A stretch of 64,000 nucleotides of DNA from Protonemura montana (lineage: Eukaryota; Arthropoda; Insecta; Plecoptera; Nemouridae), in the NCBI GenBank assembly GCA_947568835.1, contig OX387606.1, positions 21,801,225-21,865,224 of the forward strand. Direction: 5' to 3'. This document shows, one piece after another, positions 1 to 64,000 of this stretch. The stretch's first letter is position 1; each line of letters opens with the position of its first letter. A program made the position numbers and the translations under genes. The notes under the pieces are model-generated. The model made no database searches. It had not been told where the DNA came from and saw only the letters and a list, made by a program, of their open reading frames with translations.

Positions 1-1147
1 CGTCTTAAACAGTCTGTTAACAGCGGCAAGTTTCTCAGTCAGCCGCTCGTCGTCGAGCATTTCTCCTTCTGTCTGACGCAACTTTCTCAGTCGCACTAGG
101 AGTTCAACTTCATCTTTGACCCTAAACACCAGACCCACTCTCTTACCACTTTACAATATCTTACCAACCAAATAATTGTCATACAGAAAGGACATTCCAT
201 CAAAACTAGGGGTGCAATAAACAATATTTCTTTTAGAAATAATTTTTATGGAAAAAAATTGAAAAAAAAACTATCTTTAAGGATTAATAAAATCAAAAAG
301 TGTCAACATTTTAGAAAGTTCAAACAGTCGACGTTAGAATGGCTAAGAAACCTATCATAGTTTCTTTGAATCTGAAAATGTATGCATAAAAAATAGCTTT
401 TTGCTTATTAAAATACATTTTTACTTTACTGCTATGAGCATTAATTGAACACAAAAATTGATAAAAACGGGGACCCTCGTTAAATTATAAAAATACTTCG
501 AGCATTGCAAGCATTTGCAATTTAAATCAGATTTCATACAATTATTATTATTGTTATTACCATCAAGCATTTTACCAATATAACTTATGCTATTTTTTTC
601 AAGCAAAGTCCATCTAATTTGCCTCTCTTACTTTGTTTGGTTGATCTTTGATTCTTCGATTTCAGCCTTCTTGTTGCGCACAAGCTTCTGTATATCTTCC
701 AGTTGCTCGCTCAGACTCTGCACCAACTGCTCGGCCGATATCGGTAAAATCTCTGGCGGCTGCGCTTCAATAGCTGCACACAGCTTTGTTGCAAATAACG
801 CTTGCTGAAATTTGGCAACTAAGAATACAACAGCGATCGGCCAGCAACATCTATTCAACTTCATGGCTACATTCAAGAACTTCTAATAATATTTTCAGAT
901 CTACTCACCGTCGCAGGCGTCGCCAACTTAACGTTTAAATCAGGAACGTTATTGGCCAGCCACTTGCGCCTCTCGCTTGCATCTTTCCGCAGCCCAGCCA
1001 GTCTTTTCTCTGCTTCTGAAACAACTTCTTGAAGAGTTGGAACTACCTAGAAAATGAGGTTAAGATAATTATTTTCCTGTCAAATTCAAGATTTTACGAA
1101 CGAAATGAACTACATTAAACACATACTTCTTCAGTTGTTTGTGCCAT
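1..1147 (-). CDS. partial coiled-coil protein, possible CENP-K-like kinetochore subunit
   Basis: I assembled four minus-strand exons: 1127-1147 (ATG at 1147-1145), 909-1046, 632-804, and 121 running off the window edge. The donors are GTATGT, GTGAGT and GTAAGA, the acceptors end in TTTCTAG, TTTCAG and TTTAG, and the phases (0, 0, 2) agree throughout. About 149 N-terminal residues are visible. They are acidic and heptad-rich, with a central segment reading PPEILPISAEQLVQSL followed by a long helix rich in E, K, L and Q. The PE-x-(I/L)P spacing before a coiled coil recalls vertebrate CENP-K, a subunit of the constitutive centromere network, but that is recollection and the similarity is weak. 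An in-frame TAA at 630-628 would end the protein if the third intron were not spliced; the exon beyond it stays open, which favours splicing. It may instead be another coiled-coil protein. Confidence 0.55.
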
Positions 1148-1330
1148 TGAGTTCGAGTATGTAGGTTGTCTACGGAAGGTTTACTTAATTCACATTTCAC
1201 GTCGTATGTCACTGAAGACATAAACAAATTCGCGCCTTTGACGAGGAACTACCGCCAACTGCCGGGTGGTTGGCATCCTTGGTTGGCAACAGATCGTGTA
1301 TGAAAATAGCCGCGAATGCAGATATATTTG

Positions 1331-1897
1331 TGTCACTGTACAGTTGTGTTAGCCTTACCTTGCCACAGCCTGGTGGACTCTGACTACATATTGCCAACTT
1401 TAGAATGCAAAATAAAGCCAGTCTTCGCCGGGGAGTTTGAAAATTAACCAGAAAATTATGATCAAACAATGCATCTCGCACTAAAATTCTTTGTGAACTT
1501 ATCAGTTTATTTACGTGAAATTGATTCTATTGAAAAAGAAGAACTTAAATGCAAAACTAAAAGTCCTAATGGCTTCTACTAAATACTTACCGTACACTAG
1601 CGGATTCTAGCAATGGCTGCCAAAAAGCAGTTTGCAAGCTTGGTTTCCTGCCTAAACCTGATAAAAGTTAAAAGTAATCCAAAATATATTCATTTTAACT
1701 TTGGTTGATTAACATTTATTGTTTTTCATTAAATATTTTGTTTTCCTGAAATTATTCAATGTTTCAACCAAAGAAAAACATTATTTTGTTGCTTTTAAAT
1801 CGGATAGTTAACAGTAGCATCATGGTGTCATGTTTTCTAGGTTGGTACAAGCACCCCAGAAAGTGGCAAACTCAAATTAATCCTAGTGTAGTGTCGT
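1331..1897. repeat. interspersed repeat family A, intact copy
   Basis: This stretch in the upstream flank of the left-edge gene recurs at 26141-27945. The match starts at CAGTTGTGTTAGCCTTACC and ends at TAGTGTAGTGTCGT. The second copy is split by a 1.3-kb hAT element, so this copy shows the uninterrupted target. No long ORF or terminal inverted repeat is visible, so the class is unknown. The rest of 1148-2125 holds nothing else I can support. Confidence 0.7.
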
Positions 1898-2125
1898 TCA
1901 ACTTTCGTTCCAAACAATGTCTGAATAAGTGATAGATAATATGAAGAAATTTTGCGATTTATCTTTATGATCTTATGGCATCTGTAAAATAGGTTTTTGC
2001 ACAATATCCTGTCACAGCCTATGGTTTTCAACCAGTTCCAAAGTAGCTGCACAACATGTGTATGCATAGCAAGCCTACTATAATATTTGGGACAATTCAA
2101 TCGGCATACCAGCATAAGTTTCTAC

Positions 2126-2957
2126 CAGTGTTGGGTAAGTTCCTGTGAAAAATGAACTAAGTTAAAAGTTAAGTTACCGGCCTTTTAAAGAAACTGGTAG
2201 GGAGGCACAACAAATATTTTGCAGACAAACTGACGTCATCTATGTCTTTTTCACTAAGATAAAAGAGCGGCTTTAAGCCGTCCCATGGCAGCTTCTTCGG
2301 TTGGTCACTTTTGATTTTTATTTTTTAAGAAACTTCACAAATTATTCATATGGTGAAAGGCCGAAACGAAACAAAATTAAATAACACACACCCTTATGAA
2401 AAGCTGGTTGAGGACTGACTCAGCCTCGTTCACCCCTCTCACAGAAAACCCATCTTGGGGAAACAAGTTGCAATGTTTTCTTAATGCTAATTGGTCGAAC
2501 CACGATACCATAATGGATGCACGTAACAGGACATAGGCTTTGGAAGGGAAGAAATCAGAAAACCCCCAATCGTCGCAGATTCATCCATCCCCTTCCCCTC
2601 CGTGAGAGAAATAAGTGACTTGCAGCTTTTAGATCTGATCATTGTTGTTGACATCTTTCGATTCTGACAACAATGGTATCTAAGAATGGCTCTTGCAGGA
2701 AGTCGTATCTGATCTGTTCATCATGTTGATTTACATTCGACAGGAACAGCGACAAATGAACATTTTTGAAAGATGTACAGTCCTTTCCAAAAGTACCTTT
2801 AAAGGAACACGTATTTGCGTTACAGTTCCCCCACAAAAAGAACGCTTTATCTACTAACGTTACTTGGCTAGAAAAGGAACACGTTACCTTAAAAGTTCCC
2901 AACAATGGTACTCATTACCAGGAACGAGTTCTTTTTAAAAGTTCCTACCCAACACTG
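2126..2957. mobile_element. non-autonomous hAT-type transposon
   Basis: The ends are CAGTGTTGGGTA at the left and its complement ending CCCAACACTG at the right. They fit the YARNG terminus of hAT elements. The flanks carry an exact 8-bp target duplication, GTTTCTAC (2118-2125 and 2958-2965), the length hAT transposases produce. The 832-bp interior has no transposase reading frame, so this is a deletion derivative or MITE. Confidence 0.8.
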
Positions 2958-3292
2958 GTTTCTACCTGTGATTTTTGCTAAGATAGCGCCAATAATAGCA
3001 ACATTATCATATATCCAACTACTTCCCCATAAAAATGGCAAAATAATATTGACTTTTTAAGCCAGTTTGCAGCCTATTCGATATTTCTTTCATGGAGAAA
3101 AATTGACAATTCAAAAGATTTAAAAAGCAATTAATGCCAAATCCCAACTTGAATTACTTACATCGACAATTATTTTTGAATACCAATTCATTAACAATAA
3201 GAAACAAAAAACAAAGGCAACGACAAGCACTCTCAATACATCAATGGATCAAACGTCAAAGAAAGAGACAACAAAAAATTCAAACAAAACAA

Positions 3293-3298
3293 TTTATT
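3293..3298 (-). terminator. poly(A) signal of the ZC3H11A-like gene
   Basis: TTTATT on the plus strand reads AATAAA on the minus strand, about 190 bp past the TGA stop at 3492-3490. It is the nearest canonical signal downstream of the last exon. Confidence 0.5.
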
Positions 3299-3489
3299 AG
3301 GCTAATTCTATCGGAGTAACAGAACGCAGAGCTTCTCTTCTGCACTCATCACCACGGAAACAGGTACAAAAATATCCGTCGGCCAGTCAGAACGTCTTTC
3401 GTCAGTGACCGCCTTAAACCAAAACTAGCCGCGTGCTGGACACTAAACAAAACACTGCGTCCACGGCTCATCACACTTTGCCGCGAGAT

Positions 3490-6400
3490 TCAGTCGTCAA
3501 GCAACAGGTCCTCGTCCAAAACCTCTTCTTCTGCCATCGTCGTGTTCCCTAGCAGCAGCTCCTCAGCAGCCATTTCTTCGCTGGCATCATCCCTAGCCAG
3601 TCCATTGCCGTTGGCACGACGATCGCACGGATTTTCCGGCCTGCTTTCCGACTCCGCCCCCTCCGTGACCCTGCCAAGGTCTGGTCGGGGCTCAGCACGA
3701 CTGGTTTCTGTGACCGTGACTTTGGCAAGCGGGCCGGGGGCAGGCCTCCGCAGCCTAACGACCCGCCCCCCTGGCCGGATACTAGGCTCCGCCTCTTGGA
3801 AGCGCATCGGTGAACATTCTCGCCTCGTTTTGCTCTCGGGTTCTTCGGATGACGCGTCCGCGGATCGTTTCACCGCTGCGCGGATCTCTGCCAGCGAGAG
3901 TACGCGGAAGTCGTGAGGGGACGTGGACGGCGCGGGGGGCGGGGCCTCGTCCTCGTAGCTGTAGTAGGCGGCGGCCTCGGCCTGGATGCGCAACAGGTGG
4001 AGCTGCTCTTGGGTAGCGGCACGCGACGGCTTGCGCGGGGAGCGTGAAGGTGGCGCGGCGCTCTCGCTGTCCGACTCTGTTCAGAGAGACGGGATGAATG
4101 AAGATTATTAGGCGTGAAGAGCTGAAGAAAGATGCTAGGCATTCCGCAAACGTTTACGTGTTCACGCTTTGGATGATGTTACCTCCTAGTGGATCGGTTT
4201 CATCGAAGGGTTTGGTTAATAATATTGACCATCAATTTTTATAATACTGTACTTGCGTTCAAGTACAAAAAAACTATTTCTGGACACAGCAATTAGATGG
4301 CCCCTTTCCCCTCCTGATATCTTTACGGTCTGCCCATTAGTTTCCCTCTAAAAGCACGGATTTGGCTAAGCACTTTCAACTGAACTCGCTGGTAAGATCA
4401 ATGCCAATGCAATACAGCGCTGTCCAACACAGAAAGCTTACCTCGACTCAAGCAGTAATCTTCTGGAAGCAGTCATGAAGAACCATGCTGGAGTTTCATT
4501 ACTTCAATTAAAGACATGCTGTAATTACCCCAGTAAACTATAGATAGGCAAGCTATTTCAGTTCAATACTCAAGTAATAGACATTTCAAGAAAATCTTAC
4601 AAAGCAAACCGTTACTCCTTTCAGTTTCTCATTTGAAGCCAAGAGTGACTTCACCAAAACTATGTAAAGCTGAACGAATATAACGAATATTTTGATTGGG
4701 AAAGTAAAAGGAGAGTACGGAACTTATCGAGCAGGACAGTCTCTTCTCTCCAGTGATTAAGGCAACAGCCCAAACGTTAACAAAGAATTTCCAATATCGC
4801 AGCCTTGCTCGTTAAGTTCCGTCAAAACTGAATGAGGAATGCATACTTTACTTATCAGCCCTATTGATTGATATTATATTGATTGGACCCTGATTATATT
4901 GACTATATTTTTATACTTGATTATAATTATCAACTCTGCAGAAACCAAAAAAAGCATGGTTTACGTAGCCTGCCACAAAATCCTGAAAACCTTTAGCGCT
5001 AAAAGTGCATCAGAGGCCGACCGTCTTGTAGCACAATCGCGTTGCGCTGGTGGATCTCTGAAAGGGAGTAGTCGTTGGGAAACGCAGAACCGACAGCAAG
5101 AAATCTCTTCCCTGACCTCACGGGTAGCCTTCATCACGTGCCGCGAAGCTAGCCAACCGTAACCCGGGTCCGTTCACCCGTCGACAAGCGACGTGAGCAG
5201 CGGTTGAAACCCCAGCCAACAGTGCTCACATCTCTGTTTGCACCGCTCGGAAATACATGCCGATATCATGCCGCTTGGAACTCAGCCAGTCTTTGTGTCA
5301 CTCTCAAATCAGACGCACGGCATTTTATCAACGTGAAATGAACCTCCCAAGTTTCTCAGAAATGTACAAAAAAAATTCAGAAGTTAGAGGTGAATTTAGT
5401 TAAAAAAAAAAATCCATTGCAAGCATTTGTTACTTTAATAAATTTCACAAAGTTGCATGACGTTGTGAAATCTGATTTGCAAACGCTTCCAATGTGCAAA
5501 GTATTTTATTATTGGGAGCATTGATGATCTCTCAAACATTGGTTGTTAATAATAAAATGCTCAGCGCCGCTAGCAACACTTACTTCGAAATCTCCCGCTA
5601 GCTAATATGTGCGTTGGGAGATTTGGCCAATCCTGACCGAAGTAACGACTGAAGGCAATTGTTTCGTCGCGTGGGGCCAGAGAAGAGTAATGCTTGTTGT
5701 TGACCCTCCGTACGAGCAGGAATTACAATCATAGTGGGGAACACGGAGCACGAAATAAAACAACCGCAGTCGTTTGCAATTAATAAATATATTTCACGTT
5801 TTCTCTTTGCAGTGCTTCACAAACACAAGAAAAAAAAAAAACTTTTTCACTCTCTCTCCCTCGTTCTCGCGGGCACAAAACGAAATCGAAACGCTGCCGA
5901 CGGCATGAGGCCGGCGACAAGAAGCAATACCTTCTCGGCTTCCCCCGGCGAGATCGACAGCCTTGCCATACTTTCGCGTTTTTAACGCTTCAAAAGCTCT
6001 CTCGCCCTTTATTTCCCGTATTATTTGGCAACGTTGCTCCTACCAGTTCCTCTTCACAAAAAGATTCACAACCTCTTAATTCCTCCCACTCGTGGCCGTC
6101 AATTAGTAATTGTTAGACAAATTAATGGGCGTAAAGCTCGCGCCACTTATATATGTAGTCTTATGTATATATGTATAGCAATACCGCATTCCAGGTTAGA
6201 AATACTGATTCCCAAACTTTGTACAAATCAAAAACCGCTCTCTCGCTTTCCCTAGCGCATGAAACCCCCAGCTTTGCATGCTCGGAGCGTGGGTCGTTCA
6301 CCCACGAAATGCTGGCCGTTTGACCAAACAAAATAAAAATGAACCGACGCCGGGCGCGGGTGCCGCCGGCGGCGCAAGACGCGGCTAGTAAAGGCGCAAA

Positions 6401-9400
6401 CCTTCCTCGAAGCGGACGACGAGCGGATCAACCGGCGCAAACTCCTGGCCGCCGCCGCGGCGCGAGCCATCGTCGCTGCTGTCGCGGCCATCTGCGAAGA
6501 AACCGGGTAGATCAGACGAGACTCCTTAACAAGGAGTTGTGTCCTAGTTGACGCTCGGCCTACAGAGCTTACAGGTCTACCCAAAACTGGCATAGCAATA
6601 AGAACAAGCACAGCACACAAGGATCTTAAAACTTGGTTATCATATGGGACTGCACACAATTGACATAGCAATAAGCACAAGCATAGCGCACAAGGATCTT
6701 GGAACTTGGTTATCATATGGGACTGCACACTATTGACATAGCAACAAGCAAAATCATAGCGCACAAGAATCTTAAAACTTGGTTATCATTTGGGACTGCA
6801 CACAATTGACATAGCAATAAGCACAAGCATAGCGCACAAGGATCTTGGAACTTGGTTATCATATGGGACTGCACACAGTTGACATGGCAATAAGAATGAG
6901 CATAGCACACTAGGATTTTAAAACTTGGTTATCATAAGTGACTGCATATGAAAACTAAAAATTTAAAGTTAGCTAACCACAGATGAGCGGTAAGGCACAG
7001 TGGATTTTCACAACCATGTTTTTATGTTGTTTTTAAGATTATAATAGGACAACAAAAAATAATAACCGAAAGCGCAATTGATTTAGGGGAAAGTGGTCTC
7101 ACCGTTATGTGGTGGCCGATGATTGCGGAAGTCCTGGCGCTCCGCTGGCTTGGCGGCCGCCGATGCATCACCTGTACGCAAAACACAACTTCATCGCTAC
7201 GAGCTGGAATTACAGACAAAGCCACGAGTCCAAGCGTTCCCCACGTTCCACAACATCTAAGTCTAGGTTAGGTTCATCATATTCTGCTCAAATCACCAAC
7301 GCCATTAGACCAGTTGTCAAAGCAGTGCGTCGTTGAACACAGAGAATCAATCAGCACCCAACTCGTAGTATAGGTGGAGTCCACCCATTTTCTGTTGTCT
7401 TGATTAAACCTCTACAGTTAAATAATTACAGCTCAAAATATCGATACATGTTTTAACCGTTGAGGTTAGCATAAATAAAGATTAATTCAGCGTAAACCAG
7501 TCTCAAATGCGAGTAACCTGCGAGAAATAAGGAAATTATATTTCTCAACACCTTTGAGCGGCTGCCACTTTTGTGAGTGTAGAAGTCATCGGAGTGCAAT
7601 TCCACAAAAGGGTCATTCCATGAGAAATAAGAGCACTTAAAATGAATTTTGACCTTGACCAACTCTGAATTTCATGAAATTTGGCACACTTGTCAAGAAT
7701 GTTGGTTTGAGTAAAAGTATTTTTTTGTTTGTTTTTTACTCGAAGACAAGTTACGGTTCAGACAAGAAATTATAAGTTTTTGACTTCTGCACAAATTTCT
7801 AGTTTCAACATGTCACATGATGAAAGTGTGCTTTCAAGAATACACTTGTGAGGAGTGGAAAAAACAAAATAAAATGTAAAATGAGCATTACTCACCGTGT
7901 TGAGATAAGTCTGAGCTGTTACACATTGTGGGGCATAGGATTTGTGCTGTGTAACTACCTGATAAAACACTTTCTTACACAAGATATTTTTTTCTTGAAA
8001 AGGTGAGGAGGGCCAACTCTGAATTTTGGCACAAATATTCCTTCATTTGTTGTTAACATTTCAAAAAAAAATTTTATGTAAATTAAAGAAGGGGTTTTTT
8101 TCCAGTGGCGTTTTTTGAAAATGCAGATGAAGAAAATCAAGATAAAATTGCTGTCAACCACATGGTACATATTATTATATATTCAAGTAGAGAATTTAAT
8201 TACCTTTCAAATGAGCTCTCCTGGAACTCTGTAGCTGTCATACAACCCGAGATAAAGTATATAATGTGACGGTGATACGCACACAGGGGGTGAAAACACC
8301 CGAACTTCAACCCCCTGTAACTTTTGAAGTCTTCGAGTAAAAAACAAACAAAAAAATTATTTTACTCAAACCAACATTCTTAACCAGTGTGCCAAATTTC
8401 ATGAAATTCTGAGTCGGTCAAGGGTGGTCCTATTCGACATGGAATGCCCCAAAAGCAGTTTGCAAAGCCAAAGTACATTAATAATCAAATCACAAAGCAT
8501 TCACAATTGAAATCAGATTTCACCCAGTTGAACATTATTGCTAGCGAGATAATTTTTATTGAGATTAGCGATGTTTTATTCAATTGCCCAGTTTCTAAGC
8601 TCTCGACAGGAAGTTCATGCAGGCTTGGTACTCACAGTCGTTGCTAAGGTCGTTGTCGGGCAGGGTTGTCGAGTCTCGTGAGCCCTTGTGCTGGAACGGG
8701 CAGTGCGACTTGCGGCATCCGCTTGGCTGGCTCTCCCAGTAGCACGGGATAGTCTTGCGGTTCTTCTGCAAATACACACGCATTCAATAGGGAAATCTCT
8801 TTAAATTTAACTATTTTTTTATTTTTTTTTTTGTGAGAAAATAATGAACACATATTTTTTTATTTTCTTCTAAATCCAATTTTGAATAAAATATACCTGT
8901 TAAAAATGTTTGGGTTTCAATCTCGTACGAAAACGAGGGTCGCCATTTTTAATGACGTATAGTGAAATCTGATGTCAGTATGACGTCAAAAAACAGTAGC
9001 GAACGCAAAGGAGACCCAAAATGACGTCAGAACAGAATTGCTGACGTCACAGCCCGTTTTCATCCCGCCACGAGAATTTATATTTTAGCTATTCTTAAAA
9101 CAAACATAATTAGAAAAGTTATGATCGGATTGTAAAAAGAAAAAAAACGTCAGATTTTATTTCAAACGCGTATTTGAACACAATGATAATAAGGAGATTA
9201 AGGAGATTTCCCTTTTGTTTACTTTCAATCCGAAGAATACTAGCATTCACATGCGGTCATGTTCAGGATTACACGGATCAACCAATAATTGTGAGTCGGT
9301 GTTTTAAGAGAGAACAATAATGATAAGTTACAAGATCGAACAACATAGTACACCCTAACAGTTCGATGTCTATGGAAGAACTCTGACCAGAGCAGTCGGG

Positions 9401-11015
9401 TTGTATTACTGCTGGAGTCGTAAGAAAAGCAAAGTCAAATATATGCTATAGTAATACGTAATAATATTCACTGTTGATGTTTTCATTAATCTCAACCGTT
9501 GTCATACGCTATTTCTTCTGTAAACACATACGCAATTTTCAGTAGGAACCAGATACCCGCACAGGGAACACACTCGATTTATTGGTATCCTTTATTTGGC
9601 TGAAATTCTAGCGCTTCGCAACGAAATTTGAGTTGCGTTATAGAATTTAACTAAAGAATTTAACTAAAGAGTTACCATACCATCACACCGTACAATGTTC
9701 ATCGTTTCCATAAAAACTTGAAAAATAAAGAAAATAAATCCACCTAGTTTCTACAAGCTCCAACTTCTCCACCAATCTCTGCAAGGTTGGCACCCCCTGA
9801 AAGCACTCACCTTGAGCTCCATGTGACGGAAGTTGCAGCTCGTGTTGGAGCACTTGCCCTGCGTCCAGAACGAGCACACGGTCTCAGAGCCGCGGGCCGC
9901 TGGCTCGTGGCGGAACGTGCAGTCATCGCCCTGGAATCCAAGGTCAGGCTCAAGAATCGAGAGCAGTGGTAACCACGATACACGATAACCGTTGTGTTTC
10001 TGTTTGGACAAGCTGAGCTGCGTTGTGCACTCGCGTTGCAACCAAGAGGTGATTTAGACCCTAAGCTTGAGGATGGCAGTCGGCAAGCTTTGGCCTGGTT
10101 ACCAGAGCACGTCCACTAGATGTCAGTGATATTGAAAATCCGCAACACTTAAAAATCACAACTTAATCAGTTGGCTTGCATATTTCATTGGAGTTTCATT
10201 GAATCCTTAAATTTTAGGTGTGATTTTATAGACGTTCCAACAATATTGAATACATAGTGGTGATAATGACTGTCTATCGTGTGCAAACCACTCGACGGAT
10301 ATATTGTTTGCCGGCAGAGCTGCGGAAATAAGCACATACATGCAAATTCATATGGCTTTGATATGTTTGCATTCCAAGACCTACTGTAAGAATGAGACCA
10401 CGCGACTTTGTTTGCAGTGATATGAGGTTTAGGAACACCAAATATATGAAGAAATGTGGAGAAACAAAATATCTTCTCTCACAGGCATACGAACATCAAT
10501 ATTCGTCAGGATGGTATCAAATCCTTATCGCTTTCGTCACAGAAAACTGTTTGCAATATGTTTTGCCGGTAATGGAAAGCTTGTAAACAAGAGTAAAGTT
10601 AAAAAATGCGGATCATGCTCTCGCTCAATTCCTGTCTCAAATTGTCAGCAATTCAACCCATGCAAGGCTTAATACATGGAGTGACCCAGGAAATCAATCT
10701 AGAAGTGTGGCATGATTGAAAATATCAAATAGTCAATTCTTAGAAAATTTGTTATGTCTGCATCACCGTTTTCTTCGAGATTAATGGCCGTCTAAGGGTG
10801 GAGTCAAAGTAACATTGATTTCCATGACATTTCTATCACAAACTAAACAAGTTGCTCTGATATAGCACTCTGTAAAATGGGTAAGCAAGTCTCTTGATTT
10901 GCCCCTGGCGGTTTGCCACTGCTTACTTGCAGAGCATTTGTCTAGCAGTACATACCTTCAAGCATGTTGAGTAGTAATAGAAATAACAATCATTGTTCTT
11001 GCGCGAGTCCTCCAT
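3490..11015 (-). CDS. ZC3H11A: ZC3H11A-like CCCH zinc-finger protein
   Basis: Six coding exons: 10956-11015, 9811-9930, 8636-8765, 7103-7171, 6402-6491 and 3490-4076. Phases are 0,0,1,1,1, giving 351 aa, shorter than vertebrate ZC3H11A (about 800 aa). Three tandem CCCH fingers open the protein: C10/C18/C24/H28, C39/C47/C52/H56 and C68/C77/C82/H86. The third contains IPCYWESQPSGC, the ZC3H11A family signature. The middle reads PLVVRFEEESDSES across the exon 5/6 junction, and the C-terminus is very acidic (EEEVLDEDLLLDD). In the family, ZC3H11A binds RNA and works with TREX in nuclear mRNA export; the role here is inferred. The start was chosen because MEDSRKNNDCYFYYYSTC places the ATG directly before finger 1. 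An upstream acceptor near 11070 implies a 5'UTR intron. Introns hold a 73-bp satellite and two TIR elements. Confidence 0.9.
4661..4850. repeat. fragment of Penelope-like terminal repeat
   Basis: Within the last ZC3H11A intron, the words GTACGGAACTTATCGAGC, CAGTCTCTTCTCTCCAGTG and AACGTTAACAAAGAATTTCC match the ends of the Penelope-like element at 60.06-62.16 kb and the fragment at 48.83-49.06 kb. It is truncated and rearranged, and no coding remnant is seen. Confidence 0.55.
5730..5985. other. unexplained GC-richer segment in ZC3H11A intron 5
   Basis: The intron between 4077 and 6401 is mostly AT-rich and featureless, but 5860-5970 is GC-rich. On the minus strand it holds a short open stretch beginning MARLSISPGEAEK, followed by a donor-like GTATTG. 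No polypyrimidine tract precedes it, so it does not look like an internal ZC3H11A exon. It could be a first exon of a nested transcript or repeat-derived sequence. I cannot assign it. Confidence 0.25.
6590..6950 (-). repeat. 73-bp tandem satellite, about 5 copies
   Basis: Units contain AACTTGGTTATCATATGGG and GACTGCACACAATTGACATA, repeated every 73 bp in reverse orientation to the copies at 32.1 and 40.7-41.3 kb. The array lies about 100 bp upstream (minus-strand sense) of ZC3H11A exon 5, inside an intron. Several units read open in some frames, but 73 is not a multiple of three, so the openness reflects base composition and not coding. Confidence 0.9.
7610..8450. mobile_element. MITE with long (~130 bp) terminal inverted repeats
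   Basis: The left end GGGTCATTCCATG pairs with the right end CATGGAATGCCCC. The complementarity then extends through AATTTCATGAAATT, GTGCCAAATTTCATG and GTTGGTTTGAGTAAAA to about 130 bp per arm. AAAA flanks both ends (7606-7609, 8451-8454), a possible 4-bp target duplication. There is no transposase ORF. The element sits in ZC3H11A intron 3 and the family is not recognised. Confidence 0.75.
8790..9212. mobile_element. TA-target MITE carrying CRE palindromes, copy 1
   Basis: The termini GGGAAATCTC and GAGATTTCCC form a perfect inverted repeat. The left flank is TA; the right is TT, probably a mutated TA. A near-identical copy at 44404-44834 has TA at both ends, as expected of Tc1/mariner-type movement. 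The interior contains several TGACGTCA-like cAMP-response palindromes. It starts 25 bp into ZC3H11A intron 2, on the 5' side of exon 3 in transcript sense. Confidence 0.85.
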
Positions 11016-11633
11016 CTGTGCTGAACTCTGATTTGGCACGCGCGGGGAAAGCACGGCTCGCGACGATATCTGCAGAAACGTACAAATTTGCGTGCGCGTT
11101 GACTATCAAGCAATTATGGAAATTGAAGGAACACTAAACTAGTGTGGAGTGCAGATGTTTTATAACTGGTAAAAATGCGTAAGAAAAAAGTTCCTCATAC
11201 AAATATATCGGTCAAATAGGCTAAATTAACTAATTTTGTAGCAAGTTGTCCAATGCTGTTGGGAACTGAACATGCTTCTTGTGAAATCTTGGTCAGCTAT
11301 GAAAAGTTCACTGACCTACTGCAGACCACTGCAGGCTGGTGCATACTTATAAAATAAGAAATTAGTAGTGAGCTTTAAATGTACACATATTACTTAATGA
11401 GTCGATGGCTTAATGATGCAAGACTTTTTCTTTCCTTCTAATGAAAAATTTCATTTCTGGACGAGACCAGGTTCCAGGTTAAGGCTGGGACCTTGCCTCC
11501 AAAGACGTTTTAAGAGACACAAACCAAATACTGTTTAGTGATGAAAGTGTACTATTATCATATTTAAGTATGACGAAACCAGTGAGGAATAATTAAAAGC
11601 TAAATCTATAAGTATTTAAGACGACTCTTACTT

Positions 11634-11856
11634 TACGAAAATACCCAGCAGCGACGAGCGTCCCCCAATCTCGCTGGCTAGTTGCTGGTGCCTAGTTCCA
11701 CAGTTCTCCGCTTGCTGCGCTGTAGTTGAGTCCGCCGAGTGGCGACCATGTTGCCAACCTGCACATGCTTTTACCTTGTTGCCATTTAATATTGAGGCAG
11801 TTGAAAGCACAAGGGCACGTGTCGGGGACCTGTCGCAAACTCTAGAAATCATCAGA
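11634..11856. promoter_or_regulatory. probable shared head-to-head promoter of ZC3H11A and FYV7 genes
   Basis: The two start codons (11015 minus, 11857 plus) are divergent. On the minus strand a donor-like CGTAAA|GTAAGA ends near 11634, and an acceptor CTGCAG lies near 11070, consistent with a non-coding first exon for ZC3H11A. The segment is richer in CpG than its surroundings. No TATA box is evident. The transcription starts are inferred, not seen. Confidence 0.45.
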
Positions 11857-13524
11857 ATGTCGGAAGCAGGTGGAAGTAACAGTAATTTTGGACAGAAGCG
11901 AAATAATAATAAAGATAGCGGAGGCGCTTTCAGTGACAAGAAGCCCTTTAACAAAAAGAAATGGAGGACCGACCACTACAGCTTCAAGTCCAAATGTAAG
12001 CAAAGTTCATAACCTGTAACAAAATGTATTTCTTGGTCAAGTTCTTTTGATTTCAGGTCAAATTTGAAAGCAATGATGTGAGCATTCAGTGTACAGCTTT
12101 TAAAGCCTTTGCACCAAAATATAAATCTACAACCATCTTCCCCAAACCATCAAGAACTGGTCGGTCCTCACAGACCTCGTTCTACTCCTGCCTTAAATCT
12201 TTTCATATCATGGACCCTTTTACAACTTTTCAGAAGACATCACATCAGCTCATCAATATTCTCTCCCTGTTTCAAACACAAATAACCATGTGTAGCAGTC
12301 ACTTTTTTCAGTTTTCAGTTCTTCACCCATTTTGGTTCGAAGGTACAAGCAGAGATACAAGACTCGAGAAGAACGGGTCTATGATTTACTTATACTGTCA
12401 CCATAGAAAAAATACGTAAACTTTTTTTCTATGCTGTTCTTCACAAAGGAATTTTTTGTTCTCCTTGTGATCTTTCCACAAACCCCCCTCTCTTGGCATT
12501 GACTTTTTTTGCAGTCACCTTTTCAGACAGATAGGTATGCTACAAAAATTGGCTCCCTCAATGCATTAATTTATTTTGGCTGTAGTTTTATACCATAATG
12601 CAGCAAAATTATTTGCCTTTTCAAGCAATTTAAAGTGGCTCTTCTTGGTGCAAGTGGTTCGTGGTCCGTCATCTATCAGTCATAACGCACCACCTTTCAT
12701 ACATGTCTCAAATCATTCCTCGTCCAAAATACCTCTTCTACATTGGGCTGAACTCTGCCTACTGATCATTACAAAATGCTGAACTACTTAAACTTTGTAT
12801 GCCCTACTTTATTTTAGACCATTATCCTGTAAGCTCACATCCCGTATTTGTTTGTAGCATGAATAGGAGAGGTCGTGTAGCGTTCTGGTCTAATGGCATC
12901 GGCTAATTGCATACTCCTCTGTTTCAGTGGACGAACATGTCGAGCATCGCAAGAAATCACTGATACGCAATTATCACAAGACTTTGCTGAAAGAGGACAA
13001 AACAGCGGTGAACCCTGCCATTCGTTTAAATAAAGGCACACAACCAGGAACAACCGAGTATGTACAAAACCCAGTTCAAATAGTTGTTTTCGAAGCTAGT
13101 GCTAAGGTTAGATAAAGTAGACATGAGTTTAAAATATGAGCGTGTACTTGTCTTCTTGTATCTCTCTTGACGGCTGGTGGCCAGAATCTAGAACTACCGT
13201 AATTTATTGGACTTTTCACCGGAACTACCTCTAACCAGTGCTACCCTCGATGTTTCCAGCGTCAAGAAGCAGCGATTCATCGAGTGTGAGGAAGCCAAGG
13301 CCATCTACCACAGGAAGCTCAACAATATGAAGAAGCAGCACAAGGAGCGATTGAAACAACGCAGCAAGGAGTGTGATAAGATTGCGGCCAGTCGAGCTAA
13401 ACGCACGGAACGCTTCAAGAAAGTGTCGGCCAAGACTAAACACGGCCAGCCGGTCATGAAGGGACGGCTGCAGCTTATGCTGCAGGAGATCGAGGACAAG
13501 ATTGGCCAGGGGACGTGGAAGTGA
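11857..13524 (+). CDS. CCDC59: FYV7/CCDC59 (TAP26) family rRNA-processing protein
   Basis: Three exons: 11857-11995, 12928-13057 and 13260-13524. Phases 1 and 2 agree, giving 177 aa, between yeast Fyv7 and human CCDC59 in length. The N-terminus is low-complexity and basic (S, G, N and K rich). The middle, HVEHRKKSLIRNYHKTLLKE, matches the basic helical motif before the coiled coil in the family. The C-terminal half is a highly charged helix ending TKHGQPVMKGRLQLMLQEIE, which parallels the family C-terminal block (TKKGQPxxxxQMxxLLxKI). Family members act in small-subunit ribosome biogenesis in the nucleolus; human CCDC59 was also reported as a TTF-1 partner. The exon 3 acceptor (GATGTTTCCAG) was chosen on phase. 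An alternative upstream extension is open for about 50 bp but breaks the phase. Confidence 0.82.
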
Positions 13525-13578
13525 ACCTCATTCGGAGAGTCTCCGCACTGATGTTGAAATGTATATTGGATAATCGTC

Positions 13579-13584
13579 AATAAA
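13579..13584 (+). terminator. poly(A) signal of the FYV7-like gene
   Basis: AATAAA lies 55 bp after the TGA stop, in a typical position for a short 3'UTR. Confidence 0.7.
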
Positions 13585-14089
13585 TTACTTCTAAACTGAT
13601 GGATTTAGCGGTCGAACAAAGATTCCGACACTGTCACTCCGAGTTTTAGGACATTTTATTTTGTAGAGTTTTGTTAAAAGGGACGGCTGCTAGCTCCATC
13701 GGGTGACCACCACTGTTACCATGTGTTGCCTGCTGGATTGCTCAGCAGAACGTTTAACATTGGCTCTGTAACTCTGACTATCTGTAAACTCAATGGTGGC
13801 ATATTGCTGACTGGCTTGGTTCAAACAGCACCTTTGTACATTACTTTATTGTGTCGTTCAGTAAATTGATTAAAAATCATTTTCATTGTTGTAGATTGCA
13901 TTTTTACTGTTAAGCTAATAAATAGTACATTCTAGCCCGTGAGAGGAAATACCGAGCCAGAGCCTTCTGTCTTTCCTTGGCTCTTTTGTAAGAAAACCGC
14001 TATATATTTTTCATTTTTTTTTCGCTAGAAAAACTGCAATTTGTATGTTAAATACAGGTGGGAGAAAAAATACTGAAACTATTTCCTTC

Positions 14090-14341
14090 ACTTCACCAAT
14101 TATCAGTTACAAACAATCTCGTCTTTTTCATTCTTTCAGTCACTCTTCTTGCTGCCTGTCTTTGTACCTTTTCCGATTTCTGATTTCTTATCCATACCGA
14201 GGCTCCATATTCTGTCACTGGTCTCACCAAAGCAAAATATGCATTTTCTTTTACTTCACTTCTTATTTCTCTTAACTGCCTCGTTACAAATTTAGTGTAC
14301 TTATGCCTCTTCTGGTCACCCTTTCCATTTGATCGTTCCAC
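14090..14341 (-). pseudogene. non-LTR reverse transcriptase fragment
   Basis: The minus-strand frame reads VKENAYFALVRPVTEYGASVW and then KVQRQAARRVTERM, the thumb-region block shared by CR1/Jockey/L2-type reverse transcriptases (LVRPxLEYxxxVW). Only about 80 residues remain, with a deletion after SVW. It is a 5'-truncated, dead fragment. Confidence 0.75.
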
Positions 14342-17300
14342 CCCACATTATTACAGATTAATGCAGATTATTGTATAGCTCTCTGGAATGGTATCTTCTC
14401 TCAGCTGACTTGCAGAGAGGGCATTTGATGAACCTTTGTAAGATACCGGACATAAAATTATACTGGGGAGAACCACTTACAGCTCATAAGGACATTAATA
14501 TTGTTCAAAGTGACTTGTTCATTACGCACATACCCGATTGATTACACAAGCAAAACTTGGTTTAGGATAAAGATTTTATATTATCTAAATATTTTTTTAA
14601 GTACTGGATTAGTTAGTTGATACGAAGTTTTCCTGGAAAGGTAGACCATGGGCCCATCTGGAGTTTTTGTTGGAACACTTTTTGAAGATTTTAAGTTTTT
14701 CTATATATTATCTCAGCAATAAAATATGGCTTGCACGAATCTTCTAGATTTACATGGGTGGGTTTGATGTTGCTAGGGCAACATTTCTTGGTGAAATTCG
14801 GAGAAGGTTGATTACAACCAAATAACCAAAATAAAATTTTTACATGCAACAAGCTGTGAAGGACTAAAAGCACATAAAATAAGTTACCTTCACATAGCGG
14901 CAACTGCATTTGGGTTTCCTATTGGGTTTCCTCCATTTTGAGCTCAACACTGCTACTGGAGACCTTCATTATTTATCTTTTGTTTGTTCTGCAAGAAGCT
15001 CAAGAGATTGAGTCATTTGTCCATCAGTATATAGGTACTCTCATTATATTTGGAGGAACATTCATTGTAATTTGTCAGGTAAACTCAGATGTGTCACTCT
15101 CAAAACAATGTGCGTAATTTATCAGGTACAAATTGCTCTGATGATACCAGAGACACTTTGCTGTGAAACAGATATTCTTTGCTCGACATCATGTTCTTGA
15201 TCTCTGTTTTTAAAATGCTTGGTGCAGGGGGTAAGTTCAAGCCCTTCACCTAGTTTTTCTGTGAAAGTATTTGCTTGCTCTGCATGAGATTCATTTTCAC
15301 AGATTTGCTGATATAACTGCCCAACAAAAGGAGAATCTGAGTGGAATGAGCTGGTTTGGTCCTAGCTGTTGCTGATTAGTTTGTTGGGTATCACTTGTAG
15401 GCAACGCACACTTGCCTTTTCCCTGTATTTTTTGCACATGTTGGGAATTGGTATAATTTTCCCTCGCCTTTTTTCATTTGAAAAAACTCCTGTGTTCTGA
15501 CAGCAGCGCAATCGCATCGCTAGACGGTTTGAGTCCTTTTACATACCTCTATGCTGTTAGTACTCAGATATTTTGACAAATAATCCGCATGGTACCTGCC
15601 GTTTACCTTAAAAAGGGAATCGAATGTCATTAGATTTAAAATTACCTCCTCATTTCCCTCTTTGGCTGCTTTCAATCCCTAAGAGACTCTGGATTCATGT
15701 CAACGAGAGAAAATGTGTGTCCTAGAATAGTGTCTTATTTTTTGGCAAATGGAACAGTGTATTCACATCCGGGCATTGTTGAACGTGATACCCGTTTGGT
15801 TGGGGGTGGTGTTTCACCTCTGTTTGAGTTAGGGATACGTATTTTTGCTATGTGTATATTTTTTGTTGGTGTATCATGACAACTGCCATGATATTTGTGA
15901 TGAAAATGTTGATACCGCAGAACGGGGTGATTCTGAACACTTTTGACATACTTCTATGAATAATTTGTACACTTCAATATTTATTCACTTTTTGTTTTCA
16001 GCAAAACTATTACTAGGATTTAGACTACAGAATGTGCTGAAAAGCAACTGAAAAAAAAATCCCGTGATATAGAAAAATATAAAAACCTCCGTGTGCAGAT
16101 TCACCCCGCGCTGGGGTGAATCCGAACAAATTACATTTTCAAGAATAACTACAGAACCATGAGACAAGGGGTGCATCTGAACACACCAATGGCTTCCCTG
16201 GAAAATTTTGTATTTATTTCATATACTGCATGCATGTATAAGTTGTTTTTTGAAAGTATATTACACATAATCGATATAAGCGTGTGAGATTTTTCATTAA
16301 ATCGTAAGGGTTGGAAGGTTTATCAAAGATAAAGCATCTTCCAAATGTTGGGCAGTATATTTTTATCAACAACAGTTTTAGCTTAGAGAAAATAATACGG
16401 GTATTATTTTCTCTAAGGTTTTAGGCTTGTAGGTTTGCATCTGGAACCATTTGAGGTTGTTACATTTGTTTGGTGGTGAGCCATTTAACCATCATTTCAT
16501 AGTCGTACACACATTAAAGTAGGTAGGTACCTACTCATTAGCATTGGAATAAAACTTCATGAATTCATATGCTAGACCTTAAAGTCTATTACCAACAATA
16601 TTACTAATTAATTATGCACATATTTACCTTAAATCTCTGCTTAAATATATAGGTGAACATAAAACATGGACCAAACACTTTGACTTCTCAACAGTTTTGA
16701 ACAGAGAAAATCAGGAAAGAGCTTGAGTTCAGATCAAAGACCGTAGGTTCAGATACACCCCAAACAAAACACCACGTGTCGAACTTTTCACTCCGGTGGT
16801 CATTTATAGAAATATTTTCGAATGTTTATAATGAATTGTATCGTATCTCAACAACTGGGAGAGTAGTCTCCATCCACTGAACCGTAGTGGTCGGTAAAGT
16901 AGTTTTCTACATACGCATTGAAGAATTTCGTCAGAACAAAGATAGTCACTTATTTAATTTCGCATTTGTTTATTTGCCGATTATGCCTGCACATTTATAC
17001 TTTTTTTTTAAATCAAAATTATATTAATTAAACTTTTGTTGATTTTTGGACAGCTTCTGTTAGCATGTTGATACTGTGATACTGTGAGAGATATTGAGCA
17101 ATGAAAAAATATTGTTCAGATTCACCCCGTTCATCGTCTCTTGCTTTGCACGTAGCAATCAATGTAATAAGGCCCTTTTCTGTTATATTATATTAGGAAC
17201 CTTCTCTCTGGTTAAAAATGCTAACTTGCAGAAGAAACATTTTCCAACATCTGTGGTGGAAATTATTTCTCTAGATTCTGTTCTAGAGGTGGAGGGCTCG

Positions 17301-18437
17301 CAGCTATCTCCTGTTTCCTCATAACATGGATCTAGTACGAGGAAGCATGCATTACTACATACCCATGTTGTATTGCTAGTTATTCCGTTTCGTAGGCGAT
17401 CATTTCACTTGCACAAATAAACAGCATGTTATTTATCATCATGTACTTTACATTCTTAATATTTGGGAACATTTTCAGTAATTATCAATAATATTCGTCG
17501 TCGTGCTTTGAATGTGGGTAGCAAACTAACTGGCAAGCCAGCAAACTAACCCTGCAAGCCATCGAAACCCATGTCAAGTGGATATACCTCGACAAATCTG
17601 TTCGCAGTCTTCTCGAAAATCATTATCTCGGATTCTGTAGATCCCTCAGCCTCTGCACGTGGTTGAAACAGAGCAGGGTATGGTTGATATATATACAAAT
17701 ATAATATATAAATATCATATATATATATTTATATGCTTTTTGTGGAAAAATCAAGAAACAGACCAAATTTACAGACAAAAAGCAATGAGCATAATATTTA
17801 GGTAAATGATATGAAATCACGTGCGGGCCTAACGTAGAACGCTAGTATGTATGCCAGTCAAAGTACACTACCGACATTACGCATGCTATTTGCCAGCCAG
17901 GCGCCGCGCCAAGAGTTTACCTCTCATTGGGAAAAGCAAAAATCTCGGTTGTTAACTTGGCGCGTCAACTACCAAAAAGTTAGATCTGCAGTCTTGTAGA
18001 CAATGAATTGAGCTATCTTTTCAAACTAGTTTTGTAACATTTGGCCAATATTTGGTCCGGCAGTAAGTGAAAAGTGTTTTGAGTTACTTTTTGACTCATA
18101 CCATAGATTTGTAAAAACTTTTTGACTTGATAAAAAGTGACTTGATTAAGACTTGACAAGACTTGATTAAAAACTTGATCGCTAGAATCAGAATGCATCG
18201 ATACCTAGGTTTATGTAGAAACTAGACGTTTTTATCTCTAAAAATGTACCTACTACTTATTACATTTTAAAGAATTTTTCATTTTTCAAGAAATTTTGAC
18301 TTAGGCAATTTTTTCCAATGGAAATATATTGTCCGGATTTGTGGCAATAGTTGTGTCATGGTGTTAGGCAAATAAAGTAAAAATGTCAGCTTTATATCAC
18401 ACTGAATATGGACACGCCCCTTTTTACCGTCGATGTT
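14342..18437. other. gene-free AT-rich intergenic region
   Basis: No exon with convincing splice sites and family similarity is visible here. The notable content is the repeated motif GGGGTGNATCTGAAC between 15924 and 17128 and a short AT-microsatellite stretch near 17680-17735. Confidence 0.5.
15924..17128. repeat. six dispersed copies of a 15-bp motif GGGGTGNATCTGAAC
   Basis: Forward copies start at 15924, 16113 and 16168; reverse copies lie at about 16095-16107, 16747-16761 and 17114-17128. The 16095/16113 pair forms a 10-bp-stem palindrome (GATTCACCCC, 5-bp loop, GGGGTGAATC). The copies lie in otherwise unrelated sequence. Confidence 0.55.
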
Positions 18438-19265
18438 TAATAATAATAATATTAATAATAATATTTATTTATTCTCATACTTAGGCATGGTACATGCTTC
18501 ATGATTGCCGGTTGTATTGTGTCCGGCTAGAGTTAGCTGCGTTATTTACAGGACTAGTTGTAAATTCCTTTGCGTTCTTGGAGAAGGGGGACATGACCAT
18601 GGCAGGGAGTTCGTTCCACAGCCGTATTCCATCTGCCACCAGCGAGAACTTCCCAACTTCGGTTCTTGGTTGGATCGTCTGGATCAGTCTGGATCTTCCG
18701 AGTGTGGTCGTTTCGGCCAATGTAGGTAGGCTCGCGGAGCATCTCGCCTATCTCCCTCCAGGCTTCCTCGTGGATGACGGATCGGTATATTGCAGTGACG
18801 GCCTCGAGGTAGCCCTGCGCTGTTCTAGGCTTTCCCAGTTGAGCGTCTTGATCAACTCGGTCGGGCCCGGGGAGATCCCGAAGGAGTTTTCGACATACCG
18901 AGCACCTTTACAATCTGTGGTTGCACCATAATGAGTTTGTAGATATTTGCTGTCGTGTACGGGCTATGCTAGAACAGTACTCTAGTTGTGGCCTGACTAG
19001 GGTTAGGAATGCCAGTTCTTTGGCCTTTTGGGTTGCACCTTTCAGGTTTCTCATCACAAACTGGAGGGTTCTGTTGGCTTTCTTGGTTGTAACATCAATG
19101 TGGTTGTTCCAGTTCAGGTTTTCTGACAGCCAGACCCCAAGGTATTTAGCGTGTCTGCTGTTTTCGATGGCGTGGCCGTCTAATTGGTAGATATTGTTAG
19201 TTTTCTTTTTTCTGGTACAGAATAAGACTTTATTGGTCTTGCTTATGTTTATTTTAATTTAATTT
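18438..19265 (-). mobile_element. 5'-truncated non-LTR retrotransposon, 3' end
   Basis: Minus-strand translation shows GVWLSENLNWNNHIDVTTK, then a LVRPQLEYCS-like block, then FSLVADGIRLWNELPAMV, the order found at the C-terminus of CR1/Jockey/L2-type reverse transcriptases. The 3' end (plus strand 18438-18475) is an ATT-type microsatellite tail. Frameshifts break the frame. It is the same class as the copy in PIWI intron 12 but a different family member. Confidence 0.8.
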
Positions 19266-21655
19266 TAATTTATCTCGACTAACAGTGAATATTTTTCTTC
19301 CAAAGTGTAGCCAAGAGAATACCCACAGAGTTAATTAAGATTTACTGAAATTTTGAGCAAGATCGTGCGATTGGTTCTCGATTTGGTATTTGTAAATTTG
19401 TTAGAAGTAATTGAAAAGTCAGTTACTTGATATCAAATCTCAGGCCTCTCGTTTGGTGGCAGTGACTTCAGCCTCTTCAAGTGCAGGTAGAAACAGAAGG
19501 AAGGGTACGCAGTTCTAGATGTTGACTCTACTGCAGGTAATTCACGGAATCAATATACATTGACTCGTTTGACACCTCGGCTCGGAGTCGGTCAAAGAAT
19601 CATAATCCATGTGCTACCCTGACACCCTATCTATTGTCTTTGACCCTGACATGCCGACAAAAAGAGACATGTTTCGAAGAGGCTTTGCAATTAGCGAATT
19701 CTCTGCTGTTGTTGTAGTCGTTCGTTGCGGTTTTTGAGCCGACATCGATCATTACTATTTTTTTCCCCTTGATTTAGGGGCCTAAAATACCCCCAAGTAT
19801 AAGTAATGTAAATGAAGTAATGTGTAGACGATAGTAAAATAAGTAATGTAGTATTCGTAAATAATGTAATAATTGCACTTTGTAGAGAATGATAATTTTC
19901 CATCAGAGATTGTCAATACTTCCTATCAAAGTAGCTTACGCCGTAAACAACTTGCATCTCCTGAAATAATGCGAAACCCCGAAATGAAACTTGACTAGCT
20001 TTTTTACACCTTGTTTATAAAAACCGAACGGTTTGATGAGTTGGAGTCAGTCTGGGTCAGGTAAGGTCACATTTCATACGCAAACGTATTTCTTATTACT
20101 AATAATGTACTGAAAGATCGAAATGATAAGGCATCATGATTATAACGTCCGAGTCCGAGAACCCCTAGTCGAAAAAGTGCGTCGTTAAACACTGGTATCA
20201 ATCTAGCCGTCGATGGATATTCTGCGTTCTTGTGTATTTGCCATGCACTTGTACTTTCTGTTTCTTCGTTGTTTTACGCAGGCACGTGTATGGAACAGCT
20301 GCAACAATGCAGACGAATGAGATTCCTCGAAATGATCGGACTTTCCTTTGAAATCCGCTCTAGTATTACCTCGTCGCGCAGCAGCTCTTCGCGATAGCCG
20401 TAGTTTCGCTGGAGGAGCTAATGGACTTCTAAGAAATGCGTTGCGCTACCTAAATAAACATTCGAGTCTCCAGACAAAGCAACCAACTCTCAACGCTAGC
20501 AGAACGAACAATTATTACGTGTATTTGATTCATTAGGATATGCAATCCGGATGAAATTAATAATTTGTCAACGAAAACTTGTAGCGACGGTTACATGTAG
20601 TAGCCGATGTTTCAATCCCCGCCTTATCTTCTAAATTCGTACCGCCGAACAAAGCAACACACATAGAAACTCGCCTGTAGGAAGTTTTGAGTTTTGTCCA
20701 TTGTATTGTATTTATTTTGCTGTGTACAGGTACATCATATTTGTATGAGCTTTTTATAATAATTCTATAATATAGTAATAATAGTAATGATAATAATAAT
20801 AATAATGATAATAATAAGAATAGTGTATAATATTGAGCACAATAGCGACTCCGGCCTGCTGTATAGCCATTGAGTACACTCAACACCCAACGGTTTAGCG
20901 CAATACATTTTCACGTACTCTGATCGACATTTATATCATTATACGATCATCGTGATTGCATCTTGATTGCTAGATTGCTGTAAAACGTCGGTGTCAAACT
21001 TCAAACGAAGCCTTGCTCAGGTGCGAATTTGTTTATTTGTCTGCTGTTCAATCCTGTAGAATATCGAGTAAACTTTGAAAAGTTTTGGGGTTGCTCAAAA
21101 AGTAAAGTTTTGGGTTTCGCAACCTGTCTTAGGTATACGGCGATTGATCTTGGTAGACCGTTGCCAAGTAGAATCACCATATCCCAAGGAAATAGATGCA
21201 TCGAAGTGCTTTTGCCATCCAAGATGCAGCAATTTAAAGTCAGGACGCAGCACATGACCGGTGCCAGTCTTGTTTGTACTAAGATGATATTATGCGTTAT
21301 TTAATTCTCCCATTTGTTCTTTCTAACCCCATCTCCAACCAGTTATTTGTGTACCTACTTGGGTTCAATTCGATAGGTAATTATCTCTCGCGGATAGGTA
21401 GTTACTAGTTTAGTCTAATCATTCTGAACATGTTAATTGTTGAAGGATGGTAGCGATCATTGAAAAGTATCTGACCATGCAACTGCAAAGAAAGAAATAC
21501 ATAATTTATTTAAAAAATTGCTAGGATTGAAGGATTCGCTGATATATTTGACACGTACCATCATTCCATGATTGTGTGTCCAGAGATGGCTCCGGGGTTT
21601 CAGTAAAGAAAGCAAGGAAACTTTGTCCATATAAACGAGCACACATAATTGGTGG
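19266..21655. other. gene-free intergenic region upstream of PIWI
   Basis: AT-rich DNA with an AAT microsatellite near 20783-20818. I see no exon, RNA gene or complete mobile element that I can defend. Confidence 0.4.
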
Positions 21656-21659
21656 GAAA

Positions 21660-21826
21660 TGGTCACGTGTAACAAAACGAGTGCGGTGATTGGTTACTGC
21701 TAGGAGACCAGCGTGACCTGCTCTCGGCACGTGCACAGCCGACCAGAGTCACTCTTCGTCAGCGACTGGTGGAGGTAGGACGTCTGACGAATTTGTTCGA
21801 GTTTTGCTGTGTGCTTCGTAAATAAA
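21660..21826 (+). promoter_or_regulatory. probable PIWI promoter and first (5'UTR) exon
   Basis: An inverted CCAAT box (ATTGG at 21689-21693) and two CACGTG E-boxes (near 21663 and 21728) precede a segment ending AATAAA|GTAAGT, a strong donor at 21826/21827. The matching acceptor ATGTTCCAG ends at 22408, 7 bp before the PIWI start codon. The transcription start is presumably near 21750, but it is inferred. Confidence 0.45.
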
Positions 21827-21969
21827 GTAAGTTCTTACGTTTAACTTCATTCTATTGTAAGCTACAAGATATCAATCTATCAATGCTGTACATTCTGGAT
21901 ATTCCTAAATGTGGTATTCTCTATTCTGAAAATCGCAGTGTGAATTCTTGTATCATGATTTAATCACGA

Positions 21970-22275
21970 TTAAGCGTCTGCCGTGGGGTACAGTGGCAAA
22001 GAGGTATTTTTGGCAATAACCTGAAACAGATAAGGATCTGTATTCCCAGTCGTTGATAGACTTTCGGCGGACCGTACCGACGCTGCTTTTCCAATTGGGC
22101 GTTTATTTGGGCTTGTTACGAAATACCATTTTGCATTTGTGGGAAATGCTTTCGTTTTAAATCGCTTTTTTCTTTCGACCTTTTTTTGAATATCGCGTAA
22201 GTTTTTTCTCCCTAGTAATTTATTTGAAACCAATTCCGCGCGTGCGATTGCGATGCCTTCTTCCCAGCGGGACAT
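21970..22275 (-). CDS. hypothetical 101-aa basic protein, antisense in PIWI 5'UTR intron
   Basis: This single-exon frame begins MSRWEEGIAIARAELVSNKL and ends LPLYPTADA before a TAA stop. It is basic and has balanced composition with no low-complexity tracts, which is unusual for a chance frame in AT-rich DNA. It shows no transmembrane segment, signal peptide or recognised motif. It lies entirely inside the inferred first PIWI intron on the opposite strand. I do not recognise the family. It may be a real small gene sharing the PIWI promoter region, or chance. Confidence 0.35.
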   Translation of the reverse strand: MSRWEEGIAIARAELVSNKLLGRKNLRDIQKKVERKKRFKTKAFPTNAKWYFVTSPNKRPIGKAASVRSAESLSTTGNTDPYLFQVIAKNTSLPLYPTADA

Positions 22276-22415
22276 CGTTGGATAGGTAGAATTGTAATTT
22301 ATAGTATCTTATTGGTCGAATTGTATCTTAGATAGCAATTATAAATAGGTTGGTTTGTTGGCAAGGGTGGGTCCTTCTATTACTGAAAGATTTCCTCTAA
22401 TGTTCCAGCTACGCT

Positions 22416-25400
22416 ATGTCTGCACCTGGGTCTGGTAGGGCGATGGGAAGATCCCGAGGGCGAGCTAAAACCGTGGTTACGGCAGGAGAGCAGAAACCTG
22501 CGGGTCCTGGACAAGCCCCTCGACAAGCCCCTCGACAAGCCCAAGCCCAAGCCAAGGTAAGATCATCTAATTTTACTAGCCAGTTCTATGTGTTTCTTGC
22601 TGTTGTGAAACCTTGCTACTGTGCTTCAAATTTTACAAAGCTTTGAAGAAAGACAAATCAATTTTTGGGTAGTGGCCTGCATTTCTTCTTACTGAGTAGC
22701 TTAAATAAATCCACCAAGAAGTTCCAGATTTTTTTACAGACTTCATTGTTTCCTTGTTATATTCTGAAGTGTTTGCATCTTTCAAGTTCTCTTTTGTGAC
22801 TTTTTGGATGCAGCACTAAGTTTCAAAGAAACACTAGCACCCCTAAGTTTTCATGATAAACTATGTACAATTTGAACTTTGCTCTTGTGCTTAAAGTGGT
22901 TTATTGCTGAAGCATATAGAAGTCACAAAGGAGAACTTAATAGGTACAAGCTTTGCTTATTCCATCAGAGCCAGGCTTCTAGCTAACCCAATATCTTGTC
23001 TATGATGCTACATGGTGGGTGCTGTGGTTTGATGACATTTTCCCGATTGTACCTTGTTCCAGCCGTTTGAAGGGGAGAGGGCGGTCCAGAAGGTAACACA
23101 AGCTGTCGCCGGCCTGGCGCTTCACGGCTGTGAGTCCATTAGCAATTCAATCTTAAATTACTGTTTGGTTTGGTAAAGTTGCTGGTCCTCTTGAGATCAC
23201 CGATGTTAAGCAACAAACACTGCGCTGGGTCAGGTATTGGACTGGTCATTACTGAATGGTTTGGCAGGCTAAAAACACTGGTCCTCGTGAGATCACCGAC
23301 GTTAAGCAACACTGCGCTGAGTCAGGTATTGGATGGGTGACCATCATACTCGAACCAGTTCAGCCTGGGAAAGAGGTTGGAGGGATGAAAGTTAGTACAG
23401 CAACTTCACTTGCCTTGCTTTTCAACCCCCGTCAGCATGGATTTGTAGAGCACGTTGTACTGGCCTTCGGAAGGGGTTTGAAGGCAGTGGTCCACTTAAT
23501 GCTCCGTTGGGAGTAGGCTTTGAGCCGACACCAGGTAACTGGTTTTATGTCCATTGTCTTAGCATGTGAGCCGGGTTTCATTTGTTTCAGCATGACACAT
23601 GTATATGTTTGTTTTTGTTGTGTGTTCCAGCCTCCAGCGGAGAGGCGCTGGGCCGCGGAGCCGTGCGCGGCCGGCGCACTGCGGAGATCTGCACGCTCCG
23701 CACCAAACCGGAGACCCTCAACTCCAAAAAAGGTGAGTTGCAACCCTGGCTTGATCGCCCCTTCACGGCACCCTGCTGTGGCCTGGGTGGGGAGAGAATG
23801 GCCCGTTGGTACACATCCAGCAATACCACTGATTGCCATGGAGAGACTTAAAAGCTAAGACTGCCATCTTGAGAGACCCTGATTTTGAGTTATCTCAAAA
23901 AGACTGCTATATTAAGTGCTATGACCAGTAATTTTCACGATGTTTCAATAACTCTTCCATTAGCACTGAAATTGTAGGGACACCTCAGATTTAGGGACTC
24001 CTACCTGGTGCACTTCTAGATTCAACGGGAGAAGAGCATTGCCATGGAGACAACACTGTTAGTAAAAACTCATACTTCATACAATTTTATCCTCAATACA
24101 ATCAGCTTAGTTAAGGTAGGAATCTGAGCTAGACAAGAAAAATTTGTTACCGAACTGGGATACGAATCCGGGTCCTTCCAATTGCCGGTTGAGTGCCCCA
24201 TTGAGCTATCCGGGCAGACAGATTACAGCTTTGCAGGGTAGCACAAGGGATCCGGACGAGGGGAAAGATACCGATCTGACTCCTATGAATTTTTACTTAC
24301 CACCTTTTGGATGCTAGTTACCTTGCAATCGTGCAGTCACGCTTGTGATAAGAACCAAATAAATTAACAACCGCTCCGTTGCAGGAACGTCTGGGAGGCA
24401 CGTGATGTTGACGGCCAACTACTACAAGCTGGAGACGATGCCCAACTGGTGTCTGTACCAGTACCGCGTGGACTTCTCACCTGAGGAGGACCGCACTATG
24501 GTCCGCAAGGGACTTCTACGTCACCACAAGGAGTTGCTGGGAGGGTACATCTTCGATGGCACCATGCTTTTCACTTCCACCCGCATTGCGACCGAGGTTT
24601 GAATTGCTTTCTGTTTCTCCTTTCTGTGTCTCTAGATTTGACTAAAAAATTACGAAGGCCAGCGATTGAGACATTCCCCGAAAATTTTTCGGCAATTGCC
24701 TGACAGCAGCGGATAAGTTGTAGCTAGCTTTAAATGTATATATCCTAGATTTTCTGAGGTATGCCAGAGTAATTCCAAGTTAATAAAAAATGTTGAATTT
24801 AACTTCATTTGCCACCCAGACCTCTAATAGCCTAGATAGCGGTTGCCATGGCGAGACTTAAAAGACAAGGCCGCCATCTTGAGAGTCCCTAATTTAGAGT
24901 TGCGCTACTTTAAGTGTTTTTAATGGTTGTTTATTAATTATTAAAAATTTGGGACACACTGACATTATCTGGTAGTTGCTAGGTGATGTGTACATTTGAT
25001 TGGTGATATGTACATTTGATTGGTGATATGTACATTTATATTTGTTAGCTGGCGATGACTTATTAGCTTTAACTTTACACTGCTAGGTAACAGTTTCGAT
25101 TTCATCTGGGAATGTCACCATTGCTGGGTTTAGTAACTCAATTTCATAAGTTTTTGCAGCTTTCATAATTTTCATCACTTGTATGGTCAACATCGGTTGA
25201 AGAAATGTTTGAATAACTCTCACATTAGCATTAGAAACATGTGATACCTTCGATAGAGGGACTGCTACCGGTTGCACCCCCGGTAATGAGAGCGCTTGGC
25301 CCTTGCAGCCGACCGAGTTGTTCTCCAAGCGTACAACCGATGACGAGAATGTGCGTATCACGATCCGATTGGTCGGTGACCTTGCCGAGGGCGACGCCCA

Positions 25401-28400
25401 CTACATCCAGATCTTCAACATCCTGATGCGCATGAGCCTGGGTCATCTCAACCTTCAGCTCGTCGGCAGGAACTTCTTCGACGCCATGGCCAAGGTATTT
25501 TCGTACTTAATTTTTTTTTATCCGTAATTTTCACTCATTTAAAAACTTTTCCGCACAGTAAAATTATCTTTGCAATAAGTTATTGTTGACTTTGTGTTCA
25601 ATTGGATTGACCCTGCTGCTAACCTGGCACCTCCACCGGTAAGCCGGTTAGGCAAGGATCATCCATAACCAACAGCTGATGCCAGGAGGTTGACTTTTAA
25701 TAGAACTGATGATTTGAATGTGACCCATTGCATAAAACTATTCCTGCAAACGACATATTATCGTTGAGTGTGCAGATTATAGGTAGAGGCAGAACGTTAA
25801 TCTAACAGTTTCTTCGTGAAAGATGGCCGACAAATGACTACCTTACCGAGAAAAATGCAGAGTACTGGAACACCCCTTTTGAGTGGAGCCACTGTCGTAT
25901 GAAATTTATTTTCAATAATTCTCGTAGGTTACATGCTTTTGAATATCCTTGCGTGTATATCAATCGTTGAGGTAAACATTGATGGTGATGAAAAGTCTCA
26001 AAAGCGAGTTAACCCACGAGAAATATCGAAATTAAATTTCATACGACAGTGGCTTCACTTAACGTGATGTTTTGGTACTCTGCATTTTTGTCGGTAAGGT
26101 AGTCATTTGTCGGCCCTCTTTCACGTAGAAACTGTAACATTACAGTTGTGTTAGCCTTACCTTGCCACAACCTGGTGGACTCTGACTACACATTGCCAAC
26201 TTAAGGATGCAAAATAAAGCCAGTCTTCACCAGGGAGTTTGAAAATTAACCAGAAAATTATGACCAAACAATGCATCATGCACTTAAATTCTTTGTGGAT
26301 TTATCAGTTTATTTGCGTGAAATTAATTCTATTGAAAAATAAGAACTTAAATGCAAAACTAAAAGTCCCAATGACTTCTGCTAAATACCTATCGTTAGAG
26401 CCACGATTATATGATGATGCGCGAAATCGCGAATTGTTCTTTTCTCTTGTTTTTCTTACAAATGAGTGCCATTCATTGAATTCCCAACTCAAATATGTAA
26501 GAAGCTCATCGCGACATAACTCAAAATTCACGAAAAATCATCCATAACACAGAAATCGACTACTTCCTGTGAAATCATCGCGAAATGAGCCTTTTCCCAT
26601 CCAAGTATCCTAAATTTTAGATAATCTTTTTTTTTTTCATTTTTTTCAAACCATATTTCATGGAAAATAAATAAACAAACAAAATAACCCATTTCACTAA
26701 AATGTGTGTATTTTGCTAAATAGCCACTAATTTCCATTCAAAAAATGTTCAATGTTTATATTATCTCTCTAAACACACATTTCCATGAATTTGTCATATT
26801 ATTTCCCCATGTCTTGTTGTCAGGTCTGTTTCTCATCAAATGCTGTCAACATTCCTAAGTTTAGGGGGTAGAAGTAGTGGGGCAAATTGTTTGCTGTAGG
26901 AAACCATAGCCATTGGTTGGCTGAATCTTCCCCTCCTTGCCATGTGATCACCAGCACCCCATATTCTTTTCTCTAAGCCAGCACCACATGCATTCAAACT
27001 ACCTGTTGGTAGAGATTAGCTGGGATTCCAAATTTCAATGGGGTGTATTACATTTTTGACTTTTGAGGATCAAGCAAAGCAACTCTTTGTGAGTGATGGA
27101 TATATTTTGATGTGTGGAATCTGGAACACCAGACTTGTCTGGGAGAAAAAAGACAATCTTGCAAAGTATGTTGTTAGTGCCAGGCAGTGGGTCTAATTCA
27201 AATTATTATGGACATACAAATCTCAAACCCCTCACTGACAAACTTTTTAGTTTTAAACTCTTTTTGGAAGATTAGTGTTACAAATAGGAGCTAATTGAAA
27301 TTAATTTAATTTTGCATCAATAATAATAAAAACATAGAGCTTATACGGATACATTTTTGTTGTCTCATTTGTTTTCTAGTTTTCTTGTGGCGTAACAATG
27401 TATTTTATGAAACAAAGGTATTAGCTACATTTTATAGGAACTTATTGAACAGAAACACTATGTTTAACTATTCTTCTTTTTTTCGTCACCTATGTCCGAA
27501 ATCTGCTATAGACATGAAATTCTGTACTTTTTCCATAACACCGCCACAACACCGAAATACAAAAAGCTTACCATAGACATGAAATTCTGTACTTTTTCCA
27601 TAACACCGCCATAACACCGAAATCCAAAAAGCTTACCACGAAATTATCGAAATCATAACACCATAAAATCTAGGCTCTACCTATCGTACACTAGCGGATT
27701 CTAGCAATGGCGCCCAAAAAGCGGTTTGCAAGCTTGGTTTCCTGCCTAAACCTTGTAAAAGTTAAAAGTAATCCAAAATATATTAATTTTAACTTCGGTT
27801 GATTAATATCTTTTGTTTTTCATTCAATATTTTGTTGCTTTTAAATCGGTTAGTTAACAGTGGCATCATGGTGTCATGTTTTCTAGGCTGGTACAAGCAC
27901 CCCAGAAAGTGGCAAACTCAAATTAATCCTAGTGTAGTGTCGTGCCTTTACCTATAACTTGCACACTCAACTAAATTATTATCTTCAGTGCCCGCTCATT
28001 CACTGACACCATTAGACAAGTGCCACTAATCCTGCAACTTAAAATGTACTCTCTGTGTTTTGCCTGGCAGATCGACGTGCGGCAGTTCAAGCTCGAGCTG
28101 TGGCCGGGGTACGTGACTTCCATCCGTCAGCACGAGCAAAACGTAATGATGTGTGCGGAGATCACACACAAGGTCATGCGCCAGGACACGGCACTCGAGG
28201 CTCTCAACTTGTGTGTTCAGCAGAACTCTCGCGACTTCAGGGAGACGTACAAGGTACCCGCCTCCAGTATTAATAGACAGACTGCCAAGCCAAGCCTTGA
28301 ACTCTCTCGAAGAGCCTGTGCATTTCCAAGTGTTTCGTGGTTTTCGTATTTTTCACTTTCCTACATGGTCAAAAATTGGTTGATAACTTGTATCGAAAGC

Positions 28401-31400
28401 TCCATAAATAGTAATCGTTGGTACACCTTGAATTTAGGGATTCTACTGGTGTTTCACCAAAATTTATCAAAACATGTTTGCCCCAACAGCACCAAAATTA
28501 TGAAAAACTTAATTTAAGCCCAATATTTCAAATTCCTTATATCAACTGTAACTAAATGACCATTGATAAGTAGAATTGGCCCCTGAATATGCTAACAATT
28601 CTTTCAAGTAATGGTCACGAGTGAAGTACGACGTTTCGGTTGAAGCCCATTAACCTCTGTCGCCTGTTTGTTGAATTTATTTGCCCTCGTTTCCAGGCCA
28701 TGATGATCGGCGCCGTAGTGCTAACAGACTACAATAATCACACGTATAGAGTTGACGACGTGGACTTTGAGGTGACACCGGCGAGCACGTTTCCCAAGCG
28801 TGACGGCAGCCAAATCTCGTACACCGAGTACTACCAGACGGTAAGTGCCCAGCTTTAAACCTGCTGAACTGTTCCGGTGCATGAGAGTGTGGTGCAGAAT
28901 ACAATTTTATAATAAATACCACTTTCATCTATGCATTATCTGCATAACGGTCCTCTTAAGGTCCCATCTATCATAAAAATCTTAGCTAGATTGGCGTGTC
29001 TTTCATGAAAATTCTTGTCAATTTTGCCATTTTGTACGGTGTGCGTTTGTTTGCAGAAGTATGGCCTGCGGATCAAGCAAGCCAAGCAGCCGATGCTGAT
29101 CTCTCGTACGACCCCACGCGAGCGGCGTGCCGGGCAGACCGAGTTGGTCTACCTGGTGCCAGAGCTGTGTCGTTGCACCGGTCTCACGGACGAGATGCGG
29201 GGGAACTTCCAGCTGATGCGGGCCGTCGCTGACGAGACCCGGGTCGGGCCCGGCATTCGCATTGATAAGCTGCAGAAGTTCAACGAGCGACTCGCCAAGA
29301 CCAAGGAGGTGTGTTCAGGGATCTTTGCATTCTTTATTATCAGCGGCACTGCACGAACGATCAATGCAATTTTGAAACGTTATAACTGTTGCTGTGGAGT
29401 TAAAGCCACATTGAGAGTCCCTGATTGTGAGTTCTCCCAAAGAGCCCGTGCTGTTTGAAATTTTTTCACCAGTAGTTTTTGTGATTTTTGTAGTTTTTGG
29501 TAATTGAATGAACACAATTGGTTGGAAACTCTACAAAAGCATTACAATCAAATGGATTTAATTGGGTTGAGGGACTCGAACCTTGTTGGCGCCAATGGAT
29601 TGTCCGACTCGAATTTGATCGGCTGGATCCTATGCTCTATCCAGGTTATTTGAGATCAGCTGGCTGGATCCTATGCTCTATCCAGGTTATTTGAGATCAG
29701 CTGACTGGATCCTATGCTCTATCCAGGTTATTTGAGATCAGCTGGCTGGATCCTATGCTCTATCTAGGTTATTTGAGATCAGCTGGCTGGATCCTAGCTC
29801 TATCCAGGTTATTTGAGATAAGTTGTATACAAATCACTGGTTTGTGAATTGTGATTGTTCTCTCGCAGGTTGCCGAGCTATTCAAGCAGTGGAACATGGG
29901 TCTGGCCAAGAATTTGGTTACTTTTGATGGACGCATCCTGCCTGAAGAGCTGATCTATGCTGGCAACAAAGCGACCTACAAGGCTGGCCCGCAGACCGAT
30001 TGGACTCGAGACCTTCGCTGTGAGTCTCTAACCCAATCTCGATTCCTCAGTTCATGCTCGTAACAACTTACCCCCTAGTTTATGGGGTTTTAGCGCACAC
30101 CCTGCGTTATGGGGTTTAAGCTTATACTCTGCTTTATGGGGTTAGTTGTTCTCTTAAATTAGTTTGGGTTGTCACTGCCTTGCGGTTGCAGCGAACCCGA
30201 TGCTTGTGACTGGAGACCTGCGGGATTGGGCCGTGATCACGCCCGGGCGGTGCCGGCGCGACGCAGAGTGTTTCGCGCAGACGCTGCAGAAGGCCGGCGC
30301 CGGGATGAGATTCACGATCGGCCAGCCGTACATCCACGAGATTCCCGACGACCGTGCCGGCACTTTCGTGGAGGCCTTGGAGCAAGTCGTGAGTCTCAAA
30401 AACATGCCTACGTCATTGCAGCTTGGCACTGGCTTTAAGAAAACGTAGGGTTTTGGGTATCCTGGCCTTTGGTTTTCTTGCGAGGTGGTATTTTTGTGTT
30501 GGCACATAATTGACCGAAGAGCGAAACCTTTTTGAAAGACAAAATTTATTGCTTGGATGGTTATTTTGGAAAATTTTAATATGTGATGTGTGTCAAACCA
30601 CTTTAAAACAAGGGATGCCTTCGGATACCCGGGTCGGTTCCGGGTAATTGCGAACCCGGTTCCAAAGTTTGGGATCCGGGTTTTGTTCGTTTTTTTGTTA
30701 GGGAATTTACTCCGCTGTACCCCGCCGCGCTAGCTTGAATCGCCGCGGTAAAGTTCCCCTCCCGGCTCCCGGACGGTATAGCGTGCCCCCACTCGCCATA
30801 ACTCTCTAGTAACGCAGCCGATTGGTTGCTCGAATCTCCCTCCACCCTCCCGACCTGAACAGCTTCCCCTACCACTCGCACTACCCCTCCACCCAAACAG
30901 CTGACTTGCCGCTAGAGTCGCGGCGGGATATTGGACATCGGCAACAATTGACAATCGAGTCGACACGACTGGCGTCTGTGATAGTCATTATTACCTGTGG
31001 TAGTAATTATTATTTGTGGTAGTAATTATTATTTGTGGTAGTTATTTGTGGTAGTTATTATTATTTGTGTAATACACTTTTTTTGCAATGCCAAATCAAT
31101 CAGATTCCAATCAATTTTTTTTTTTGGGGGGGGGGGGCGAGGAACCGGGTAGGAACCGGGTATTGAAACCGGGTACTGAAACCGGGTACCCGGTTCCAAA
31201 AATCACTACCCGGAGGCATCCCTATTTAAAACCGAAATTAAATTTTGCAAATTATGTTGCCCTCATTTAAATGTGTGATGTCCAAAATTTACAGATTGCA
31301 AGTTTTTAGTTTCCAGAGTTATTTCCTCGTTTTGAAGTGTTGTCGGAATTTGCTGGCTTTATCGGTCTTCCACTCTCACCGTTCAATAAAGGGCGTTTCC

Positions 31401-34400
31401 TAAGCCGTATTTAAACGCCAACCAATGTCTGTTCCCCTATTGTTGTCGTTATCAGCTAGCGTGTCTGTATGCTCCGCCCCCCAGATCAGCTCCAAGAGCC
31501 CGAAGCTAATCATGTGCGTGGTGAGCAACAACCGGCTGGACCGGTACTCTGCCATCAAGAAGAAGTGTTGCGTGGACCGTGCCATGCCCACCCAGGTCAT
31601 GCTTGCCAAGAACCTCAGCTCCAAGGGGGTGATGTCCATTGCAACGAAGGTCGCAATCCAGATGAACTGCAAGGTGGGCGGGGCTCCGTGGACTGTTGAC
31701 ATCCCGCTGCAGGTAAGGCCCGACAGCAGCCAATAACGGTTGATCTCGCACCGTCTTGACCAACGGGTCATGTGGCTCTGGTCTTATGGTGTCAGTGAGT
31801 GAGTTGGCAAAAATGTTAAATGTTACCAATCAAATCACCACAAAATTCTATGTTTTATATTACTCAATGTCTAGTGTCGTAAAGTAACAGTGAGGTAGCA
31901 TTGGTTTGACTGTTTACGGGCACGTAATCTAACAACGGAGCACTCGACAACCTCCCATTCCGCCAATTAACCAAGATCGTTTGCCATGTTTGTTAAAATA
32001 ATGCTCTGTGATTGGCTGACATAAGCATAGTGCCTAAGAAGTTGGAATATTTCAACTTTGTAAAATGCTATTTAAATTGTGTCAATTGTGTGCAGTCCTA
32101 TATGATAACCAAGTTTTAAGATCCTTGTGTGCTATGCTTGTGCAAATTACACTCGAGGGGAAGTTGCCATCCATTCTGATAACCGACCTTCTTTGAATTA
32201 CACTTCGGTTATCCGCCAAACGTTATCGACTAGCGTTGTACTCCACCAGGGTCTGATGGTTGCCGGCTTCGACGTGTGCCACGACACTGGCTCGAAGGGC
32301 AAGTCGTTTGGCGCCCTCGTCTGCTCGCTGGACAAAGCGTTCTCGCGCTTCTTTTCGGCCGTCTCCGCACACACGACTGGCGAGGAGCTCAGCAACGACC
32401 TCAGCGTCAACATCACGAAGGCGCTGCACAAGTACCGCGAGTACAACGAAGGCAAGCTGCCGACGCGCATCATCATCTACCGCGACGGCGTCGGCGAGGG
32501 ACAGATCCCGTACGTCTACCAGCACGAGGTGGAGCTCCTCAAGGTACGTGCCTGAGACATTGCTTAGAGATGATAATAATAATAATAATAATTTTATTTA
32601 TTCAATGTGAACAATTACAAAATTGTTATTTGAAAATGTCAAACTTAAAAACAACTTAAAACAACTTATACATGATCCTAACTACCGGTTAACCACTTAG
32701 GGTATCGTCCTTAAAGAATTCTTCAACCGAATATAGTTGTTCATCTGTAAGAAACTCTTTCAGCCGGGTTTTGAAGGCGACGTCCTTTAGACCTTTAATA
32801 CTTGCGGGTAGCCTGTTGTATCCTTTGGCCCCAGCATATGAAGGGTTTTTTTCATAAATTGTCAGGGTGTGTGTGGCCGTTCTGAGGTCTGCTTTTCCCC
32901 GCGTGTTGTGTTTGTGCCCGCTGCCGTTGGTGGTGAGAGTGTGCCGATTCTGTCTTGTCAAGGTGATGGTGCTGTAGAGGTAAAGCGCTGGAACTGTCAT
33001 TAATCCTAGAGTTTTGAACAGAGGTCTGCATGGGGTTCTGCGATCCACGCCCATAATGGCTCTTAGCGCGCGTTTCTGAATTATAAGTACTTTTATTCTG
33101 GGTGTGGAGCATCCCCAGAAACATATGCCGTAAGTGAGGTGTGATTGGAAAAGTGCGAAGTATGCAAGTTTTAGCACCTCTAAGCTGGTTACAGGTCGAA
33201 GGTTGCGCAGTAAGAATACTATCGTAGATAGTTTTTTAGTTATCGTGTTGATGTGTGGCAACCAGTCGAGGGTGTTGCTGATGGTAAGCCCAAGGAATTT
33301 GGTCGTGGTGCATTCCATGAGGTGTTTGTTACCTAGGCTGATTAGTGGGCTCGAGAGTAGAGTCTTTTGGTGTGTGTGGAATTGTAGGTATATTGACTTA
33401 CTAGTGTTAACTATAAGATGTTCAGTGATATAAGCTTTTATGACGTTAGGTCTAAACATAAGATTTAATATTTTGTCATCTTAGCTGTAAGTAAATGCTA
33501 ACCTGTATGAACTTAAAGTTTTTGGGGAATACCTTCGGGGAACAAAAATAGCCACGTAGGGATTCGATCACCAGACTGACGCCGACCAGCGCAGAGCTAC
33601 GACATTTCGCTACGGTGTTATATAACCCATCGGGTCGAGGTTCAACCTTTTGAACTTTGCCTTATATTAGTGTGTTTCCTTCATACACACCTCCACAAGT
33701 TGGCCGGATATCCTTTTGTATCGACATGTTCTCGTCCCTTGCAGACCAACTTGACAGCGATCTACGGAGACAACTCCTGGAAGCTGGCGTTCATCGTTGT
33801 GACGAAGCGCATCAACACGCGGCTGTTCCTCGACAAGAACAACCCGCCTCCCGGCTCCATCGCCGATGATGTGATTACCAACCCGGAGAAGTAAGTCGGC
33901 CTAAAATGACTCAACTCTAGCTTAACAAGCTAGTAGCTTGTTGGTATAGTATACTAGCTCATCAGTAGCTTAACAAGTCTGGTCATGATGGTGAGCCAGC
34001 ATTGCTCGAGTGGAAGCCCTGGTTAGGCTTCTCTTGCACATGCTGCAAGTCAAGCTGTTGTAGGCTAACGTCGATGAACCGACCTCGTGGAATACTGCTA
34101 CGTAAGCACAGAGTAGTGAGACGTCTCGAGTAAGTTGCCATGTTCTTGTTGACTCCTAGGGAAATTTTCCGCGGCGTCTGCCGCAACCCGTTTTCCAAAC
34201 TCAGCAAGCTGTGTTCCATCTTTCCTTGAGCACATTTCATGTACAGCCATAGTATGACTGCCAGGGTTTAAGGTTAGCTTTATGCTGTGCAAACGTGCCA
34301 TCCGATGGCGCTTGGCGAAAACTTGTCAGTTTAACGGGTTTATTTTTGGAGTGAAAAAATGATTAGGAACACTAATAACCTCTCAATAATTGGTGTTCAA

Positions 34401-35132
34401 TCGGAGACTTTAACCCCGATCTCCACATGGCGCAGTTATTATTTATTAAGGTGATTGGACGTGTTATTTTTAAGAGGATTTTTAGTACATTTTAGGATAA
34501 TGTCCAATAAGCTCCATTGTTAAGAGCAACTCGCACCAAAAGGCAGAGATCGGAGTTCTAATCCCTGATAGAGTGACAATTTCTGAAAAGTAATTATTGT
34601 TTCTCATGATCAACACTAAACCGTCTCAAAAATTAATGCCCAAGAGGACATCAATTTTTGTGACGGTTATAGTGTTGATAACACTAAAATACCCCGCGCA
34701 TTGCAAGCGTTTGCAATTTAAATAAGATTTCATCCTAAATTATTGTTTCTAATAATATACTTGGTGCATAGAAATTGGATCTCACAAGACTCAGCTTGTT
34801 CGAATATGAAACAGAAAAGTTCGGCTCATGAACCGTCACAATAACGAGTCACCTGTCCACGTGTCAGGTACGACTTCTTCCTGGTCTCGCAGTCTGTGCG
34901 CCAAGGCACAGTGTCGCCAACCTCGTACAACGTGCTGTCAGACAACGTCGGCCTCGACGTCGACCGACTCCAGCGGCTCACTTACAAGATGACGCACATG
35001 TACTTCAACTGGTCGGGCACGGTCCGAGTTCCAGCTCCAGTCCAGTACGCCCATAAGCTGGCCATGCTCGTTGGGCAGTCCCTCCATCGTGCTCCCAGCG
35101 CACAACTCGAGGAGTCGCTTTACTTCCTGTGA
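22416..35132 (+). CDS. piwi: PIWI-clade Argonaute protein
   Basis: Fourteen coding exons: 22416-22556, 23063-23129, 23631-23732, 24385-24596, 25309-25494, 28071-28253, 28697-28840, 29057-29308, 29869-30019, 30192-30388, 31485-31712, 32250-32543, 33745-33890, 34868-35132. All phases agree; the product is 855 aa, the usual PIWI length. The N-terminus has arginine-glycine motifs (GRSRGRAK near residue 11 and GRGAVRGRR near 75) of the kind methylated for Tudor binding. PAZ lies about residues 237-345. MID and PIWI follow, with the slicer triad D629 (GFDVCHD), D700 (YRDGVG) and H830 (YAHKLA) all present. The C-terminus ends ESLYFL, as in the family. By family knowledge it binds piRNAs and silences transposons, mainly in the germline. 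Slicer activity is predicted from the intact triad. Exon 2 was extended to the GTGAGT at 23130 because only that donor keeps phase with exon 3. Confidence 0.96.
23160..23440 (+). repeat. 5S rRNA-derived SINE-like repeats, two copies
   Basis: Both copies contain GAGATCACCGACGTTAAGCA or close variants, then TCAGGTATTGGATGGGTGACC, which are 5S rRNA box A and box C sequences. The tail GGAGGGATGAAAGTTAGTAC also ends the 42.3-42.8 kb array. The central 5S part is shortened and altered, so these are not functional 5S genes. They lie in PIWI intron 2. Confidence 0.8.
24145..24226 (-). repeat. tRNA-derived SINE module
   Basis: The minus strand reads GCCCGGATAGCTCAATGGGG (box A) and later CCGGATTCGTATCC (box B) within about 75 bp, with imperfect acceptor pairing. 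A relative lies at 47.85-47.94 kb. It is inside a PIWI intron and lacks a good tRNA fold, so it is a SINE head and not a gene. Confidence 0.7.
25800..26140. mobile_element. TA-target foldback MITE with ~110-bp inverted repeats
   Basis: The arms CAGTTTCTTCGTGAAAGA and, on the complement, CAGTTTCTACGTGAAAGA continue through GGCCGACAAATGACTACCTT and CAGAGTACTGGAAC to about 110 bp. TA flanks both ends. The spacer is about 100 bp with no ORF. It abuts family A copy 2, apparently inserted at its TA. Confidence 0.75.
26141..27945. repeat. interspersed repeat family A, copy split by a hAT element
   Basis: 26141-26395 and 27680-27945 align with 1331-1897, in the same order and orientation. The split coincides exactly with the hAT target site. 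The copy lies in PIWI intron 5. Confidence 0.8.
26396..27679. mobile_element. non-autonomous hAT-type transposon
   Basis: The 21-bp termini start TAGAGCC(A/T)(C/A)GATT and match at about 17 of 21 positions. The flanking 8-bp duplication CCTATCGT is exact (26388-26395, 27680-27687). The 1284-bp interior lacks a transposase frame. It includes a 65-bp tandem duplication (27508-27572 and 27573-27637) containing GACATGAAATTCTGTAC. Confidence 0.9.
29615..29826 (+). repeat. 41-bp minisatellite, about 5 copies
   Basis: The unit includes GAGATCAGCTGGCTGGATCC and TATGCTCTATCCAGGTTATT. It lies about 45 bp before the PIWI exon 9 acceptor. The same unit fills 49838-50745 in an RNF216 intron. Confidence 0.9.
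30610..31224. mobile_element. non-autonomous hAT-type transposon
   Basis: The ends AAGGGATGCC and GGCATCCCTA are inverted, with one terminal mismatch. The flanks carry an exact 8-bp duplication, TTTAAAAC (30602-30609, 31225-31232). Subterminal repeats of ACCGGGTA are clustered near the right end (31140-31190) and GAACCCGG is near the left, a layout typical of hAT transposase-binding sites. A TTATTATTTGTGGTAG microsatellite and a short poly-T/poly-G run lie inside. It is in PIWI intron 10. Confidence 0.88.
32086..32146 (+). repeat. single monomer of the 73-bp satellite
   Basis: Contains GTGTGCAGTCCTATATGATA, ACCAAGTTTTAAGATCC and TTGTGTGCTATGCTTGTG, as in the 40.66-41.33 kb array. It is a solitary copy about 100 bp before PIWI exon 12. 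Confidence 0.85.
32572..33478 (-). mobile_element. non-LTR retrotransposon, 5'-truncated, reverse transcriptase C-terminal half
   Basis: A 256-codon open minus-strand frame includes [33 protein letters not shown] and [19 protein letters not shown], the thumb and C-terminal blocks of CR1/L2/Jockey-like reverse transcriptases. The 3' end at 32572 is a TAATAATAA tail. The catalytic palm (YxDD) is absent by 5' truncation. The frame is uninterrupted, which suggests a fairly young insertion. It lies in PIWI intron 12, antisense to PIWI. Confidence 0.88.
33541..33625 (-). repeat. tRNA-like module
   Basis: The minus strand carries a degenerate box A around the AGCTCTGCGCTGG region and a box B-like TGATCGAATCCC near 33560. 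It is weak and isolated, just beyond the LINE in PIWI intron 12. Confidence 0.4.
34370..34745. repeat. degenerate tRNA-derived SINE copies
   Basis: Fragments include GAACACTAATAACCTCTCAA, CCCGATCTCCACATGG, AACCGTCTCAAAAATTAATG and GCGCATTGCAAGCGTTTGCA, all parts of the SINE better preserved at 41.35-42.0 kb. Two decayed or nested insertions are likely. It lies in PIWI intron 13. Confidence 0.6.
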
Positions 35133-35226
35133 AGACCGCCAGGAGGTTTTTGTCACTCAACGCTTCGTCTGAAGATTGTTCCTCTTTTTTAACGCTGCAA
35201 TCGGGCAGTCGTTGAGCTTTGTTTTC

Positions 35227-35232
35227 ATTAAA
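35227..35232 (+). terminator. possible PIWI poly(A) signal
   Basis: The variant signal ATTAAA lies 95 bp after the TGA stop. No canonical AATAAA is nearer, so the assignment is tentative. Confidence 0.4.
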
Positions 35233-38200
35233 TTTTTGCGTGAAATTTTTCGTTTCAAAACAGCTAGGTGTGGTATTTTTGTAACTGGCAACGAGATTTT
35301 TCTGCCGTTAAACACTTAGGTGTTCGATTTTAACATGCTATGCTGTGCCTGAGTGAGGCGACTTATGTTGTAATTATTAGATGACTGAGCTGTCCACCAA
35401 TGATTTTGAAGGTGATTGATCATCTTCGCTCTTTCCTATGTTAACGTCAAGTTGTTGCTCTTTGCAAGCTTGATAACATGATCCTAGAGAACAGACGACT
35501 TTAATGGTTGACCTTGTAAGCATTACAAACGAAAAACTTGCCATATTGAAGTAGTTAGCCATATTTTTTGTTTCTAGCTATATTCTTATATTTTCTTTGT
35601 CCAGTTTCCTGTTCGTAGTAACGTTCTGCCAATAGTTTTTGTTCTAAACTTTCTGGCCAGAAGGAGTGGGGATCAAAGCCTTGGCAACCAGGCTCCCCTA
35701 ACAACGTGAGATACACGTGAAAGATATTAATGTGTTTCTAATTAATATTATTAGAATTGTATCTATCCTTATGATAAGAAAAGAAGTGTAAATTGATTAA
35801 AATGTTGTAGCACTGGCTGACAACTGTTAGTAAACGGAGGAAACTTATTCTTAACTTGCCATACAGAGTGTTTCTGGAAAAGGAAAAAGGTATGCATGTA
35901 AACTTGTGTGGAAACGGATTTTTTACGACGCCTTGGGCCGAGGTTTTTACTCCCTGTTCGAGCCATCAGGCAGCCAACATGAATATAGGTTAGGACTAGA
36001 GTTTAGTTAACTGGATGATCGTGAGGCTGGGAAGTCAACGGATGGAACAAATTTCCTTCCACTAGATTTAGTTGCAATCGTTTTGTTATACGTTGGAAAT
36101 TTGGCCAATTAACCAATAAACCATTTTTGTACATGGTTAACTAAGAAACATGGAATTTTTTCTGGAACCCTCTGTGTCCCTGTCCTTAGAACGCTCCTGG
36201 GTCGCTGTGCCTCTTTCCTCTCCTCTGACTACTTTAAAGTAGTCTAGAGTTATTATGATTTCACATGATTTGAACATTTTGGCAAGTTTCTCTTTGGTAA
36301 GTTCTCTTTCTTTCCTCACCTCAACATTATCCACCCTCTTGGCACCCCACGTGCATTGCACTCTAGAAGAAATGCTTCTTTGGCATCCCGGATAATCGTA
36401 GAAGTTAACACCTTTCGAATAGTGCAGTGTTTCTTTATTATGGTAATTCAAACGAGATTGGTGCAGTTGCTGGTTTAGTCCTTCGTAAGTCTTAGAGAAA
36501 TGATTGGTCAGTAATTATTCTACTTGTGAGGAAGGTAACGTAGCTGATGGTCTAACAACGCTGCGTCCAAGGCAACCAGCTTTCTCATGCTTGTTAAGTT
36601 GGGTTCCACTTCCTTCCTTACTCTAACAATCCAAACCAAACTATGGTAAACAGGACTGCAAAGGTAACACCACAACACTTCCGATCAAGACTTGGAATAA
36701 ATTGTATCGGATTGAGGGCAGTATGTTAACGCAGTACAAGGAGTTGTAAAATTGGTTGGGTGCTTGTTGAAAACACGAGTATCACATGCTTCATGCAGAC
36801 ACTCGACGATCCGTGGGCATACTTGTACCTGTGCTTGTACGTGCTTGCATCATAGTTGAAAGGTGATAATCATTCGAAAGTTGCCATAGTATTCAATTAT
36901 TTTTCTGAAACACATCCAATCCTACATATGTCGCATTACAAATGTTCCCGCCTAGAGAACACGGTTCAAGGTTTGGCCGGATGACAGCGGAACGTGCGGC
37001 GACATGTACAGGTTGTTTGGCGAAGCGAAGAGCGCGTCTCAGTTCGGATACTCCTCTCTGGTTCGGATCGCCGAGGCGGATGGCAAGTACCTCGCACATG
37101 GTAGGACCTGTGCTGCGAGGGAGAGCTCTGTCCGTGCTTCTTGAGTGTAGCTAGGTGGGCTTGGCTGCGGCGTCGCTTCTGCTGTCGAATCTTAGAGGCA
37201 ATCAACAAGTGGTTCTGTGAATAAGTGGTAATCGAGTTAATCTACACAAATAAATGTCAAACTGTCTTATCCAATGAATGGGTACCATTTCAATTCCTTC
37301 TAGAGCCACTTTTGACATAAGAGCTAAACAATTGCATACAACGAGTTTTGACATGCTGCTGATCTTCTCTCACCGCCCAGACTTAGCATGCACGCGTATT
37401 TACAATTTTTCTGTATTGCCTTGCGTTTTGTTTGCTGCATGGAGTTGTCATCCCTCCAAGCTTCGACGAATGCCGTACCACGGATAAATCCATCGAGGGT
37501 TTCATGTCATCTGACTCCGGCTGATTTATTGGGGTAATTTAGATATGCATGGTAGCTTAAAATGATTCTCAGAATGTCAGCACTCACGAGGACACGGTCT
37601 ACACCGAATATTAATCTATTAACCGATTAGATTAGATAAGACCTCATCCAGCAACTAGTGAAATAATTTCCTTCATTCATTTTAGATCCTACATGTTTCA
37701 TTGGTGTCTTTGTTTCTTAGTCTACTTTTATGAGCCCAATGCTGCCTGAATTTGATTAGCCAGTCTCATTTGGTTTTGCTTGGAAATCGGTAGTAGTTAT
37801 ATCATAAATACCGAACGGCCACTCAAACTAAAATAATCCACATAATCACCAGACCTTTTGGTCAGACCCAGAATGATATTGCAGTAATAACAAGGACTAC
37901 CGCATAATGTCATAATATACCGGAATCGCAATGCGCCAATAGGGATTCGCAAACATACCTCTGTGACCCTGGGAATCCCTGGTGGATGGGTAGTGGATAG
38001 GTGCACCGAACTGCTTCGACTGGGCTTGGTAAGTTAGGAGAGAAGCTTTAACATGTGGGTGACCTCCAAATGCAAGGTAGATTGTTGCAGTTCGCTTTAT
38101 TAGTGGTCGTTTCAGACTTGTACGCATCCACAGTCTGAACATTTGTGTTGATTGACTAACCTATGAGATTAGTATATGTAAGGTTAATGAAAATGGAATG

Positions 38201-38567
38201 TGGGATGTCACTGCTAGCAGAACTGATCTGAATTAAAATAAAAAACACTTAAATGAAAGCTTGGGGAATTGCAACACAAATGTGTTTTATGTGTAGGCAA
38301 TTAGCTCTTGAAAAACTAATTTCATTTCATTGGTGAAATGTGGGTAAACTTAAACCAATCAGATAATGAAAACAATCAATTGATAAGGAACCTGCGAATA
38401 AAATGATTAACTGTGTAAGAGGTAGCTTAAAAAACTTCAAAGTGGCATTGCCTTCCATCGTATTTTAGAGCTATCTCTACTTTTCTTTAAATCGTGTTGT
38501 GTCCCTGTCCTGCTTGCAACTTTAAGCTTAACAGTTACGCTGAAAGTTCGTGACGTTGCCTCTGCAG
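35233..38567. other. PIWI-RNF216 intergenic region
   Basis: Mostly AT-rich with no supported gene. The exception is 36940-37200, which is clearly GC-richer and may be the RNF216 promoter or first non-coding exon. The RNF216 start codon is preceded by an acceptor-like GCCTCTGCAG (ending at 38567), so an upstream exon is expected. Confidence 0.4.
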
Positions 38568-41500
38568 ATGGCAGCCGCTCAGGATGGCCAGGCCGAGTTG
38601 CTCGGAGACAGCGACGACAAAGCCGCCATTCTCATGCTGCTCGTGGAAATGTTTCCGAATCTCTCGTGGTCGCAGTTGCGCATGCATTGTGACCTCTTTC
38701 CCGCCAACGTTGACTTGGAATTCCTGGTCGACTCTCTGATTGACGTACAGCCCGACGGGGGGACGCCGCCGCCGGAGTGGCAACACGAAGACTTAATGTT
38801 GTTGGACGCCGAGATCAACGTGCCGCTTGACGAAGGACTGCCACCACCGGATCACCGCCATGAAGATATCGCCGGGGAGTTTGTTGAAACTACGATCGAC
38901 CCGAAAGTAGAGACACGAAACGATGTCCGGCCAAGAGCGATGTCGAAGAGGTGGACCGAGAGGCGACTGCCGTTACGGCCGCGGCTTCTGACCGCGTGTC
39001 GAACTCCACGCAGCCTTCGAAGTAGGCGTGCGGAGGAACAATACAAAGATCCCAAGGTTAGTGGCAGGAAACACTGGTCCTCATGAGGTCACTGAAGTTA
39101 ATAAAAAATGTGCCGGGTCAGGTATTGGATGGATGACCACCAAACAATTCAGGGTGCTGCAAACAGTTGAAACATTGTAGGTTTTTAGCCAAGAAAGGGA
39201 GTTCTCTGCATCGTGTGGCACCACATAGCTTTTACCGATGGCTGAGACAAAGCTTTGCTTCGATTCGAGTTAACGCTGGAACTTGTACACAATCCCTTTC
39301 AACCAAGCAACCATGCTGATGTGCAGCGTGTCAAAAAAAGATAATGTATAATAGTCATAACAATTGCAGGCACGTAGAATTTAAACAAAGTTTGTACAGC
39401 GGGTGTCTCTCATTGAAGACGATGCCTCCCCCGAAGCGATGTCTTCCAAAAGGCTGAGTGTGGCGCCGGCTAAGGAGCAAGCTTGTGGCAAGCCGGTCCC
39501 CACTCTTAAAGTCTGGCCAAATGTGATGGAAGTCCAGGCACGACCAGCGTGAAAATCTGTTTTACTCGATACAAGTTTAGTCCGGCCTGTTTGCTGATTA
39601 AAAAATCTTTACTTTGAGCACGAATCTCATTTGCAGGACTCCGATTCCGAGACGGAGCGTTCTGATTATTTGACGGTTTCAAGTGATTCTGAAGAGGATT
39701 TTGATGAAACCACTGAGGTTTTGGATGAGACCACTGAGGTTTTGGATGAAACCACTGAGGAAATTGATGACTCCGCCGAGGAATTTGAAGACACCATCGA
39801 GAATTTTGACGATTCTGTGACAGCAGAGTCTCCCATAGCTGTGGCGGTGCTGGAGGAGCGTCCTGTGCAAGATGTGGCCCCCGTGATCCGCCTGGCAGAG
39901 ATGTTCCCTGATTCGCCAGTGGAGGCGCTGGCCACGCTCTGTCATGACAACCCTGGACTGTCGCTGGCGCAACTGGTGGCCGAGTTCCTTATCAACCAGG
40001 AAGCTCAGGTATATTGTCCGAGTCTAGGCTTGCGGTGATCCGTTGCTAGGAGACTGGATTATGTGGTTGCACGCAATTCTCTCACATAGCAATATTGATC
40101 AATGTGAATATTTTTAGTTGCAATTAAAAATTTTCATCCTGGATGTCTTTTGGAAGAATGTGGTGTAGCATTAAGTCGATATTATGCATCGTAACTTGTA
40201 CAAGATTTTTTCTGAAAATGCTGCAAGTACGGTTGGGTCATTGAGAGCAAGTTTTGCTCTTTTGGGAATGCCTGGATAAGGTTTTTGGGGTTTTCAGGAG
40301 ACCTCAACTAAGAGTTCACAGTTGCGTCGAGCTTTACTCGCGTTATCATCTGAATTTTACTGGTTGGTTCTTGCCATGGCATTTGTTTCAACAGACACTT
40401 CCCGGAGTAGGATTCGGAATAGGAGTAGATTCGAAAGTAAAACGCACCAATCGTTACCTACTTGCCAAGTGCTCATGATGAAACAAAAATTGAAGGTTTT
40501 AAGACTTCCCAGGTCACAAGCAGTTGAATCCTGGCCAAGCTAAGACCAAACCAAAGCAAAGCTGTTAAATTATGGTCTGTGATTGGTTGGACATTAGCAC
40601 AGCAAACAAGAAGTTGGATTCTCCAAACATTGCTTGGAAATGTTCTGAAAAAATGTTGTGCCATTGTGTGTCAATATGATAACCAAGTTTTAAGATCCTT
40701 GTGTGGTATGCTTGTGCTTCTTGCTATGTCAATTGTGTGCAGTCGCATATGATAACCAAGTTTTAAGATCCTTGTGTGGTATGCTTGTGCTTCTTCCTAT
40801 GTCAATTGTGTGCTGTCCCATATGATAACCAGGTTTTAAGATCCTTGTGTGGTATGCTTGTGCTTATTGCTATGTCAATTGTGTGCAGTCCTATATGATA
40901 ACCAAGTTTTAAGATCCTTGTGTGCTATGCTTGAGCTTCTTGCTATGTCAATTGTGTGCAGTCCCATATGATAACCAAGTTTTAAAATCCTTGTGCGCTA
41001 TGCTTGTGCTTATTGCTATGTCAATTGTGTGCAGTCCCATATGATAACCAAGTTTTAAGATCCTTGTGTGCTATGCTTGTGCTTATTGCTATGTCAATTG
41101 TGTGCAGTCCCATATGATAACCAAGTTTTAAGATCCTTGTGTGATATGCTTGTGCTTATTGCTATGTCAATTGTGTGCAGTCCCATATGATAACCAAGTT
41201 TTGAGATCCTTGTGTGCTATGCTTGTGCTTATTGCTATGTTAATTGTGTTCAGTCCCATATCAAAACCAAGTTTTAAGATCCTTGTGTGCTACGCTTGTG
41301 CTTATTGCGATTGCAATTGTTGGTAGACCTCACGACTTCGGAGATCGCAAGAACGTCTTCACTTTAGGATGAACTCTTATTTAAATTGCAAACGCTTGCA
41401 ATGCGCAGGGTATTTTATTATTAACAACACTATAACCGTCTCAAAAATTGATGCCCAAACGCGGACTCGAACCCCGATCTCCACCTTTCGCGGGTGTTGC

Positions 41501-44500
41501 TCTGAACCATTGAGCTATCTGGACACTGGCTTTTTGAGATGATTTTAGTGTATTTGATGAGAATGACAGTTCCCCAAGGAGTAGAACTATGAGGCTGTGA
41601 ATACTCACACTCACTCACTCACACACACTCACACACATTCTAGTGACGCAATATCAGTTTGCAATATATCAGTTTGCAATATATCAGTTTGCAATTTAAA
41701 GAAGAGTTCATCCTAATACAGCAACGAATCCAACGTCAATTTGGAGTTCTTCAAGTTTGACATGTTGTGACGTGATATAGCGTCACTAGAATCAGAGTGA
41801 CTGTGAGTATTCACAGCCTCATGGTTCTACTCCTTGGAGAACTGTCATTCTCATCAAATACACTAAAATCGTCTCAAAAAGCTAGTGTCCAGATAGCTCA
41901 ATGGTTCAGAGCAACACCCGCGAAAGGTGGAGATCGGGGTTCGAGTCCGCGTTTGGGCATCAATTTTTGAGACGGTTATAGTGTTGTTAATAATAAAATA
42001 ACGTCTTCACTTTGTTTAGGAGGCGGCCAACCTTCCAGACTCCAGCTTAACGGATCTCGAAATCGAACCTGTCGAAGCAGATCTCGTCGACCATAACGCC
42101 GAGGACGAGATCGAGATTCCCGAAGAACCTGAGGACCTTGGCATGATTCAGAGGTGCTACCATTTGCACAGCGCAGAAGTTGGTTGATCTAAAGATGTGA
42201 CAGCTAGATTAAATTAATTTGTTGCTCTGTTTTGACTATGGGCCATGTGGGTCTGGACTAATGGCATCGGTGAATAAGTGTATGATTAAGAGGATGATGA
42301 TAAACCTCACCCACAGCCCAAATAAAGGTGGGTAAACCCAGTGACACCACCAGCTTAACGTCACTACCTGTCCAGTATTGGGTAATTGACCATCATACCC
42401 ATGACCAGCTCTGTTTGGGAAAGAGGTTTGAGGGATAAAAGTTAAGTAACATGACGATGGGTCATGTATTGGATGGGTGACCATCATACACATGACCAGT
42501 TCTGTTTGGGAGAGAGGTTGGAGGGAAGAAAGTTAAGCAACACTGCGCTGGGTCAGGTATTGGATAAACACGAGTCATGACCAGTTCTGTTGGGAGAGAG
42601 GCTGGAGGGATGAAAGTTTAGCAACACTGCGCTGAGTCAGGTATTGGATAGGTGACCATCGTAAACATGACCAGTTCTGTTCGGGAGAGAGGTTGTAGGG
42701 ATAAAAGTTAAGCAACACTGCGCTGAGTCAGGTATTGGATGGGTGACTGTCATACTCAGGACCAGTTTTGTTTGGGAGAGTGGTTAGAGGGATGAAAGTT
42801 AGTACAGCAACTTCACTCCTGCAGATACCAGATGCTGCTGACATTGTTCCCGTCGGCCGACCCTGATTTCCTCCGCCAGAGTGCGGCGACTTTGACCGAT
42901 GCCGCGGTGCCGGACTTTGTCGCCCGCACGATGGAGTCGGACGACTACCCAGGAGAAGATGTGTACCGAGCGAGGGAACGTCTGCGCCGACTTAAGGACA
43001 AGTACATCGACCGGTTCAACGCCGCTGCATTCCTTGCAGCATTCCCACAGCCAGCAGAACACTTCGCAACCGTAACCCATTCTTTCTCTTTCTGCAGAGC
43101 CTGGCATTATGACATTTTTAAAAAACCTTATAGATTAAATACTTACTTCTGGCAATGAACTGTAGTAGCCAGAAGTAAGTATTTAATTTATAAGGTTTTT
43201 TAAAAATGTCAAAAAAGTTTTTTTTTTAATAAAGGTTGTCATGAAAAAATATTTATAAAAGAAAACCGGTCTCAACTGATACCAACGGTGTTAACTAAAG
43301 AACTCAGATCTGCTATCTTAAGTTACCACGGGCATATCATGGCCTAGCATATGAGGTTCAATGGTAGATTCAACGTTTGGTAGCCATGGAGATGCTGAGA
43401 TCGCCTAACAGAGCTTCTCAATTCTGCTATCTTATGTTACCACGGGCATATCATGGCCTAGCATAGGAGGTTCAATGATAGATTCAATGCTTGGTAGCCA
43501 TGGAGATGCTGAGATTGCCTTACAATGCTTGTTAAATATGCGATCTTATGTTACCGCGGTTATAGATTAGTGCTGGGATTCTGACCAATGAGCTGGCCTG
43601 TTTATTGTTCTTGTTTTATGACAGCGGAAGGCAGTGGTTAGCGCAGGACGCACTGAGAATGCTCTAGCCTACCTTGCCTTGCGCTACACTGCGTCTTCCC
43701 CCGAAGACCTTGCAGCGCTTCTCGAACGTAACGAAGGCAACTTGAGTCGGGCCTGTGAAGAAGCCGGCGCCGGGAATGCGGCGGGCGAATGGATCGATGT
43801 TCTTGTGGACAACAACGAAGACATGCTGCAGGAGGTGAGCCTGCGATTGCCTTGGAATTAATGAGCCAGGTCAACTAGCTGATCTCGCTATCAGCGGGCT
43901 ACATTCCGGTTTCACTAGGTTTGGGCTTAACATTTGATTTTGTCATGCCTTATACTGCAACATCGAGGTTATTTAGTTTAAATCCAGGTTTAAGGTTAAA
44001 TTAATTTTTACTGATTTTTTTAAATATTTTGAACGGTGGGTCAGGTTCATCCGTCCAGGTTTAATTATTACACGGTGTTAAGAGCAGAGAGAAAATAGTA
44101 ACAAATAGTTACATTGTCTTTTAAAACTTTCAAAATGCCAGCTAAATGGGGAAAATCTTTTTTGGCCTAAAACCACCCTTTAACTCCGATTAAGCAATAT
44201 TTAAACGGCGTTGGTGAAATCGGTGCTCAGAGATCGAGCTTAAGCAAAATATTGACAGCTTAATGACCGCTCAAAAGTTAATTTTGTTTAATGCTACAGA
44301 ACAGTGCCTTCTAGTCCTACCACCACACTTAAATTAGGGCTTGGATTTTGGCTATAGAACGAATAGCACAAGGAAATCTTCCCCAAATTATAATTTCATA
44401 ATAGGGAAATCTCTTAAAATTTGAAACAAATTTTTTATTTTTTTTTGTGAGAAAATAATGAACACGTATTTTTTTATTTTCTTCTAAATCCAATTTTGAA

Positions 44501-47500
44501 TGAAATATACCTGTTAAAAATGTTTGCGTTTCAATCTCGTACGAAAACGAGGGTCGCCATTTTTATGACGTATTGTGAAATCTGACGTCAGTATGACGTC
44601 AAAAAACAGTAGCGAACGCACAGGTGACCCAAAATGACGTCAGAACAGAATTTCTGACGTCACAGCCCGTTTTCATCCCGCCACGAAAATTTTATATTTT
44701 AGCCATTCTTGAAACAAAAATAAATAGAAAAGTTACGATCGGATTTTAAAAAGAAAAAATACATCAGATTTTATTTTAAATGCGTATTTGAACACAATAA
44801 TAATAATTGAATAATAATATTAAGGAGATTTCCCTATTGAGAAAGTAGAAATGGAATAAAAACCAGGAAATGGGAACCATTCTGTCGTTTTGATTCTCAT
44901 AGTAAATGATCAAATAATAATATAAATGCAGGCTGCTACATGCAAGCCAGTGTATTGATAGACTTTTGACAAACTCGAGGCAAGAGAAGTCCTCGACTTG
45001 ACAATGTTCTCCGTTTCAGATTGCATTCATCGAGCACCGCAGGGAGGTGGAGTTGGTCCAACGACGCATGGCCGAGTCCAAGCAGGTGGCGGTGATCGCG
45101 GTGAGTTAAGCAACACTGCACTGGGTCAGGTATTGGATGGTTGACCACCGAATGGTTTGGCGTGTTTGAAACACCGGTTCTCGTGAGATCACCGAAGTTA
45201 AGCAACATTGCACTGGTCAGGTATTGGATGGGTGACCACCGAATAGTTTCTACATTTTGCAGGCTCAGTGCAAGAAGGAGACGCTGACCTGTGGTTGTTG
45301 CTATGGAGACATGTTCCTCCTCAGTGACATGGCTGCTTGCGTGGACGGCCATTTGTTCTGCAAGGGTTGTGTAGTTGTGTACGTATGAATTCTTACCTCC
45401 AAGCTTTAAGCGATGGTTCAAGTTACGTCAATTTCTTAAAAAATTGTTTTCTTCCTGTTCGATTGATTTATCTATTGAAAAATATTTGACGGCTTAAATT
45501 AAGTACAGTGGTATGGTACCTACATATTCAGTAATTTCTGATGCCTGCAGATTGAAATTTGATTGCTAGGCAAAAGCTACAAAGAGCAGTTGATTTTTTA
45601 ATTTAAAATTGTTATGTACTTTGTGGTTACTTGCGATAGGCTGAGTAGTTTTTTGTCACGAACAAAAGTGAGTAACCAATCGGGGAATTCCAAAAGACTG
45701 TGACTCGTCAAGCATGTTTTTCTTACAGTGCATGCCTTTTTCTTTTTTTCATTTGTTTCACGGACATGTTTTTTTTTTAATTACTTGAGTTAATATTTTC
45801 TGCTGTCATCTACGGCTCACTTGTCATTGGTTTTTTTTGGAAATCATCCATTTTCATATTCACCCGTTTTTCATTTTCTATTAAAATTAATAGAAAATAT
45901 AACCCTTTATTTAAGGCATAAGAAACTTTATTAAAATATCTGTCAAATCATTTGCCATCTTCACCTTCATGCTCTTTGTCAAAAACCGTCTTCTTCCGTA
46001 TGAAATATTTAATACCTTGTAAATTAATTACACAAAGCAAAGAATATGTCTTCAATTTTCAAAAACATATTTTTTTTTCTCTGTTATTAACAAAAGAAAA
46101 AAAAAATTTTGCAAAGAAAATGAGCAATGTTCAGTACGACTAGAAGGAATGTCTGTCTGGTTTTTCTGCAAATATCTCGTCTGTTTGTCTTCAGGTCAAG
46201 TGAGGTTTTGATTGGACAGGGGAAGTCCAGGTTCCCGTGCCTCGGGGACTGCGACAAAGAGTTCAGTATGCAAACTTTACAGGTACGTAGCTGCATTCAA
46301 CCGTCCAGTAACAGAGTCCCAGCGCTGATTTTAAACTTCCTGCCATTGGGTTTACAGGTTTAGTCAGTCACAGTGCTAATGTTCAACGTCCTGCCATTGG
46401 GTTTGCAGATTAAGTCAGAGCCACAGCGCTAATGTTAAACGTCCTGCCATTGGGTTCACAGGTTTAGTCAGAGTCACAGCGCTAATGTTAAATGTTCTGC
46501 CATTGGGTTCGCAGGTTTAGTCAGAGTCATAGCGCTAATGTTAAACGTCCTGTCATTGGGTTTACAGGTTTAGTCGGAGTCACAGCGCTAATGTTAAACG
46601 TCCTGCCATTGGGTTTACAGGTTTTGTCGGTCACAGCGCTAATGTTGAACTTCCTGCCATTGGGTTTACAGATTTAGTCAGAGTCACAGCGCTAATGTTA
46701 AACGTCCTGCCATTGGGTTCACAGGTTTAGTCAGTCACAGCGCTAATGTTAAACGTTCTACCATTGGGTTTACAGGTTTAGTCAGTCACAGCGCTAATGT
46801 TTAACTTCCTGCCATTGGGTTTAAAGGTTGAGTCAGAGTCACAGCGCTAATTTGTTAAACGTCCTGTCATTGGGTTCATTGGGTCATTGGGTGGCAAATA
46901 GTTTTTTTTCTTCAAAACAAGTGCTAAGTATGAATAAATAATTTTAAGTCGAAAACCATAACGGTTCCCTACATGCGAAAACTAATCTAAATTGCAATAC
47001 TTCTAATGCGCAGGGTATTAAAATTTTAGGGACACTAATAACCTCTCAAAAATTGATGCCCAAACGGGGACTCAAACCTCGATTTCCACCTATTGATGGT
47101 GTTGCTCAAACCAATTGAGCTACTTGAGACACAAAATTTTTGACAGGATTTTAGTGTAATGAAAAGGAATGAAGGTGAAGAAGAAGGAAGGTGAGAACGT
47201 CTGTGTTGCCGTGTTCCAGTCTGTGTTGGTTCGTTCCACATTCCTGCGCATGGTGCAACGTCGCCAGTACGAGGAGGTCTACGCGGCCGAGATCCCCGAC
47301 CTTGAGACGTGCCCGGCTTGCGACTTCAGCGTGGTTCCAAGCCCCGAAGACATTGTGTTCACCTGCCTCAATCCCGAGTGCCTTCTAGTCACGTGCAGGT
47401 TAGCAGCCCTTGGCTTCAGAGTTACTCTTACCATTCCTTTCACAGCTGATATAACCCTCAATGAAGTAACAGGCATAATGGGCAAAAATGAGTTGCTTTT

Positions 47501-50500
47501 ACTCGGCATTCACAAACACAGTTTTAAATATTATTTTTTCAAAACTAGTGCAGATAATGTAGACCGGAGTTTAACTCTCTGACTTATTTCCTATTATTTT
47601 CCACCTATTCTTGTGCTGATGTTCCGCTCAGCCAACGTCCAGAATTTATTTTTATATTGCAGTATATGTTTTGAAATGAGGGACCAAAGCTAGAATTAAA
47701 ACATCTGAGTTTATTTCTGCATTTCACAGCAAATTTGCTACTTAATAAACTTTGTAAACACTAATTTAAATTCAGGGTTTATGGTTTTTCTGGTGATTTC
47801 ACACGGGAGCTGAAACCAGCAAGCGAAGGATGGAAAGGAAGCTAGACTGAAAAAATGTGCAACTGAACGGGTATACGAACCCGAGACCTCCTAATTGCCG
47901 GTCGGGTGCTCTACTAACTGAGTTATCCAGGCACACATATGCTAGTAAAATGTGTGACCAAACAGGGATACGAACACAGGACATTCCGATTGCCGGCTGG
48001 GCTTAAAATAAGTGGGATCTGGATTGATGACCGCGCTATTTCCAACAGCGAATTCAAAATAAGTGTTTAGATTTTTTTAGCGCAAATTGTTACTTTTGCC
48101 GTGAAAAAATACCCAGATCCTGAACTGGAAATAACTTGTTTACTCCTTGGATTAATTTTTTGACTATAAATGGGTTATGAAAATGAGTTGTAATTTTGAA
48201 ATAACATGCATGAACGCCATCGTTGAACGAAGATGGTAATGATGACTCTTTGTGGCAAGTCTGATGTGAAAGTGAGGATGTTCTGTGTTCGCAGGAAATG
48301 TCGAGAGCCCAGTCACATTCCGCTGCGTTGTGACGAGTTGCCGGAGAAGGAAGAGCACACGAGAATTCGGAAGCAGCTCGAAGATCGAATGACGCAGGCG
48401 CTGATCAGGCAAGAAACGTCCTAGGAACTGTGCATTCATTACCGTAACAAATCCTACTTGATCCAGTAAAATCTACTGCTCCAATCAAGGTTAATCCCAG
48501 TAAACTTTGCGTAAAATGTTTAGCACTATTACGTTGCTCGGAATGGATCTAGTGAGATTTGCTTGCCGGCTCGGTAGATCCAGGAGGTTTTGAGACGCAA
48601 TCAAAAATTATTAATTATAAATGAAAATTATGCCGCTAGTAAAATAATGAAAAATAAATGGAATGACAGTTAAAGCATCCTGTCACACTGAAATAATTTC
48701 TTTTGCCTTTAACAACATTCTTGATTGCAATTTGCTACTTTCTAACTTATACCCCGTTCTAACTTTCTGCTGCACGTGTTTGAAGTGGAAGCAGGGAATG
48801 GTTCACATAGATTCTGTTTAACGAATATGTTGATTGGGAGAGTACGGAACTTACCGAGCGGGATTGGGACGCCGCGATAATGTAAATTGTTTGTTAACGT
48901 TTCGGCTGTTGTCTTCATCACTTGAGAGCAGAGACTGTTTGTTGTCCCTACCTGTTCCATACTGTGGGGTAGGGGTGAGACAGGGGTGGGGTGGAATGAA
49001 AATAGGTTGGGTGAGGGGGTAAAAAATGGTAAGGTAAGGTGGTGGTGGTAGGGGGCAACAATGTACTGTTCAAGATTCTGTGTTAATTTTGTGCTTAAAT
49101 AATCAACTTTTTATGGGAAAATAATGACTAAACAGATCAAATTTTGCTGAAAAACATGGGCTGACGTTTAAAAGCTAGAAATTAAGTGCTTTGCAGACGA
49201 AGGGTTCAAGAACACGGAGCTTTTTCGGTAAAAAATGAGCACTGTTGGTGTTAATTTTGTCAAGTGGAGTTTTTTTTTCAATGCCCTGTTCGAACAAAGT
49301 TCAGTCCTTTGTCTGCAATGCACTCGACTTGAACCAGTTTTTGTCTGGAAAAGTTGGTCTGAAATTTCTTCCCCTGAAAGTTTTAGAAGCATTCTGTGGG
49401 CTGAGACTTGGCTGACTTGGGTGTGTATGCCTCGTGCAGGGAATGCTGGAAATGCAAGAAGAAGTTTGTCAAGTCAGACGGCTGCAACAAGATGCAGTGC
49501 ACGTGTGGGGCGCTCATGTGCTACTTGTGCCGTCAGCCCGTCAAGGACTACTCGCACTTCAACGGCCCAGGGGGCGACGCCTTGCAGAAGTAAGTCACAA
49601 GTCGTGATGCTAGATCTCAATTAACCATGGAGAGACTTGCAAGGCACGGCCGATCTCTTGAAAGTCCATGATTTTGAGTTCTATTAGAGTTTGTGCTTTT
49701 TTAACTGTTGTCATTTGTAGTTTTCATAGTTTTCATTGTTTTCAAACTTTAATGGTCAAAATCGGTTGAAAACTTTCAAACTCAAAATTTTGCATTGTTG
49801 CCAACAATGGATTGCCTGATTTTAATTTTGATCAGCTGGCTGGATCCCAAGCTCTATCCAGGTTATATGAGATCAGCTGGCTGGATCCAAAGATCTTTCT
49901 AGGTTATTCGAGATCAGCTGGCTGTATCCTATGCAGATGCTCTATCCAGGTTATTTGAGATCAGCTGGCTGGATCCTATGCTCTATCCAGGTTATTTGAG
50001 ATAGCTGGCTGGATCTTATGCTCTATCCAGGTTATTTGAGATCAGCTGGCTGGATCCTATGCTCTATCCAGGTTATTTGAGATCAGCTGGCTGGATCCTA
50101 TGCTCTATCCAGGTTATTTGAGATCAGCTGGCTGGATCCTATGCTCTATCCAGGTTATTTGAGATCAGCTGGCTGGATCCTATGCTCTATCCAGGTTATT
50201 TGAGATCAGCTGGCTGAATCCTGTGCTATATCCAGGTTATTTGAGATCAGCTGGCTGGATCCTATGCTTTATCCAGGTTATTTGAGATCAGTTGGCTGGA
50301 TCCTATGCTCTATCCAGGTTATTTGAGATCAGCTGGCTGGATCCTATGCTCTATCCAGGTTATTTGAGATCAGCTGGCTGAATCCTGTGCTATATCCAGG
50401 TTATTTGAGATCAGCTGGCTGGATCCTATGCTTTATCCAGGTTATTTGAGATCAGTTGGCTGGATCCTATGCTCTATCCAGGTTATTTGAGATCAGCTGG

Positions 50501-51431
50501 CTGGATCCTATGCTCTATTCAGGTTATTTGAGATCAGCTGGTTGGATCCTATGCTCTATCCAGGTCATTTGAGATCAGCTGACTGGATACTATGCTTTAT
50601 CCAGGTTATTTGAGATCAGCTGGCTGGATCCTATGCACTATCCAGGTTATTTGAGATCAGCTGGCTGAATCCTGTGCTATATCCAGGTTATTTGAGATCA
50701 GCTGGCTGGATCCTATGCTTTATCCAGGTTATTTGAGATCAGTGTGTTAGATCTTGAGACCAATTAGCATTTTCGTTTGTAATTGATTGCTAATGTTTCT
50801 TTTGTTACTGTTTGTTAATGAGAAAAGTGCTGTGTAAGTTTTTCCTACCTGAACTCTTTCTTTAATTTCCTTATGTAATGAGGAAGACCAAAGATACTAT
50901 TATAACCTTCGGTTAAGAGGGAAGAGGGTAGAAATTACGTAACTTACCGAGTTTGAGATGGCTGATCGTGTTCGATGTTCAGAGCTTATGACATTTCAGT
51001 CATGTAACCTTGTTCAAGTAAAGTAGAATATTCTCTTACTTTACTTGAACAAGGCAACATGGTCATGTAACGTTCTGCACAAGTGGAATCAGCTTCCTCA
51101 TACAAAGTAAGTTGTGTCCTAGTTCTTTCGTCCTAATTGCATTTGAGTTACTATTGAACAGCAAAAACTTGAGTGAACAAGTTGTGACTATCGCTATGTT
51201 GTTTGGTTTCCAATCATAACCATTTATTTGATTCCAGAAATGCAAGTCCCTCTGGTCCCGTGAGCTAATTGGAGACTTCGTCACTCTGCTTTCAGATGCG
51301 AGCTTTTTTCTAACAATGAGAAGCTGCACATTGACGCAGTTCGTGATGAAGCTTTCAAAGCCAGGGCTGAAGTTGCTCTAGAGAATCCCAACCTAGAGTT
51401 AAAGTTTGACCCTACCCTGTTGCTGCCATAG
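38568..51431 (+). CDS. RNF216: RNF216/TRIAD3-like RBR E3 ubiquitin ligase
   Basis: Thirteen exons: 38568-39056, 39400-39522 (end uncertain, 39522 or 39531), 39637-40008, 42020-42153, 42825-43071, 43625-43834, 45020-45100, 45263-45378, 46195-46282, 47220-47398, 48295-48408, 49440-49589, 51296-51431, about 812 aa. N-terminal CUE-like helices (LLVEMFPNLSWSQL, LAEMFPDSPVEAL) lie among acidic stretches with DETTEVL repeats. RING1 begins LTCGCCYGD (residue 560), the IBR has ETCPACDF and FTCLNPEC, and RING2 reads ECWKCKKKFVKSDGCNKMQC with C733 at the catalytic thioester position. RNF216 makes K63-type chains and controls receptor and autophagy-factor turnover; the role here is inferred. The exon 11 donor is AG|GCAAGA, a GC-AG intron, the only site keeping phase and homology. 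The protein ends soon after RING2, unlike the longer proline-rich vertebrate tail. Confidence 0.92.
39057..39160 (+). repeat. 5S rRNA-derived repeat beginning at the RNF216 exon 1 donor
   Basis: Starting at the donor itself, GTTAGTGGCAGGAAACACTG parallels the GGTTTGGCAGG...AACACTGG segment at 23.26 kb. It is followed by GTCACTGAAGTTAA and CAGGTATTGGATGGATGACC, the 5S box A and box C parts. Confidence 0.7.
40660..41335 (+). repeat. 73-bp tandem satellite, about 9 copies
   Basis: Units with ATATGATAACCAAGTTTTAA and ATTGCTATGTCAATTGTGTG repeat at exact 73-bp steps (for example 40971, 41044, 41117). It lies in RNF216 intron 3, in sense orientation, opposite to the copy in ZC3H11A relative to the window. 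Confidence 0.93.
41345..42000. repeat. inverted pair of tRNA-derived SINEs
   Basis: The right copy (about 41770-42000, plus) has box A TAGCTCAATGGTTCAGAGC and box B GGGGTTCGAGTCC; the left copy (about 41345-41640) is its near-exact reverse complement. Each tRNA-like core is bounded by complementary arms: CACTAAAATCGTCTCAAAAA before it and TTTTTGAGACGGTTATAGTG after it. A CACTCA microsatellite separates the copies. Immediately after the pair, RNF216 exon 4 begins at 42020. Confidence 0.88.
42325..42824 (+). repeat. tandem 5S-derived array running into an RNF216 splice acceptor
   Basis: AAAGTTAAGCAACACTGCGC recurs near 42441, 42532, 42616 and 42707 (84-91-bp steps), each followed by CAGGTATTGGATGGGTGACC and the non-5S tail GACCAGTTCTGTTTGGGAGA. 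The last unit ends TTAGTACAGCAACTTCACTC, and CTGCAG at 42819-42824 is the exon 5 acceptor, so the repeat lies within 10 bp of the splice site. Confidence 0.85.
43111..43210. repeat. 100-bp perfect-hairpin element
   Basis: The 43-bp arms 43111-43153 and 43168-43210 (starting GACATTTTTAAAAAACC) are complementary with one mismatch around a 14-bp loop. It begins 40 bp after the RNF216 exon 5 donor. It could be a foldback MITE or could fold as a hairpin RNA. Confidence 0.85.
43310..43570 (+). repeat. 114-bp tandem repeat, 2.3 copies
   Basis: Contains TTACCACGGGCATATCATGG and GGTAGCCATGGAGATGCTGA. Unit starts lie at 43312, 43426 and 43540, in RNF216 intron 5. Confidence 0.85.
43879..44403. other. 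RNF216 intron 6, unannotated part
   Basis: AT-rich intron sequence with no repeat family shared elsewhere in the window and no exon-like open segment. Confidence 0.4.
44404..44834. mobile_element. TA-target MITE carrying CRE palindromes, copy 2
   Basis: The termini GGGAAATCTC and GAGATTTCCC are flanked by TA (44402-44403, 44835-44836). The interior aligns with 8790-9212, including TGACGTCA-like sites. It lies in RNF216 intron 6. Confidence 0.9.
45101..45262 (+). repeat. RNF216 intron composed of two 5S-derived repeats
   Basis: The 162-bp intron begins GTGAGTTAAGCAACACTGC, so the donor overlaps a 5S box A (AAGTTAAGCAAC). It contains two copies of TCAGGTATTGGATGG followed by a GACCACCGAAT tail, and one full ACCGGTTCTCGTGAGATCAC segment, very close to arthropod-type 5S rRNA. 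The end TTTCTACATTTTGCAG is the only clearly non-5S part. Confidence 0.85.
46300..46890 (+). repeat. 53-bp minisatellite, about 11 copies
   Basis: Units contain CACAGCGCTAATGTTAAACG and CCTGCCATTGGGTTTACAGG, with period 47-53 bp. It starts within 30 bp of the RNF216 exon 9 donor. Each unit has a splice-like TTTACAG|GTTTAG, resembling the real donor context TTTACAG|GTACGT. Confidence 0.88.
47026..47165 (-). repeat. tRNA-derived SINE copy
   Basis: The minus strand has TAGCTCAATTGGTTTGAGC (box A) and AGGTTTGAGTCC (box B), bounded by AGGATTTTAGTG and CACTAATAACCTCTCAAAAA remnants of the flanking arms. It lies 55 bp before the exon 10 acceptor. Confidence 0.75.
47850..48005 (-). repeat. tRNA-derived SINE, second family, one full and one partial head
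   Basis: The minus strand reads GCCTGGATAACTCAGTTAGT (box A) and CTCGGGTTCGTATACCC (box B). A second truncated box B with GTGTTCGTATCCC lies at 47960-48000. Related to 24145-24226. Confidence 0.72.
48825..49065 (+). repeat. Penelope-like terminal fragment
   Basis: AATATGTTGATTGGGAGAGT, AACGTTTCGGCTGTTGTCTT and GTGGGGTAGGGGTGAGACAG match the left terminus of the element at 60.06 kb. No coding part is present. It lies in RNF216 intron 11. Confidence 0.7.
49838..50745 (+). repeat. 41-bp minisatellite with higher-order structure, about 22 copies
   Basis: Units follow GATCAGCTGGCTGGATCC with TATGCTCTATCCAGG at 41-bp steps. The variant CTGAATCCTGTGCTATATCC recurs at 50214, 50378 and 50665, intervals of 164 (4 units) and 287 (7 units). 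It is followed each time by a CTTTATCC variant, and by a GTTGGCTGG variant in the first two cases. It lies in RNF216 intron 12. Confidence 0.93.
51008..51054. repeat. perfect 18-bp-arm palindrome
   Basis: CCTTGTTCAAGTAAAGTA, an 11-bp loop, then its exact complement. CATG-containing flanks extend the pairing with mismatches. It is in the last RNF216 intron, about 240 bp before the final exon. Confidence 0.85.
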
Positions 51432-53154
51432 CTGGTGCAATAGCTGGTGGCATAGCGGGTTCCCAAGCTGTTACCATAGCTGTTGCCAAAGCTGAACTGC
51501 CAACATAAAGTTCCTATGGCCAATTTTTTAAAACCATATTTCAATGTTCTGTTTACCTCACTGAAATTGTGAACATACACATTTCGATATTATGTGAAAG
51601 CTGGAGAATGATATTTTTAAGTGATTCCAAGGCAATGTGAAGAATACCTCGTCAGATCGGTTAATCGATCGACTTTTGCACTGTGTATTAACTAAGTGAC
51701 ACTATTTTTTAATGTTTATTTCCTAATACGTTTGTTGCGATAAAATTATACTTGTTCCGTGCATGTTATTTTGAGCAAATTAATTATATTAAATGCACAT
51801 CTTGAAATACATCCTACACGTGTACGATGTTTGGCCCTGCAGGATTTCAGTCACAAATTAATATTACTGCTAGAAATGATTAAGTTTCATCTTGTTTCAC
51901 GTTCGTTTTTATGTATCCGAGGCCTGAGAAAATATAGACAACAATTTTATTAAGTAATTGAAGTTATGAATAATATTTGTATTAAAAGATTTTTGTACGG
52001 TTGCGTTTAGGCAGGTTTTAACATGTAAGGCCAATTTATCCGCCTCAGTCCGGGTTCAATACCCGACCGGTGCACGCTTTGTTCTTCAGATAGTAGCGTC
52101 TGAAATTCATTTTAACAGACCAGGGTTGGAATACGGGTCACAGTAACTTTTTGTTCTTCACGAAATAAGGACTGGAATTTATAAATTACATCTCAGGTTC
52201 GATATTAATTCTCGCACTCAAATGCACACCCCAGTTTTAAGATTAAAATTAAGGGAGTTTTTCAAGTTTTAATGCTGGAAATCGATATAGCAGCCAAAGT
52301 ACGCCAAATCTACATATCCCATCGTGTTCGGGGTGCAAACTACCCCCTAGACCACAGTATAGGCAAATCTTCAAAAATCAAGAAAAAACGTTTTTAAAGT
52401 AAAAATTTGACTGACAAATTTTCACTTGCGAGGGTTGTAAGTAGGGGTAGAATTTTAAGGGGAGTTGAATTCACACCCTAGTTCTTACCTGTGATGAAAA
52501 CTCACCCTGCGTTTCTTGATTTCCTTCCTAGTCCACGACCTACATTCCTCGACTTCCAGCGCCTGCGTTATAGGCACATCAGCGCCTATGTGTACCCCCT
52601 TCAGGATTCATTCACAAATTAATATTGCCGATAGAACTGCTTTAGTTACATCTTGTTTCACTTTCGTTAAATATACCTGAAACCTAAGAAAATATGGAGG
52701 ACAATTTTATTAAGTAATTGAAATTATGAAAAATAGTTGTAATAAAGTTTTCTTGTACCATTTGCCTGATCCGTCTATATACCCGCCTCGGTCCAGACTC
52801 GATACCCGACCGGTGCCCGTTTTGTTCTTCAGATAGTAGCACCGGAAATTTCTTTACAATAGACTTATTACATCAAGAGTTCGGTATCGTCCACCTCGAT
52901 CAAGAGGTCAATCTGGCACGTTGGGATAGTTGGTACTCTCGGTGCTGAGTTGTGATTGCTGTCCAAGTATCTGTTATGTCTCGCAGTTACATAGCTGGAT
53001 GGAAAGATAGTTTCACGACAAGCCGAGCACCCGACGATTCTAAGTTCAAAACCTCGCTGAATCACTTTTTGTTCTTCACAAAAGTCGCGACTTGAATTCA
53101 TTACTAGAGACAAACTGCATCGCGTGTGTGCTAATAAATCTAATCTTTCTAATG

Positions 53155-53450
53155 AGACCACGTAGCTTAGGTAGATGGTCGGGGTCAGGGGTGGGAAATG
53201 AGTTCGATCCCTAGTGTCCACAAATTTTAATATCCGCAACACCTTATGAAAAACATGTTTCTATTGAAGGGATGGCAAAAAATAATATGTAATAATTTTG
53301 AAGATTTTTTGTACTAAGTCTGAAAGAGAATACATATACGATCTCAACAATGATATTATCATCAAAGTAGCGTGGCTCAATGGTAACGTGCTGGATTCTT
53401 GGTTGGATGAGGGATTGAATGTAAGAAATGTAAGAATGTTGGCTTTTAAA
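53155..53450 (+). repeat. paired tRNA-like modules, copy 1
   Basis: Module 1 (53158-53218) has TAGCTTAGGTAGATGG and GAGTTCGATCCC. About 150 bp later, module 2 (53368-53450) has GTGGCTCAATGGTAACGTGC. The spacer contains TACTAAGTCTGAAAGAGAAT. The same pair and spacer recur at 59369-59662 and, inverted, at 55395-55690. Confidence 0.7.
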
Positions 53451-55394
53451 GTCCAGACCTTGCTCTTATATTACAAGGTTAAAAAGAATCTACAGGTCCC
53501 GAGTTGGCAATGAGAAAAGCAAAGGTCCAGCAAAGATGATCTTTTTACAAGTGGGTAGATGATATATTTTTCTATTATTTTGGAGAATTTTTGGTTTCTC
53601 TGGTGTTTTCTTGTATTGGAGAAGCAAAGCTGGAGCAATGGGACTGGGAGCAAAAATGGGCCTCCAGACAAACTTGCCGGATGGCTTTAGGTCCAGCGCC
53701 ATGTCTTTACTGGCCACCATGCCAGCCAATGAAGGTAAGATGTAATTGATGGGCACAGCGACCGAAGCAAACTCTCCAGTTCCACTTCCCCTTCAAAAAA
53801 TCATTTATTATTTTTGTTCGCGTGTTCGGGGATGCAAACTACCCCTTAGGTCACAGGATAGGAAAATCTTCAAAAATCAAGAAAAAACCATAAGGGGTTT
53901 GTCCATTGATTATTTCGATTTTAAGTAAAATTGGACTGGCGCATTTTGACCCGCTTGGAGTGGTAGTAGTGGTAGAATATCAAGGGGAGTTGAATGCTCA
54001 CTCCAGATTTTACTTCCATTGGAAACTCACCCTTCGTTTCATCCCCCATCTCCCCTCATCCCATTTAGGCTAGGTTAGGTTCATCATCTCCCACTAATTC
54101 ACCGACGCTATTGAACGAGTGTTACATGACAAGTTGTCAGAACAGTGCGTCGTTAAACACTGATCATGGATGATGCCAACCCTGAGCATACTCCGCATCA
54201 TGCTCTGAGCAACCATCTGCCAAGATACTATACTACCGTGGGTCGATTCTCTTTCTTGGGCCGCTCTCAATATGACTGCAAGTACAGGTAAGTACAGGTA
54301 AGTACAGGTAACCACCAAGGCTTCCACCCACGGTGAAGACGCATACGATGGTACTTGAGGGTTGATGGAGGTATGTTTCAGTGTTTGAATCTTGTGACCG
54401 TGTTCTACGTGATGTGGTGGTGCATTTTTTTTTTGTCAGTTTGAAATGTAATTTTAACCCATCTTCTCACCCCTACATATTTTTCAAAGCGCTATCTTTC
54501 TTAGTTAAGAACAATCTACAATTTTTGTAAAAAAAAAAACATGTGATTGAAGTGTGTCCCGGGCTGGATGTGAATTCGGGCCCTCCAGCACACGGTTCAG
54601 CCAGTATTACCATTCGCTCATTGAGCCCGTGATATCGTAAGAGCGGTTTGTGGTACTTATAAAATACTAAACTTAGTACTATCGATGAAATGATATCTCT
54701 GGAATGATTATTGAAAAAAAATACAAGTCCAGATTGTAGTACCAATTTCAACCAACAGGTTGCGCTCGCGTCAGTTTTTCCTTTAACACTAAGTCCTGAT
54801 CCTTTATACTTGGTGCTAGACTTAGGAGCCGCACACGGGGTGAGGTGGGGTTTGGGGTCGTGGGAACGTCCCGCGAAATTGCCGTGCGCGAGTGGCGCGA
54901 AGCGCCACGAGTGCGCGGCGATTTCGCTACTGTCTTAAACAAACGCCCCAAAAAAAAAAACATTACGGGACGGATTTGGATTTCGTATTCCGGTATTGAT
55001 GTCCAGATCTTGAAGATGTGTAGATCAGATTATACTTCTCATAGCGAACGCTAGGTGAAATAAAAATCCTTCCCTTGGACGGGGATCGAACCCGGGGCCC
55101 ACTTCTTACAAACCTCGCAGCTTTACCCCACGACCAGTCAGCCACATGTTAGGTTGCTATTTTTTTTGTTAATATGAATTGCTCGGATTCAAGTTTAATA
55201 TTGAGCATGTTTTGTATGTACGGAGGATTAGTTCAAGATTTACTACCAGGTGTCTCTGTCCTCGACAAGATCGTGCTTCTTTGAGGACCCGGCTGCTGGA
55301 TACGACCACGGCCTACATGCGCCCCATGCGTAGGACTTTCCAAGTCGACAGTGCAGCACCAGCAAAAAGTCCAGATTCATAACCAAAAGACAGA

Positions 55395-55690
55395 CGTGAG
55401 GGGGTTCGAACCCAGGAATATAATTCCTCAGCGAGCCATGCAGCTAGCACGGTACAAATGAGCCACGCTGCCCTGATGACTATAGCGTTGTTGAGGTTGT
55501 ATATGTATTCTCTTTTGGACTTAGTAAAAAAAAAATCTTTAAAAGAATACTTATCATTATATTTTCACCTTCCCTTCAATGAACATATGTTCCCAATGAG
55601 GTATTCTGGAAAACAAAATTAGGATGGGTCCGGTATCGTACTGCTTACCTCTCCCACCTTAGACTCGACCATCCACCTGAGCCATCTGCA
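55395..55690 (-). repeat. paired tRNA-like modules, inverted copy 2
   Basis: On the minus strand, module 1 carries TCAGGTGGATGGTCGAGTC and module 2 has GGCTCATTTGTACCGTGC with CCTGGGTTCGAACCCCC. The spacer TACTAAGTCCAAAAGAGAAT is shared with the other copies. Confidence 0.7.
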
Positions 55691-58439
55691 CTCACGACCA
55701 CTTGTAATAATTAGCACACAATTGATGCATTTTAAATCTAGCAACCAGTCGCGCCGTTGTGAAGAAAAAAAGAAAAATCGCCAGGATTCGGACCATCGAT
55801 CATCACTTGACAATGAATCGATTTTTTCAACCAGCTGCGAAGATGAGTGGTTGCGGAAGGGATTTCAGACTCTAGGACCGCAGCGAGGGTCGCAGTGCCG
55901 TCCAGGAAAGGTGAGCTGAAAGGTAAGACAAACCCGCACTAATATCGTAACATCATGTATGTGCCATTTACCTTGCGCCGGAGAGGAGAACGCCCAACGA
56001 CCGACCCGAAGGCGACGTATGTCAAACAGCGGACCCCTCGTAGTGAAGATTACCACCATCCCAATCAGCCACCTCGACTCGTGATGATTAGCTGGGTTTA
56101 TTAGCAAACACGTTATGCAATTCCAGTTGCCACTTTCTGAAAAACAAAAAGTGTACTGACGGGGACTCGAACCCGAGTCCGAGACTTTCAGATCACGGTG
56201 GCGGTCATTTCATTCAACTACCAAAGACTGATTAATACGGCATGAATATAACAGTTAGTTGAAAATTATTGAGGAGGACCTCGGTGCAATGGCAGGTACA
56301 AAAGATGAGCTGAAAGGTTGCAGGACAAGCAAAAATTACGTTTAACCGTACGTTTTTCTTTTACGTTTACCTAACATTGATTTTTTTGATATTTTAAACG
56401 GAAACTCGAGTATCGAATTTTGAATTTCTTGAGATGTTCATAGGGATAGAATATCACTGGAAATCGAATGCACACCCTGGTTTTTGTCTCAAATATTCAG
56501 AAGTTATCCAAGTTCAAATGTTTTAAATCAAATTAATAGCCAAAGTATTATATTTACGCAAAATCTAAATAGCCCATCGTATTCGGGAGTGAAAACTACC
56601 CCTTAGGTAACAGTATGAGCGAATCTCCAAAAATCAAGAAAAAACATCATTGATTTTTTCAATATTTTGGAAGTAAAATTTTGACTGACAACTTTTGACC
56701 CGCGATGATATCACAAGGGGAAGAACATTAAGGGGAGTTGAATGCACACCCCAGTTTTTACCTGTGATAGAAACTCACCCTTCGTTTCTTGATTGTTATC
56801 TAGACTCCAACGCCTGCGGTGTAGACATGCCATCAGTGCACATGTGTACGATGAGTTGCCTACCAGTCAGTATCTACAAATGTTCTCGATATTTAGCAAG
56901 ATAGCAAATAGATTTATTGGTTTCCACATAACAATTAGTAGGGGGAGATTACCAAGGGAAGTTGAATGCACACAACAGTTTTTGTCTAAGATTAAAATTA
57001 AGAGAGTCAGTCAAGTTCGATATAGCAGCCAAACTGACTGGTAAATTAATAATACTAACTAATTAGTACTACTCATTAAATAAATGTCTACAATAATTGT
57101 ACTAAGATGATAAGTGCAATGCATGTATTGTAACCAGGCAGCATTGTCTAAAACAATAATAGTTATTTATTATATTATTATTACTAAACGATTAAAATTT
57201 AGGGAGTTATTAAAATCAATAAAGCAGATAAAGTATTATGTTTACACCATTACTACATAGCCCATCGTGTTCGGGGGTGCAAACTACCCCTTGGGCTACA
57301 GTACGGGCGAATCTTCAAAAATCAAGAAAAAACATAAGGGGTTAGTCCATTGATTTTTTCAATTTTTTCAAGTAAAAATTGGACTGACGCATTTTGACCC
57401 ACGAGGGGTATTTGTAGGGGTAGAATATCAAGGGAAGTTTAACGCATACCCCAGTTCTTACCTGTGATGGAAACTCACCCTTTGTTTCTTGACTGTTACC
57501 TAGACTCCAACGCCTGCGATGTAAACATGCCATCAGCGCATGGGTTGCCTACCAGTCAGTATCTATAAATGTTCTCGATATTTAGCAAGATACCAAATAG
57601 ATTGATTGATTTCCACATAACTTTAAGTAGGGGGAGATTATCAAGGGGAGTTGAATGCACACAACAGTTTTTGTCTACGATTGAAATTAAGGGAGTTATT
57701 CAAGAAAAAATATTAAAAAGCAATATAGTAGCTGAAGTATTATGTTTACAACAAATCTAAATAGCCCATCGTGTTCGGGGGTGAAAACTACCCCCTTAGG
57801 CCACAGTAAGGCCGAACCTTCAAAAATCAAGAAAAAACATAAGGGCACAGATTATAAGGGGTTAGTCCATTGATTTTTTCAATATTTTTGAAGTAAAATT
57901 GGACTGACGCATTATGACCCACGAGGGTTGTTTGTAAGGGTAGAATATCAAGGGGAGTTGAATGCACACCCCAGTTTTTGTCTAAGATTAAAGGAGTTAA
58001 TCAAGATAGAATATTAAAAATCAATATAGCAGTTATACCAAATCTACATAGCCCATCGTGTTCGGGGGTGCAAACTACCCCTTGGGTATCTAAGGCGAAT
58101 CTTCAAGAATCAAAATCACTCCAGTTCTTACATGTGATGGAAATTCGCCCTTCTTTTCTCTTCTTAGATTCTTAGTTCCTCGACCTACATTCCTTGACTT
58201 CCAGCGCCTGCGTTGTAGGCACGACCTCAACACACATTTGTACGATGAGTGGCCTACCCTTAAGAATTCATTCACAAATCAATATTCCCTCTAGAAATAC
58301 TTTAGTTACATCTTGTTTTATTTTCGTTTCGTATACGAGAGGCCTGAGAAAATATAGATGGCGATTTTATCAAGTAATTGAAATGACGAATCATTTTTGT
58401 ATTTAAGTTTTCCTGTACCAGTTGCCTGATCCGTCCATT

Positions 58440-59040
58440 TATCCACCTCGGTCCGGGTTCAATACCCGACTGGTGCACGTTTTGTTCTTCATTTAGAAGC
58501 GTCTGAAATGCATTTTAACAGACTTATTGCAACACGGGTTCGGTATTGTCCGTCTTCATCGCGGGGTCAATCTGGCTCAAAGAGGTCAAAGAAAATCCAT
58601 TGCATCTCTTACAACTTCTGTAACACCGAGGCCGTCATCTGTTATTCAAGAACCTGTTATTTACGTACGAATGTCAACTTTTCTCGGTAGCTGAGTGAAA
58701 AGGTGACTGCTTGAATGGAAACAAATTTGTAGACCTGGGTTCGAGTACAGGTCAGGGGAGCTTTTTAGTCTTCACGAAGAATCGACTGGGATTCATTTCA
58801 GGTTTGATAATAAATCTTCCATATCTATCGGTCCATGCGGCTCAGTGGAATGGTCGTAACACGCAATGCTGGAGGTTGGCAGTTCGTATCTCGGCCGATC
58901 TGCATTTTGTTCTTACTCGAACTCACAAATTGCATCTTGTGTTTGATAATAAATCAGCGATGCACCAATGGTCCGCGTAGCTCAGTCAGATGGTCGGGAC
59001 TTCGCAACAAAGGTTCCACAGTTCGATCCCTGACACGACT
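58440..59040 (+). repeat. run of four tRNA-like modules with shared linkers
   Basis: Modules at about 58447-58475 (GGTTCAATACCC, box B part), 58685-58757 (TAGCTGAGTG, GGTTCGAGTAC), 58830-58905 (GGCTCAGTGGAATGG, AGTTCGTATC) and 58975-59040 (TAGCTCAGTCAGATGG, AGTTCGATCCC). TTTTGTTCTT-type linkers follow three of them. The heads differ from each other, so this is not one tandem unit. Confidence 0.7.
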
Positions 59041-59368
59041 GGCTCCATCGTACAGCGTTCTCCAATCGGTGACAGGTAAGTAAAAATACATCTCATAGAG
59101 ACGCTTATGTGGCATGTATATGGATGGTTGGGTTTCTTCATGACTTTCAGGTTACCTATCCTAACTGTCGCTGCTACCGTCATTGCTGTGCAAGTGTCGT
59201 TACCTCCCTCCAACTTTCATCTGTCCCCCTGCTGTATGAATAAATCGCTTCATCAGCGCCCAACAAACTTAGCTACGAAACCTGCCTGATCATCTTTTTG
59301 TTCTTCACCAAGCCGCTACGTACTAGATACACAATGCATCACCAGTGATTCCTTCCGCACTCCTGATA

Positions 59369-59662
59369 CCGTCTAGCTCAGGTGGATGGTCGGAGTCTAA
59401 GGTGGGAGAGGTAAGCAGTTCAATCCCCGACACATCCTAATTTTGTTTTCCAGAACATCTCATTGGGAACATATGTTCATTGAAGGGAGGGTAAAAATAT
59501 AATGAGAAGTTTTCTTCTGAAGATTTTTTTTACTAAGTCGAAAAGAGAATACATATACAACTTCAACAACACCATTACCATCCGGGGAGCGTAGCTCAAT
59601 AGTAACGTGCTGGCTTCGAGGCTAGGTGAGGAATTATATTCCTGGGTTCGATTCCTTTCGTA
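59369..59662 (+). repeat. paired tRNA-like modules, copy 3
   Basis: Module 1 TAGCTCAGGTGGATGG with CAGTTCAATCCCC, and module 2 TAGCTCAATAGTAACGTGC with CTGGGTTCGATTCC, are separated by the spacer with TACTAAGTCGAAAAGAGAAT. It ends in a 27-T run (59688-59714), which may act as a Pol III terminator or a retroposon tail. Confidence 0.72.
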
Positions 59663-59683
59663 GATGTCTGTTGGTTTTGAATC

Positions 59684-59714
<31 letters not shown>

Positions 59715-60059
59715 GTGGACAGGATAAGGGGTTAACGTTTTTGGAGATATAAATAACTGTGTGAGTAAATTTTGTTATTATTGTGAGTCATTGCAATACA
59801 TATCATTATTACAAGTAGCAACAAAGTCACGTGTTCTACATGCAAGGTCCTGGCACAAGATGTATGGGCAAGATACATATTCAATAAAGTACCTAAGATA
59901 CAAGATACTCCTACAAAAGTAACTCAAGATACAAGATACCTAAGTACCTTGAAGATTCTCAAGATCCTTTTAAGAAAAACAAACTTGCATTTCCGTAAAT
60001 ATTTCCTATCAAGGAGCGCACTTTTCTTTGTATCTACACAATCAATTTCTACCATATTT

Positions 60060-60355
60060 TTACCGAATATGTTGATTGGAAAATAAATGAAGAATACGGA
60101 GCTTACCGAGCTGGAGTGGCAGGCTGCGATAGAAGGTAATTTTTGGTTAACGTTTCGGCTGTTGCCTTTATTACTGGAGAGAAGAGACTGATTGTTGTCT
60201 CTACTTGTTCTATACTGTGGGGTAGGGGTGAGACAGGGGTGGGGTGGAATCAAAATAGGTTGGGAGAGGGGGTAAACAATGAAAGGTAAGCTGGAGGTGG
60301 GGGGTTGACAATGAGGAATGATGGTGGTATTAAAAAAAAAAAATTTAAGAAAGAA

Positions 60356-60386
<31 letters not shown>

Positions 60387-62165
60387 GTGTTTAGGGTTTG
60401 TTTATGTTTGGGGAGAACCTAGATTTTGTTATCCACTGGTGTGAAAGATCCCAGCAGCTTAGTTCAGAAGGGTTGCAGTTTGGGGGAAGGGATCTTCTTG
60501 TGAGAGGATGTCTAATGATTTGTTACTGAGATTTTGCAGGGGGTCTGTTAGTTTGAGGTATATGGAAATTTCGGAATTGAAGTCTGAGGTGAGGTCATTG
60601 GGTAGGGGGTGGTATGTGGAAGTATTGTTTAGTTGTCGGTTGGCTGCAATTGTAGTCAGGGTGGTTAAGTATGACTGTCGTGGAACCTTTGTCTACCGGT
60701 AGTATTATGATTGTTGTTGCATTAAAGTTGGTGAAGGGTTCAAATTTGGAAAGGTTTCGAGACTTAGGGAGGGAGGTTGGAAAATGCGTGGCAGATAAAT
60801 TTGATAGAGTGACTTTATTATTATCATCACTATTACCATCTCAAAAATTGATGCCCAAACGTGGACTCGATTTTGATCTCCACCTATCGCGGGTGTTGCT
60901 CTAACTCATTGAGCTACTTGGACACTGGCTTTTTGAGACGATTTTAGTGTAAAATACATAATAATAAAAAGTATAAAATACACTAAAATTTTCTCAAAAA
61001 GCCTGTGTCCAAGTAACTCAATGGGTTAGAGCAACACCCGCGATAGGTGGAGATCAGGGTTCAAGTACCCGTTTGGGCATCAATTTTTGAGACTGTTAAA
61101 GTGTTAATAATAAGAAAATACACCGCGCATTGCAAGCGTTTGCAATTTAAATCAGATTTCATCTAAATTGACAGTGTGGTGTCTATGTAGCGTTCGTATG
61201 GGTGATAAGATGGTAAGGGTGGTGGCTTGCAGTTAGAGTAATTTTTTTATTTGGCTATGTGGGGTCTTGTGTTTTGTCTACTGGTGGTGCCTACGGGTTG
61301 TTGGAACAGTAGTATTTTAGGCATAGGTTTTGGGCAAATGTGGCAGCATCTTTGACTAAGTTGAAGTGATTAAATTTGGAGGTCGGTGCAAATGACAGTC
61401 TTTTGTTTAACACGCTGGTTTCTGTCTGGGACTAGATGTGGTCAGAAAGTTTTAACTGCTTGACAGTGGCCGACAGGTGTCGATGTGTCTGTCGTGCCTG
61501 TTGGGTGGTTAGTCAGTTTACCGGTCGAGGTATGAGCAAGAGGGGTGGGTGTGTGTTTTGCCGTGTAGGTATGGATGGGTAGAGATGGATTGTGGGTGTG
61601 ACAGACGGATCAGGTAGATGTAGAAGCGTTGCGAGGCTTGGTGTTTGACCAATTAGAGGGGGTGCCATATATGGGAGGGTTGCAATAACTGCTTCACGAT
61701 AAAAATGATCAAATCCTTTCCTCCAAACTGCAACCCTTCCAACTACGCCGCTGGGAACTTTTAAACCAGTGGTTAACAAAATTCAGGTTCCCTCCAAACC
61801 TAAAGAAAAGATAAACACCCGCCCCCTCCCCCCTCCCCCGCTCTTCTAAATTATTTCGATATTTTTATCCAACATCCCTAAGAGTCAAACCCCTTTTGCA
61901 GCTTACATTTCATCGTCGCCCCCCACCACCTTCTTACCTTTCATTTTTTACCCCCTCTCCTAACCTATTTTCATTCCACCCCACCCCTGTCTCACTCCTA
62001 CCCCACAGTATGGAACAGGTAGGGACAACAATCAGTCTCTTCTCTCCAGTGATGAAGACAACAGCCGAAACGTTAACAAAGAATTTCCATTATCGCAGCC
62101 TGCTATTTCCGCTCGGTGAGTTCCGCACTCTTCCTTTACTTTCCCAATCAACATATTCGTTATAC
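60060..62165 (-). mobile_element. decayed Penelope-like retroelement with inverted terminal repeats
   Basis: The left end (60060-60320) and right end (61920-62165) are inverted copies of about 250 bp, sharing GTGGGGTAGGGGTGAGACAG and AACGTTTCGGCTGTTG. Minus-strand translation of 60430-60780 gives IIIVLPVDKGSTTVILN, close to the PADKG block near the N-terminus of Penelope-like reverse transcriptases. 61330-61430 gives LSFAPTSKFNHFNLVKD, a block upstream of it. Stops and frameshifts are frequent and the catalytic palm is missing. A 29-G run lies at 60356-60384. Confidence 0.7.
60838..61165. repeat. inverted pair of tRNA-derived SINEs nested in the Penelope-like element
   Basis: The left copy (minus) and right copy (plus) meet head to head across about 25 bp. 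Each has TGAGCTACTTGGACAC or its counterpart, box B GGGTTCAAGTACCC (right copy), and the arms ACTAAAAT...TCTCAAAAA and TTTTTGAGACTGTTAAAGTG. The right copy ends in GCGCATTGCAAGCGTTTGCA. It interrupts the reverse-transcriptase remnant. Confidence 0.8.
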
Positions 62166-62387
62166 TCCGAAAAGTCCAAGTTGATGCAGGGGGTCCAAGT
62201 TGAAATGTGCCCTGAAAGTTTGATTGCACTCAGAGCACGCCTTTGGCTGCTAGAGCGCAAACAAACACAGACACACAAAAACAAAAATGCAAAAGTGACT
62301 TTTCTCTGGGGTATGTAAAATTTCAAGCAAATGTGCCATGAAATCAGCCCACCCTGGTGTGAAAGGCTTACCAAACTTGGACAGCGA

Positions 62388-63802
62388 TCACTGGTGCACG
62401 AAGTGGAGGATCTCGAAGCCGACTTCGACCATGATGAGCACAATGATCATCCACTCGAGACGCACGTGGTGTCGGTCGCTGAGGTGGGCAGACAGAAGCT
62501 CTACGAGTTCCACGCAATGGTTCAACTTCTCATTCATCACCTAAATAAACGATGGCATTTGTAAGTACGATCTTTGCCCGATATTCTCGCGAATGCAGTG
62601 TCGTTATCATATCAAGACGTGCCCCAAAGCACATGAATTTCGAGCTGGTTCTTGCCATCCTGGTGTAGAACTGGAGGAGCAAAAGTTTTTAAGTACCCAT
62701 CGCCAGTAGTGCTTAGTGACTTTTGGTGGTCCGTTGGCGGGCGGTCAGTGGCGTAACATGGACACCAGAGCCAGACACCTCAGCAACAAATTTTATTATG
62801 AAAAGCAGAATAGTTAAAATTCTGCAAACTGCCTATCTCCTTAGTCTCATAAGATAAAAGATAGAAACGAAGAAGATAAAAAAGTTGACACAACTTTCAT
62901 ATTATTGTGGATCACAACTATCAATTTACTTCTCTAGGTAGTTTTGTAGCCACCCCACTTACCACATCCCCCTACGCATATCCAGCTTTTTGGCATATTA
63001 TGCACCAACATTTGCATTGCAATTTTTGACTGATTTCTTTCAAATACACACGGGGTCTAAAATAGAAACGCAAAAAGATGTCCTGAAAATGTCATCAAAA
63101 CACAAGCTGCCATTTGGCCGGTAGAGCACACAATAACAAACACAATCGAGCGCTTTATTTTTAGGGCTAATGAAACCGAAGATTTCCCTTTTTTAGATTT
63201 CACTTAATAACCTCTCAAATGTTGCCTAAACGGGGACTGGAGCCCCGATCTCCACATGCCGTGGGTGTTGGACATATAGCTACTTGGACATATTATTTTC
63301 GAGAGGATTTTAGTGCATTTGATGAGAATGACAGATATCCAAGGAGTAGAACCAAGAGGCTGTGAATACTCACAGTCACTCTGATTGTTGTGACGCTATA
63401 CCACGTCACAACCATCCAGTCTTTTGCAACTACAATTTTTCGTTTGATGCGTTTTATGCTGTGAAAATGGATAAGTCATACCCTAAAAGAACCTAAATTT
63501 GTCATTGAGCCTAAATCGGAACAGTACATTGACACATCGATTAGATGTCCCTCTTCAAAAACCCTCTCAGCTAGCGGAGTCAGATTGCCTGGTTTTCAAG
63601 TCACCTTCGTGCGTCGAGCGATGCAGAAGTACGAGCAGGTCTGCAGATAGAGGGCCTCCAGCTGATCACGGTCCCAGTAGAAGTCAGGGGTGTCCAGCAG
63701 GTCAGAGCCAAGGTTGATGTGATGACGCAACGCAAACAGCTGGCCGGTCTTCCGCAGCACGTCATCACGGGACATGCTGATCCTGGTGCCTTTACGCAAG
63801 TC
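62388..63802 (-). CDS. RMND1: RMND1-like (DUF155) mitochondrial protein, C-terminal two exons
   Basis: Exon 63605-63802 (66 codons) reads VLRKTGQLFALRHHINLGSD and TPDFYWDRDQLEALY, a near-diagnostic RMND1 block. The final exon 62388-62540 (50 codons, TGA stop) reads VMNEKLNHCVELVELL and RLEWMIIVLIMVEVGFEIL, the family C-terminal coiled segment and single membrane helix. Both junctions are phase 0 (donor AAG|GTGACT, acceptor TTTAG). The family protein sits at the inner mitochondrial membrane and supports mitochondrial translation. Upstream exons, including the start and targeting peptide, lie beyond the right edge; the sequence after 63802 is intron. The intron contains a SINE. Confidence 0.93.
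63195..63425 (-). repeat. tRNA-derived SINE in the last RMND1 intron
   Basis: Contains the reversed core CGGGGACTGGAGCCCCGATC, the arm GAGAGGATTTTAGTGCATTT and the head segment TGAATACTCACAGTCACTCT ending near GTGACGCTATACCACGTCAC. It is the same family as the 41.35-42.0 kb pair, with part of the tRNA-like core deleted. Confidence 0.75.
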
Positions 63803-64000
63803 CTGCCAAGGGGGAAACGTGAACGTGTTAGCCTTTATACATACATGGCAAACAGGAAAAAAATCTGGTAGTTGTAAGAGAGAAAACTAGGGCTTCGCCC
63901 AAAGCGCCCTCTGGCCGTGGCGCAGTTGTTATGGCAGGGGGATTTGCCCCCTGTCTATGCCCCCCCCTTTCTTTATATTTCATCTATCCATTCCATGTTC

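Follow-up and report, generated by a model that had tools for sequence, protein, structure and literature searches.

Among the repeats that have been described, 5S-derived SINEs such as HaSE3 of Helicoverpa armigera and PxSE4 and PxSE5 of Plutella xylostella come closest to the sequences reported here; these SINE3-type elements have a 5S head in which the stretch of boxes A, IE and C is best kept, and they occur dispersed and in introns (PMC3272025, PMC8010984). Introners are repeats that fill nearly the whole of an intron and give splice-site bases; a family numbers from 5 to over 2,000 copies in a genome, and some families bear signatures of DNA transposons (49 of 130 have target-site duplications and 72 of 177 have terminal inverted repeats; Gozashti et al. 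2022, PMC9860276). Because reports of introners come from few animal groups (PMC9860276), the source of new animal introns is largely open. No word in the main text of that paper begins with SINE, non-LTR or rRNA, and among the titles and abstract starts retrieved from an open-licence library none names a 5S-derived introner. In plants, TFIIIA pre-mRNA contains a 5S mimic that is part of an exon; it binds L5 and causes exon skipping (Hammond et al. 2009, via PMC5972288).

In the 64,000-nucleotide stretch of Protonemura montana DNA analysed here (the window), one intron of the RNF216 gene is made almost wholly of a repeat descended from 5S rRNA, and two further introns of this gene carry the same repeat near a splice site. 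As in an introner, the repeat fills nearly all of RNF216 intron 5 and provides bases of its splice site; however, only one of the ten RNF216 introns is made of repeat (two others to 17-19%), the boundaries of the copies differ, and many near-identical copies forming whole introns were not found within RNF216. Intron 5 also shares with plant TFIIIA the presence of 5S-like sequence within a pre-mRNA, but in RNF216 it lies in an intron and folds no better than shuffled sequence. With three copies of a 5S repeat ending near splice junctions of a single gene, the idea that repeats of this kind give rise to introns or take over splice sites can be tested concretely and genome-wide. Should no more than the content of the intron have been replaced, intron 5 would still be a clear case of a repeat forming almost an entire intron sequence.

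The RNF216 gene (38568..51431, + strand) was modelled by us from the genomic sequence with 11 exons and 724 aa, and the spliced coding sequence forms one 724-aa frame with its sole stop at the end. Its RBR region matched human RNF216 7m4m (E 2.8e-32, with a query lacking exon 9, which was found later). The name of the gene rests on this match, because Pfam gave no RING or IBR family at E ≤1 for the joined RNF216 pieces or the single ORFs. The link between exons 1 and 2 is weakly constrained in the model and an optional exon at ~39400-39540 was omitted; the acceptor of intron 2, TACCAG|ATG, was picked by frame, as use of the upstream gCAG leads to a stop. Intron 9 of the model (48409-49439) has a GC donor, CAG|gcaaga...gcag, and the RBR frame requires the use of this donor. 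Upstream of the gene, PAZ and Piwi exons were recognized by Pfam at 29009-32555 (+). The model contains 10 introns, nine of which measure 553-2823 nt, and intron 5 measures 162 nt.

Intron 5 (45101..45262, +, phase 0, GCG|gtgagtta ... ttttgcag|GCT) is the shortest of the ten. The sequence-only reading had placed an intron at exactly these positions, and the gene model agrees with it: this is a GT-AG intron whose removal keeps the RNF216 frame open, and the frame also requires it, since read-through beyond GCG gives GTG AGT TAA and thus reaches a stop within the 5S part. The peptide across the junction is VAVIA-AQCKK (VAVIA|AQCKKETLTCGCC). Scored with a generic donor matrix, the donor GCG|GTGAGT ranked 9 among the 902 GT dinucleotides of 38000-51999. 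Judged by its boundaries and frame, intron 5 is an ordinary spliceosomal intron that is predicted to be spliced. The donor had also been said to overlap box A, and this could be confirmed: family sequence covers intron bases +4 to +11, AGTTAAGC, so that +4 to +6 of the donor are 5S letters and +1 to +3 (GTG) are not. At the other end, an acceptor stretch of 13 nt (45250..45262, +; ctacattttgcag) lies outside the repeat and has no family match by nhmmer or blastn, although the full-length 5S model of Rfam extends across it by using non-standard pairs. The branch point may likewise be supplied by 5S, the best candidate being TGAC of box C with its A 27 nt before the last intron base.

In total, 146 of the 162 nt (90%, 45104-45249) were homologous to the repeat family, in agreement with the earlier proposal that the intron is 5S-derived almost throughout; the 16 nt outside the repeat are the GTG of the donor and the 13-nt acceptor stretch. 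Likeness to 5S was above chance, as Rfam RF00001 matched 45147-45261 with 50.2 bits, over the gathering score of 38 bits (E 1.7e-7 over the full window, 1.2e-9 over 451 bases). Unit 1 (45104..45158, +; blastn, nhmmer) is partial, starts inside box A and overlaps the donor; nhmmer gave it 59.1 bits at 45101-45158, and Rfam gave no separate 5S match for its 55 nt. Unit 2 (45159..45249, +; Rfam, and nhmmer at 45156-45249) holds the 5' part of 5S through box C and lacks the 5S 3' end. The two units are 92.7% identical over 55 nt by blastn and 89% in a wider alignment. By blastn, the copy in intron 5 is truncated on either side: it starts within box A and stops at a joint between units. Two tandem 5S copies had been proposed for this intron; two 5S-like units are indeed present, but they are members of a dispersed family and not fresh copies of a 5S gene. 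The dimer was 83% identical to 23205-23343 over 139 nt (blastn), and because its joint is common to the copies at 23.2 kb and 45.1 kb, it is probably not a local duplication made within intron 5. Two independent 5S pseudogenes are ruled out by the derived core that the units have in common.

The family comprises nine units at four loci of the 64-kb window, all on the + strand; they were found with an nhmmer profile built from those same nine units, whose matches therefore hold by construction. All further nhmmer matches had E 0.03 or worse, the best two falling within the body segments of the copies at 23 kb and 42 kb. The core TCAGGTATTGGATGGGTGACCA occurred at 7 places with ≤3 mismatches, all on the + strand, compared to 0.01 expected; at this place 5S rRNA reads TCAGTACTTGGATGGGTGACC. 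All nine units carry GTATTGGA at the site where 5S rRNA has TACTTGGA. Going by these letters, the family is a dispersed descendant of 5S rRNA with shared substitutions of its own.

Outside intron 5, a dimer with a body segment precedes the PAZ and Piwi exons (23161..23410, +); its units scored 85.5 and 76.3 bits with nhmmer, its tail was followed to 23410 by blastn, and the Rfam 5S match at 23251-23365 (34.9 bits) is under the gathering score. A monomer occupies the 5' end of RNF216 intron 1 (39057..39165, +), with an Rfam 5S match that is also under the 38-bit gathering score (33.2 bits, E 1.9e-5 for 221 bases) and 76.7 bits with nhmmer at 39053-39150. RNF216 intron 2 holds a tandem array of 5S core and body segment with a period of ~91 nt (42344..42817, +; TRF at 42387-42801, and blastn). 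As Rfam found no 5S in this array alone, it is tied to 5S through its blastn likeness to the other copies. The family accounts for 19% of intron 1 (580 nt) and 17% of intron 2 (2823 nt). A body segment ending AGTACAGCAACTTCACT is common to the copies at 23.4 kb and 42.8 kb; at 23383-23410 and 42790-42817 the body ends in GATGAAAGTTAGTACAGCAACTTCACT, which is box A-like (AAGTTAAGCAACACT), and on this likeness such an end may be the origin of the tandem units.

The closest known kind to which these repeats can be compared is that of the 5S-derived SINEs HaSE3 and PxSE4/5. Dispersed copies with common derived substitutions were found, and, as read from the sequence, the copies have a 5S head with putative Pol III boxes A, IE and C. 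They differ from 5S SINEs in being dimeric or arranged in a 91-nt array and in adjoining splice junctions, and no simple 3' tail was seen on them by eye. No target-site duplication was found at any of the four loci: the longest word shared by the flanks was 5 nt, a length that 68-86% of shuffled sequences also attained (86% of 2000 for intron 5), although in old copies such duplications could be lost. The family is not classed as a SINE, because target-site duplications were looked for and did not appear. As a target duplication at intron 5, the pair of GCAGG words at 45082 and 45259 was no better than chance.

The last coding bases before intron 5 had been said to resemble 5S as well, which did not prove correct. 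When the end of the exon was aligned, anchored on its right, with three full 5S-like copies, the score was 2, which was matched or exceeded by 311 of 600 dinucleotide shuffles and by 363 of 1751 other RNF216 exon windows. Exonisation of VAVIA from 5S, with GCAGG as the duplication, was tried as a candidate and fails both the exon-end and the target-duplication tests.

The sequence-only reading had suggested that a 5S SINE supplied or rebuilt the intron together with its 5' splice site. The repeat does provide nearly the whole intron and the donor bases +4 to +6, but the exon is not 5S-derived and the hallmarks of a clean insertion are missing, with no target duplication and both ends truncated. 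We consider it most probable, at roughly 60%, that the repeat entered an RNF216 intron that existed before and that deletions then removed nearly everything else. A family member would have inserted into the intron already present, and deletions, or recombination at a short match, would then have stripped away nearly all of the original sequence; a candidate for the short match is the AGT of the donor GTGAGT and the AGT of box A, AAGTTAAGC. The donor GTG and the 13-nt acceptor stretch would be the remnants of the original intron, and the 5S sequence would since have supplied donor positions +4 to +6 and presumably the branch point. Residence in a larger intron is the commoner state here, since RNF216 introns of 580 and 2823 nt house two of the other three copies, and truncation at both ends is expected from deletion rather than from clean insertion. 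The 16 nt outside the repeat are too few for an earlier intron, which excludes simple insertion into an existing one; if the intron did pre-exist, at least one sizeable deletion must therefore be assumed. In a search for related loci, no confirmed locus was found in viral contigs (two DNA patterns and one exon protein) or in genome contigs (one pattern and the same protein), and none of the stretches that matched short peptide patterns, 11 in the viral and 59 in the genome contigs, was a relative.

Against replacement of an older intron speak the length of intron 5, an outlier close to the length of the repeat as would be expected for a newly gained intron, and the position of the RNF216 copies. 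All three loci in the gene (introns 1, 2 and 5) end ≤14 nt from a splice site, which random insertion does not predict. In the Rfam alignment of intron 1, 5S nucleotide 1 falls on intron nucleotide 1 (AAG|gttagtggc); this alignment spans the whole model, gaps included, so that the exactness is weaker, and nhmmer and blastn start at 39053 and 39062. Of the nine helix I pairs formed with the 3' end of 5S, the monomer retains eight (chance 0.002), and the donor of intron 1 ranked 10 of 902 GT with the same generic matrix over 38000-51999. The array in intron 2 stops 14 nt before the intron end (42831), 2.3 kb from the donor, and in intron 5 the gaps are 3 nt to the donor end and 13 nt to the acceptor end. 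None of the 8 other intronic arrays of RNF216 came within 14 nt of a splice site, the nearest lying at 29 nt (Fisher P 0.006, post hoc). These controls were TRF arrays wholly within RNF216 introns, with overlapping rows merged by hand and the 5S array excluded; the exonic array 39694-39809 and the array 51424-51494, which overlaps the end of the last exon, were also left out. The closeness of the three copies has a P of 5.5e-5 under uniform placement across the RNF216 intron space and of 0.0017 with each copy kept in its own intron, where intron 5 adds nothing (0.47); both values are post hoc and depend on the gene model. The 23.2-kb copy was excluded from these placement tests; a possible donor at 23130 would lie ~31 nt from it, which would make three of four loci within 14 nt.

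These observations would fit the birth of an intron, in which an element derived from 5S, or part of one taken up to fill a double-strand break, would have inserted into coding sequence. It would have been spliceable since 5S resembles a donor, with GTTAGT of the 5S 5' end in intron 1 and AGTTAAG of box A in intron 5, and the family would be introner-like. The 90% repeat content of the shortest intron, the alignment of the 5S start with the intron start in intron 1 together with the kept helix I pairs, the contrast between three of three copies and none of eight other arrays near a splice site, and the location of all nine units on the RNF216 strand argue for it. We nevertheless think such a birth unlikely, as target-site duplications are absent at the four loci, the intron 5 copy is truncated at both ends and flanked by an exon that is not 5S, one intron in ten is made of repeat with copy boundaries that vary relative to the introns, and no contact with a splice site is known for the 23.2-kb copy.

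A broader proposal, which appears distinctly doubtful to us, is that the 5S-derived family has repeatedly supplied splice sites, the GTTAGT of its 5' end or the AGTTAAG of box A serving as a ready-made donor, in an introner-like manner and in an animal. Insertions into genes would then become introns or capture the ends of existing ones, and RNF216 introns 1, 2 and 5 would be three products of this process in one gene.

We attach little credence to a spread of the array by ectopic recombination, in which the 5S units would act as other intronic minisatellites of the genome do, and units from intron 2 or elsewhere would have been copied by unequal exchange or gene conversion and would have replaced the content of intron 5. 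The same core does form a tandem array with a 91-nt period in intron 2, and RNF216 introns house several minisatellites, of which two recur at another locus (by eye). However, the joint in intron 5 is closer to the 23.2-kb dimer (83%, 139 nt) than to the body-containing units of intron 2 (73%, 138 nt).

Retention of the 5S fold was rejected as a candidate, since neither folded copy beat its dinucleotide shuffles: 187 of 200 were at least as stable as unit 2 of intron 5 (z +1.32) and 141 of 200 as the copy in intron 1 (z +0.53). That intron 5 is kept as a 5S mimic which binds ribosomal protein L5 or TFIIIA and so regulates RNF216 splicing is hardly credible with these folds and with the non-standard pairs of unit 2 helix I in the Rfam alignment, even though unit 2 exceeds the Rfam 5S threshold and the 5S-mimic exon of plant TFIIIA (PMC5972288) is a precedent.

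Several other repeats and RNAs were observed in the vicinity. A minisatellite of 53 nt with 10.8 copies (46312-46876) begins 29 nt past a donor, and its consensus contains TTTACAGGTTTAGT, resembling the nearby exon end TTTACAG|GTACGT. By eye, a 73-nt minisatellite was recognized at 6591-6946 and 40674-41320, in opposite orientations, and a 41-nt minisatellite at 29621-29819 and 49830-50742. RNF216 intron 2 additionally harbours two inverted copies of tRNA-Ser(CGA), at 41450-41525 and 41886-41961, with identical Rfam scores.
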